Below, one piece after another: positions 1-64,000 of a stretch of DNA of 64,000 bases (its first letter is position 1; each line of letters starts with the position of its first letter). Source of the stretch: Beta vulgaris subsp. vulgaris (taxonomy: Eukaryota > Streptophyta > Magnoliopsida > Caryophyllales > Amaranthaceae). Location of the stretch: NCBI RefSeq assembly GCF_026745355.1, contig NC_079205.1:52952283-53016282 (forward strand), given 5' to 3'. Under the pieces are notes generated by a model, which saw nothing but the letters and a program-made list of their open reading frames with translations, was not told the origin of the DNA and ran no database searches. A program made the position numbers and the translations under genes.

Positions 1-137
1 TGCAAATCACTAACCTCTTCATCTCTACTATTATCGACAACATCCCCATCATTCGAAACCCTAAACTCTTCCGCTTCAGAAGCAGAAGCTGTTTTCCCCC
101 TTTCCAAATCGAAATCATTGTTCATCACTGATACCAT
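1..137 (-). CDS. N-terminal exon of an unrecognised protein, cut by the window edge
   Basis: The minus strand opens with ATG at 137 and stays open to the left edge, giving about 45 residues that begin MVSVMNNDFDLERGK and are rich in Asp, Glu and Ser. A second ATG lies at residue 5. Upstream is a long CT-rich leader typical of plant 5' UTRs, with a possible leader intron, which supports a real gene start. The part seen is hydrophilic and probably disordered, with no signal peptide or membrane segment, and I do not recognise the family. The rest of the gene lies outside the window. Confidence 0.6.
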   Translation of the reverse strand, partial: MVSVMNNDFDLERGKTASASEAEEFRVSNDGDVVDNSRDEEVSDL

Positions 138-475
138 ACTATACTGATTACAAATTCCAATTTAAACAAAAATCAACAGTAAAATACATATATAGATACA
201 GAAATTGCAAAACAAACCTCAATCAATGTCATATCAACAAGTAACGAGAAAATGCGAGAAAGAGAGAGAGAAATGGAGGAAACAATCTGAAGAACCTGGA
301 AGAAGAAGAGAGAGAAACGACGAGTGAAAGTTGGGGGGTTTTGGTGCTGGAATTTTGAGTGAATTGAAACTTCGAAAATGGTGGGAGAAAGAGGAGAGAG
401 AAAATGGGGGAGTTTTCTAGGTCAGAAGATTAGTGAGAGAAAGTTTGTGGTTTAATGGTGTGCTATCATTTTGAT
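138..475 (-). promoter_or_regulatory. CT-rich 5' leader of the left-edge gene, with a possible leader intron
   Basis: Read on the minus strand, 475-225 is rich in CTCTCT and TTCTTC runs, the usual look of a plant 5' UTR. A plausible donor (GAG/GTTTGT, GT at 217-216) and acceptor (AATCAG, AG at 145-144) would remove an intron at 144-217 and place the ATG seven bases into the next exon. The splice call is inferred from the consensus only. Confidence 0.4.
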
Positions 476-1118
476 TTAGGGGAATTTTGTAATTTTGCTG
501 CTTATTAGTTATTACACAGGGATGAGGTACCTCTTTATTACACAAGTGGCAATTTCACTCAAATTTTGAGGCTACACTAGATAAACCCAAAAGAAAAAAA
601 CTTTTTTTCGTCATAAAAATTTCACATGAATAATCGTGTGAATGAATTTTCTAGAGGGTGGCTTGTTATAATTATGGAGGGTGGATTGGAAAGAATTGAA
701 TTTATAAGGTCCTATAATAATATGTTAAGGTATATTATTAGTTAGTCACAATTGTGTATGGATAATATGAGAGAAATAAAAAAAAATCAAAAGACAAAAG
801 AAAAAATAGCAATATTTAAACTTCTAGCTTCGCGGTTCGCTTCTTGTTTTTGTTTTGTCAACTCTTTCAAAACTCTAGTTTTCTTTATCGATTTGGGGGG
901 ATAATATTACTCTTTTGATTGTAAGACTTATTTTTATTTGAATTTCTAGTTTCTATGTTTTCCTTATTAGAGAGTCTTGCAGTCTAAATGATGTTTCTTA
1001 ATACTATCAATATTTCTCTTAAGGATAAGTTTTTATAGAAAGAAAGTCCTACTTTATTAATAAACAAAAGTAGTAGGTATATATATTGGAAATTATATAA
1101 GTGTCATGCCTCCGGCCT

Positions 1119-1132
1119 CCCCCCCCCCCCCC
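1119..1132. repeat. Poly-C run of 14, followed by CA-rich sequence
   Basis: Fourteen consecutive C are followed by AACCACCCC and a short CA tract to about 1159. No gene is visible between 480 and 1716. The rest of that stretch is AT-rich DNA plus the repeat at 1185-1523. Confidence 0.8.
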
Positions 1133-1184
1133 AACCACCCCGCACCACCACACACACATGATCCTCCTCTCGAGTCAGAAAATT

Positions 1185-1523
1185 AAGGGTGTAAATGAGG
1201 AGAGTCAAGTTCTTATTAGCACTTTGAGTCAAGCTTGAGATGAGTTGCGCTAACTCCAGTTGAGTTTGACCGAGTTTTGACCCAGTTGAGTTCAACAAGT
1301 AAAATTCGAGCAGCTTGCAAGTGTCTCGTGTAAAAAACAACCCTGAGGTAGAAAACATATTGAATTTGGGTATTTTGATATAGATAATTGGGTATTCAAA
1401 CTTCGCACGAGTTTTCGAGTCAAGTATCGAGTTTCTCAAGTCGACTTGCCAACATTTGGAGTAGAGTTTTAGCCGAGTTGGTCTCGAATAGCTCGTGAAT
1501 TATCTCATCTCATTTAGATCCTA
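1185..1523. repeat. Degenerate hAT-like non-autonomous repeat
   Basis: The stretch is full of CGAGTT/TTGAGT words. Its ends, AGGGTGTAAATGAG and the complement TAGGATCTAAATGAG, form an imperfect terminal inverted repeat sharing TAAATGAG. It resembles the better-preserved element at 22773-23650. I found no 8-bp target duplication, so the limits are approximate. Confidence 0.35.
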
Positions 1524-1715
1524 CGATGAATTATGGCATATAAGGGTCTGGTAAGGGTTTGATAGTAACTTGTGGTGATAAACCACTTTTCTCAATAGGG
1601 ATAGTAAAAGTCGGAGTCTTCAATCTCATAAACAATGTTTCCATATCATAATAACAATATGGTCATATCATATTAATACTTTCACTCTCGAATTGAACAT
1701 TGGTATAAGATAGTA

Positions 1716-2165
1716 CTTCCTCCGTTTTTATTTAATTGCTACATTTTACTTAAATGGTTGTTTCTTTTTTAATTGCTACATAAAGCTGATAACAAAAGCC
1801 CGGCTTGCGGGACCAGACCAACCCCGAATTTTGGGCGGATTTGGACAGTTTTGGCCTGCAGTCGGGCTCGGTCCGATTTTTTTGACTTTGGACACAAATT
1901 TTTGGCCCAACTAACGAGAAATTTTGGCCCAACCTGGCCCATAATCACCTCTATTACTATATTTTCTTTATTTGGGGTACGTGGCCCACCATAAAGTAAT
2001 AATTTTATATTTGTTTTTCTCTTTTTTTACCCAAAAGTAATACTTTTTCACCGTTTCTCATTATTTTACATTAAATAGATCAAAAAGTACACTCAAAAAG
2101 CTTGAAAGTGACATTATATAAATTATTGTGTATACAACAATGTACCAATAAAAAAACGAAGAGAG
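1716..2165. mobile_element. MITE with mariner/Stowaway-type ends
   Basis: The left end CTTCCTCCGTTTTTATT and the complement of the right end, CTCTCTTCGTTTTTTTATT, form a terminal inverted repeat, with TA on both sides (1714-1715 and 2166-2167). The inner 1785-1940 is GC-richer and carries repeated TTTTGGCCCAAC-like words, probably a second short insertion. The ends resemble those of the mariner-like element at 46664-48773. Confidence 0.55.
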
Positions 2166-2249
2166 TACATATTTAGGTTTGATATCAAATTTTAAGCATA
2201 CATCCTTCATGGTTCTCATATCTTACACTTTATAGTGACATTTAACTTA

Positions 2250-2338
2250 CTCCCTCCATAACGAATTACTAGCAACATTGAATATTTTACCTCTCACAAA
2301 TAATACTAAATGTTGCTAGTAATCCGTTACGGAGGGAG
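2250..2338. mobile_element. 89-bp Stowaway-type MITE
   Basis: An almost perfect inverted repeat runs from CTCCCTCCATAACGAATTAC to its complement at the right end (TAATCCGTTACGGAGGGAG), flanked by TA at 2248-2249 and 2339-2340. The arms are over 25 bp with about 35 bp between them. The TA target and CTCCCTCC ends are typical of Tc1/mariner-derived MITEs. Confidence 0.85.
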
Positions 2339-2484
2339 TAATAATAGTTTCATTATGCATACAACATTAAATACAAAAAAAATAAAAACAACATCCATAA
2401 TAATACATCCCGCTCCCACACATCACATCGTCTAATTTTGCTTGTGTATGTTTTGTAAAAAGTAGCACACAAATATTAGACAAA

Positions 2485-4050
2485 TTTTTTTTTTTATCCA
2501 AAAGAGGTAACGAAACCAAAGATAAACAGAAGTACAAGAAAGGAAAATATCAGCTAAACTAGAAAGAATAGACGACAAACAGAACTAAGAGGGAAGAAGA
2601 CGAGGGATTGCCACCCCTTGAAAATCTTCATCTATAATGGAGCTAAGCCCAGCAGGTGCAGAAGAGAAAAATGGTGGTAGGAAGGAGTTGGGAAACTCCG
2701 TGATTGGCAAGTCATTCTGCAGCTCGATTTCCTTCACGATACACATAAATAATGTTAATATGCAATGATTTGGCATGTCTGTGCATTCATGTCTACCCGC
2801 CTCTTGATTGCAAAGCATTTGAACACAAGCTAGGTTGTTGTTGAAACCCATTGAAAGGCCACTTGTGAGTGTCCCACATTGGAGAAAGAGGAGAGACTAA
2901 ACCACTTTATAAGATAAGGAGCTACTCCTCCTATCACCAATTGGTTTTAGGATGGAACCTTCTAGCTTGTAAGTGGGCTAAACTCTCCTCCTCCTTATTG
3001 GGTTATCTAGGCCCATTTCATATAATCTAAAAATTAACATGATATTAGAGTCCGGGTTGCGGGTCTCGTCTGAACTAGGTATTTGATCGCTACTGGATAA
3101 GGATTTACCTCGATAGGATGTCCAACCCCTAAGAGGATTATTGCTCCGACCTTTTCAGTTAGCTCTGAATTTATAAGGACACTCACAAGTGAGGGGGTGT
3201 GTTGAAACCCATTGAAAGGCCACTTGTGAGTGTCCCACATTGGAGAAAGAGGAGAGATTAAACCACTTTATCTGATAAGGAGCTACTCCTCTTATTACCA
3301 ATTGGTTTTAGGATGTAACCTTCTAGCTTAAAATTAATAGTTGTCAAGCTAGACCATCAACTTGCTTATCTTCAACTCACAAGCAAGCCCTAGCCCCTTA
3401 GTTAGCGCCATAATCTCAGCTTTAAAAGCATTACAATATCTGAAGTTCAATGAGAGAGTAGAGATGAAACCCCCTCAATGATCCCGCAAAACAGCACCAC
3501 CCCCACCGAGCCAGGAACCTGTCTAGCAGCCCCATCAGAATTTAGTGCATACCAGTCCACAGGCGGATGCTTCCAAGAGATCCCCGACTCCATTTTTGTG
3601 TTCGACTGTAAGTTCTTTTCTCTAAGGTAAGTATTTTTTATCAATGCCACGACGAGGTTCATTATATCTCACATGAATAAACCCTCCAATATCTTGCAGA
3701 ACATCTTGGCTCCTTCCAAATGTAATACTATTTCTCCATTTTCAAATCCACCATATAACAACACAATAGAGGGTAACCCATATAGGATAACCTTCTTTGT
3801 CATGGTGCTGCAAGTTTGTTGTGTCCCACTACTTCAATGATTGATTATAGAACTCCTTAGTATCAGCAGGCCCTCCTAATTTGGCCCAAACCATACTGGA
3901 TGTTGGGCAATCCCTAAGAATGTGAAGGGTTGATTCCTATTTCGCTCCACAGATCTAACACTTAGGATCGTTGGCCATTTTCCGCTTGAACCACATTGAG
4001 TTTCTAAGGATACGTTCATGCCATGCCATTAACAAAAAGGCATATAGTCT
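2485..4050 (-). mobile_element. 5'-truncated LINE: zinc-binding RT tail and RNase H, dead
   Basis: Read on the minus strand, 4050-3700 translates in broken frames to the cysteine/histidine tail of plant non-LTR reverse transcriptases (AWHERILRNSMWFKRKM, then C-x-x-C and HILRDCP). Positions 3590-3345 encode an RNase H start (ALNSDGAARQVPGS, then CNAFKAEIMAL with the Asp and Glu of the active site). After the TRIM at 2839-3339 the same domain resumes (ACVQMLCNQEAGR, then YVYREGNRAAE). A T11 run at 2485-2495 is the poly(A) tail read from the other strand. Endonuclease and RT core are missing and several stops are present, so this is a 3' fragment. Confidence 0.75.
2839..3339 (+). mobile_element. 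TRIM (miniature LTR element) inserted in the LINE RNase H
   Basis: Two direct repeats start TGTTGAAACCCATTGAAAGG: LTR 1 at 2839-3039 and LTR 2 at 3200-3339, the latter lacking about 60 inner bases. The 160-bp internal part begins with TGATATTAGAG, a decayed tRNA-Met primer site, and ends with the purine tract AAGTGAGGGGGTG. GTTGT occurs on both sides (2834-2838 and 3340-3344) as a 5-bp target duplication. It codes for nothing and depended on proteins of other elements. The duplication splits the LINE RNase H reading exactly at this point. Confidence 0.8.
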
Positions 4051-4162
4051 TAAAATTAATAATATTCCTAAGAGTCGAGTTCCCGATTTCTATAATAGGA
4101 GTTACTTAAAATCGAAAAGATAAAGTCGAGGCCGATAAAAAGTAACACTCAGGGTATGTTCA

Positions 4163-6615
4163 TGTAACACCCCGATAATTCTCTCTTTCTAGAAAATACC
4201 TTTATAACAAATCTAGAGAATTACCCAGGCATTATCTCCCGTGTGATAACGTTTCGGCTTACTCAGAATTTTGCAGCGGAAAACTTATTAAAACAAAAAA
4301 ATCAACTTTATTAAACTTATGAAACCAAATGACAATGTCAAACTTAAACACACCAACTAAATAAACCTCAAACTTAAATAAAGATGTTCCTACAAAACAA
4401 CTTAAATAATACTAATGTCAAAAAGCCTCTCCATTCCAGATTCCCAATGGTATGCATCTTCGAACCTGTAATGTCAATGCTTTCTTGACTCTGCTCCCCG
4501 AAGGATCACCACAGGATCAATAGGCAAAGCCATGATCACAAACACAGACAAGCACGTAATCAGCAAAGCTGAGTACTACATATCAGACATAAATAATCCT
4601 AAACATGATACTACAAACAAACTTGCAGGAATAAATAATAACATAAGTAAAATACTCTACGACAACTTTTACTGAACTAAACTTAACCTAACTTTTTATT
4701 ACTTTAATGGAATAGTTATTGGACGAGTTGTCCTGCCAATAAAAATGAATGGGCGGCGACTCCGCATTTCAGAGTGACCTGCGATATCGAGGAACCTTTG
4801 AATAAAAGGGATGGTGATCAACCATTCCTAGAAAAGTATGGCACGCTCACCATAACCCCAACCCTTATGTCCAACTCTAGACGTGCACCAGTCTAAAGTC
4901 TATAACTATTCTCGTTTCACTTTACGTTGATTCATTTTATATTGTGTTGACACCACAAACCAAATAACACAATTCACAATCACAAATCATAACAAAATTC
5001 TTTTTATCTTTGATTAACAAGTGTTCACAACTTATCAATCAAGACTCCTTTTATTTCTTTTATCCTTTGTTGAACCTAGCCAACAAAATCCGTACCTTTA
5101 TATAGGTATAATCCATACTTACCAAATAAGATCCACGGTTCTTATAAGATAAATAAATAATCTCCAAGAATCTATGTAACACATGATTCCAACTTACTTA
5201 CATTAATTCACTCACGAATTAATACCAAAACTGAACTTATCTGCTTGCATCAAACTTCCATACAAACACATACTTATAACTATTCTTATTTACATGTAGC
5301 ACAAGGCAAATAACATGTAAACAATTCAGTATAATACATATATATGAACAACAAGTCCTATACATGATACTAATAAATAAAACACCCTAAGGCATGTTTC
5401 TAAACCATATAGCACGTAGACTATGTACGTACCTTGTATAAACGCAACGGTAGGCCACTTTTATGCTCTAAAAGTCCCCTACTGAATTCTCCGCCTAGAA
5501 CAATAAATAATCAAGTAAATACTTGAACTAAAAAAATACAGCAACTTTAAAAACGCCCAAACCCTTTTAAACGTCTTTAAAATCGTTTTTATAATTTAAA
5601 CCTCTTATTTTTAATCCCTAGTATAGTACAACTATTCTAGTGATTAAAAATCATTAAAAACCTTAAAATACTAACTTTCTGAATTTCCAGCATTATAAAA
5701 TTTTCTAAACCTTCTGAAAATATTTTAAATGCATATAAAAATCGTATTCCAATCAAAATTCATATTCATACTTTAAATATACGTTTCTAGTGATTTAAAA
5801 CCCTAAAAACCATACTTTCATGATTAAAACTAAAAATAATAAATCTGAAATTTTTTCTTTTATACATATGAAACCAAATAATTCTTCATAATAAATAATA
5901 ATTCAAATCATAATCATGTCAATATAATAAAAAATAACAATAAAAATTAGACTTTAATGGAATCTTAAAGGAGAAGTAAAGAAAAACAACCAAATGAGGA
6001 GGAAGAGCGCGCCGGATGCAGGACAGCAGCAAGGGACCGGCGCAGAGGTTTCGGCTTCAAGAAAATTTTGTGACGTTTCTTGTTCAACAAGAAACGTTAC
6101 TTAGCGAAGAAGAAACGATTTTTGAGAGAAAAATATGAACTCACGCACAAGAGAGAGGAGAGAGAAAATGTCGAGTGAGGAGGAGAATCAGAAATCACGT
6201 GCAAGGAGGAGAGAGAAAAAAGTGTAGGGCAAAATATTGGGTTTTAGGATATTTAAATAGGCTAATCCTATTGGGCTTAGGAAAAGAGATTTCAATAATT
6301 AAAACTTTGATGACTAACAAGAGGGCTTATTAGGACTTTAGTCATCAAATATCCTTTCCCTTTTTATTACTTTTGGGCTTTCGATTCCATTAAGTTTTCT
6401 TTTCAAATATGCTTTTAATAATTAAACTCTTATTAAAAACGCTTAATTAAAATATTACAAATTTTATTAAGCTAGAAAAATATTTTTAGTTGACTTTTAA
6501 AATAGTCAACCCTTTTTAAAAGTCAAATCATTTTCCAAACTCATTTGGATTTAAATATAATTACATAAATACTTAATATATTTATGAAAATCCTTTAAAA
6601 TTGTGGGGGATTACA
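4163..6615 (-). repeat. 3' LTR of the gypsy element
   Basis: This 2453-bp repeat begins TG and ends CA. It matches the LTR at 12287-14810 throughout but is 71 bp shorter, with many differences that are single-base losses, often in homopolymers. It holds a palindrome at 6073-6097. Confidence 0.93.
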
Positions 6616-6634
6616 GTCTACCCCCCTTAAAAGA
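6616..6634 (-). other. Polypurine tract of the gypsy element
   Basis: On the minus strand AAGGGGGGTAGAC directly precedes the 3' LTR, the primer for plus-strand synthesis. An almost identical tract, AAGGGGGGTAGAATGCG, lies at about 6880-6896 next to the pol stop codon. Confidence 0.75.
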
Positions 6635-6894
6635 AGTTTCGTCCCGAAACTTAACACAAAACCCTCGTACTTTCGAAAGTTTGAACTCAACATTTCGAAA
6701 ACTTTGAAGAAGGTAGTGCTCTCGTGCACTTTCCCATTTTTAAAACACTTGTGTTACTTATGAACACTTTTCTTATGCGGAGACTCTACTTCTTTTGCAC
6801 TAACATGTGCAAATTGCCCAACATAGGCATACATATACATGAAAATCTCATAAAAATAGACAAAAAGCGCGAAATTTATCGCATTCTACCCCCC

Positions 6895-9800
6895 TTAAAG
6901 AAAACGAGTTACGCCCTCGTAACTCACCTCAAGGAATAGGTCTGGATACTTTTTCTTCATATCCTCTTCGGCTTCCCACGTTGCCTCTTCTGACTCGTGG
7001 TTAGACCAAAGAACTTTGACAATATGAACATCCTTGTTACGCGTACTACGCACTTTCCTGTCGAGAATCTTGACAGGTCTTTCCTCATAAGTGAGGCTAC
7101 TATCTATCTGAACTCTTCAGGCTCTAACACATGGCGCTCATCAGGGATATAGCGCTTCAATTGGGATATATGAAACACATCATGCATCTTTTCAAACTCC
7201 ATTGGCAATGCCAATCTATAAGCTACTTTCCCAATGCGCTCCAAAATCTCATATGGGCCTACATATTTAGCACTCAGCTTGCCCTTTTTCCCAAATCTCA
7301 TAACGCCTTTGGTGGGTGATACTTTCAGGAATACTTTATCACCTACAGCGAACTCATCTTGCGCCGTTTTAAGTCTGCATAACTCTTCTGCCTATCTTGC
7401 GCAGCTTGAATTCGAGCCTGAATCAATCTAACTTCTTGACGGTCTCCTCAAAATTCGTCCCCAAAACTATATTCTCACTATAGTCATTCCAGCAAATGGG
7501 ACTTCTACATTCCGTCCATATAACGCCTCAAAAGGTGCCATCTTTATACTCGCATGGTAACTATTGTTGTAAGAAAACTCAATCAAATCTAATTGGTCCT
7601 CCCAACTTCCTTGAAAATCTATAGCACAAGCTCGCAACATATCCTCCATAGTTTGGTTAGTCCTCTCAGTCTGACCATCGGTCGCAGGGTGAAAGGCGGT
7701 ACTCATCTTTAATGTTGTCCCAAGGTTTGATTGGACCTTTTTCCAAAACTTAGATAGAAATCTAGAGTCACGATCCGATAATGTCCTTTGGAACTCCGTG
7801 CAATCTCACTACATGCTTGATATAGGTTGTAGCGAGTTGCTTCTTCTTCCATGTCTCCTTAATAGGTATGAAAACAGCGGACTTGGTCAGTCTACCATAT
7901 CACCAAATGGTATCATTTCCACTCCTCGCTTGGGTAAGGCAGTCACAAAGTCCATAGAAATAGAATCCCACTTCCATCCAGGAACCTCTAGTGGTTGAAC
8001 TTTCCCCATGGGTCTCTTATGGTCTATCTTCACTTTCTGACAGGTTAGACACTTAGACACATACTCAGCTACTTCTCGCTTCATGTTCGGCCACCAATAG
8101 ATCACCTTAAGATCCTTATACAACTTGTCACCCCCAGGGTGCACAGAATATGGAGTGTTGCCCCTCATCCATAAGACGTCTCTTAAGGTCATTGCACTTC
8201 TGTGGTACACACCACCTCCCTTTAAACCTTAGACTCCCATCATCATGAATCTTGAAGTCTACTTCCTTACCTTGCTTCATTTTCTCCTTAATCTTGTCTA
8301 GATGCTCATCCCCGACTTGACCCTCAATGATCTCATCGAAAACTGACACTCCCAAAGAAAGATTACTAAGTCTAGCCTCACTTTCCCCAGGATTTAAAAT
8401 TTCTAGGTTCAACCTTTGCATATCTCTACACAACTCCTCAGGGACTATCAAAGCACTCAAGCTATGACTCGATTTTCGACTCAAGGCGTCAGCAACCACA
8501 TTTGCTTTCCCCTCATGATACTGGATGTCTAGATCATAATCCTTAATCAACTCTAGCCATCTTCTTTGCCTCATATTCAAGTCTTTTTGGGTGAAAATGT
8601 ACTTCAAACTCTTATGGTCTGTAAATATCTTGCAAGTTGCTCCATAAAGATAATGTCTCCAAATTTCAATGCAAACACTATGGCAGCTAACTCTAGATCA
8701 TGGGTAGGGTAATTAGCCTCATAAGGTTTCAATTGACGCGACGCATGCTATTACCTTACCATTCTGTTGCAACACACAACCCAAACCATTTTTCGAAGCA
8801 TCACTATAGACCTCAAATCCCTCATTCCCATCAGGTAGGGTTAAACAGGTGCAGTGGTTAAACGATCCTTCAAGATCTGAAAAGCTTCCTCACACTTCTC
8901 ATTCCACTCAAACTTGGACTCCTTTTTCATCAAATTAGTCATAGGTCTTGCTATCTTCGAGAAATCTCTCACAAATCTCCTATAATAGCCAGCTAAACCC
9001 AAGAAACTCCTAATGTCAGTCACACTCTTTGGAGTTGGCCACTCACTCACAGCTTGAATCTTAGCAGGATCTACAGAGACTCCTTCCTTAGACACAAAAT
9101 GACCCAAGAATGCTACTTTCTCCAAACGAAACTCACACTTAGAGAACTTGGCATATAGTTGGTTCTTCCTCAAGGTTTCCAAGATAATCCTCAAATGTTC
9201 ATCATGCTCGGTTTCATTCCTCGAATATATCAAAATGTCATCAATGAAAACCACTACGAACTTATCTAAAAACTCATGAAAGATTCTATTCATCAAGTCC
9301 ATAAATATAGCAGGAGCATTGGTTAACCCAAATGGCATTACAGTGAACTCGTAGTGACCATAACGCGTTCTAAAGGCAGTCTTAGGTACATCCTTATCAG
9401 CTACCCTCAATTGATGATATCCTGAACGTAAGTCAATCTTCGAGAACACACTCGCTCCATTCAGTTGATCGAATAGGTCATCTATTCTAGGCAAAGGGTA
9501 CTTGTTTTTGATGGTAACATTATTCAACTCCCTATAGTCGTACATAACCTCATACTCCCATCCTTTTTCTTCACGAACAAAACAGGAGCTCCCCAAGGCG
9601 ATGCACTAGGTCTGATATAACCTTATCCAAAAGTTCTTGCAATTGCGTCTTTAACTCACTCATCTCAGGAGGTGCCATTCTATAAGGTGCCTTAGATATA
9701 GGTGCAGTTCCAGGAACTAAGTCTATGGTAAACTCAACAGCTCTTGCAGGCGGCATACCTGAAATTTCACTCGGAAATACGTCCATAAACTCATTCACTA

Positions 9801-10107
9801 TCGGAACATCCTCAAATTTTAACTCAGCTTCCTTGCTCACATCTTGCACGCTACCGAAGAATAGCTCACACCCCTTTCTCATCAACTTCTGCACTTGCAT
9901 AGCAGAGATCACTCCAAAGTTCTTAGGTTTCCCAAATCGTCTATATGAGGTCAATTTTCCCGAAGGGTTTCTCAACACTACTTTTTGAACTTCACAATCA
10001 ATGTTAGCCTTGTAAAGACATAACCAATTCATCCCAAGAATCACATCTAAATCTCCTAAGTTAAACTCGATTAAATCGGATGGAAAGACACTGCCTCCTA
10101 TCTTCAA
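6895..10107 (-). pseudogene. Gypsy pol remnant: protease, RT, RNase H, integrase, chromodomain
   Basis: In reading order: 10107-9571 gives the protease C-terminal part (DVILGMNWL) and the linker to RT. 9596-8841 gives RT with [31 protein letters not shown] and the catalytic FIDD (residues 117-120 of that segment). About 8840-8610 is damaged RNase H, which resumes to VVADALSRK. 8210-7887 carries the integrase CLTCQK zinc cysteines and the first catalytic Asp (SMDFVTALPK). 7706-7467 carries AFHPATDGQTERTNQ with the catalytic Glu. 7301-7104 is the C-terminal GPYEILERIGKVAYRL/HDVFHISQLKR block. A chromodomain with EEATWE follows and ends at a TAA at 6895-6897. Frame changes at about 9580, 8840-8610, 8150, 7890-7700, 7450 and 7104 prevent a full product. 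Confidence 0.9.
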
Positions 10108-10733
10108 AGGCAGGTTTTATACAAACTTGGCACACCTTATGATTTCTCCAATAGGTATGCTAATAGGCAAATCAAACACTTCAAAATCTACTAAACCCAA
10201 TTGAATTTCCTCAATCAAACCTTGCTCAAATCACTGAGCCTTTAACTCCTCAGTGGCTATTACCTCAAATGCAAACCTAGCTATGAACTTTCTATAATAC
10301 TCAGAGATGGTCATGCTCCCCATCCTAAGGTTTATAAACTCTAGTTTCCTCATAAAAGCAGGGTAAATTTTTTTCTCTTAAAGCAACAATAAAGGATTCC
10401 CAAATAAACTCTTTCATAATACTGAGTCTAGTCTCATTCTCTTCTTACTATAAGTCAGTCTCATCTTTCAGATACAATATAACTTGACCTACTTTCACAT
10501 TCTCAAGACAGTTCACAGCCCCAAAAATCTTTTCAAACGTCCTAATCCGACTCTCTAAGAGGATAAGGTCAGCTTACCCCTTAAGGTACGACGGTTTAAT
10601 CTTAGCTAGTCTCTCAAACATGTCCCAGCAGAATCGGGACGCTCAACTCTCTCGAGTCAAATTCTCTGCCAATAGGCGAATAGTAGAAGCGAAGGCATCA
10701 TTATTGTTTGACACTCTACTTCGCGACAGAAAC
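10108..10733 (-). pseudogene. Gypsy gag remnant
   Basis: An ATG at 10733 begins MFLSRSRVSNNNDAFAST and reads into RLLAENLTRES before a stop. Around 10350-10200 other frames give FMRKLEFINLRMGSMTISEYYRKF and EVIATEEL, close to the conserved capsid block of chromovirus Gag. No zinc knuckle could be read. Several stops and shifts are present, so no Gag protein can be made. Confidence 0.6.
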
Positions 10734-11193
10734 ATAACTCTACTTTAGGTTCCAGCATAACTTACATGTCCATCTAATAAGGCAACACTTGATTTGATCA
10801 TTAAAGATCACATCAACATACAATTCCACTAAGTTTCAACATGGAATGTTCTCTACTATTCATATACTTGTTCACGTAAATAAATTTATATTCACATGAA
10901 TTTGAGCAAGAAAATTGTAATCACATAGTGAAAATAAGTAAGTAAAAAAAATCTCCCATTACATGCCCAAAATAAATTCTTACTCCTTGAATAACAAACT
11001 ATATTTTTATTCTTCCATAGAAGGGAAAATGAAATAAAATAACACACTAGTATATGTTCTCCTAATATGCTAATCCTATAAAACACTTTTGTCTTGTTGG
11101 CACATACCCAACATTATTCTTATAACTAAAACCTTATATATGTCTATATGCAACAAAAAAAAATAAAAATAAAAATATCTTTCTGTATACAAC

Positions 11194-11586
11194 CTATGGC
11201 ATTACACTGCCATCCTTATCCTTATCTTCCTTATATTGTTGAGGTACGAAGTCTTCATCAATAGCCTCATCCTCTTCTTCAGTCTCATAGTAATCAACAA
11301 ATTTCCTCTTGATCTTAGACTGTCTAGTAGGTATGGTGTCCAAGTCTTCCTCAGGTTCGGATTCAATCCTCATACATGCATCATATATGTCTTCCCTAGT
11401 AGTACCTCTAGCCCGATCCATCTCTATGATGACTTCATCATCCCTAGCATAGTGTTTTCTCAAGATGCAACGCATTATCCAATGCAGCTCTTCATACTCC
11501 CTATGGTCAATGGGTGGATGACGGTTGTCGTCTTCATCGTCAGTCAGAACGATGGGGTTAAAATAGGTTCCTAAATTTGCAGCCAT
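11194..11586 (-). CDS. Acidic 130-residue ORF in the long leader upstream of gag
   Basis: An uninterrupted minus-strand frame starts at the ATG at 11586 (MAANLGTYFNPIVLTDDEDD); an in-frame ATG seven codons earlier is possible. It lies between the primer site and gag, where the leader is about 1.5 kb. The protein is strongly acidic (TDDEDD, ESEPEEDLD, ETEEEDEAIDEDF) with one basic patch (KIKRKF). It has no membrane segment or cysteine motif. I do not recognise it. It is intact while gag and pol of the same element are broken, so it may be an extra element protein or chance. Confidence 0.4.
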   Translation of the reverse strand: MAANLGTYFNPIVLTDDEDDNRHPPIDHREYEELHWIMRCILRKHYARDDEVIIEMDRARGTTREDIYDACMRIESEPEEDLDTIPTRQSKIKRKFVDYYETEEEDEAIDEDFVPQQYKEDKDKDGSVMP

Positions 11587-11693
11587 AATCGTAGAGCTAC
11601 AACACAATAACCAAAAGGTTTAGCACTCTTCCTAGCGTGTTCCCATCAATAATCAAAGGGTAAACGAAACAAAGGCATGTAAAATATAACACC

Positions 11694-11800
11694 TTAGCAG
11701 GCAAGAAAATATAACAGTTAGCAGGGAAGAAAAACATTCATGCATCGTTAGCAGGGAAGAAAAATAATAATGCACTTATTTGCAGGGAAGAAAATAATGA
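11694..11800. repeat. Short tandem repeat GCAGGGAAGAAAA in the gypsy leader
   Basis: Four copies of TTAGCAGG(G/C)AAGAAAA-like units, spaced 30-40 bp apart, lie in the untranslated leader. The next 200 bp to 12115 are rich in TTCGAAA and other self-complementary words. Confidence 0.6.
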
Positions 11801-12271
11801 TGATGCTGAACTAATTTTTCAATGCGGGCATATAATATTTCTATCCTATATGCCCTTCTTATACTACCCATTCTCACAATGCAATATTATACCTTGAAGG
11901 CATGAAACTAATGCAGACACTTTTTATAAATGACATTACTTTTGTGCTTAAAATAATTTTCGAAAAGAAATTTCAACTCCTAGGTTACTCGAAATTTTTT
12001 TTTTTTCCACTCTTCGCACGTTTTTCGAAAAGAAGAAGAAAAAAAAAATTCGAACTCATAAAATTTTCAGAAAAGAATTTCGAACCTCGAATTTTCGAAA
12101 ATTTCGATTCTTAAAAAAAATTGATCCTCAAAATATTTTGTCTAACTTTTCGAAATGAAACGTAGGAGCATACTAAGGTTTCCTCCAAATAACCCATAAG
12201 CTAGGTAACTTAAAAAGCTAAAGTCACTTAATAAGCTAGTTAGGCGCCTATAAGTCTTAAACTAACCTAAA

Positions 12272-12283
12272 GCTCTGATACCA
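12272..12283 (-). other. tRNA-iMet primer binding site of the gypsy element
   Basis: Three bases inside the 5' LTR end, the minus strand reads TGGTATCAGAGC, the standard plant initiator-methionine tRNA primer site. This fixes the element's orientation. Confidence 0.93.
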
Positions 12284-14252
12284 CTTTGTAACACCCCGAT
12301 AATTCTCTCTTTCTAGAAAATACCTTTATAACAAATCTAGAGAATTACCCAGGCATTATCGCCCATGTGATAATGTTTCGGCTTACTCAGAATTTTGCAG
12401 CGGAAAACTTATTAAAACAAAAAAATCAACTTTATTAAACTTATGAAACCAAATGACAATGTCAAACTTAAACACACCAACTAAATAAACCTCAAACTTA
12501 AATAAAGATGTTCCTACAAAAACAACTTAAATAATACTAATGTCACAAAAGCCTCTCCATTCCAGATTCCCCAATGGTATGCATCTTCGAACCTGTAATG
12601 TCAATGCTTTCTTGACTCTGCTCCCCCGAAGGATCACCACAGGATCAATAGGCAAAGCCATGATCACAAACACAGACAAGCATGTAATCAGCAAAGCTGA
12701 GTACTACATATCAGACATAAATAATCCTAAACATGATACTACAAACACAACTTGCAGGAATAAATAATAACATAAGTAAACAATACTCTACCGACAACTT
12801 TTACTGAACTAAACTTAACCCAACTTTTTATTACTTTAATGGAATAGTTATTGGACGAGTTGTCCTGCCAATAAAAATGAAATGGGGCGCGACTCCGCAT
12901 TTCAGAGTGACCTGCGATATCGAGGAACCTTTGAATAAAAAGGGATGGTGATCAATCCATTCCTAGAAAAGCTATGGCACGCTCACCATAACCCCAACCC
13001 TTATGTCCAACTCTAGACGTGCACCAGTCTAAAGTCTATAACCTATTCTCGTTTCACTTTACGTTGCATTCATTTTAATATTTGTGTTGACACCACAACA
13101 ACCAAATAACACACAATTCACAATCACATAATCATAACAAAATTCTTTTTATCTTTGGATTAACAAGTGTTCACAACTTATCAATCAAGACTTCTTTTAT
13201 TTCCTTTTATCCTTTGTTGAACCAAGCCAACAGAAATTCGTACCTTTATATAGGTATAATCCATACTTACCAAATAAGATCTACGGTTCTTATAAGATAA
13301 ATAAATAATCTCCAAGAATCTATGTAACACATGATTCCAACTTAATTACATTAATTCACTCACGAATTAATACCAAGAACTGAACTTATCTGTTTGCATC
13401 AAACTTCCATACAAACATACATACTCATAACTACTTCCCTTTTACATGTAGCACATAGGCAAAATATCATGTAAAACAATTTCAGTAAAACATATATATG
13501 AACAACAAGGTCCTATGCATGATACTAATAAATAAGAACACCCCTAAGGCATGTTTCTAAACCATATAGCACGTAGACTATGTACGTACCTTGTATAAAC
13601 GCAACGGTAGGCCACTTTTATGCTCTAAAAGTCCCCTACTGTGAATTCTCCGCCTAGAACAATCAAATAATCAAGTAAATACTTGAACTAAAAAAAATAC
13701 AGCAACTTTAAAAACGTCCCAAACCCTTTTAAACGTCTTTAAAAATCGTTTTTATAATTTAAACCCTCGTTATTTTTAATCCCTAGTATAGTACAACTAT
13801 TCTACTGATTAAAAATCATTAAAAACCTTAAAATACTAACTTTCTGAATTTCCAGCATTTATAAAATTTTCTAAACCTTCTGAAAATATTTTAAATGCAT
13901 ATAAAAATCGTATTCCAATCAAAATTCATATTCATACTTTAAATATACGGTTTTTAGTGATTTAAAACCCTAAAAACCATATCTTTCATGATTAAAACTA
14001 AAAATAATAAATCTGAAATTTTTTCTTTTATACATATGAAAACCGAAACTAAGTTCTTCATAATAAATAATAATTCAAATCATAATCATGTAAATAGTAA
14101 TAAAATAACAATAAAAATTAGGACTTTAATGGAATCTTAAAGGAGAAGTAAAGAAAAACAACCGAAATTGGAGGAGGAAGAGCAGCGCCGGACTGAAGGA
14201 CAGCAGCAAGGACCGGCTGCAGCAGGGTTTCGGCTTCAAGAAAATTTTTGTG

Positions 14253-14277
14253 ACGTTTCTTGTTCAACAAGAAACGT
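14253..14277. promoter_or_regulatory. 25-bp palindrome with TGACG words in the LTR
   Basis: ACGTTTCTTGTT and its exact complement flank a single C. The upstream edge reads TGACGTTTC, a TGACG word of the kind bound by TGA-class bZIP factors. The same palindrome is intact in the other LTR at 6073-6097. A regulatory role is inferred. Confidence 0.45.
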
Positions 14278-14438
14278 TACTTAGCGAAGAAGAAACGATT
14301 TTTGAGAGAAAAAAATATGAACTCACGCACAAAGAGAGAGGAGAGAGAAAATGTCGAGTGAGGGGAGAGAATTTCAGAATCACGTGCAAGGGAGGAGAGA
14401 GAAAATAGAGTGTAGGGCAAAATATTTGGGTTTTAGGA

Positions 14439-14448
14439 TATTTAAATA
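14439..14448 (-). promoter_or_regulatory. TATA-like box of the gypsy LTR
   Basis: CCTATTTAAATATCC on the minus strand, about 360 bp inside the 5' LTR, is the best TATA-like sequence in the proximal part of the repeat, and the other LTR keeps it. The transcription start was not located. Confidence 0.3.
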
Positions 14449-15029
14449 GGCTAATCCTATTGGGCTTAGGAAAAGAGACTTCAAAAATTAAAACTTTGAT
14501 GACTAACAAGATGGGCTTATTAGGACTTTAGTCATCAAATTATCCTTTTCCTTTTTATTACTTTTGGGCTTTCGATTCCATTAAGTTTTCTTTTCAAATA
14601 TGCTTTTAATAATAAACTCTTATTGAAAACACGCTTAATTAAAATATTACAAATTTTATTAAGCTAAGAAAAATATTTTTAGTTGACTTTTAAAACAGTC
14701 AACCCTTTTTAAAAGTCAAATCATTTTCCAAACTCATTTGGATTTAAATATAACTACATAAATACCTTAATATATTTATGAAAATCCTTTAAAAAATGTG
14801 GGGGATTACAGTTCAGTTCACCTTATTTTTGCTTATTTCAGATCTAGTCAGATCAAAGCAGAAAAAATAAAGTTCAGATCAAACCAGAAAAAATAAGTTT
14901 AGAACAAATCAGATAAGTTCAGATCAGATCATGCTTCTATTTAAAAACTCATTATTACTATTAATACTATTATTTACTTAGACATTTGTTCAAAAGGATT
15001 ATTGTTGTTGTTGTTGTTGTTGTCAACTT

Positions 15030-15670
15030 AATTAGCCCTAAGTTAACTTAATTAGCCCTAATTAACCTAATTAAACCTTAAACTCTCCCTAACCCAACCC
15101 CAACCCCCAACCCTACCCCCCAAACCCTAGACCCACCAGCCCCACCCCCTCCCCTCCCCCTCGCCGGCAACCTCGCATACCCCCTTTGCGACACCCCCTT
15201 CCCTTCGCCTCGCTCGCTCGCGCCTCCCCTCCCCCTCCCTCACTCTCGTCACGCCTCCCCTCCCCCTCCCTCACCCTTGTCGGCCCCGCGCGAATTCAGA
15301 GTGGCGGATTCAGAGTGGCGAATTCAGAGTGTTGTTTCTGGTTCATTGGAGGAGAGAGAAAGGTCGAAAATTCGAAAAAATTCAGAGTGGTGGCGCGAGC
15401 GAGCGAGGCAAAGGAGGAGGGGGGCGGCGCGACTGTGGTCCATGGACGGGGAAGGGGAGGCGCGATGGAAGGAGGGGGAGGGGAGGCGCGAGCGAGGCGA
15501 AGGGAGGGGAGGGGGCGGCGTGACTGGCGGGGAAGGGGAGGGGGGCTGGGTGATGGGGTTGGGGTTGTTAGTGGGGGGTGGTGGGTTAGGAGAGAGAGAG
15601 GGGGTTAGGTTAGTTAGGTTTTTTAGGATTTTTTACGTTAATTAGGGTTTTTTAGGGTTAATTAACACTA
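15030..15670. repeat. GC-rich fold-back (long imperfect inverted repeat)
   Basis: The left arm (about 15040-15290) runs from CCCTAATTAACC through CCCTAACCC, CCTCCCCTCCCCC and CGCTCGCTCGCGCC. The right arm (about 15385-15665) carries the complements in reverse order: GGCGCGAGCGAGCGAGGC, GGGGAGGGG, GGGTTAGG, GGTTAATTAA. The centre holds repeated GAATTCAGAGTGG. Reading frames through it are only low-complexity Arg/Gly-rich by-products. A (GTT)n run at 15002-15022 lies just outside. Confidence 0.7.
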
Positions 15671-15724
15671 ATGACTAATGGAGTTAACCGCCGTTAGTCA
15701 TTAAGGGCATTATTTGTCATTTTT

Positions 15725-15845
15725 TAAAAAATTTGGGATATGTGGTGAATGTTTTTAAAAGTTAGGGGTATCTGGTGAATTTTGAAAAAAATTGGGGTAT
15801 TTGGTGAATAAATTTTCTTGTTAGGGGTATTTGGTGAAAAGGCCG
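15725..15845. repeat. Four tandem copies of a GGGGTATTTGGTGAA unit
   Basis: Units GGGATATGTGGTGAAT, AGGGGTATCTGGTGAAT, TGGGGTATTTGGTGAAT and AGGGGTATTTGGTGAAA are spaced about 33 bp apart next to the fold-back. No gene is seen from 15845 to 16466; the stretch is AT-rich with AAT/ATT runs and the AAGTTCAGATCAGATC repeats. Confidence 0.65.
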
Positions 15846-16465
15846 TATTTTATAGTATATGGAAAAAAAGAGTTGAATCTAACGACTTTTCAAGTGTGAA
15901 ACATTTTCTTTAAGGGAAAGTGTGAAACATTTTATAAGTGCTCTTATAAATTAATGACTTGGATTATATAATTATTTTTAGTATTAATTATTATTTTTTT
16001 TTTTTTTGAGGGGAAGTATTAATTATTATTATGATTATAATTATTGTTGGTGTTATTATAATAATGATAATAATAATAATAATTATTAATAAAAGTTGTG
16101 AAAAAGTTGTGATAGAAATAAAATGATAATAATAGTAATACTATAAATAAGATCTTATAATATATTGCATAATAATGAATCACAAAGTAATAATATGATA
16201 GTAATAATATATATTGTATAAAAGATAAGATCTTGTAAATCAGATCAGGTCAAATCATATCAGATCATATCAGGAAAAATAAGTTCAGATCAGATCAGAT
16301 AAGTTCAGATCAGAAAATTTCAGGTAAACTAAACATAGGCTTAGTCACTTTTGTTGCCTTTTTAACCCCAAACCTCGCATCTCGCATTTAATGACCTCAG
16401 TTTTGTGTTGATGCAATGACCTCAGTTTTGAAACTATCATAAATAAAACATAAAATACCAAATAA

Positions 16466-16645
16466 ATGTTGGCCCAGTGGTGATGGAGACTGGCTTTGGT
16501 AGGACGGACCCGTGTTCGAATCTCCGCAACACCCTTGGGAGAGGAATGGAACCTAACCACCCCGAACTTGGCCTCGATCCGGATGTAGCCCGAAGGGTGA
16601 ACCGGGCGCAAACACCAAAAATAAAAAATAAAAATAAAAACAAAA
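16466..16645 (+). mobile_element. tRNA-derived SINE
   Basis: An A box (TGGCCCAGTGG, 16470-16480) and a B box (GTGTTCGAATCTC, 16512-16524) stand at RNA-polymerase-III spacing, followed by a body of about 95 bp and an A-rich tail (CAAAAATAAAAAATAAAAAT). Similar AAAACATAAAATA and AAAACATAAATAA on the two sides look like a target duplication. No tRNA fold is complete, so this is a SINE and not a tRNA gene. Confidence 0.7.
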
Positions 16646-16859
16646 CATAAATAACATAATTTTCAATAAGAAAAATTAAATATCAATAAAAGAGCATATT
16701 ACTCTATAGCAAACACCTTACCACTTCAACATTTTATGGAAGAAGTCCTCACCTTTTCACGACTCTTCATGCCTTCCATCACTGATTTTACCAATTGAAT
16801 GACCTATCCCATTGCCAAAAGACAAATGTTTTTTGCCGTGAGAAATTCCTTGAATTAGC

Positions 16860-16946
16860 TTTGAATCCTCTAAACTTCTTCCCATGTTTTGGCTTCGCTG
16901 ACCACCAAAACAACATAAACATGGGAAGAAGTTTAGAGAATTCAAA
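16860..16946. repeat. Near-perfect hairpin, 30-bp stem and 27-nt loop
   Basis: Left arm 16860-16889 (TTTGAATCCTCTAAACTTCT, then TCCCATGTTT) pairs with right arm 16917-16946 with one mismatch, a G-U in one strand. It lies about 390 bp past the ACBP stop codon, so it may be in or near that gene's 3' end. It carries no TA or other target duplication. It could be a small-RNA hairpin or a recent inverted duplication. Confidence 0.75.
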
Positions 16947-17331
16947 ATAACTAAAACTAAAAATGACAGTAGTACTCAAAATCTTATCTTAATTAGGTAA
17001 AAAAAAACAGATCCCAACATAAACAAAAATTTATACCTCTCAATCTTTAAGTGTAGTCTTTACACCTTTTTAAAAATTACATACTACCGGAAGTAAAAAC
17101 TGGGGGGGAAAATACAAGCAGTATGGTGAGCCGGAAAATACTACATGACTATTTTATACAGGGTTTTCCAATTTGTATTCCCCTTTGATGCCTTAAAATT
17201 AGGACTAGGAAAAATAAAATTGATTATTATCCTCGGACCAAAAAATCAAATCTGGTAGACAAAGCAAAACATAATGAATTTCACTGAGAAACAAAATCAA
17301 TCACAAACAAAGCAACATTCTCTACTCTGAA

Positions 17332-20300
17332 TCAGGCATCATTCTCTGTTTGAGGGGGGGACCCTGCAAGCCAACCCCATACACCACCAGAACCCTGCTT
17401 CTGCTTCGCATTTAAGGCTGCTTGCTCAGAGGCCGCCTTCTGTCTACGCAGGAGTTCTAGTTCTTTTTCCAATTGCTCCATTGTTTGTAGCTTTTGCCGT
17501 AACTCGGCAACATCGACCTGCCAATCAAGTAATGATCAGCAATCAACTTTATTATTGACGCACAAAAACATAGTTGAATGTGTTCAATTTTGCGATTTCT
17601 TAGTAAGTTTCAGGGAAAACTAATAGTACAGGCATCAATTAAGGCTCAAGATGATCTCGTCTCATAGATCCATAATCCTCAACACTGATTCTTATGATTG
17701 AAAAATTGTCAAGAGACCAAGAAGACCAAACTTCAACCTGAATAATATGTATCATCTGCTCAACCTCACTAGGTTCAGGAGGGAAGATACATATATCCTA
17801 GTGATGATAACCCATGCACAGCAAACAGGTGTAGAGTAGCCGAGTAGGATTCGCAAGACAAAATAGAAGGTATTTTGGAGAGAATATTAAGTTCACATAC
17901 CGTGCATGATTTATCATTACCTCTTAGGTTAGGTGGACTTAATATCTACGAAGTGTGGGAAGAATTATCATCCCTAATGTCAACATTTCATTGATTTCCG
18001 CTTTTCCCCCTTGAAATGTTTTCAAATACTTAAAACTATTGGAAAAGGTCAGCCATTAATTCCTACATGAAATGGGCACAAAACCATATATCCAAAATTC
18101 TCCTTTTTCTGAATTTCTCATCCAACAACCTACAAGAGATGGCCACAACCATTTAAGCATGATTCAACAATCCATCCAAAGATAGAGGTGTGCATATCTG
18201 TGCCAATTCCATATGGAACTACAAAGATATTACAAATCCAGCAAGCATCATTCTGATATAATCTAAAGTTTGGATCAAGAGAGGTGTCAATTAAGCCTCT
18301 CGGGAAAAAATACAGTAGAACATATCAAGTCTGGCAACACATACCTCAAGTTTAAAACACCTTGACTGCTCTGCAGCAAGCTGACCACGTACGGATTGGA
18401 GCTCCTGCAAAGGGGAAAAAGATCCAACTTAAATTTGAAAACAAAAGTAGTTTGAGGTTTCCAACTCACGTCTGATGTCATGTGTATTGCTCTCAGGCGC
18501 AAAATGGCACACTAAACCAAGGCAAAAATTGTATTTGTATTATAGATTGAATGGCATGAGGTTTCAATAAAAAACTTCTGTATACACAACATATGATAAG
18601 AGACAAAAACAAAGATTCCTTCCCACAAGAATGTACATCAAACAGATTCTGTTTTACAAAAACTAGTGTTCTTTCTGTCTTGGTCTACTTCTATTATACA
18701 GGTAAATAGATTAAGATCTCGAGAGTCTAGGGTGCTTGGCCATTATACATTCGAATTGTCAGGGTAATTCAAGAAGTTATATCCCAATTAACTGGAAACT
18801 CCCGGATATACAATCTTGGTTGAGCTGGTGGAAACAAAGCCCCAGAAACAAAACTCTAGCAGACCAGAGAGCTGCCCCAGACAAAAAGCTCTTTCGATTT
18901 AACTGTTTCAAATAAATTTAAGGAGCACTAGCAAAGCTATATAATTAACACACCAACATAATAGAGCGCAACAAATACTCCAGGTACTTTGGAGTTCGGA
19001 TGCTACAGGAAAGCTCTTTCGATTCCCATACTTGTTGTTTGTTAACACATTTTAATCATTTCCTTTACCCTCTCCTTTCCCCCAAAGCTCCTCTACTTCC
19101 ATTACCCACCCCCCCCCCCGGTTTCACTTACCCTTTCCCTTCTCTATTCCATGGTCACTTTGACCAATGATTCACCACCACCCCAGCCACTGAACCACTA
19201 CACCAATTCCATCGACCCACTACCCCCTACCACTGTCCCCACCTCTACCGCCAACCTAACCACTACCCTATCCACCGCAACAACCACCCGGAACCACCAC
19301 CCTATCCACTGCAACAACCACCCGGAACCACCACCCTATGTACGAAAATTACCACGGCACCACCTTAGTCACATAAACCATCACATAAGCAACAACCATC
19401 CACCCAAAAATCTCCAACACTACTTCAAAATCCATAACCTTAAAAAGTCAAAAAAGTAAATCAAGAATAACAAGGATGAGTACCTTTTCTTATGGCTTTA
19501 GATGCTCAAAGTCGACCATGAGAACTCTAGATCTAGAGTTTCCACGGTCGAATTTAACATTTAAAACCTAACAGTTCAATTTTAATGGTGGTGGAGAAGG
19601 AAAAGAAAGAAGGGGGCAGTGGTAAGAGGTGGTGGCCGTGGTGGTGAAGGGCAGCGGTGATGGAAAACTGTGAGGGGGTAGGTGGTACATGAGAGAGAGG
19701 GGGAAAAGATGGTGGAGCAACGGTGAGAAGAGAAAGAGAGGTATTTAACCCAAATAACATTTTTAATCAAAGGGTTTTCCTTTCTCTTGTTTCTCTTTCT
19801 TAAACTCTTTCCCTTTCCCCTTCATAAACCAAATGGCTCCTTATATGGGGAATCAGATAATTTAGAGCACCTTCCTCCAAAAATCCACCCATATTGGCAT
19901 ATATAGTGAACCAGACATTTTGACAACGCCCACTTACCAAATAGTGGGAACATCATTACACTAATTCATCCAGCACTCTACGAAACAATAAGAACTTATT
20001 ACACTCCATCTTCTCTAAGTTGATTGCAAACCCCACGTATTTCATAATCATTAGCATATAAACAAGCAATAGATTGCAGATGACAAAAATTGTGATAATG
20101 ATGAGATATAACCTTTACAAGGTCTGCATTTCGATTTTCAGCTTCTGCTAACTCTTGCTTCAACTGTTGATTCTGTAAACTTTCTCTACTTAGTTCAGAT
20201 TCCAGCTCTTCCTTTTCTTTCTTCAGAGTTCTTAAACCTTCTCCACCCTCTTTGCTTCTAATCTTCTGCACAAAAAGGCAAAAGGCATATTGACATCAAA

Positions 20301-22298
20301 GACAGCAGAAGATTCAACAGAATGACTAGGCTACAAAATTATGAAGAAAGTGCAAAATAGTATTGACAATATTTATCCGTGCTGGTGCATATGACAACTA
20401 TTCTGACTATTCATCCCGTTGGTCCCAGAAAATAACTAACATATTGGCGTTGTTAAATTACCTCCCCGTCAATATTGTCCACTACGATTTCCCTAATTTT
20501 TCCATCTGGCCCTGCATCGGCTTCAGATTCCAAATCTCTAGTGGCATTTGTGGCATTATGCACAGCAGAGACATTGTCAGGTTCAGGTGTTCCTATCATC
20601 TTCGCCTGCAAAGTTGATTTGTGGCTAGGTCTGAGAACATGAACCTGCCAAAAACACATGATATTAAGATAAGCATATGAAGAATAATACAAATTCATTC
20701 AGAATGGAACAATTTAAGAGGCAGGGAACATGACGACCTCATTGTTGTAACGCCCATTATAACCTCCAAAAGCAACCAGAATATCTTCCCCATTGTATGA
20801 GCCCACAACCAAACTTACGCCCTGAAATAGAAGAAAAAGTATGATACAATGCTCTAATAAAGAAGCGTGTAAATAAGAGCTGTTCTCCACAGAACAACCC
20901 TGGTTGTATTGGCACGTGTTAGCAAAAGAGTGCAGGCCTGTAGCAACGAGAAATGTGCTCATCAAAGCAACATAGTTAGAACAAGGACAATTACAAAAAT
21001 AGGCTGATCTATTGCAACACAGATATAAATATCCATCGCAAATTTGTATTATATGAGATGGACTATAACATTAACCCATTAGCGATTTAAAGTTATCCAC
21101 CTACAGATAAAAATGCACCTGGTGCAATCAAAAGCCACCTTGCAAATAAATTAAAGCCAATCCTAAAAGCTATTTTCTCCACCCACAATTTTCTCACAGT
21201 TCCTATATATGGATGTTCCAAATTTTTCTTCACCTTTATATTCGAGACCTGAATGAAAAACAAATCTTCTCTATATCACATAACCCTTCTTCTCTCTTCA
21301 GGGCATAATTCACTTTCTATATCTCAATAATACTCTCATTAACAATCCTAAAATACGTGCACAAACCCAAAGGTGATATATGTTCTGCTATTTTAGGCAG
21401 TATAGGTCACCCCAACATAAATTGCTATTATATACATTTGATTTACCAAAGAGTCCTCTCATTCACATCAACAACGCAAGATAACATTGCCAAAGCCTTA
21501 ATCTCGTAGGATGGGGTTGACTACATGACTCAAGAATTAATCTCCAGTGGTTGCCCGCATAGATCATCCACCTCCATGGCTCCATTTCCTTCTATCAGGT
21601 GCTGTAATGCTCCTGCAAACCTGATCTTCAAACCATTCTTAGGGCCCTCTACCCATGTCATACTTGGTCTACAGCGACTTCTTCTAAGAAAATCCATTAG
21701 ATTAACCCAACTTTCCACTACCCTTGCTGGTGCACCATTCTAGGTGACTTCCCGTTATACTACCTCAGATCCAATAACGAGATAAACAGGATTAGCAAAT
21801 CTAAGATGCACGAGTAAGATTGTCCACATCAGACCTTGCCTACCTATATTATTAGACAAGATATGGTAGGTTTTTCTGTAAACATGAAAAAAAAAAGAGT
21901 AGCACAATGGACAGTCTGATGTGAGTTATGATTTCCACTTACACAGTAAGCAGCTTACCTCACTAGCAAGGGAAACACGTCCTTTGACTGAAGTAACAAC
22001 TGACCAGACAAGTGTCGACATATTGAGGACAAGAGTCTCAGAGGCACCTGCCAAATACAGCAAGAACATGCTTAAAGACTATGGGAGCTGTCCAAGATAA
22101 AATTCTCATGTTGGATAAAGAAGACAGACCAAGGAAGGTAAGAAAAATGCAAGTACTGTTTCAATAGTAACTTCTGAAAGAGCTAGAAACAAACTTTACA
22201 CAGACAACTACTTCCAAGTAAGAAAGCCTATTCTTTTTTACCTCAGATGAACAAAATTACATCCATTAGCACCCAATTGTTTTCCTACAATCCCATAA

Positions 22299-22341
<43 letters not shown>

Positions 22342-25300
22342 ACACACATACTTGATTGATGTTATTATCATTTTGGACCACAGGAGATCACACTTTCCAC
22401 TAATGTAGTTAATCTCTGGAGATAGTAATAAGTTTGTGCATGAACCATCAAATGAATAGAAATAAAACAGTCTGTGCATGTGCCGTAGAAAAATATAAAA
22501 GGCCATTAGGAAAAAGAAAGGTAGATCCAATCAATTAGATTACTAAAAATGGATGAATTATTCCAAAAATAGAAGTCCAATTAAAGAACTTGACAAATAC
22601 ATACCACTTTTATTATCACCTCCTCCGACAATAAACCAATTTTCTCCGACAGTCACACCTGCATGTCCAGCACGTGGAGTAGGTATATCGCCTTGCTGGA
22701 TGGGTCTCGACCATTCCATCTACAGAAGCAAAGAGGATGAAGATACAAAGAAGCAAAATCATGCAACACAATAGGGGTGCTAATGAGCTAGGGTGGCTCA
22801 CAAACTATTTGAGCTCGGCTCGGTCAAATCTCGGCTCAAGAGGGCTCGACTCAAGTTAAGGATCGGCTCGAGACCTTAAAGAGCCGAGCCTGAGCCTAGT
22901 GGAGTTCGGCTCGAACGCTCGCAAATATTTTCGATAAATTTTAAAGTACTGTATTATGCATTGATTTTTATCCAACTTGGACCTCTAGTGTACTCCACCA
23001 AAAGAAAACATAAGGCCCAGTTTTCAACCCACTTAAAAAATACAAACCAAATAAGAATTCCAGCCCACTTAAAAAATACAAACCAAATAAAAATTTCCAG
23101 CCCACTTCAAAATCAAACTAAATAGAAAATAACTATAGGAAAGAATGACAGCCCAGCCGTTAAGGGTTTTCAGTTTCAACCCTAATCTCTAATCTACATT
23201 GTACACTCTTGACTCTTGAGGGCTGAGACTTGCGGTGGTGTCATACTGCCAGCAAGCAGTGTGGTCCTGGGCAGCGAGTAGGACGACTTTGTTTTGGTTA
23301 ATTACATCTCCTTTATTTCGTTTTTTCATCCTTTGATGGCTAACTTTCTCCTCTCTTTTTTATTTTTCTTTTTCCTTTTATTTTTTTCCTCCTTTGATAT
23401 ATATGCAGTAGGTCAATTAGGCAAACCATTCGTATGGTTATATACGCAGTAGGTGAATCAGGCAAACTATTCGTATGGTTATATATGCAGTGCGTGAATC
23501 AGGCAAACTCTTCTACTTCTATTCTCGAGCTTTTTCTCGAGCCGAATTGTTCGCAAACTTTCCCGAGCCAAGCCGAGCTCAGTCCTTTCCCTTCTCGAGC
23601 CGAGCGAAGCCTAGCCAGGCTCGGTCTTAGTTGAGCTCGTTGACTCCCTAAACACAATACATCACTGGCTATGAGAGAAGTGAGGGCTTACAGCTTGCAA
23701 ATCAAGAACATGCAGATCATTGAAACAAGCAGCATGAGAACCACCACCGAAAATAAGGAGATAACGTTCTGCATGTACTGCAGCAGCATGATCAGACCTT
23801 GGAGAAGGAGGCACACCCCTAAAATAAGATCAAAAATATGTATCAAGCTAGTAAAACAGCTAAAATAACCTTCTAAATCTGTGTCAAACTTATTACGATG
23901 CAAAAGAGTAAAGATCAGTAAATATGTGAAATGCAGATCAAGCATCCAGTACAATGAGATTTTGAATATTAGAAAATGTATCAGGTCTTAAAACCTTGAG
24001 TATCTTACACCAAAATCAGCCAATATTTCACATATACATCTCATTCATGCCTTTGAAATCAGTTGCAGATACTATTAGCATAAACAAACTGGCAACTAAG
24101 GAGAATAAGCTTGCTCTAGGAAGTATATAAAAAACATCCACTTACACAGCATCAAAGTCATCCCACGTCATGGTTTCCAAGTCAAGAATGTGAAGATCGT
24201 TTAAGAGAGTTCTGTTTGCATTTTGACCACCAAAGATAACTAAGCTGGAGCTAACAAGGTTGACTGTATGACCCCCACGTGATACCTGCAGCACATACAT
24301 CGTACATGGTCTTAGAAGTAAGCAAGAAAAAGCACAAGCGATACGACAATCAAGCACAGGCAAAACCTACTTCATCCTGCCAGTCACATCAATCTCAAGA
24401 GGACATTAATTCATCAGTGCGCATGAAAACCCAAATATTCACAGTTACAGGCTTTTAATGCCTATAAGAGCACAAGTTTTCTCTATCTTCTACATCCACT
24501 TTCAAACTTTAAAAGAATCACACAGGAACACTAAACTACCTAGAAATGAGCTCCCAAGGGAAACACATCAAGAAATTGGGTAAAAGTGCAACAATCAGTT
24601 AGATTTCCCATTCTAGGATCATTGACTTGGACGGAATGAGATGTACTCATAGGAAAAAGGAGCTCAAAGCTTCCCGTTATAAGGAATAAGACCAGCAAAG
24701 AAAAAACTATTATCCTCAAGGCCCTAATTACCAATTTATTTGATTATATTCCATAAGCTATCTCTCGTAACAAATAGAATAAGAGGATTATATGTACCGG
24801 TGACTTTCCATATGTCTTCAGGATTGACCAAGTAGATGTTTGCGGATCAAAAACCCTCACTGTGATGAAAATAAAAACAAGTCAGATACATTATCCAATG
24901 AAATGTAAAGCAACAATTGTTAAGGCTTACACAGATGATCGGGTGTTCTCAATTTTAAAAAAACCAAGACTTTAGTTGCTAGCTCTTAAAGCACTTACCA
25001 ACTATCATGCTTATCATATTTCACATTTACTTCTAACCTTTCACATGAAAAGATGAGGCTTTACTGCCAGTGGGGACCACAAGAAAAAAAAAAAGAAGAG
25101 AAGAGAAACGTGATAAGATAAGGGTTGCATCCATAATTCCAGATCGAAGAGGCAGACACAAGAGAAACATGGTAGATCATGAGGACTGAGGAGCATACCA
25201 AAACCTTTACTGGCAACGGCTACCGAAGGCTTGAAGGGCCGGTAACCATGCAGAAAGTCCAGTCGGCACTCTCTGTCACGAGTGCCAACTCCAATTGTCA

Positions 25301-28300
25301 AGTTTAACCAAATTTTGGGAACTAGGGTTTCACCAAATTGGTTGATTTTACGATTCAAATTGAAGTAATCTTATGCAATTAAATGAGGGATCTTGGTCGA
25401 AATGATAACTTAAAGCCTGGGTAAGTTTTTGATTTACAGGAAATTTTATTCTTTTCTAGATCTGAACTCAACTCTCTTCATCTTTCTCGCTTCTCCACAG
25501 TAAGCGGCCAAGGTGGTGCGCGCTTCCTTGCGCGTAGGTCGCCTCGCCTAGGTCTTTGGAAGCGATTTTGCTCGCGCCTAGGAGCATTTTTTAAAACTAA
25601 AGACAGTCACCAAAATCACCATATCTAAATCCTTCATACGTGCTAGTTGGCATTCCAATGTTAGCCATAGGTAAAATCTATACTTTGATTGCAGGAGAGG
25701 ATAAAAGAAAACTGGTAGAAAAAATATGAACCTGAAGTGCAAACTTAAAGGAAATGGAGAGAGTGGGAGATGTCTATTATCACATCATGAGCTTGCATCC
25801 TATTCATCACACTGAAAATCAAGTTGAATGGTAAAAGCTAAAACAATTGAGTTGAGATATTGTGTTCCACTTAATGTCCCATCTTGTATTCAACTTCTAC
25901 TAATTTTGCCACCTTATCAATATAAAATAATTCAAGATTGAAGTGGATGAGGTTGCAAAACAAAAATTAATTGGGACACTCCATCAGACACCATATGGGA
26001 TAGAAAATCCTATTGAGAACCGGCAGGCCATTATATTAAAGTACTGCCTAGTTAGATAAATCATTTTGGTAGAGACAAGGAGTAGATTGTCTGGCAGAGC
26101 GCTTTCACCGTAAATGTTTGTTGGTGCTCTAGTTGAAAAGGTATAAAGAACTTTTTACGAAGCATGGATCCAGATGGGATATATTGATGTGATCATTTTT
26201 CTGTTTTAGCGCCTTTCAATGAGATATTGCTTCTCAGGATTTATTTTGGCTGATCTACAATCACTGACTTCCCTATGCACTGAATATCCCCAAAGCTCTG
26301 CCATATTACAATAAGAGTTCAAACTTCAAATATTTCTCCTTCTAGCTATAATATTCCAACCAAAAACCAAGGTGGTCACCACAAGCTTTCTGTAGCTTTA
26401 TAGAGCGCTTGAACAATCTATGATTTATACACCAGCATGACAGGAAAAAGAAAAACAAAGATTTTTTTGTCTTTAGGAGTGGGGATTCTCTTTTTTTTTT
26501 TTGTTTGCTTTCAGCATCCTGATTTATAACACAGTGAAAACCAATCATTCTTGACAGTTTGCAAAAGAATGCAAATCTGCAACGAACATGTAAAGAAGCA
26601 GGCATTTATGGGTTTCATTTCCTAGAACATTTCAATAAAAATAGAACCTTGGATTGTCTCAGAACGATCCTTCGTATGTCCAGCAACTGAGAGAAGCTTG
26701 TTTTCCCACGTTATCTGCATAATTTAACGGCTGGCATTGATTCACTTTGCATTAAAAATTTAGCAACACATCACAAGTAGGAAACAGCTCCTATACTGAC
26801 CAACGTATGACCGGCACAAGGGATCGATGGAATGGAAGCTTGCACTTCTGGCATCTCAGCCCCAGTCTTGACCTCAACTCTAGACCAGGTCCAAGCTCTC
26901 AAATCTAGAACCTACAATATTTGTCAGGTTAACACAATACAATGGGGGTGGACCACACACAAAACAGAGAATTTCAACCTCATATTAACTATTAAAGACA
27001 TAGGAGACCCAAATATTTGCGGCACTCCAAGATCTTCCAGTATTCATCTTTATAAATTACCTGAAGATCACTAAGATAACGACCATTGTGATTTCCGCCA
27101 TAAACATACATCTTCTCTCCTACAACAGCTGCTCCATGCTGCAAATTCAGAACTCAACCTTAACAACAGCATTACACAAAGAGAAGGAAGGAACGTCTAA
27201 ACTTGTATAACCAACCATCTAAATAGAAGGAAAAGCATATAATGAAAATAACGAAAAAAGGCCACAATAATAACCCAATACCTCATATCGAGGTTTAGGC
27301 TGTAGACCAGAAACTGGAGGTGCAACCCATTGGTCATAGACACTAATTGAACCAAGACCTTCAGAGACAACATCCTTATCCTGAGATTCCATTGATACTC
27401 CATTTTCAGCGGAAACTGCCTTTGTCTCCGGAAAAGCATGGCCATTCTCGACAACTACCTCACTCTTCGGATTTTGCTAAGCCAGAGAAATTCAGAGGAA
27501 GAATTACGTCAGTAATATATTGCAGATGGAGCATTAAAGTGAATACTAAAGAGACCATTAGGGCAACACATTTTTATAAAACACAGGGGATTACTGTAAA
27601 TTATTTGTAATGCATGCCTAACTAGCATCCAAATAAGCAATCTATCTCAAAGATAAACTGAAAGGCCCTGACTAATACATTGGCTATATTGTAAGAACTA
27701 AAGAAGAGATTTTCTTTCTTGTTTAGTGTGTATAACACATGAAAGGGTCTATTGGTTATGTATTTATTGTCATAGATGCATAAACAATCAATATATTATG
27801 CCAATAATGCCATAAAAATAACGGTCAGCAAACATAAACTTTCAGTTATTCATAATCAATCCTCTAGCACTCTAATAATAGTTCCAACCTTCAAATAGAA
27901 GTATATTACTTTAGGTTGCTGTAAATTGATAACAAATTCCGGGGGAACTCCTTAAATAAGGCCTAAACAGGGAGATCTAGAATTGAATCTATATAATAGA
28001 CATTGTGCATAAACCCATAGAAATACAACTAACCACTAAAGTACATTTTTGTTGCAACCTTTGCACACACTATCAAATATCAAGAGCGCAAAAAACTACA
28101 CTCATCTGGAATCCTAAATCATGATTATTCATGATTTGAAGCCCATTGACCCACTTTTGCCTTTACTTTCCTTAAAATATAAAAATAAAAAATAGAAAAA
28201 CAGAATTTTATCAACCAAATTAACATCGCACAAATTTGCTAAGCCATTAACCTCTTAGTTAGCAATGTTTTGTTTTCCTTTTCGATCAAGCAACATCACT

Positions 28301-30273
28301 TCCATCAACCAACAAATCCAGTTACACCAAATTCAACCATTCAGTCCATAATCCATATAGTATGTAAAGCATAAAATATTGAAAAGACATAAAGTTTTGA
28401 CTTTATTTGACCAAAAGTCAAGACAAGTGAGGGCCGTGTGAGTTGTGACCATGGTAAATTGGTACTGTGTTATAGCTTGAGCATCTCATTTTGATTTTTT
28501 GTGGTTTCTAAGTACACATTTTTGACCCATCATTATATTATAATAGTAAAATTCATTTTTATGAAACAAAAGAGATTTGTGTATCATGAATCTGCTTCTC
28601 TGAACAAATCCATAAATTACGAGTATTTGCATGTTTCGCGTCTACTTATCTTTTAAAATTACTTATAGTCAGATATTACAAGATATGCTTTTACTTATCA
28701 AACAACAAACTCAATCTTACAGGAGAGAAACAAGATATGCTTAGTATCAAAAATACGTCATTCGGCATATAGAAACTATACAGGTGTCGCAAACTCACAT
28801 TCATTTGCACGTCAACAACTGCATCTGACACCACATCAGCTCTTGAATACCATCCTGGGTCCTCTTCCTATTAGAAAAAAAAACAAATAAGACAACCATA
28901 TTAAAATCTCGCTATCAATTGGAAGCTACAGCATAGAAATTTTAGGCACTTCGAAACCTCTAAAATCTTCACAAATAAGCGCATAGCTTCAGCAGGCGCC
29001 ATGTTTCCTAGGCCACTCCAACTGGAAAAAAGGAAACAGGTAAAAGAGTGCATTAAAGAACGTATGAACAGATCATAGTCGATTATATGGCTTCTTAAAT
29101 AGATATCAGAAGCAACACAAGGTAACGCTAAGTTATCGAAACCATGTGCACTTCAAAGATGTAAAAAGGATCGACTTGGATAGACCTACGCCATTATTTG
29201 GCTTCCTCAATTAAATATGTTAAAATATCAAATAAAGCACGCATTTCAAAGCCAAGAAAGCAACAAGACACAGTTAGGACAAACCTTTTCCATTTGCTTT
29301 GTTCAACAGGATTCCAAGCACTTGGCTTCGGAATGTTACACGATCCAACAGTAGCCTGTAACCAAAACAAGCTAAATTAAAACCAAAACTGACTCCTCGT
29401 TAAAGCCAAGTTAATCAGAATTCAGAAACGAGATTCCTATGACAGAACAAAGACACATAATTCAACCAACAAACACAAGACACTAACAACCAAAGACCGA
29501 GCAAAAATTCCACAAGTTATTCTATATCCTCTATACGTTAACGGGTGCAACTGTTATGCCGTAATGTATTAGACTATTAGTATATAGTCATAAGCTCATA
29601 ATTGAGATACTAGCCTACTATAATTCGCCAAAATCTTAATCCAATCGAACAATTCATTTCTCTGTTGACCTCGCAATCACGCAAACACATCTGATCTGTT
29701 TAACCTCGAACACATCAGAAAATCCAGATCAATCACCACTGGTGCAATTCGTCAGCTCGGGATTCTACCATCAAACATCTAAAATAATTGACCTCCACTC
29801 AATAACACCAAAAAGAACACAAATGCGTTCGTACATTGTGAAATTTCAATCTACCTTTAACAAAAACAACCGAATGTCAAACCTAAAACACTTGCATAAT
29901 TAATAAGATCGCAGCAGAATTTTATCAACAAAAAAAAATGATCTCAACACAAAAGATGTATAAAACAGTAATTAAAGACTGAAATTCAAATCAGATCCAC
30001 TTAGAATTCCAACACTACACAATAATCATAATAATAATAATTCAAATTGTTAAAATGGATCCACTAAAATACAAAAATAGTACATAAAAAAAGTACATAG
30101 AATAGAGAATTGACCTGTTGATAGAGAGCATAGAGTAGAAGAGCAGCTTCATTGTTGAACTTAGAAACGACGGCGTTTGAGGAAGAAGAATCAGGAGATC
30201 CGGCGAAACCAACGTAAGAAGCGGCCGCGTAGAAGCGCTCGGGGTAAGCGGGGCCAGTGCTTGCCCTCGCCAT
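17332..30273 (-). CDS. ACBP4: Acyl-CoA-binding protein with kelch repeats (ACBP4/5 type), 18 exons
   Basis: Exons (minus strand): 30273-30115, 29355-29285, 29021-28958, 28867-28799, 27476-27282, 27138-27061, 26911-26801, 26714-26648, 24859-24798, 24285-24146, 23818-23692, 22719-22605, 22047-21959, 20821-20738, 20644-20462, 20265-20113, 18404-18345, 17517-17332. All junctions are GT-AG and in phase, giving 670 residues, close to Arabidopsis ACBP4 (about 668). Residues 1-115 are the acyl-CoA-binding domain (MARASTGPAYPERF, LLYALYQQATVG, SKWKSW, AEAMRLFVKILEEEDPGW). Residues 180-480 are kelch repeats (VYGGNHNGRYLSDL, VIFGGQNANRTLLNDL, LIFGGGSHAACFNDL, VAFGGYNGRYNNE). Residues 540-655 are coiled coil ending SGGVWGWLAGSPP. 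The family is cytosolic, binds long-chain acyl-CoA and moves fatty acyl groups; kelch repeats bind partners. The gene looks intact. ACBP5 is the alternative name. Confidence 0.93.
18990..19840. repeat. CCACC-rich low-complexity block with a central palindrome in an ACBP intron
   Basis: It lies in the intron 18405-20112. The left half (19080-19440) is rich in CCACCACC and has a C10 run near 19109. The right half (19580-19720) is rich in the complement GGTGGTGG. Between them 19523-19540 reads AACTCTAGATCTAGAGTT, a perfect 18-bp palindrome, inside a longer imperfect hairpin (GTCGACCATGAG against TTCGACCGTGGA). The layout suggests a fold-back insertion, but no target duplication was found. Confidence 0.45.
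22300..22340. repeat. (AC)n microsatellite in an ACBP intron
   Basis: An almost pure AC run of about 20 units lies in the intron between exons 12 and 13. Confidence 0.9.
22773..23650. mobile_element. 878-bp hAT-like non-autonomous element in an ACBP intron
   Basis: AACACAAT is repeated exactly on both sides (22765-22772 and 23651-23658), the 8-bp target duplication of hAT elements. The ends AGGGGTGCTAATGAGCT and, complemented, TAGGGAGTCAACGAGCT match at 11 of 17 bases and continue into GAGCTCGGCTCGG words. Inside are a 36-bp direct repeat (about 23025-23105) and a 41-bp unit repeated nearly three times (23396-23510). No transposase is present. Without it the intron would be only 86 bp. Confidence 0.82.
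25041..25358 (-). other. Open, codon-like stretch inside an ACBP intron, origin unknown
   Basis: In the 1.8-kb intron 24860-26647 a minus-strand frame reads from MNRKINQFGETLVPKIWLNL to PFKPSVAVASKGFG and meets a good donor (GTTTTG/GTATGC). Its composition is more gene-like than the rest of the intron. It may be a captured exon or a cryptic exon of the ACBP gene, but it matches nothing I recognise. About 140 bp further on, 25500-25590 is a GCGCCTAGG-rich short repeat of the kind scattered in plant genomes. Confidence 0.25.
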
Positions 30274-30573
30274 TGATGAATGCTGCTGTTGCTTGCAGAT
30301 CGCACTGGATTTGGAGTGATGAAGATCAAAATTGCGTTGAAGAGTGATGAGTGAAGGAGAAGGAATGAAAAATTTGGAGAGAAATGGAGGAGAGAGAAAA
30401 TTAGGAGAAAAACAGACGAGACGGGTTTTGATTTTGATCGTTTGGAGTTTGGATGCAGGGTGGGATGCGGATTGTGGTTCTTTGGTGCAACTTGTCGGCT
30501 TACAAGGAAAGACTTGTACAAATAGTAAAGTTTTGGAAAGAAATTGGACAAGTGTGAATGGATATGTTTGACA

Positions 30574-31540
30574 ATATTAGTTGAACATATTGAAATTGAT
30601 AAATTAGGTGAAACTGATAAAATGTCGGAATTGAAAAATAGTTAATTAGCTTAATTGTTTGATAAATTTAGCTGCTTAAGTTGATAAATTATTTTGACAA
30701 AATCAGTGGTTATCAAGATTTTAAAATGATTTTTCAAAAATTAAGGGCACGTTCGTTATCGTTTTCTGTTTTCAGTTTTCAGTTTTTTGAAAACTAAAAA
30801 ACCAAAAATAGAAAACCAAATAAAGTGATTTTCACTTTTTAGTTGTCAGTTTTTAAAATCACCATGTTCCCAATAAATTTGATTAATTTTTTATTCATTA
30901 TAGGACATATATCATATGATTTTGAAAATCAAAAAACCAAAAAGTTACTCGATTTTGAAAAGTTGCAAAATTTAACTTGTCGATTTCAATCATTTAAACC
31001 ACCTAAAATTTAGGTACTCGCCGAATATTACTAATTTAGTACCTACAATATATTAGCACCTTGTCATATAAGGTAACGAAAATGTTTCCCTAAATAGAGT
31101 CAATGTATGATTCGTTTTTCTTAAATGTTCCTATGGAGAAGCGTCTACTAAGGCCTAAGGGTGTGTTCTTTTAACTTTATCAAATAATAAGTAGTTTCAA
31201 GTTTACTCAGTATCGGGTGTTAATATTTGGTGAAATAATTAGGATTCATTTATCTAATCAGGTTCAATAAATTTAGATGCGGAGATCGCATCCTAGATCG
31301 AAATCTTAAGTAGGATAATCTAATATAGGTGCACAAGCAAATCTATTCCAGAGTAGGGGATGGCAACGAGTATCATATATATGATGAATGGATGATATGG
31401 TAGCAACTAAAGAAAAAAAAGTGTATACTGCTAAGTTCTCTTTAGCATTGTTATGAATCTTGGTTTCATTACTCCCCCTCCCTTCCCCTCTCATTTACTC
31501 TATATCTCTATGTTCATCTGTCAAGCAGACATATTTTTGT
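30574..31540. other. Gene-free stretch upstream of ACBP with TE-end fragments
   Basis: AT-rich DNA without coding signs. At 30746-30990 GGGCACGTTCG leads into self-complementary TTTTCAGTTTTC/GAAAACTAAAAA words, and at 31155 GGGTGTGTTC begins another element end like those at 4150 and 46310. The ACBP core promoter should lie just left of 30574 or in the CT-rich leader at 30274-30450, but I could not place a TATA box. Confidence 0.4.
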
Positions 31541-32630
31541 CACTAGAGGAAAAAACTGGAAGGGTTGTATTTTTTAGAAAACGCAACCCTTAAGTATGAA
31601 AGCCTGCGATTAACTAGAAATTGCAGCCCTTTTGATACGAAGGGCTGCGGTTTTTAAGGGCACTTTCCAAAAACATTAATGAAAATTGTTCGGTTCCAAG
31701 CTAAGGGTGTTAGTTGTTTTTACTATAATGTCGTGGGAACTGATTTTGGTAGGTTTGTAGTTGCTCTAATTGGGTTATGTGAAATATTAACCTCTCAAAG
31801 AGTGTATTTTTTTTCATCACATGAGTTGGGAGTTAGAACTAAGGAGTAGTGAATGAGAGATATTGGAGGAGAGCGAAAACAGTTAAGTTGAGACAGTAAT
31901 GATAGATAGAGTAAGAGTAAAGTATGGGTAAAGGGTGGGCAGGGGGGTGGCAAGGGGTGGGGGAGGGCTGGGGAGGGTAGGTAGAGGGTATGGGAGTGTG
32001 GACAGGGGGTGGCGGAGGGTGTGGGGGGGAGGGCTGGGGATACTGGGCAAGAGGTGGGGGAGGGTAGGTAGGGTGTGAGGGAGGACTGGGGAGGGTGGAC
32101 AGGGGATGGGGGATGGTGTGCGTGGTGGTAGGTAGGGGTGGGAGAGTGTAGATTTTTGCTTGTCTTAATTCATATTATGTGATTAATGTGCAACTCTTTT
32201 AGTGATTATGTGATTAAATGTTAACAACTCACTTAGTCGCATAATCCCCTTTTGATGTAGCACATTGTCAAATGATCATGCGTAATCTTATTTGCATAAC
32301 CCATGTCCACTCTTTTAGTTAAATTCGCTTTTCTTAGTTGATTATGTGATTAAAATGTGCAATGTGGATTTTGTTAATTGTAGGAAAAGAAACTAAGCAA
32401 GGAAAATAAAGTTCCAACTATCTCTTCTTTCTACATTTCTCGCCACTTGTGTTAAGAGGTAACTAGTTTAATTTCTTTGCATGTTTTATTTTTTGTTTGA
32501 TTTGTTGATGAGCTAGATAAAGTTGTCATGTGATTTTACGCCTATTTTGGCCTTTTCCCGTCCAATTTGTACTTTTCGATTCATTTAACCCCAAATTCAT
32601 TTTGAACAAGATAATATGAGGTATTATATA

Positions 32631-32639
<9 letters not shown>
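31541..32639. mobile_element. Possible CACTA-type non-autonomous element
   Basis: The left edge reads CACTAGAGGAAAAAACTGG and is followed by small hairpins (AAGGGTTG...CAACCCTT and GCAGCCCTT...AAGGGCTGC at 31623-31648), as in CACTA subterminal repeats. The right edge could be CTAGTG at 32634-32639, with TGT on both sides, but the TGT match is trivial next to a TG tract and the inner sequence of the two ends differs. No transposase is seen. Confidence 0.35.
31925..32150. repeat. G-rich minisatellite (GGGTAGGTAGGG / GGGGAGGGCTGGGGAGGGT)
   Basis: About 225 bp of irregular G-tract repeats with many GGG-N-GGG runs, able in principle to form G-quadruplexes on the plus strand. Confidence 0.75.
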
Positions 32640-32690
<51 letters not shown>

Positions 32691-32697
32691 TGTGTGT

Positions 32698-32764
<67 letters not shown>
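32635..32764. repeat. Long (TG)n microsatellite ending in (TA)n
   Basis: About 58 TG units with two GG interruptions (near 32682 and 32698) pass into six TA units. Cys-Val reading frames across it are artefacts. Confidence 0.95.
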
Positions 32765-32783
32765 TAAAAAGTATTGTAAATTA

Positions 32784-33018
32784 CTCACTCGGTTTCCTAA
32801 ATATCTTCCTTGTTATTGTTCCTACATATATCAAGGAGGATCCATTTGTGTGGGGTACTGGGGTGTGGGGGTGGGTAAAGTAGGAGAGAGAAAGGGGTTA
32901 TGATAAATAAACAAATAAAAAGGGGTTAAAGTAGGAGAGAAAAAGAGGTAAAAGAGGGAAGATCTTTTGGAAACGCACTTAAACGGAAAGAGGAAAGATC
33001 TTTAGGAAACGGAGGGAG
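32784..33018. mobile_element. 235-bp MITE with CTCCCTCCGTTTCC-type ends
   Basis: Left end CTCACTCGGTTTCCTAAATA, right end complement CTCCCTCCGTTTCCTAAAGA, TA on both sides (32782-32783, 33019-33020). It is an internally deleted relative of the 318-bp MITE at 51012-51329, sharing AAAGTAGGAGAGAGAAAGGGG and AACGGAGGGAG. Confidence 0.82.
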
Positions 33019-33337
33019 TATAAGGAAAGAAACTATCTGTAATAACATGATTAAGGAAAATCATATATTAAAAAAATAATTATTATCTGATTATGTATGT
33101 TAGTATCATAATCATTTCATAGTTGCCAAAGAATGAAAATACATATTATTATTTCGAACTTAACAATTACACAAAATTAATAAACTCAAGTTATTATGCG
33201 ATTTAAATTTAACATTATATTATCAATTCAAATAAAATTTAACATTATATTATTCTAAATTAGTATAAAATCGTTTTAAACTAGAAACTCATTTAAATTA
33301 GTATCAATTCGTTTACAACACGTAAATGATCCATTAG

Positions 33338-33505
33338 TGTTGTAAATAAACAGAAGAGGAAGAGAGAATCGTGTTGTATCTTATTCCATATAGTCCAGGG
33401 TATATATATACAATACAATAGTTAGGGTTTTACTTGGAGAACAAAACCCTAGAATATCCTGGATATATTAATGGGGGTATAATGGGCATCCATATTTTCA
33501 TAACA
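33338..33505 (-). repeat. 3' LTR of the copia element
   Basis: 168-bp LTR. Differences from its partner include CCAGGG/CATGGG and a few single bases. The minus-strand purine tract AAGGGGGAG at 33506-33514 adjoins it. Confidence 0.93.
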
Positions 33506-33580
33506 CTCCCCCTTGGATGTCCATTATACAAAATAAAAGTTCTCTCTTAAAATAAAATATTTCCTAATGCGTGTAAGATG

Positions 33581-36500
33581 CTACCTCATTAAAAACCTTA
33601 CCAGGAAAACCCAGTGGGAAAAACCATGGTTAAGGGAAAAAGAGTGCAGCGCGCATCTACCCCCCTCATGATTACATAACTTGAGATCTTTGAGACGACG
33701 TAATCCAATACGGTAAACTAATTTCTTGAAAGTAGCGGTGGGAAGTGCCTTGGTGAATAGGTCTGCCAAATTTCCACTTGAACGAATCTGTAGAACCTGT
33801 ACATCACCATTCTTCTGCAGTTCATGGGTGAAGAAAAAGTTTGGTAAAATGTGTTTTGTTCTATCACCCTTGATGTATCCTTCCTTGAGCTGTGCAATGC
33901 ATGTTGCATTATCCTCATACATCACTGTTGGAGCTTCTTTCCCTATAGATATGCCATAATCTTCTCGTATATGTTGAATTACGGACCTTAACCATACACA
34001 TTCATGACTAGCTTCGTGGATAGCTAAAATCTCTGCATGGTTAGAAGAAGTGGCTGCAATGGTTTGCTTCATAGAACGCCAAGAAATGGCAGTACCACCA
34101 CTTATGAACACATATCCTGTTTGTGATCGATCATTATGGGGATCAGACAAATACCCTGCATCTGCAAAACAAATCAAGTCTTCTTTGGGTTGGTTAGAAA
34201 AAAATAAACCCATATATTTCGTTCCTTGGAGGTAACGAAGTACATGTTTTATTCCATTCCAATGCCTTCGAGTTGGACATGAGCTAAACCTTGCTAGCAA
34301 GTTCACAGGAAATGATATGTCAGGTCTCGTATGGCTAGCAAGATACATCAATGCCCCTATTGCACTTAAGTATGGTACTTCAGGACCAAGGATTTCTTCA
34401 TTGATTTTTCGATGACGGAATGGGTCTTTATCAACATCAAGTGATCTTACAACCATTGGGCTACTCAACGGGTGTGCTTGATCCAAATAAAACCTTTTTA
34501 ACACCTTTTCCGTATATGTTGTTTGATGTACAAGGATTCCATTCTTTAGATGCTCAATTTGTATCCCCAAGCAAAATTTTGTCATTCCAAGATCTTTCAT
34601 CTCAAATTCTTTCTTCAAATATTCCACTGTGTGTAAAATCTCTTCAGGGGTCCCAATAATATTTAAATCATCAACATACACTACAATTATTACAAATCCT
34701 GCCCCAAATTTCTTTATAAAAATGCATGGACTGATAGGGTCATTCTTATAGCCTTCACTTAATAAGTACTCACTGAGGCGATTATACCACATACGCCCTG
34801 ATTGCTTCAATCCATAAAGAGATTTGTTTAATTTTATGCAGTAATGTTCTCGAGAATTAGAATTTGCTGCTTCTGGCAGTTTAAATCCTTCTAGGACTTT
34901 CATATAAATATCATTGTCCAGTGGCCCATATAAGTAGGCTGTGACTACATCCATTAAACGTAAATCAAGTCCTTCTTTTATTGTCAGACTAATAAGAAAT
35001 CTGAAAGTAGTTGCGTCCACCATAGGGGAGTATGTTTCTTCATAATCAATTCCAGGTCTTTGTGAGAATCCTTGTGCAACTAAACGTGCTTTGTATCTCA
35101 CAATTTCACCATCTTCATTCTTCTTTCGCACAAAGACCCATTTATGTCCCACTGGTTTTACACCTTTAGGTGTACGGACTACTGGTCCAAATACTTCTCT
35201 CTTTGCAAGAGATTTTAATTCTGCCTCAATTGCTTCCTTCCATTTTGGCCAATCATCGCTTTGTGCACACTCTTCAATAGACTTTGGTTCATGATCCTCA
35301 TTTTCTTCCATAACATCAACTGCTAATGCAAAAATTTCATCGACGTCGATTTGATTTCGGTTCCATTTTATTCCAGACATGACATAATCAGTTGATTTGC
35401 CATGTCTAAAGTCTCTCCTGGACATCCTTCAAAATTCTTTGTTTCCTCGGTCTGGCCATTATCAATTCCTGCTCGGCTGCTCCTTTTCTTTTCCGAGGAT
35501 TCTTATCTTTGGAACCAATAGGTCTACCACGCTTCAAGCGTGCTGTAGACTCACTAGCAATTTGATGTTTTCCTTCTGGGACATCAATTCTGATTGGAGC
35601 AGTTGGTATATGCGACTTGGTTACTCTATTTGGGTCAGTAAATGCGTCTGGCAATCGATTTGCTAATCTTTGTAAATGAATTATCTTTTGAACTTCTAAT
35701 TCACATTGTTTATTGCGAGGATCAAGATGAGATAATGATAATTCATTCCAACTGATTTCCTTCTCCAGTTGTTTATTCTCTCCCCCTAATGTTGGAAAAA
35801 CTGACTCATTAAAGTGACAGTCTGCAAATCGAGCCTTAAATAGATTCCCTGTGGATGGCTCTAGATATTGAATTATTGATGGAGATTCATATCCAACATA
35901 TATTCCTAACCTCCTTTGAGGACCCATCTTAGAATGATGTGGTGGAGCAATTGGAACATATACAGCACACCCAAAAACTTTTAGATGGGAAATATTTGGT
36001 TCCTGACCAAAAACCAATTGTGATGGGGAGAACTTTTGATTACTCGTTGGCCTGATGCGAATTAATGCTGCTGCATGTAATATAGCATGTCCCCGCAGAG
36101 ATTGGGAGTTTGGAGTTCATAAGTAGTGGTCTAGCAATCAACTGGAGACGCTTTATTAATGATTCAGCTAGACCATTTTGTGTGTGAACATGTGCTACAG
36201 GATGTTCAACACTTATCCCAATAGACATGCAATAATCATCAAAGGCTTGAGAAGTGAATTCACCAGCATTATCAAGGCGAATTGCCTTCATAGGGAAATC
36301 TGATAAATGTGCTCGTAATCTAATCAATTGAGCAAGTAGTCTCGCAAACGCCAGGTTGTGAGTTGATAACAAGGATACATGTGACCATCTACTCGATGCG
36401 TCAATTAAAACCATAAAATATCTAAATGTTCCACATGGTGGGTGAATTGGCCCACAAATATCTCCCTGTATACGTTCCAAAAAATTGATAGATTCAAAAT

Positions 36501-37069
36501 CTATTTTGGTTGGTGAAGGTCGTATTATCAACTTGCCTTGTGAGCAAGCACAAGAGAAATCATTAGGAAGAATCTTTTTGGTTCTTCAATGAATGTCCAC
36601 ATGAATTTTCAATTATTTTTCGCATCATTATTGAACCAGGGTGGCCCAACCGGTCATGCCAAATAGTGAAATTATCTGCAAACTTCCTGTTTACTATGGC
36701 ATATGTTTCAATTGTATTGATTTTAGTATAGTACAGACCAGTGGAAAATGTAGGTAATTTCTCCAAAATATTCTTAGTGCCTTGGGTAATACTCGTGATA
36801 TGAAGGTATTCAACATTTCACTTATTGTCTCAATATGATATATTATGGCGAATATCTTTAAAGCTCAATAAATTTCTTTGAGATTTGGGAGAATATAGTG
36901 CATCAATGATTTCAAATTTCGTTCCCATAGGTAATAATATATTTGCTCTTCCGGAGCCTTCAATTATCTTTGTACTACGATATATACTCACACTAGTTTC
37001 TTTCATTGTCAAAAAGAGAAATACTTGCTTTTTAGTATGGTTAGAGTAGTTGCACTGTCTGCTAGGCAT
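33581..37069 (-). pseudogene. Copia pol remnant: integrase, RT, RNase H
   Basis: 37069-36830 is the region before the integrase (protease C-terminal part and linker). 36766-36563 carries the integrase zinc histidines (WHDRLGHPGS). 36531-36040 is the catalytic core with GDICGP, RLDNAGEF and NGLAE supplying Asp, Asp and Glu. 36017-35406 is the integrase C-terminal part (VFGCAVYVPIAPPHHSKMGP, YVGYESPSIIQY). 35425-33581 (614 codons) is RT with KWVFVRKKNEDGEIVRYKAR, the catalytic YVDD at residues 254-257, and RNase H with ADAGYLSDPHNDRSQTGY. The segments lie in different frames; one shift is at 35406-35425, others near 36030, 36550 and 36800. Confidence 0.9.
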
Positions 37070-37302
37070 TAATCTTCACCATTCATTGCTAACTGAACTT
37101 GAGGGGTATTCATATTCTTCAAATAAATGAAATAACAATAATATATAAGAATAACTAAATAACCAAAATTTAACAATGTCATATAAAATCATAGTATTGA
37201 CAAATAAAATCTAAAATAAAATAACATAATCCAAACAAAAATCCATAGTAATACTTAATAAATGAAAACGAAGTTTTATTCTTTAAATGACCATAATCGA
37301 AT

Positions 37303-38182
37303 CTAAGGATTGTTATTCCCTTCAGGGGTGGTGAAGAAATTAGCAACTTCCAGGTGAGTTGTATTGCCACAATCAAAGTCACCTTCGCCATCTTCGTACA
37401 CAAGATTTGTTTCTACTTTCTTTCCCTTTTGCTTCAATGATTGTTGATATAGGTCAACCAAGTGTTTTGGTGTACGACACGTACGAGACCAATGACCTTT
37501 TCCTCCACATCTGTAACATACATTGGTCACGTTCTCATTTTTATCTTTCTCTTGTTTGTTATCATCTTTATTGCCCCTTCTGGTGGGAATATGAATTCTT
37601 GAAAGAACCACCTCGGCCTTGACCTCGATATCCGTATCCACGTCCAGACCTCGCACCATATCCACGTCCACGTCCTTGACCACTATTGTTGGCCTGATAT
37701 TTTTCTTTCCCATTATGGGATGTCGCATTCGCTTCAGGGAATGGAGTGGAACCAGTTGGACGTGATTCATGATTTTTCATCAGTAGCTCATTATTTTGCT
37801 CAGCCACAAGGAGACAAGATATAAGTTCAGAATATTTACATTCCTTTTCACGGTATTGTGTCTGCAGGACAACATTATTCGCATGAAAGGTAGTGTATGT
37901 TTTCTCTAGCATTTCTGCATCAGTGATTTTCTTTCCACATAATTTCAACTGTGAAGTAATTCTGAACATAGCTTAGTTATATTCACTTATAGACTTAAAG
38001 TCTTGTAGTCTTAAATGTAACCAGTCATAACGAGCTTTGAGTAGTATTACAGTTTTCTGGTGGTCATACCTTTCCTTTAGATTACTCCAAAGGACTTGTG
38101 GATCTTTCACAGTCAAGTACTCAGTCTTAAGACCCTCATGGAGGTGGTGGCGTGCAAATTCAAGTTTTGTAAGGTTCGACAT
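37303..38182 (-). pseudogene. Copia gag remnant with zinc knuckle
   Basis: The frame starts MSNLTKLEFARHHLHEG at 38182 and is open to a single TAA (SEYN*, 37973-37975) that stands where relatives read SEYNS. It continues MFRITSQLKLCGKK to a Gly/Arg-rich patch (GRGRGYGARSGRGYGYRGQG), then shifts frame near 37600. The zinc knuckle C-x2-C-x4-H-x4-C (CYRCGGKGHWSRTC) is read at 37540-37480 in the new frame. Two lesions therefore separate it from a working Gag. Confidence 0.85.
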
Positions 38183-39181
38183 AGTTTACTATATACAAGT
38201 GAATATTGCGAAATTAGGACTTTATATCAAATTGTAATGCAATATTGAAGTTTAATAGCATAAAGTTGTAATTTAATAACAAACAAGCAAAATAAAAAGG
38301 TTTGCTCATAAAAATAAAGTGACAGGAAGAATTAATATAATCACAAACATTATAATATATTGAGCATCATATGTTCTTCTATTTCATCAACACTCATTCA
38401 GATCACACATATACTCATTCAGATCACACATATATCCAGATCACACAAATATTAATATTCCACACAGTTTTTTTTTTTTTCAAAAATGCTACGTTCATAG
38501 AATGTAGCACATAATTATCAAACATTACACAGAATATTATAACATTAACACAATCATACACATTAATACATTTAATGAAGCATAACATCACTATCGCTAG
38601 TACCAACATAAGTACAACGTATTGACTATTCTGCATCATGAACATAGAAACATTTTCATGTATAACTTGCTCAGTACATATACAAAATCGTTCTTTCTTA
38701 GTTATTTACCTTTTTTTTTTCTTCTGCATACAATACTATCTATACATCTGCTTTGCACTACACATATATCAAATTCACATCAAAAAGGGAAGTTTATAAG
38801 TAGGCTCAGTTCGTGCGAAATAAAATAGCAGAAATAAATTAGCAGATTTAACCAGTAGGGTTCATAAATTAGCAGAAATAATAATTAAAAAAATAAAATA
38901 AAAAGGATAAAATACCTCAACCAGTATTGCAGTTCAGTAGGTTCTCCGTTCTCAGACCTGAGTTCCGGGTTCCGGCAAAGTGGCGACAAAAACAAAACGC
39001 TCCAGCAAGGCGGCAATTGTGGCGAATAAAAAACCACGTACGGCACCGGCGAGATGAACGCGAGACGAGGAGCTGACGTAATAAGCGACCGGAAACTGGT
39101 GTTGGGATTGTCGTGTGATAATATGATTTCCCATCAATTGGCTTCGACTACTCAGTTGGCTAGGGTTTCGTGCTGATAACG

Positions 39182-39352
39182 TGTTGTAAATAAACAGAAG
39201 AGGAAGAGAGAATCGTGTTGTATCTTATTCCATATAGTCATGGGTATATATATACAACACAATAGTTAGGTTTTACTTGGAGAACAAAACCCTATAATAT
39301 CCCGAATATATTAACGGGGGTATAATGGGCATCCATATTATATTTCATAACA
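39182..39352 (-). repeat. 5' LTR of the copia element
   Basis: 171-bp LTR. Directly inside it the minus strand reads GTTATCAGCACGAAACCC, the place of the primer binding site; I did not assign the tRNA. Confidence 0.92.
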
Positions 39353-39583
39353 AGTAGTTGTTTTTTTTTTATATAATTGAACCAAATTTGAAGCTTTTAC
39401 TTTTGTCCTTCTAATTACATATTTGTTATAAATATAAAAACATATCAACATAACCAATTCCTAACTATCTAGCACCATATGTATACCTAGAATTTATAAT
39501 TATCAAAAATAATTGAATTACTGTCAATATACCTAGAGACATGCATGTATAGTTAATTGTAAATTTTATAATTTAAGCATTAC

Positions 39584-39720
39584 TCCCTCTGTTTCTTTTT
39601 AATTTACTCACTTCACTTTGGGGGAAAACCAATGAGGAAGTACAAAAGTATGAGAGAGAAACTGAAAAGGTAGAGAGAGAAACAAAAGAGTGGGTTAAAA
39701 TATTAAAAAGTGAATGACAA
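39584..39720. repeat. One-sided MITE remnant
   Basis: TA-CTCCCTCTGTTTCTTTTTAA starts a mariner-type MITE end with the usual GAGAGAGAAAC interior. No matching right end was found before 39880. Confidence 0.45.
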
Positions 39721-39879
39721 GGGTGAAAAATTATAATATGTTTTTTATATTACATTGTTTTCTGAGTTGATATAAAATATTAATAAAGTGTTTGTTGCTT
39801 AATAGTTTCATTTTAGTTGATATCTCTTTTAATTTATGTAATTAGTTTTCCTTTCAATTTGTTCATTTTTTTAAAAAAA

Positions 39880-40062
39880 ATTGATAAGAAGAAATCTTCT
39901 AAGAAGCCCTCGCGCAGGTCCCCTACCCAAAGGCCCATTACAAGCCAGACACCCCAACCCCCCTCCTCTCTTAAATCCCAAGCAAATGCTTGAGGTAGGA
40001 ATTGAACCCTAGACTTTTCTAGGGAAGATGAGAAAGCTCACCACTTGAGCCAACCCAATTCC
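39880..40062 (-). mobile_element. tRNA-derived SINE
   Basis: The minus strand carries an A box (TGGCTCAAGTGG, about 40048-40037) and an exact B box (GGGTTCAATTCC, about 39998-39987), then a GC-rich body and a T8 tail at its 3' end near 39880. It differs in sequence from the SINE at 16466. No clear target duplication was found. Confidence 0.65.
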
Positions 40063-40236
40063 TAAGTCACTTACACTTGTCATATCATATACTTCGTTAC
40101 ATATTATACAATAATGCGTTTTTTATAGTTATATGTGACTTTCTTTGTTTTATACATATCGAATACATACCGTTAAACCTTTCATGTAAAAAACTCAAGC
40201 AATTTGCACGGGTGTTAAACTAGTCTAACTAATATA

Positions 40237-40490
40237 CTTCATCCGTTTCTAAATAAGTGCAACACTTCTTGTTTTCACGTTTGCCAATGCATTAACCATT
40301 AATATCTTCAAATATCAATAAGTAAAAATTGTAAAAAGTTGATATTAAAAAAATTCACATTCAAACGAATCTAACAAGATCTCACATGACTATGTTTTTC
40401 CTAAAATGTAAATAACCAAAGCTAATTAAAGTTTAAATTGTGAATAGTAAACACTATGCAAATGTTGCACTTATTTAGAAACGGAGGAAG
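40237..40490. mobile_element. 254-bp MITE upstream of the first PPR gene
   Basis: The ends CTTCATCCGTTTCTAAATAA and CTTCCTCCGTTTCTAAATAA (complemented) continue as GTGCAAC on both sides, with TA at 40235-40236 and 40491-40492. It ends about 290 bp before the PPR start codon, inside the likely promoter region. Confidence 0.85.
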
Positions 40491-40778
40491 TACTATGTTC
40501 CCAATTAGCAAAGCCAAACTCCCTGCTTGACTGCTTGTCTAGTGCTTGTCTAGTAAGGAAGACACACAATGACACAAACAACGGAATATGGAGTTGAAAG
40601 TAAGAGAAATGGGCAAACACATCCGAGAATAACGAAAATTTGATGGTGAGTAATTGGTATAATGGTATTATAGTAATAGTCTAGTATTTGGCTCTCATTT
40701 AATTTTATTCTGGATTACTAGTTAGATTACTGGATTATAAAATTAGAACCCAGAAACAGAGCAGGGTCGAAGAAAACG

Positions 40779-42605
40779 ATGAAGCTCAAGTTTACTCCTG
40801 AAGCTTTTGCTGCCTTCTTTCATGGTGGTACTACTCTTATTACTCCTTTTCCTTCTTTTCATTTTCATTTTCATTTTCATTCACGCCATTATTACTCCGT
40901 TGCAACTGATGCTGTTATTCAAGATCGTCAGTTGTTTCTCAAATCAGTTAGAGAACACTGCAAATTAGGGTTTTCCAATCTCAATTTCCCCCTTTCTCTC
41001 TTTCATCAATTGATCTCTTTGCGTCCCCTCCCTTCTATTATTGTTTTTACTCAACTCTTCACTGCCATTTCTAAATTGAAACGCCTTCAACCTCACTCTA
41101 CCCTTATCTCTCTACTCAGAAACCTTGAATTGTCAGGTATTCGACCCGATATGCACTCTATTGGTATTCTCGCCAATTGTTACTGTCATTTGGGCCGTGT
41201 CGATTTCGGTCTCTCTCTTATGGGTAAATGCCTTAAACTTGGATATTCCCCCAACTGTTATACCTTTAACACCTTAATTAATGGCTTTATCCACTCTAAT
41301 AAGCTCCCTCAAGCTCTTCAATTGCTCCATCAAATTGTTAAGCTAGGTTTCCAACCCAACATTGTTACCTATGGTGCTATTTTTAAAGGCCTTTGTCAGA
41401 TTGGTGACAATGCTGCTGCCCTTCACTTGCTTAAGAAGATGCAATGTGGTATTTGTAAGCCTAATCTTGTCATCTATAGCACCATTATTGATAGTCTTTG
41501 TAAGGATAGGCTGTTGAAAGAAGCCCGCGATCTATTCACCGTCATGAAAAGTGAGGGCATCATACCTGACGTTGTCACTTACAACTCCTTGATTAGAGGT
41601 CTCTACAACTCTGGCTCCAAGGTCGAGGCTAAAGATATGCTAGCTCAGATGTTGGAGTGTAACATAGCACCAAATGTTATCACCTTCAACATGCTTATGG
41701 ACATGTTTTGCAAAGATGGAAATGTTGATGAAGCACAAGCTATTCTAGACTACATGATTGAGAGAGGTGAGATTCCAAATGTCATAACTTACAATGCTTT
41801 ACTCGATGGTTATTGTTTGCGTGGTCAGATGGAGGATGCTGAAAAGCTACTTGATCTTATGGCCCAAAATGGTTGTGAGCCTGATATTGTAAGTTTTAGT
41901 ACTATAATTAATGGATATTGCAAAGATAGAAACATCGACAAGGCCCTCAATGTGTTTCAAGAAATACTTGAAAAAGGGATTACACCTAATGTTGTTACCT
42001 ATACCACTCTTATTGATGGACTATGCAAAGTCAATAGACTCCCACTTGCGCGTGAATTGTTCAAGGATATGCAAGGTCATGGAAGTACTCCGAATAGTGT
42101 CACATATGCTTCGTTGCTTGATAGCTTATGCAAAAATGCGCTACTTGATGAGGCAGTGGCGTTACTTGAAGAAATGGAGGACAAACGTGTTAAGCCTACT
42201 ATTGTCATATACAATATCCTAATTGCCTGTTTGTGTGAGGCTGGGAAAGTTGAAGATGCAGCAAAATTCTTCTTGGATCTTGTATTGAAGGCCCTGCAAC
42301 CTGATCTAATAACATATAATATAATGATTAAAGGTTTATGCAAGAAAGGGCTCATGGATGAGGCTATCCAATTGTTGAGGAAAATGGAGGAAGACAGTTG
42401 CTCACCCGATGATCTTACTTATAATACAATTATCAGAGGATATATTCTCAACAATGACTTGTCAAATGCATCGTACTATTGTGATCTTATGGTTAGCAAG
42501 GGATTCAAAGGTGATGCTGACACTTTCTCGTTATTGGTTGGCCTATTGTCGTCTGGTAACTTAAGTGAGTCTAATAAGGATCTTCTTAGCAAGTTCTTGA
42601 AATGA
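40779..42605 (+). CDS. P-class PPR protein, restorer-of-fertility-like, paralogue 1
   Basis: An intact intronless gene of 608 residues. The N-terminal ~45 residues lack acidic residues after Glu8 and are rich in Phe, His, Ser and Thr, ending RHYYSVATDA, a likely mitochondrial targeting peptide. It includes four Phe-His pairs coded by a TTTTCA tandem run. Residues 86-124 and 125-159 are two irregular repeats, and 160-579 are twelve exact 35-residue PPR repeats (for example PDVVTYNSLIRGLYNSGS), then a short tail. There is no E or DYW extension. Such proteins bind mitochondrial RNA base by base through residues 5 and 35 of each repeat and direct its processing. Pairs for repeats 3-14 are NN, GN, SD, NN, NN, ND, SN, TN, AT, ND, ND, ND. 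The target is unknown. Confidence 0.93.
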   Translation: MKLKFTPEAFAAFFHGGTTLITPFPSFHFHFHFHSRHYYSVATDAVIQDRQLFLKSVREHCKLGFSNLNFPLSLFHQLISLRPLPSIIVFTQLFTAISKLKRLQPHSTLISLLRNLELSGIRPDMHSIGILANCYCHLGRVDFGLSLMGKCLKLGYSPNCYTFNTLINGFIHSNKLPQALQLLHQIVKLGFQPNIVTYGAIFKGLCQIGDNAAALHLLKKMQCGICKPNLVIYSTIIDSLCKDRLLKEARDLFTVMKSEGIIPDVVTYNSLIRGLYNSGSKVEAKDMLAQMLECNIAPNVITFNMLMDMFCKDGNVDEAQAILDYMIERGEIPNVITYNALLDGYCLRGQMEDAEKLLDLMAQNGCEPDIVSFSTIINGYCKDRNIDKALNVFQEILEKGITPNVVTYTTLIDGLCKVNRLPLARELFKDMQGHGSTPNSVTYASLLDSLCKNALLDEAVALLEEMEDKRVKPTIVIYNILIACLCEAGKVEDAAKFFLDLVLKALQPDLITYNIMIKGLCKKGLMDEAIQLLRKMEEDSCSPDDLTYNTIIRGYILNNDLSNASYYCDLMVSKGFKGDADTFSLLVGLLSSGNLSESNKDLLSKFLK

Positions 42606-45506
42606 CTTGAGTAAGATAATTCCAAATTGCAACTATTGCTGACACTTTTTCATACTGGTTGGCCTATTGCTGTCGACTTCAAGTATTCAAGTAAGCGTTC
42701 TATTTGAGGAGTTAGACATCAAGATCAGTCTGATTTTATGTGTCTGTATCTAGCTTTATGTATGTGATTCCTAGTTGTATTACCTTTGATCTGATTTCAG
42801 TTAGCTGGCATCTTGTGGAAAATGAGACAATATTTCTGGAAATCTGACCTTCTAGTCTTCTATGTTGATCTTTTTGTCAGATTAGCTCCCTTCGCAGTTC
42901 AAAACTTTTCTTTCAACCTCCCCCTTCCTTTCTATGCGTGTGCACTTTCAGATTTCTTTTCAAAACATGGCGACTAAAATTTGTTGTTAACTGAGTTGGA
43001 AAACACAACTTGTTGGATGTAGCATATAATGGCGATTTCGTAGCTGAACCTGACGACACTATTCCATCACAAGACCCTCTTATTGTTTTTGAACTGTTGT
43101 TTGAGCAGTATGGATCATTTCTGAATAGTCCGATATCTACTGCTTCCTCTGTCCATAAAAAGTTTTCTATACTTGTTTCCGGATGTGACAAAAGATGTTT
43201 CTTGTTATTCGAAATGGAAATTTTACCCCATCCAAGCTATGTCTTGTGAACCCTCCAACTTAATCCCATATTCTCACACTCTGTCCCTATACTTCTTAAG
43301 ATGTGGGCCTTCCATAAACTCTCTCTTTCAGTCAATCTTTTATTTCTCTACACCATCTACCAAGAAAAGAAAAGAATGTTTTCTTATTAGTTCTTGATAT
43401 ACAGTTAGGTTATGCATATATGTGCTCAATATCATAGAAACTCTACCAATATTTCTTAGGTGGGAGATGATGGGTAAAATACAGCTAATTTTAGGAACAT
43501 ACCTAAGGAATTTGAATTTAGTTCAATAAAAGTGTGGATGGGTAAACAAGGATTAGCTTTTAGCTAGATATAGAATGTATTGTCAAATATTCTATATGAT
43601 TCTTGGAACTTTTTATATTCATTTGAATGCTACCTGATTGAAGGAATCGACCGATCAATGCATATACAGAGATGTGAAAAGCTAACTTGACAATGGTCCA
43701 ACTTACATAATGGGATATGAATCTACTTTTCTGTACTTTTATTAGGAATTTATCAATGCATATACACAGAACTGAGAGCATTAGGAACTTACATAATGAC
43801 CAATCAATCCATGTTGATTTACTTTCTCTAGTTTATTCATTTATTTATAATGGGTCTTGATATTGTTCTTTTTTTATTGAAAGAGTGCTGCAAATTGAAA
43901 ATCTGTTGTTGGCTTGATTGAGCTATTTCAATTGTTCCAATGAGGAAAAATTCCCTTGACTCATCTATTCTCGGATTTTGCTTCTAGTTCCTTTTGTTTC
44001 TCACTTGATGTTTGTTCTATTGCTTTTTGTCCAATTCATCTTTGGTCTGGTTGAATAGAAATACAGACACTCTCCCACGCCGAGAGAGCTTTCCTTCAAA
44101 GATTATGTTTTGCCCTTTTTTTTCTGTCTCTTGACTGTGCTGCTCTGCAGTCAGATAAAGCGAATTTTTTACCTACTTTTATGCATTTATCTGTCCTGAT
44201 TTATCACACCTTTTCTATATGGGTCTTCTCTATTATTCGAGTGATTAGTAGCTATATTGATTGTTTCAGTGTTTTGTAAACTTTCAAGTTTTTAAAAATT
44301 TGTTCCAGGGAATAGTTGGTGTTTGTTGATTTGCTATCTCATGGTATGGTGTAAAGCAATTTCTATTTCTATATCTGCAGCTTTACTGATATTTGTGATG
44401 TACCCAACACTTCAATTTGTAGCTTACTGATATCTGCATTGCTGATTTGCTGTTATGTCTAAGAATCAGAGGGAAAGCAGAGCGATTCGATGAATGTAAG
44501 GAAGATAGAGAAAGAGGAGTTGGAGGAAAAATATGAAGGTCGAGAGAACATGGTGGGAGTGTAAGAGTAGCCTGTTGATATTGATGAAAGATTGTTGAAG
44601 AGAAGAAGAGATGAGAGTTTGATGAAAGAGCAACGACAAAAGTTGCCATGTTTTTTGGGTTTCAGCCAAGTCTCTTGTGCTCGAATAGTCCCTAGCATTT
44701 GCCAAAGGTTTTCATTGTTTGTCGTTGTGTTCCTGAGTTCGAAATTTACATCGAGTGACAATTGAATGGAGGTAACACCGTGCCATGAGTTTGCCACTGT
44801 CACAGTCATAAATTGTTTGAATCTAGTATGCTTTGATACCGGTAATCTATTGCTCGTTTTCACCGTGCGTGGTTAGGATTTTTATTGATAACTTGAACTT
44901 GGGTTGTCTGTTATTTTGTAACTACTTCGCTAGATTATTGACTAATTTTGTTTTCAATATGAAGGGGTATTCTAGGGGCTTAAGATGAAATGGTTATGTA
45001 ACAGCTATGCAATAGGCCAATAGTCATGGTGGATGAGGGCCACTTTCATGTTTCTCTTTTGTCTTTTGTATAGGAATAGGACACATATAAGAGGTCTTAT
45101 ATCGCATGGGTGATCCTTTTTGTTAATTAATCTTATGTATATGTCCTATAAATGTATTATTAGTTGCTTATATAGTTCATGTTTCCAACTCTATACCTAT
45201 AGTTGTAAATGAGAAAATTGAATTCTAATCTACAATCGAAACAATGGTAAAAAATGTATTTCTAAAATCTGCAAAAGAAAAATTAAGTTACAAACAAGGA
45301 AGGGTGAAATAGAAAAAGAACATTAGATTTTTTTTCATTTAGTTCTTTTAAATAAATGATGGTGCCACAAACAAGTAGTGAGAGTCAATTACAATTCGAA
45401 AATATATATGGGAGGGAGAGAAAGTAAGTGAGAACGAGGGAAAGAGGGTGAGAATGACGTTGGAGTTAGAAATCAAGGGAAATTGAAGGAGGGGAGGGGC
45501 GAAAAG
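42606..45506. other. Gene-free stretch after the first PPR gene
   Basis: The first ~80 bp match the sequence after the second PPR gene (ATTCCAAATTGCAACTATT and TTGGCCTATTG), so the duplication included the 3' flank. The remainder is AT-rich with short frames. The longest, on the minus strand at 44459-44863, is rich in Ser, Phe and Leu, and none looks like a known protein. Confidence 0.5.
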
Positions 45507-46036
45507 TAGGGTTGATTAACATATCAGGTCGTGTCGTGTTCGGGTTCGGGTTAATAATAAACAAGTTGAACATGTTCTAACCTAAATCGAATCTGTTTAA
45601 AAAGCGGGTTGAAAAACTCAGCCTTGAGCCGACCTGTTTATTAAACGGGTTACTCATATAACCTGTTTAATCCATTTACATATTTATTACTATTAATTTT
45701 TTTTTAAAATTTATTAGTTTTCAACAATAAATTCACATAAAAGTATGCATGATTAGATTTTATTTTCAGTATATGTGTTCCACAATTAGTATTTTTAAAA
45801 TTTTCACCAACTTCAACATAACTTTTTAGAAAATTTATATTTTTAATGAGTTAAAACATGTCAAAGTAGGTTAATTTCGAGTTGAAAATGTCAATCTTAA
45901 CCTAACCCATTTAATTAAATGGATAAGTCATGTCAACCCATTTACTTAAATGGGTCAAAAATCTCAACCCAAACTCGCTTATTTTAGGTCAGGTTCGAAT
46001 TCGGTAAACGGGTTGGGTCAGTTTTTCACAGCCCTA
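45507..46036. mobile_element. 530-bp hAT-like non-autonomous element
   Basis: The ends TAGGGTTG and, complemented, TAGGGCTG are flanked by GCGAAAAG (45499-45506) and GTGAAAAG (46037-46044), an 8-bp duplication with one mismatch. The inside is rich in GGGTTCGGGTT and AACCCATTTA words. No transposase is present. Confidence 0.72.
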
Positions 46037-46131
46037 GTGAAAAGGATAACAAGAGAGAGAAATAAAATAAATAGTAGCATTGTTCGCCTTGTTTCTTAAT
46101 GATAATTAGATGTTTGGTTTTAAAAAAAAAA

Positions 46132-46165
46132 CTAGTGAGTGTCCCGGACGATGCCCTAGGTTGTT
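46132..46165 (-). mobile_element. Helitron-type 3' terminus (copy 1)
   Basis: Read on the minus strand, a CCTAGGGC/GTCCGGGA imperfect hairpin is followed by CACTCACTAG and then T, the form of a Helitron 3' end. The end matches that of the small Helitron at 50048. The 5' end of this copy was not found. Confidence 0.55.
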
Positions 46166-46344
46166 ACTTTTCGTATCTTTTTGTAAAGTGTGAAAAAATT
46201 GACGTAATGGCATGATAAGTAATTGCATGATTTCTGAAAAATAAACCCTTAAAATATTGGTGATGAAAGCAATCGCTTAATTCTGTCTACAAGAAATTGG
46301 ATTAAGAGTTTGGGTGTGTTCTCCTCAACTTAAAAAATTAAGTT

Positions 46345-46530
46345 TCAGGTCAATAAGTTCAAATAAGTTCAGATAAGTTGCAATAAGATCCAATCAGGGC
46401 AATAAGTTCCAATCAAGTCTAATAAGGTCCAATAAGTTCCAATCAGGTGTAATAAGTTCCAATCAGGTGCAATAAGTTTCAATCAGGTCTAATAAGGTCC
46501 AATAAGTTCTAATCAGATCTAATAAGGTCC
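46345..46530. repeat. Tandem repeat AATAAGTTCCAATCAGGT
   Basis: About ten irregular units of 18-25 bp alternate AATAAGTTCCAATCAGG and TAATAAGGTCC. The start, GGGTGTGTTCTCC near 46312, is like the element ends at 4150 and 31155. The same array recurs at 49300-49490. Confidence 0.75.
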
Positions 46531-46663
46531 AAATAGTCAATGTTCAATAAATTTTTGTATTATTATCCATTATTTTATTATTCATAATTTCATATCACTA
46601 TTAGCTGATTATGTTATTATTAGAATTTTAATGAAAGTACCACAATGATTATATAGTATTATA

Positions 46664-48773
46664 CTTCCGTCGTGTTTTTATTCTTGCTACATAGAGAAAT
46701 GGCACAGGTTTTAATAAAGGTAGAGAGAGAAATATTGGGACCACTTTTCTCCCCATTAATTCCTCTTTTAATTGCAAAGGGAGGGAAAAAATTGGGAGGG
46801 ACCAACTGTACCACTTTTAATTGAAATTCCCCAAAATTTTGAATTTTCCCACCAAATTTTAAAAAACACAGCAGCACACATTTTGGGTCCTTGTAAAAGC
46901 TCACTGTATGTACGAAAAATTACAACTTCTTCAAGAAAAATCATTCACAACAAGGAAAGACAATTACACTCTCTAAATCACTCAAGCACACACTTCACAC
47001 TCACTACACACACTGCACTTAGGCATATTTTTTAAAAAAAAAAATTCAGATGGAAGATGATGATTTCATGGCATATCTAATGGCAAATGGTGTTGGAGAT
47101 GAGTATGACATGGCTATGGAAGAGCTGCTAGCCCTTGAAGAACTGCATTCAAGTAACAACTCAAATTCATGTGATGAAGCTAACATATCAGTCGATGAAC
47201 TTCTATCATTGGAGGAGGCCATTAACAGATTCAGTGATGATGATGATGATGATGATGAACCATGGTATGTCTTTGATACTGATTCTAAAAATGAATCCAA
47301 AATGAAATTGATGAAGAAACTTTAGAGCAAACTAGTGTTGACACAACAACATCAAACAAAAACCCAATGATTCCTAACAATATAAGGGCACAAATTGCAA
47401 GTGAAATGTTTGAGGCTGCCATAAATTGCAAACTCCCAAGGGGTTTCAACATGTTTTTAGTCGAAAAATATGTAGTGCACAGGTCAACAATAACAAGAAT
47501 ATGGAGACAAGCCAAAAATCAGAAACTCATTGGTGAAGAGGTGAATGTGTCACCCAAAAAATACAAGTGTGGAAGGAAGTCTTTAATTACTGATGACATG
47601 CTTCTAGTTGTGCCTCTAAAACAGAGGACAACATTAAGGTCTTTTGCTGCTGCTTTTGAGGTGAGTCCTTCAACAGTTTATAGGCTGGTAAAAAAAGGGT
47701 ATCCTAAGATCCCACACAAGTTTTATAAAACCAAAGCTCACAGCTGAGAACAAAATTAAAAGGCTTAAGTTTGTGATGGGCAATATCATACCCAGGACAG
47801 TGAATGAGGGACCCAGATTTGACCTTCTACAAAACATGATTCACATTGACGAGAAGTGGTTTTTTATGAGTAGGATCACTCAAAGGTTCTATCTTCTCTC
47901 AGATGAAGAAGATCCTTATAGGGCATGTCAGTTAAAAAGTCACATGACTAAGGTCATGTTCATGGGTGCCATTGGTAAACCATGGTTTGGAGAAAATAGG
48001 GAACTCATTTTTGATGGAAAAATTGGCATTTATCCATTTGTAGACAAATTAAAGTTCCAGCACAAAAATGGAGTGCAAACAGAAACAGGGGCACTATAGA
48101 GACCAAAGCCAAGCAACACATCACCAAACAAGTCATCAGAGAAATGATTATCAACAAGTTGTTACCATCAATAAAAGAAAAGGTCAGCAAATAGGTGCAA
48201 AACAATATGGATACAAAAAGATAATGCCAGACCACATATATTACTAGATGATGCAAAGTTTCTGGAAGCAGCAAGAAAAGATGGTTTTGATATGCATCTT
48301 GTATGTCAACCAGCACAATCCCCTGACCTAAATCTTTTGGATTTGGGATTTTTCAAAGCAATACAGTTAATTCAACACCAACAATTCCCAAACACACTAG
48401 ATGAGCTCATTGAAAGTATAGAGGAAGCTTATAATGTTTATGATCCTAGAATCATAAATTACACATGGTTGCAATCTCAAGCTTGTTATGCTGGAAATCC
48501 TAAAGGTTAAGGGTGGAAACAACTATAAGAATCCTCACATTGGCAAGAAAAAATTGGACAGGTTGCGGCAATTACCAACTGATGTTCATGTTCCACAACA
48601 ATTGGTAACTGACACAGTCAAGTTACTAGATGAAGGAATTGTATGTGGGCCACCAAATCCAGATGAAGAGCTCATGGCAGAGTAACTAAGAAGGGCGACA
48701 ATGCAAGGAGACAAAACAGAAGAAGAGAAGAGTAAATGAAACAACAAATGGTGATAGAGCATATTGGAGGGAG
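46664..48773 (+). mobile_element. Mariner-like element (plant MLE), 2.1 kb
   Basis: The left end CTTCCGTCGTGTTTTTATTC and the complement of the right end, CTCCCTCCAATATGCTC, start alike, and TA lies on both sides (46662-46663 and 48774-48775). It contains one plus-strand transposase gene with all three catalytic Asp still readable. The left end resembles the MITEs of this window, so MLEs of this kind may have mobilised them. The right border is less certain because its inner part diverges. Confidence 0.75.
47050..48685 (+). pseudogene. Mariner-like transposase, DD39D, frame-broken
   Basis: 47050-47325 gives an acidic N-terminal part (MEDDDFMAYLMANG, seven Asp in a row). 47367-47747 gives the helix-turn-helix region (VHRSTITRIWRQAKNQK and VSPSTVYRLVKKG). 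47773-48099 carries the first catalytic Asp (MIHIDEKWFF). 48222-48350 carries the second (KDNARPH) and third (PDLNLLDLGFF), with exactly 39 residues between them, the spacing of plant mariners. Another frame continues to 48685. Frame breaks or stops at about 47325, 47745, 48100 and 48510 mean no full enzyme. Confidence 0.88.
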
Positions 48774-48829
48774 TAGGTGAAAGTTTTTGTAAAGATTGAA
48801 AGTTATTCTAAAGCAATAAGTTTTGATAA

Positions 48830-49616
48830 GTTGAAAATGTCAACCTTAACCTAACCCATTTAATTACATGGGTAAGTCATGTCAACCCATTTACTTAAAT
48901 GGGTCAAAAATCTCAACCAAAACTCGCTTATTTCAGGTCAGGTTCGAATTCGGTAAACGGGACAGCACTAGTGAAGAGGATAACTAGAGAGAGAAATAAA
49001 ATAAATAGTAGAATTTTGTGAGAAGAATTGTTCGCCTTGTTTCTTAATGATAATTAGATGTTTGGTTTTTTTTTATAAAAAAACTAGTGAGTGTCCCGGA
49101 CGATGCCCCAAGTTGTTACTTTTCGTAACTTTTTGTAAAGTGTGAACAAATTAACGTAATGACATGATAAGTAATTGCATGATTTTTGAAAAATAAACCC
49201 TTAAAATATTGGTGATGAAAACAATCGCTTAATTCTTTCTACAAGAAATTGAATTAAGAGTTTGGGTGTTTTCTCCTCAGCTTAAAAAATTAAGTTTCAG
49301 GTCCAATAAGTTCAGATAAGTTGCAAAAAGGTCCAATCAGGGCAATAAGTTCCAATCAGGTCTAATAAAGTCCAATAAGTTCCAATCAGGTGTAATAAGT
49401 TTCAATCAGGTGCAATAAGTTCCAATCAGGTCTAATAAGGTCCAATAAGTTTCAATCAGGTCTAATAAGGTCCAATAAGGTCCAAATAGTCAATGTTCAA
49501 TAAACATTTGTATTATTATCCATTATTTTATTATTCATAGTTTCATATCAAGATTAGCTGATTATTTTATTATTAGAATTTTAGTGAAAGTACCACAATG
49601 ATTATATAGTATTATA
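48830..49616 (+). repeat. 0.78-kb direct duplication, copy 2
   Basis: Partner of 45881-46663. The hAT part is truncated on the left and has lost about 15 bases of its end (GGGACAGCACTAGTGAAG). The copy contains the Helitron-type end (CTAG at 49084-49087) and the tandem array 49300-49490. Confidence 0.88.
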
Positions 49617-50047
49617 CTTGTATTAGTGTAAGGAGTTAATGCATTATACTACCTTCAAGTAAATGAACGTGGAGTGAGAATTTTTCATATGTGGCAATTT
49701 TAACTTGTTAGCAATAGATGTTAATCAATTTTAACTTTTGTTCTTAAATTGGATTTTGAATTCTTTTATCATCCCCAAGAATCAACTTAATTTCTATACC
49801 AAGATATTGGATGGAAATTAAGGGGATCCTTCATTAGGAGTTTTTAATAAGATTGAAAATGGTAGGTGGAAATTTATAAAAAAAAATCATTAAGGTGGGA
49901 GTTTCTAAAAACGTGAAAAGTCTAGGTGGTAAGCTGCGATTTATCCTTGTTTGAATATGATTCTCTTTTAAAAAGTTGTTAATTCTATATATGTTTGTAT
50001 GAAATTCCTTTTATGGATATTTAGCTCAAACATTTATTAATATCAAA
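49617..50047. other. AT-rich spacer, nothing recognised
   Basis: No coding signs, inverted repeats or target duplications were seen in this stretch. Confidence 0.5.
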
Positions 50048-50401
50048 CTAGTGAGTGTCCCGGGTGATGCTCCGGGTTGTTTCCTTTCTTAAATTTTTGT
50101 CTTGTAAGGAAAAAATTGACCATAATAGTCTATTATCATTACCATTAATGTGTTAGGTATCTAACTACTTGTATAGTCTAATGAGATATAATTACAAGAC
50201 CTTATTAAATTTTATTTTGAAATATTAATCAATGATGTTATGTTGGATCAATGGTTAAACTATCACTTTTCCTTTCAAAGGTCACGTGTTCGATACCTTC
50301 TAACCACACAACATTATTTTTTTATTTGAGAGGTCGTTTGACATGAAAATAGAGCACATGCATTGGAATCTTAGAGGAGAGTGTCTTTTAATATATTAGT
50401 A

Positions 50402-51826
50402 CTAGCAATTTACGCACGCGATGCATGCCTCATTTTTTTAAAACACAAATTTTACCTTTTTTAGGCATTAGCAAGGGTTAAATTTGATTCATGATCATAA
50501 AATTCTAACCGGAAAGTATAAACTAAATTCAATTTTTTTTTTCCTTGTCTAACTTCTAAATTCTTTTTTCGCACATTGATATTTTAAATTTTCATCATTT
50601 TAAATTTTGTACTTTTCTAAATTTTAACACTTTGAACTTCAATTATATTTGAAATGAAATTTTGAATTTTTCATACCCAATTTGATATTTTTTTTTTAGA
50701 AAAACAAAAATCATTACTTTTCACAAATTAATGTAGTTTTTTTTTCTGAAAATGGATTTTTGCAAAAAGTTTTTCGTAAAAAGTTTGATATTGTTTTGTT
50801 TTACAAAATTTAGTTCTGAACATGGATTTTTTACAAAAATATTAATATTGGCATTTTTCTAGAAAAAACTAAATTTGTTTTATATGAAAATGAATTAAAT
50901 TTAAGTCTGATTGTATAAAAGTCCTTTTGAACTCATTGCTCTCATCTCCATTCTTTTAACTACATAACAGTCGACTAAGTTGCTATTGTCTATTTCAACT
51001 AATGTTAAATACTCCCTCCGTTTCCTAACGATCTTCCCACTTACTGTTCCTACAGATACCAAGGAAAATCAAGTTGTGTGGGGCATGGTGTGAGTAAAGT
51101 AGGAGAGAGAAAGGGGTTAAGATAAATAAACAAATAAAAAGGGGTTAAAGTAGGAGAGAGAAAGGAAGTAAAATTGAATTAATAATGTAATGGTGGACCA
51201 TATGATAGTGACATGAGAGGGTAAATAGGGAAATTTGTTTTGCCAAATAAGGAATAAAGCAAAAGAGGGAAGATCTTTTGGAAACACCCTTAAACGGAAA
51301 GAGGGAAGATCTTTAGGAAACGGAGGGAGTAATTTTGAAGGTTAAAAGAATTATGTACCTTTTTGGAAGTTCGCAAATTGCCAATGGATGAATGTGTGAT
51401 ATCGTCGTCAAAATCTTATGTTTTTCTCAGATTTGTGTTTATAGGTAACTTTTTTGAGTATGTAATTGTGAATGGTTCTTGAGAATAGTGATTTGTAAGT
51501 AAATTTTTGTAAATGTTTAAGTACGTATTGACGTTCGAGGTTATTAGTTTTAGTTTGTATGTTAATTTTAAGATTTAATAAAGTTTCCTGATTATTTGAG
51601 TAATTTGCGTGATTTTTATAACTTGATTTTCTGAACTGTATGAGTGGCTTGTAAAGTTTCTTCTTTTAAGTGTTTTGTGAGTGAGTTGTAAATTAATTTT
51701 CAGTAGTTTTCTTTGAGTGTTGATTTTGATTTGACATTCCTTTTGTAATGTAGAAAGGGAAGGGGGGCAAAATAGGCATTTCAAAAGAGGACACCATTGC
51801 TCCTCCCTTCCCTTATATAATAGAGA
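50402..51826 (-). mobile_element. Inner non-autonomous Helitron, about 1.4 kb
   Basis: The 5' end is TCTCTATTATATAAGGG (minus strand, from 51826). The 3' end is a GCATGC/GCGTGC hairpin followed by GTAAATTGCTAG and T. It sits between A and T of the outer Helitron. It encodes no Rep/helicase and is AT-rich, and it carries a 318-bp MITE. Confidence 0.7.
51012..51329. mobile_element. 318-bp MITE inside the inner Helitron
   Basis: Ends CTCCCTCCGTTTCCTAACGA and CTCCCTCCGTTTCCTAAAGA (complemented), TA at 51010-51011 and 51330-51331. It is the full-length relative of the MITE at 32784-33018. Confidence 0.9.
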
Positions 51827-52015
51827 TAGATAAAGTCTAGTTGCATTCAATTCTCCAGCAAATTATATAATTTTTTTAAAAAAATTACTTAAGCTATCTT
51901 AATTAACTGAGATTTAACTAAATCCAAATGAGAAGCTAATACAACTAAAGTTAAACGTAAAATTTGATGAAATCTATCCACACAAAACATAATTATCCAA
52001 AATGTGGGTGGTGTT

Positions 52016-52210
52016 TAGGAATGGCAACGGGTCGGATAGAATTATGCATAATCCGACTCCGACCCTATAAGAAGTCGGATTTTATATATGGGTCCGAGTT
52101 TGACACCGACACCCAATTCCGGAAACCTGACTCTGGCCCAACATAAAATTCGAACACCGACTCTGAATCCAACCCACTTAAAATCCAAACGTCCGACTCC
52201 AAACCCGATC
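52016..52210. repeat. One-ended hAT-like repeat
   Basis: TAGGAATGGCAACGGGTCGG starts a run of CCGACTCCGACCC words like other hAT-type ends in this window. No right end or target duplication was found. Confidence 0.4.
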
Positions 52211-52496
52211 CAACTTATTTTTCGCCTATTTTTATAATAAAAAAATCTTCTATAATACAATAATCCAGTCATTACTATCTTTTTTAATAATTATATGAAA
52301 ATCTTATAGAGTACAAATAATCTAAATATTACTATTATTTTTAATAATCATTTCTTTAATGGAAAAATCTTATATAATAAAATTTTCTGAAAGTCAAAGT
52401 CAGATTGTACATACGAGTTCGTATCGTCCGACACAATATTCTCGTCGGACGACTTCAGTTAGAAGCACTTGTGCTTCAGTTAGACGCACTTGGCTT

Positions 52497-52757
52497 TCAG
52501 TTGGTCTTTATTTTTTTCAGGCGGTCTTTATTTTTTTTCAGGTAGTCTTCATTTTTTTTCAGGTAGTCTTCATTTTTTTTTCCAGTTAGTCTTCTTTTTT
52601 TTTTCAGTTGGTTTCAATTTTTTTCAGTTAGTCTTCATTTTTTCAGGTAGTCTTCAAATTTTTTTCAATTAGTCTTAAATTTTTTTCAATTAGTCTTCAT
52701 TTTTTTTCAGTTAGTCCTAATTTTTTTTCAGTTAGTCTTCATTTTTTTCAGCTAGTC
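52497..52757. repeat. Minisatellite A, about 13 units of ~21 bp
   Basis: Units of the type CAGTTAGTCTTCATTTTTTT, with variable T runs. Reading frames through it (Phe-rich) are by-products. Confidence 0.9.
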
Positions 52758-52922
52758 TAAATAAAAGTAAGTTACCTCTAAATGAAAGTAACTTAGGTCT
52801 AAATGAAAGTAAGTTACCTCCAAATGAAAGTAACTTACCTCTAAATGAAAGTAACTTACCTCTAAATGAAATAACTTACCTCTAAATGAAAGTGAGTTAC
52901 CTCTAAATGAAAGTATATAATT
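52758..52922. repeat. Minisatellite B, 7-8 units of 21 bp
   Basis: Units AAATGAAAGTAACTTACCTC are directly joined to minisatellite A. The complement of unit A (AAATGAAGACTAACTG) resembles unit B, so the two arrays may be one repeat in opposite orientations. Confidence 0.9.
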
Positions 52923-53277
52923 TCCTCGATGGAGATAAAAGATGAAACCTGATATCTTGTTGTGCAAATATGGGTTGTTGTGGGGGACGATGTAAATGTG
53001 CGTTGCAGAATGTAGACTTTTGACTTATCATCTCCCTTATCATCTTCACCTGCCTCTTCTAAATGCTCGTACGCAGAATGTAGACTTTTGAGGAAACTAT
53101 ACAATGATATTATTTACTTTGTGCAAAATCATGTCAAGCCTGTTACTGTTACCACTACTCCAACTAATAATTCTCACCCTTCACCACCTTTAGTTACTGC
53201 TGTTAATTCCATATCCAAAAAACCTGAAAAAGTATAATGGCGCAAAGGAAGCGAGGAGAGAGAAGGATGGTTTTTGT

Positions 53278-53890
53278 TAGAGCTGGCAAAATATTACCCA
53301 ACCCGCCAACCCGACCCGAACCCAACCCATTAATAATGGGTTGGGTCGAAAATTTCAACCCGTTTAATTAAATGGGTCGACCTGACCCAACCCGTTTAAT
53401 TAAATGGGTTGGGTCAGGTTGAAAATTCCAACCTGATTTTGACCCACCTAATCCATTTATGAAAAACCAAGCTAAAAAAATCCCTAACTCATTTCAGATT
53501 TCAGCCCAAAAAAATTGGACTGGACCATAAAGTAATAAAGTAAAAACCTAACTCTACTTAAAAGGTTAGAGATTTCAGATTTCCACCTAAATTAACATTT
53601 GTGTTGATTTTGAACAATATTATCATATGGTTATATAATGACTTAATTTTAGTTTGCTGCCTACAATTATTTGCAAATAAATTGTGTTCTTTTCATTTTT
53701 TTTCTAGAAAAAATACGAAAAAAAATTAAACGGGTCGACCTGAAGGTTGACCCGTTTATCATAAGGTTGGGTTGGGTTGTAAATCTCAACCCGTTTAAGT
53801 TAACAGGTCAGGTTTGGTCAAGGAGTTCTCAATCCACCAACCCGCCAACCCAACTTGATCTTGACCCAACACGACCCATTGCCAGCCCTA
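53278..53890. mobile_element. 613-bp hAT-like non-autonomous element
   Basis: GTTTTTGT is repeated exactly on both sides (53270-53277 and 53891-53898). The ends TAGAGCTGGCAA and, complemented, TAGGGCTGGCAA match at 11 of 12 bases. The inside is rich in AACCCGACCCGAACCC and GGGTTGGGTC. No transposase is present. Confidence 0.85.
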
Positions 53891-54483
53891 GTTTTTGTGG
53901 GTTTCAATAGTTTGGTGGACATTAAAGGACTTTGGGATGAAGCTGATTGTTGGGACTTGGGAGAATTGACATTGAAGGAATTTCAGATTCTCTAATTTCT
54001 TCTGTGAATATTTTGGGCTCAGCCCGTCCGACCAAACACATTGGGTCAGACGGTCTGATCCAATAGTTTCACATACATTAATATGAATAAGAAAAAAAGG
54101 CAAAGATGAAAATGAGTCGTTTAGATTTTGTATGAAAATATTATCTTGTAATCCTATTCTTTGTCGTTATATATTTTGTTATTTTACAACCTTATTTTTT
54201 CTCAAATTACTAAGTAATTATTAATGTAATGGTGTCCCCCCTCAAAAAAAAATTAATGTAATGGTTTCATTTTTGGAAATTTTATTTTAAAGGTAGTACT
54301 TGTTTTTTGACATAAAATGTAGTACTTAGACTTTGTTCTTTTGGACTCAAGTGAACTAAAGAGAATTTTTCTGAATTGAACTAAATTGAGGTGAATAAAC
54401 CTCAATTGAACTGTTCTAAATCAACCTAAACTAAAATAATTGAATTGTGAAAGAAAAAAGTGAAACCCAGAAACAGAGCAGGG

Positions 54484-56310
54484 ATGAAGATGACGATGAA
54501 GCTCAAGTTTACTCCTAAAACTTTTGCTGCCTTCTTTCATGGTGGTACTACTCTTATTACTCCTTTTACTTCTTTTCATTCACGCAATTATTACTCCATT
54601 GCAACTGATGCTGTTATTCAAGATCGTCAGTTGTTTCTCCAATCAGTTAGAGAACACTGCAAATTAGGGTTTTCAAATCTCAATTTCCCCCTTTCTCTCT
54701 TCCATCAAATGCTCTCTTTGCGCCCTATTCCTTCTATCATCGTTTTCACTCAACTCTTCACTGCCATTTCCAAATTGAAACACCTTCAACCTCACTCCAC
54801 CATTATCTCTCTCATCAGAGACCTTGAATTCTCTGGTGTTCGACCCAATTGGTATTCACTGGGTATTCTCACCAATTGTTACTGCCATTTGGGCCGTGTT
54901 GATTTCGGCTTCTCTCTTCTCGCCAAAAGACTTAAGCTTGGTTACCCCTTTGATGGTGATTGTGTTATCTTTAACACCTTAACCAATGGCTTTATCCACT
55001 GTGATAAGCTTCCTCAAGCTCTTCAATTGCTCGATCAAATTGTTAAGCTAGGTTTCCAACCTGATATTGTTACCTATGGTGCTATTTTCAAAGGCCTTTG
55101 TCAGATTGGTGACAATGCCGCAGCCCTTCACTTGCTTAGGAAAATGCAATCGGGAACTTGTGAGCCTGATCTTGTCATATATAGTACCATCATTGATAGT
55201 CTCTGTAAGGATAGGCTGTTGAAAGAGGCCCTCGACCTGTTCACTGCCATGAAAAGTGAGGGCATTATACCTAATGTTGTCACTTATACCTCCTTGATTA
55301 GAGGTCTCTACAACTCCGGCTCCAAGGTCGAGGCTAAAGATATGCTAGCTCAGATGTTGGAGTGTAACATAGCACCAAGTGTTATCACCTTCAGCATGCT
55401 TGTTGACATGTTTTGCAAAGATGGGAATGTTGATGAAGCGCAAGCTATCCTAGACTACATGATTGAGAGAGGTGAGATTCCAGATGTTATAACTTACAGT
55501 GCTTTACTGGATGGTTATTGTTTGCGTGGTCAGATGGAGGATGCAGAAAAATTACTTGATTTGATGACCAAGAATGGTTGTGAGCCTAATATCGTAAGTT
55601 TCAACACTATCATTAATGGATACTGCAAGGCAAGAACCATTGACAAGGCCCTACACTTGTTCCAAGAAATACTTCAGAATGGGGTGACACTTAATGTTGT
55701 TACCTATACCACTCTTATTGATGGACTATGCAAAGTCAATAGACTTACACTTGCACGCCAGATGTTCAAGGATATGCAAGGGCATGGAATTACTCCTAAT
55801 GTTGTCACATATGGTTCATTGCTTGATAGCTTATGCAAAAACGCGCTACTTGACGAGGCAGTGGCGTTACTTGAAGAAATGGAGGATAATCGTGTTAAGC
55901 CTAATGTTGTCATCTATAATATCCTAATGGATAGTTTGTGTGAGGCTGGGCAACTTGAAGATGCAGCAAATTTTTTATCTGATCTTGCGTTCAAGGGCCT
56001 GCAACCTGATTCTAAAACATATAATATAATGATTAAAGGTTTATGCAAGAAAGGGCTCATGGATGAGGCTATCCAATTGTTGAGGAAAATGGAGGAAGAC
56101 AGTTGCTCACCAGATGATGGTACTTATAATACGATTATCAGAGGATATATTCTCAATAATGACTCATCAAATGCATTGTACTATCGTGATCTTATGGTTA
56201 GCAAGGGATTCAAAGGTGATGCTGACACTTTCTCGTTACTGGTTGGCCTATTGTCGTCTGGAAACTTAAATGATTCATCTAAGGATCTTCTTAGGGAGTT
56301 ATTGAAATGA
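54484..56310 (+). CDS. P-class PPR protein, restorer-of-fertility-like, paralogue 2
   Basis: An intact intronless gene of 608 residues. I chose the ATG at 54484 (MKMTMKLKFTPKTF); the ATG at 54496 matches the start of paralogue 1, and there is no ATG further upstream in frame before the homologous leader. It has the same layout: a likely mitochondrial targeting peptide (without the Phe-His run), two irregular repeats, then twelve regular PPR repeats. It is highly similar to the gene at 40779. Base-specifying pairs (residues 5 and 35) for repeats 3-14 are ND, GD, SN, TS, SD, SN, NN, TN, GN, ND, ND, ND, so repeats 3-9 and 11 differ from paralogue 1 while 10 and 12-14 agree. Repeat 9 ends Leu-Asn in place of Pro-Asn. 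The RNA target is unknown. Confidence 0.93.
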   Translation: MKMTMKLKFTPKTFAAFFHGGTTLITPFTSFHSRNYYSIATDAVIQDRQLFLQSVREHCKLGFSNLNFPLSLFHQMLSLRPIPSIIVFTQLFTAISKLKHLQPHSTIISLIRDLEFSGVRPNWYSLGILTNCYCHLGRVDFGFSLLAKRLKLGYPFDGDCVIFNTLTNGFIHCDKLPQALQLLDQIVKLGFQPDIVTYGAIFKGLCQIGDNAAALHLLRKMQSGTCEPDLVIYSTIIDSLCKDRLLKEALDLFTAMKSEGIIPNVVTYTSLIRGLYNSGSKVEAKDMLAQMLECNIAPSVITFSMLVDMFCKDGNVDEAQAILDYMIERGEIPDVITYSALLDGYCLRGQMEDAEKLLDLMTKNGCEPNIVSFNTIINGYCKARTIDKALHLFQEILQNGVTLNVVTYTTLIDGLCKVNRLTLARQMFKDMQGHGITPNVVTYGSLLDSLCKNALLDEAVALLEEMEDNRVKPNVVIYNILMDSLCEAGQLEDAANFLSDLAFKGLQPDSKTYNIMIKGLCKKGLMDEAIQLLRKMEEDSCSPDDGTYNTIIRGYILNNDSSNALYYRDLMVSKGFKGDADTFSLLVGLLSSGNLNDSSKDLLRELLK

Positions 56311-56477
56311 TGTGGGTAATATGATTCCAAATTGCAACTATTACTTACACTTTTTCGTACTGGTCGGCCTATTGTCGTCTGTTACTCTGCTTCTTAATCA
56401 AAGGGGCTCTTGCTTAAATTTATCTGTCTTTTTGGAGTTAAAGCTGTCAGATTTTAATCTTAAAGCACCTCTTCCTG

Positions 56478-57065
56478 ATGGGTTTGATTGAGTCTGAAGA
56501 TTCTCTCAATTCTGATGCATTTATGGAGCTGGCAATACAGGAAGCAAAAGTTGCTCTTCACAGACTTGAAGTGCCAGTTAGTTGTGTAATCGTCGAGAAC
56601 AGGAAGGTGATTGCATGAGGTAGCCATCGTTCTAATGAGACACGTAATTCTACTAAGCATGCATAGATGGAAGCTATTGATGGCCTTCTAGATAAATGGC
56701 ACAGAGATGGACAGCTATTGATGGCCTTTTACATAAATGGCACAGAGATGGACTTTCACAATCTGAAGTTGTGAAAAGGATTTCAGAGTGCACCCTTTTT
56801 GTTACATGTGAGCCATGCATAATGTGTGCAAGCGCCTTATCGGATTTTGGTTTGAAGGAATTTTACTATGGATGTACCAATGATAAGTTTGGGGGATGTG
56901 GTCCAATTCTTTCATTGCATGAAACCAGCTGCGTACAATCAAATAATGCTGGCATAACTGGTTTAAAATGCTCTGGAGGAATAAGGGCACCAGAAGCAAT
57001 TTCTCTTTTCAAAATCTTCTATCAACATGGTAATCTTAATGCTCCGAAGCTTCATCGAGCAGATT
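56478..57065 (+). pseudogene. TAD2: tRNA-specific adenosine deaminase subunit TAD2, dead intronless copy
   Basis: The reading begins MGLIESEDSLNSDAFMELA and runs through the deaminase fold. Two in-frame stops break it: TGA at 56616-56618 (VIA*GSHRSNETRN) and TAG at 56664-56666, where HA*MEA replaces the HAEMEA motif, so the catalytic Glu codon is lost. A 41-bp tandem duplication (from 56673 and 56714) shifts the frame. The new frame reads [20 protein letters not shown] with the zinc cysteines P-C-x2-C, then [19 protein letters not shown] and a normal C-terminal end near APKLHR. The active enzyme edits A34 of tRNAs to inosine with TAD3. No introns are seen, so it may be a retrocopy. Confidence 0.85.
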
Positions 57066-57139
57066 TCAACCTTAGTACTTTTCTCTTGTTGGCTGTCCTT
57101 TGGAGACTCTCTTTGTTGTTACTAGAACACCAGCTTTAA

Positions 57140-58482
57140 TTGTAAGGAGCAAGTAGTTTAAGCGTGAAATTCAAGAGCTTTGTCACTGGCTAATTGCATT
57201 ATATTCATTATTTGTCCTCAACTAAATCTATGTCCTCCAATGCTTATTAGCTTGTGAAGATGCGTATTGCAAGAGCTTGGGAGGTGCATTGCTATATATG
57301 TGCTACAGATAGCTTAGCATGTGGCTGCTATTCGATCTTCCCGAAATCTATAAGCTTCTTGATCTGGATTCGTGAACTGGATTCCTGGTGGTTGTCTATT
57401 TTGAAGCTGGTAATGAATAACTATTGGAACTTTAAGCATCTATATTTGTCATCGGCTGATTCCACCCCCTTTTTTCTTTCTTTGAAGAATCTTTTTCTTC
57501 CTTACTTGCATCCAATACCTCTTTACCATGACAACAAGTAGAAATTTATGTCTTTTTACATTCTTTTGTTGGACATTTGAATGAGAGTGATTATATTGTT
57601 TTTCTTATTTCTTGGTATAATTGAAAGTCCATCTTAGTTTAATATGGAAAGGAGCTGTAGCATAATAGACCTGAATGCATACGTTAATATTGGTTTTACT
57701 TGGCGTTCTATATCTGTAACATAAATTGGAAATATGAATGGTTGTCTGTTTCCTCCATATTTTATATAGGGTATGGAAAATTATAGGGGCCATTCTATGC
57801 GAAAAATTAGGGTAAAAGTAGCAGAAAAGTGTAATTTTTATGTGACTTCTTGTAATCTTTAATGTTCCAGTGTCTAAAAGTGTCTTTCTTTGGGACACAT
57901 GCTAAACTATAAGAAATTACAGATTTTACTAAAAGCAAGAAGATATATTTTGTAGTTTTCGGCTTCTTGCCACTTCATGTGCGTTTAACCGAGTCCTTCG
58001 AACTTTGAAAATCGAGCAACTGGATAATGAAGCTGATTTTGCCTTCCTTGAATATTTGGTATTGTGCGCATGTGTCTTTGTGTGTGTAAATGAATACATA
58101 ATCTACTTTTACCCTCTTAGTGTAATAGATGCTGCCATGCTGGGGATGCTGCCTGTATGTGTGTGTCTATTAAGATGCTAGGAAAGTTGTGTGCATGTGC
58201 GTGTCTGAACATACGAGTGCGTATTTCCTCTGTCTTAATATCTAGTGATACTGGGGATTGTGCAGTGAAGCAATTAAGGATCATGTCTGAAGAAAATGAT
58301 GAACTCTGCCATTTCTCTTGTTAGGATATCTGCTATCCTCTCCCAAGGAATGTGATGATTTCAACCCTTGATCCCTAGGCATTCAGGATTTGCAGAGACC
58401 CAGTAGGATCTGTAACCCCGTAGTATAGGGCTACATATCTTTGTTGCTATTGTGTGACCACAATTATTTCTGCTATTATGGT

Positions 58483-58488
<6 letters not shown>
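57140..58488. other. Gene-free stretch between the TAD2 copy and the LINE
   Basis: Only short frames without recognisable domains. There is a GTGTGT-rich patch at 58070-58230. Nothing else is supported. Confidence 0.5.
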
Positions 58489-58514
<26 letters not shown>

Positions 58515-58571
58515 GACAACAAGTACAAACATATTTAAGTTATATGAGACTACCTAATCTGGCTGCTGTAG

Positions 58572-61500
58572 CTAATGCATAGCAGGGGCCACTACATCTC
58601 TACCTACATAATGGATATTACAAAACAAAAATTTACTACGCAAAGCCTGTATATCATGTGCGATAGATGCAACTTCGAAAGGGTATTGACGTTTGTGAAG
58701 GGCTTGTACGAGAACTCTGTTATCTGAGTAAATGCGAACTCGGTTAACACCATGAGCGTATGCTTCACGTAACCCTCGGAGAACTGCATGAGCTTCCGTT
58801 TGTAGGGAAGACAAAGAGATTACTGCATCATTTCCTTCAAAAATTTTGGAATTGTCCAAGAGGGCTGACCATCCAATTCCCGCTCGTGGATGCTTTTGCT
58901 TATGCCTCTTCCAAGCTCCATCAACCTTAACTATACATTCGTCAGTAGAAGAACTAAGCTGAGAGTCGTGACATCTATCCAAACTTGAGTTATCGGTGTG
59001 AGAGAGAGGGTTGTTTCTATCCCGGAATCTGTTACTCTCTCTAATCTCCTTGAGAAGAGCTATTCTTAAGTTCATAATTGCGATCGGATTCACCTCTTCA
59101 CTCCTGAAGACGACTTATTCCTATGAATCCATATAGCCCATAGTGCTGCTATGAACTCTGATACCCGTGTTGACTTGACGCCATCCTCCTTCCAGAATAG
59201 CTTGAGAAAGTTCTTAATCCATTCTTCAACAGATATGACTGTCATGGGGCATATTCTTATTCCCAAAAGCGAGCTTGCCCATACACGCCTTGATATATTA
59301 CAATCTCTGAATAAGTGACTCTCATTCTCTTTATATTGCTTACATAGAAAGCACATCTCTTGTATCGAAATGTTTCTTTTTAGGAGATTGGAGCTAGTAG
59401 CCAGAGCCTTATTCAGTAGTCTCCATGTGAAGAACTTCCATTTTGGTATGAGATCGGAGGCCCAAAGTTTGTTCCAGAATTGTCTGTTTTCCTGCGTGAT
59501 ATTCAATTCTCCTTTGTCGGTCAGATAGAATGCATAAATATCCTTGACCTTGGGTACACCCGATTTTGATTCGCTCCAAACAAATCTGTCATGCAGGTCT
59601 TCTGCCGGTATATGAGTGGCTAATATCTTCATGGCAGTGTCAGAGTTGAAACATTTCCAGATTAGCGAAGAATTCCATGTTTTTTGTTGTGTGTTCAGAA
59701 GATCCTTCACCTGTCGAATTCCCATGTGAGCTAGATTAATCCCAGATTTCACTATGACTGGGCCTTCCCTAATCCATTTATCACCTTCGATGTCTGTATT
59801 TGATCCATCACCAATTTGACTTGTGAAACCCGCGCGACAATCCTGAACCGCCTTACAGAGTCCTCTCAATCCCCAAGATACTCTGCCCATTTTTTTGTTC
59901 CGTAAAACAATATCTACTGGAGATGCTTTATATTTGGCTAAGAGGACCTGTGAGATCAGAGACTGACGTGAATTATGGATTCTGATTGCTTGTTTCGTTA
60001 GCAGTGCTTTGTTGAAAAGGTGGACATTCCTTATCCCTAACCCTCCTCCTCCTTTCGGCAGTTCGATGATTTTCCTGCTCTTCCAGAATATTGGCGATGG
60101 AGAGTTGGGATTGGCCCAGAGGAATCTAGCAAAAATCGCATTTATCTTATCGACCGTGGTCTTAGGAATGAGGAAAACACTTAGAATGTTCAGACTTAGC
60201 ATGTAGAGGATGCTATTAATGTATATGACCCTTCCCGCATGTGACAAAGTGAGATGATGCCAGCTGGAAACCTTCCTCTCTACTTTCTCTACCAATGGTT
60301 GAAATTTTCTAGAACTTCTACCATCCACTTCAATATTACATCCTAAGTATTTCCCTAAAGACTCTTCAGAGGGGTGCCGACAATACTTCTCATGAATCTC
60401 TTAAACCTGAGGGGTGTGTTTGGGCTAAACATGATATGGGACTTGTTGTAATTGATTACTTCTCCCGACAATCTGCTAAACCGAGCAAGAATATCTTTCA
60501 CACCTGCACAAGCTTCGGGGGTGGCTTTGAAGAAAATTAAAGAATCGTCTGCGAAAAAAAGGTGAGACAAAATCGGGCTAGATCGAGAAAGCTTGATTCC
60601 TTGAAATGAACCATTGCTAACTCCATCTAGCAACAATCTAGACAAAATATCCATTATCAAAATAAACAGGTAAGAGGAAAGAGGGTCACCCTGCCGTAAT
60701 CCGCACATGGTTTGAATCTTGTAGTAGGCTCACCATTTACAAGGATGGAATAGGAGACAGTGGTAACACATTGCATAATCCATTGTCGACAAAATGGCGG
60801 GAAACCCATTTGCGTCAATAACCAAAATAGGAAGTCCCAATCCACTTTGTCATATGCTTTAAACATGTCAATCTTGAGAGCGGCTAAGAAATGCGTACCC
60901 TTTTTGCGTTGTTTGATTAGGTTGACAACTTCATGTGCAATGAGGCAGTTGTCTGAAATCAACCTTCCTGGAACGAACGCAATCTGGTACGGGGTCAGTA
61001 TGCTCTTTAATATTGGTTTTAGCCGGTTGGCGATGATCTTCGAGATGATTTTGTAGATTACGTTGCACAGGCTAATGGGTCTGAATTGACACGCTTGCTC
61101 CGGACGCTCAACCTTAGGAATTAAACAGATATTTGTCTGATTCCATTCTTGAAGAATAAAGCCAGTGGTAAAAAAATGGGATACCGCTCTCCATATGTCC
61201 TCCCGACAATTGACCAGTGCTTCTGGTAAAAAAATGCTGGAATGCCATCCGGCCCCGGGGCTTTCAGGCTTCCCATTTGGAACACTGCATTTCTGACTTC
61301 TTCTCTTGTAACTGGCTTGATCAGATCTTCCCTTTGCATGATGTCATTTGTGGAACCAGATGCCTAATCCCGTCCAACTCTTCCCAGTATTCCTGAGTGT
61401 GTTGTGATCCTTGAAAAATATTTGCAAAGTAACCAAGAAATTCCCCCTGGATGTCCTGCTTTGATGAAACCCATTTTCCTGCTGAATTTTTGATTACCAA

Positions 61501-62627
61501 GATCTCGTTTTTGCTTACGTCTTTTCGCTTTTCGAAAGAACCATTTGGAGTTGGTGTCCTCCCATGCCTTCCATTTGCTCTTCGCTCTCTGTTGCCAGAA
61601 CTTTAATTGAACTTCCAATTTGCGAATACTCTCTTCTTTGATTTCTTCGTCCAATTTTCCTCCACCACTCATAGACAAGTAGCTTGAGTCTCGCCACACT
61701 TAGACAGAAATTCTTCCCAATTAATATTGTTCTCGAATTTGTAATTTTTGCACCATTGAAAGAGCTTGTACCTAACGCTTCGACATTTCTGAGCTACCTC
61801 GTACATCGGGGATCCACTATATGAAACTTTCCAGTGATTGGAAATTAGAGTCTCCACTTCCTTGAAATCGAAACACCAGGATTCCATCTTAATTGGTGAC
61901 TTCTTTTTTGAATAAATTGGCGAGGAAATGAGAAGAATTGGGCTGTGATCCGAGATAAGAATCGGCATATTCAATATCCTTGCTTCTGAGTATCTATGCA
62001 GCCAATCTTCTGTAGCATAAGCCCTATCCAATCTTTCATAAACACGTTCTGGCTCCGAGCGATTATTGCACCAGGTGAAGTTTTGTCCTTGAAAATTAAT
62101 TTCAGAAAGTCCAAGTTGATCCCTCCATTTCGAAAAATTCTCTCTGCCTGGGATGTACACCGAACCTCCCATCTTTTGGTTGAGGAATTCAATTTGATTG
62201 AAGTCTCCCATGATAACACTATCGAGAGGATTTCGACTTATATATTAGCTATCCTCTCCCAAACCTCCCCTCTATTATCTAAGTAAGGCGATCCGTACAA
62301 CAAAATAAGATTCCATATATATACATCCTCATCAACTAGATCGTTGATGTTACAGGCAAAATAGTTAGTAGAGCTAACTTTTAAGTCTAAATTTACATCG
62401 TTACTCCAAAATAAAGCTAGGCCACCTGCATTATTTATACTATCTACGGTGGCTACATTAGGAAAGCCTAAGTACATAGCTAGTTTGTTAATTATACTAC
62501 TATCCGATTTAGTTTCCGATAGGAAAAGGATTTGAGGTAAACATTTGCGGACTAACCATCCCAAAAACGGAATCGTAGGGGAGTCCGCTGATCTTAGACC
62601 CCTACAATTCCATGCAAGAACTTTCAT
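58572..62627 (-). pseudogene. LINE ORF2 remnant: endonuclease, RT, zinc tail, RNase H
   Basis: ATG at 62627 (MKVLAWNCRGLRS). Endonuclease motifs are NCRGL, SETKS, GGLALFW, YGSP, GDFNQ and ISDHSP (62627-61900), with a frame break at about 62240. RT follows with SLKAPGPDGIP (61339-61121), LKIDMFKAYDKVDW (60962-60657), GLRQGDPLSSYLF and the catalytic FADD (60708-60355). 60328-59090 holds the RT thumb (SSWHHLTLSHAGRVIYINS) and the zinc-binding tail (KFFTWRLLNKAL, CFLC, HLFRDC). 59093-58572 is the RNase H domain with Asp (KVDGAWK), Glu (TEAHAVLRGL) and Asp (YSDNRVL). Frame breaks lie near 62240, 61690, 61350, 61000, 60690, 60340 and 59092. Confidence 0.92.
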
Positions 62628-63265
62628 GGTGCCTCTGGAGACTGTTTCGGCCCAGTCTCCAAGCCTTCATCCCCAAAAAAAGCCCTGTATTTGAACTTCT
62701 TAAATTTTCTGAGAATTTCCTGCCTTTTTTCTGAAATCCATTTGTGCAGATCCAGTGTGACTTCATTGATAAATTCATCCAGCAATGGTTCGAACTCCTC
62801 GAATTTTCTCTTTTTCTCACAAACTAAAGCTTGGACAATCACATGTTTGGGCCTTGGAGGTTTGCCCGTTACTTTCTTTGGACCACCATCACATAAGGAG
62901 GCTTCTCTTGCTTCTTCAAATTGAAAAGGAAGCTTAGCTTTGATAAACTTACCTTCTGATGGGCTCGGGTCCAAGAGACCTTCACTTGTCCGTGTGGTCT
63001 TCGGCATTAAGTGTGGAGAAGACAAATCCGTAGGGCCTGCCTCTTTGATTTTTTCTGGAACTTCAGATGAATCATACACCTTTAATTTCTTCACTTTTTC
63101 TTCGTGAGCCCTTTTCAAAACTTCTTCCATCTCCTCTGTTTTCCCCTCGACCGCACACACTACGTCTTGTAGATCCCCAAACTTGCGCTTACCCAGTGTT
63201 GAATCTTCATAAATGTTCTGAGCCATTGTATTTGTAACTTGCGACCAGGTCGGAAAAATCCTCAA
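62624..63265 (-). pseudogene. C-terminal part of LINE ORF1
   Basis: The open frame starts MRIFPTWSQVTNTMAQNI at 63265 and ends at a TGA (62624-62626). It is Lys/Glu-rich and coiled-coil-like in the middle (GKTEEMEEVLKRAHEEKVKK), with no fold I recognise. An upstream continuation in other frames points to a truncated or shifted longer ORF1. Its stop overlaps the ORF2 start as ATGA. Confidence 0.6.
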
Positions 63266-64000
63266 TTCAGCAAATTCAGTGGCTGGGACCCCTGGGAATA
63301 CTGAGTGAAATGAGCTTGATGAACCATTTGCAAAGATGAGTGTGAACCTGGGATTTGGAGAGGAGTCTATGGGGGTGGGTAGTGATATCCTCTGGAAACA
63401 GATTGTGAAATTCAGACCAGTCAGCTGATCATTTAAAGGAAAGGAGTTAAACGGTGGGCCCCCATTGCTAGAGCATCATCCGGATTAAAGTACGACGACA
63501 TACTGCTAGAGCCAAATAAATATTCCATGAAGCACGCATATCATCATTTATAATAAAAACCGAATCTTCCTGCTGTTGTAAATTTTAAATTGCCCTTCAA
63601 AAGGGACAGGAGGTGCCAAAAAAGGGGGAATGTTTTCATAAAGCTGTTGGTTAGGGGGAGACATTGGTAAATTTGGAGGTTGAGTGAATGAGTTGGATGA
63701 GTGGGAGAGGAGTTATTTGATTCCATATTCTCTATTGATGTATCACGTGGGGTTAACTGATTAGTTAAAGGTACAGTTGAGGAAAGAGAAAGGGGATGGG
63801 TATTATTGAAGGACTTTTTAGTGGTAAGGTAGGATCCGGGTGAGAGATTATTTCGGGAAAGTGCTCTGGTATAATGAAAATGGGTAAATGAGGATTTTAA
63901 TTTGGAAACCGGGTGGAAATAGAAATAACCTGTAGGGATTGCTTTTTCGCCGCCTGACACCCTGAGGTTGATGATGCAATGCTGGCTCCCACAGCTCACC

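Follow-up and report, generated by a model that had tools for sequence, protein, structure and literature searches.

A tandem pair of RFL-type PPR genes whose differences in repeats 6-8 fall mainly on residues 5 and 35

We have analysed a 64-kb window of plant nuclear DNA (36% GC), the whole stretch considered here, which contains several retroelement ORFs and two intact PPR genes (Table 1). These genes, referred to as copies A and B, lie in tandem on the same strand about 12 kb apart. For copy B we used the ATG at 54496, which aligns with the start of copy A; a further upstream ATG is found at 54484, and the mechanical ORF begins with a GTG at 54460. PPR models were foremost in the Pfam matches of both copies, and MRP-S27, ATP13, and TPR_19 were among the weaker helical-repeat models. 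In the blastn comparison, the homology between the copies comprised the coding region with about 40 bp on its 5' side and about 65 bp on its 3' side, at 87.9% identity; in the codon-wise alignment 92 of 602 residues differed, as did 198 of 1806 bases. At E 1e-3, blastn found no third PPR piece in the window. Both ORFs are open and the two copies have similar branch lengths in the tree described below, which rules out that either is an evident pseudogene. Judged by eye, the N-terminus looks like a presequence. In copy A, this part contains 4.3 copies of the hexamer TTTTCA in a row, at the place of six residues (FHFHFH) that are missing from copy B. Directly 3' of both stop codons, the final part of the coding region recurs in degenerate form, suggesting a partial 3' duplication older than the duplication that gave rise to A and B.

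Table 1. Positions of the PPR genes, their repeat blocks, and other features in the window
Feature	Position	Strand	Remark
PPR gene copy A	40779..42605	+	intronless intact ORF, 608 aa; Pfam PPR_2 2.8e-161
PPR gene copy B	54496..56310	+	intronless intact ORF, 604 aa; Pfam PPR_2 2.6e-143
Copy A homology to B	40739..42669	+	blastn
Copy B homology to A	54456..56374	+	blastn
A repeats 3-14	41256..42515	+	regular 35-residue register
B repeats 3-14	54961..56220	+	regular 35-residue register
A repeats 6-8	41571..41885	+	stretch of the finding; 6/6 code, 3/99 other residues differ from B
B repeats 6-8	55276..55590	+	counterpart of the A block
Hexamer run in copy A	40856-40881
Degenerate repeat 3' of copy A	42637-42714
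Degenerate repeat 3' of copy B	56344-56384
Candidate retroelement with long LTRs	4163-14812		RVT_1 ORF on minus strand
Candidate Copia-type element	33337-39352		RVT_2 and SH3_retrovirus ORFs on minus strand
Possible non-autonomous LTR element	45880-49619		between the two PPR genes
Putative LINE fragment	59090-60328	-	ORF with zf-RVT domain

Among the retroelement-like stretches, the first in the window has direct repeats of 2.5 kb, 95% identical and starting TGTAACACC, on either side of its ORF, with GTTCA beside both outer ends, and it resembles a long-LTR retroelement with a target duplication of 5 bp. The second, whose ORFs are flanked by direct repeats of about 170 bp (93%), looks like a Copia-type element; a shared 5-mer was looked for at its outer flanks and not found. 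Between the PPR genes, direct repeats of about 790 bp (89%) lie about 2.2 kb apart with no 200-aa ORF, which makes this a possible non-autonomous LTR element, and here too a search of the flanks for a shared 5-mer found none. The zf-RVT domain downstream of copy B is perhaps part of a LINE fragment.

By hand count, copy A has 14 P-type repeats. Repeats 1 and 2 are irregular, and repeat 2 has a two-residue gap between A and B beside its position 35. In the dPPR-RNA structures, residues 5 and 35 of each repeat contact the base (PMC4837458), and we refer to these as code residues and to all other positions as the framework. The code pairs (5,35) of repeats 3-14 are NN GN SD NN NN ND SN TN AT ND ND ND in copy A and ND GD SN TS SD SN NN TN GN ND ND ND in copy B; repeats 1 and 2 have TD and GN in A, and TN and GD in B.

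The original prediction stated that repeats 6-8 of the two proteins differ at 9 of 105 residues and that all six code residues are among the nine, and our recount agrees. Repeat 6 indeed differs solely at positions 5 and 35 (N..N in A and T..S in B), repeat 7 differs at positions 5, 8, and 35, and repeat 8 at positions 5, 28, 29, and 35. These counts correspond to a Fisher p of 5.2e-8, and a within-repeat permutation that asked for any three-repeat run with all six code residues changed gave p 1.9e-4. The other repeats are also as described before, with one code change in each of repeats 3, 4, 5, and 9, two in repeat 11, and none in repeats 10 and 12-14. Changes at position 35 of repeat 1 (D/N) and repeat 2 (N/D) had been overlooked, and these bring the code total to 14 of 28.

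Over repeats 1-14, the 14 changes among 28 code residues are set against 63 among 464 other residues (OR 6.4, p 1.1e-5); the numbering of repeat 1 was moved by one residue for the rate counts given below, which leaves both difference counts unaffected. When repeats 6-8 are left out, 8 of 22 code and 60 of 365 other residues differ (OR 2.9, p 0.024). On the one hand, the statement that the copies differ exactly at the code residues is true of repeats 6-8. On the other hand, it does not extend to the entire array, where 63 of 77 differences lie elsewhere, and repeat 12 has the reverse pattern, with 12 framework differences and zero code changes. Position 35 differs in 9 of the 14 repeats, the highest of all positions, and position 5 in 5 of 14, equal to position 29.

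The framework of repeats 6-8, with 3 differences in 99 residues, is quiet in comparison with the remainder of repeats 3-14, where 44 of 297 framework residues differ (p 0.001). If the uniform average rates of this pair in repeats 3-14 are assumed, a three-repeat run with six code changes is expected in about 12% of cases, and such a run with three or fewer other changes in 0.03%. Therefore, six changes out of six are unremarkable for such a pair, and it is their coincidence with a quiet framework that is remarkable. The same block contains 11 synonymous codon differences between A and B, indicating that it is not a recently copied stretch, and these differences rule out a recent conversion tract of 105 residues that was later mutated only at code sites.

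With regard to the family of these proteins, A and B were placed in the RFL clade of a tree of 236 proteins. This clade contained 68 proteins with a support of 1.0 and was defined as the common ancestor of nine RFL-type rows chosen by us in a FastTree tree rooted at P0066. The restorer-like identity originally proposed for the pair is thus borne out. In a tree of 39 rows, A and B were sisters with 100/100 support and branch lengths of 0.088 and 0.10, and their group includes sequences of Chenopodium and Spinacia. An RFL-type group of 28 rows, which includes A, B, and relatives with At1g12700-, At1g62670-, and At1g62930-like names, was split with 100/100 support from 11 rows with At1g06710, At3g61520, At5g28460, At5g39710, and At5g57250 names; the split is not entirely clean, however, as the long-branched, RFL-type-named P0048 (At1g62914-like) and Selaginella P0028 (At1g62670) joined the 11. 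The At1g62xxx names are here taken to denote RFL proteins. Among the best 120 matches of each protein search, the identity to A or B was at most 66%, and the nearest relatives among the matched proteins were from Chenopodium (Caryophyllales). P0006 (Spinacia) and P0056 (Amaranthus), both named after At1g12700, belong to the Caryophyllales group that contains A and B. The identity of A and B to P0006 is about 53-54%. In Arabidopsis, RPF1 (At1g12700) and RPF8 are described as RFL proteins needed in the 5' processing of mitochondrial mRNA (PMC8270843). Within the Amaranthaceae, the male region of Amaranthus palmeri is described as containing a PPR (PMC9940365).

The nearest solved sequences to A and B, at about 1e-120, are the designer protein dPPR-U10 and its relatives (PDB 5i9f, 5i9g, 5i9h, 5i9d), entries that presumably all belong to the dPPR study. 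The dPPR chains have the same 35-residue register as A and B, with residues 5 and 35 as the base readers (PMC4837458), but they are synthetic, with uniform repeats and known targets. A and B have the strict-register P-type array, the tree grouping, the clustered copies, and the fast residues 5 and 35 of RFL proteins, and the barley and rice RFL sets (PMC7380019, PMC5075784) likewise consist of P-class, near-consensus 35-residue repeats, occur in clustered copies, and diverge in excess at the base-reading residues. The rice paper quotes 15-20 repeats, and the 14 of A and B are just below this range (PMC5075784). It also reports high diversity at residues 5 and 35, citing Fujii et al. 2011, and the barley paper, which cites the same work for these two residues, reports diversifying selection with residue 5 as a major target (PMC7380019). 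Unlike the barley RFLs, in which residue 5 is a major target according to that account, A and B vary most at position 35.

We compared this pair with other PPR pairs that were chosen greedily from 1333 candidate pairs of 65-95% identity, each protein being used once and pairs with fewer than 10 code sites or zero other differences being dropped. The ratio of code to other differences was above 1 in all 15 non-overlapping RFL pairs including A/B (1.46-4.43, median 2.46), and that of A/B, 3.73, was the third of the 15; automatic phasing counts this pair as 12/25 versus 55/427, compared with 14/28 versus 63/464 by hand. The 51 pairs outside the RFL clade had a median ratio of 0.84 (Mann-Whitney p 1e-7 against the RFL pairs). 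Pooled, 133 of 304 code and 885 of 5060 other residues differed in the 14 other RFL pairs, against 268 of 1756 and 4656 of 29188 in the outside pairs. As the ratio exceeds 1 in every RFL pair and has a median of 0.84 outside, the code-residue bias is the norm of the RFL family, and it is already in print for grasses (PMC7380019, PMC5075784). Judged by the listed names, both members belong to one species in nine of the 14 other RFL pairs and to different species in five; since the latter also have ratios of 1.46-3.49, the code bias is not solely tied to duplication. The 51 outside pairs are unsorted by species and many are between species, so that duplication status is partly confounded in this comparison. 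Six outside pairs exceeded 1.5, and the top three (2.7-3.1; P0151/P0203, P0205/P0206, and P0055/P0207), all of them Rhodiola kirilowii copies, may be RFLs missed by the clade cut. A hand-picked, overlapping set gave ratios of 1.33-3.77 for 17 RFL-type pairs, five of which fell short of p 0.05, and of 0.21-1.53 for 18 non-RFL-type pairs.

Measured against a random protein pair, the pattern of A/B goes far beyond chance, but within its family it is ordinary. What stands out in A/B is only the local concentration in repeats 6-8, which is the cleanest of the 66 pairs. The best three-repeat run had all six code residues changed in three pairs, and the other changes in these runs numbered 3 in A/B, 12 in P0034/P0123, and 19 in P0151/P0203.

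The rates were obtained from our own Nei-Gojobori counts for this one pair. In the repeats of A and B, dN was 0.230 at code positions and 0.074 at other positions, with a dS of 0.310; the last value indicates that the copies are not young. Code dN was thus about three times that of the other positions (one-sided Fisher p 6e-4), in agreement with the earlier expectation that dN/dS is higher at code residues than elsewhere. Purifying constraint acts on the framework, whose dN/dS is about 0.25, and the turnover of residues 5 and 35 is about three times as fast. Code dN was not above the silent rate (Fisher p 0.36), and code omega was 0.74, with a CI of 0.38-1.41 that takes only the sampling error of dN into account. 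Within repeats 6-8, code dN was 0.536 against a dS of 0.209 (one-sided Fisher p 0.08), corresponding to a code omega of about 2.6 (CI 0.74-15) from six changes that were picked after the fact. The rates of A/B do not demonstrate positive selection at the code residues, and because code omega is below 1, neutral turnover at these sites is compatible with the rate.

Such turnover would be expected if constraint had been relaxed, that is, if one or both copies no longer needed a defined target and the code residues drifted while the fold was kept. A code dN near the silent rate and the change of half of the code sites fit this explanation. However, drift should exit the code alphabet, which we set as N, S, T, G, or A at position 5 and N, D, S, or T at position 35, and all 14 changed code sites carry a code letter in both copies. 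For neutral one-step changes from the codons of A at kappa 2, 6.1 of 14 would be expected within a slightly broader letter set. The probability of 14 out of 14 was 6e-6 (kappa 2) or 8e-5 (kappa 4) from the A codons and 2.7e-5 (kappa 2) or 6e-4 (kappa 4) from the B codons, making unconstrained drift unlikely. This test is post hoc, uses letter sets chosen by us (including G and A at position 5 and T at position 35), and assumes one-step neutral change, so what it rejects is unconstrained drift only; selection that keeps some RNA-contacting residue without favouring a switch would pass it as well. The constrained framework also speaks against relaxation, as do the non-RFL pairs, which have the same fold without a code excess. 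We therefore consider relaxed constraint unlikely, and we read the changes as functional because of the residue alphabet and the family norm rather than because of the rates.

Based on the code pairs, the RNA sites of both proteins can be predicted. The rules given in PMC3420917 are TD for G, T/SN for A, ND for U, and NN/NS for C, and those in PMC4837458 are NN for U or C and SD for G; in the latter, small residues at position 5 admit purines with little specificity. The predicted sites are 5'-G R Y R G Y Y U A A N U U U-3' for A and 5'-A R U R A N G A Y A R U U U-3' for B. Here, R at repeats 2 and 4 and at repeat 11 of B is a weak guess based on the glycine at position 5, and N marks AT in repeat 11 of A and TS in repeat 6 of B, two pairs for which we found no rule in the papers cited. 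At repeats 2, 4, 6, and 11, where position 5 holds G or A or the pair is TS in one or both copies, the code is weak or has no assigned base. The base changes proposed earlier for repeats 5 and 7-9, from G, Y, U, A to A, G, A, Y, match the rules as stated in these two papers, and the irregular repeat 1 adds a predicted change from G to A. Ten repeats (1, 3, 5, 7-10, and 12-14) have an interpretable code in both copies. Five of them conflict (1 G/A, 5 G/A, 7 Y/G, 8 U/A, and 9 A/Y) and five agree or are compatible, so a single RNA should not suit both A and B well. Repeats 12-14 are ND in both copies, which reads as UUU. Among five relatives aligned over the C-terminal repeats, ND occurs in two at repeat 12, three at repeat 13, and four at repeat 14, and this retention suggests that the U-rich 3' end of the predicted site may predate the duplication.

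A different history would be that recombination or gene conversion with other RFL paralogues imported blocks of sequence, so that many code differences represent few events. Chimeric RFL genes have been described in rice (PMC5075784), and in A/B the synonymous differences are spread unevenly over the repeats (binned variance p 0.06; p 0.005 for the longest identical run, of 96 nt), dS reaches 0.6-0.9 in repeats 2, 5, and 9, and 4 of the 14 changed code codons (repeats 2, 3, 5, and 9) have a second base difference. Each of the six code codons in repeats 6-8 differs by one base, however, and these six changes are scattered among the 11 synonymous and 3 other amino-acid differences with no dense blocks; moreover, the window encodes no other PPR donor at E 1e-3. 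Patchwork exchange may explain the high dS in repeats 2, 5, and 9 and fits repeats 6-8 less well. As an account of the code differences, we regard it as very unlikely.

The explanation that we favour, and hold to be probably correct, is that A and B are tandem paralogues of the RFL clade whose targets diverged after duplication by exchange of code letters on a constrained framework. A and B probably bind different mitochondrial RNAs, the difference in target being a prediction from the code. The original prediction went further, to selection of the pair for binding different mitochondrial RNAs. Of this reading, the RFL-type identity, the excess at code sites, and the predicted base switch are supported. 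The claim as a whole is plausible and agrees with most of the observations, but these two sequences do not demonstrate positive selection, code dN being below dS.

In such a mechanism, the proteins of A and B would each enter mitochondria, where their repeats would align along one single-stranded RNA site, N-to-C on 5'-to-3'. The bound protein would direct the processing or silencing of its transcript, like the Arabidopsis RPF proteins and known restorers. After duplication, A and B would have diverged in their RNA target while the 3' UUU of the site stayed common. We can go on to imagine repeats 6-8 as the recoding core, with A and B processing two different mitochondrial transcripts whose sites have the 3' UUU in common and at least one of which might be a sterility-linked ORF, but in this specific form the proposal is speculative and we hold it to be rather doubtful.

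As to which copy changed, polarisation by six relatives (from Chenopodium, Gypsophila, Heliosperma, Spinacia, and Silene) showed variable code letters in most repeats. These outgroups are too distant and too variable at the code sites for a firm call. By eye, there are weak indications that B could be derived at repeats 6 (position 35) and 8 (positions 5 and 35), and A at repeats 3 (position 35) and 7 (position 35).

Present knowledge of RFL evolution is unchanged by A and B, which extend the expected pattern to a pair on the Chenopodium side of the family; how consistent this pattern is within the sample can be seen from the 65 other pairs compared. The value of the pair lies in repeats 6-8, where the scaffold is nearly the same and the codes are different. 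This is a clean natural swap experiment, and with A and B the PPR code could usefully be tested in a native RFL setting.

A further case was seen among the relatives. P0201 of Chenopodium quinoa (1125 aa) is one gene model with two RFL arrays that are 92% identical over 341 residues, and it perhaps represents two tandem RFL genes annotated as one. When this model was examined for a share in the A/B duplication, its halves paired together, apart from A and B.
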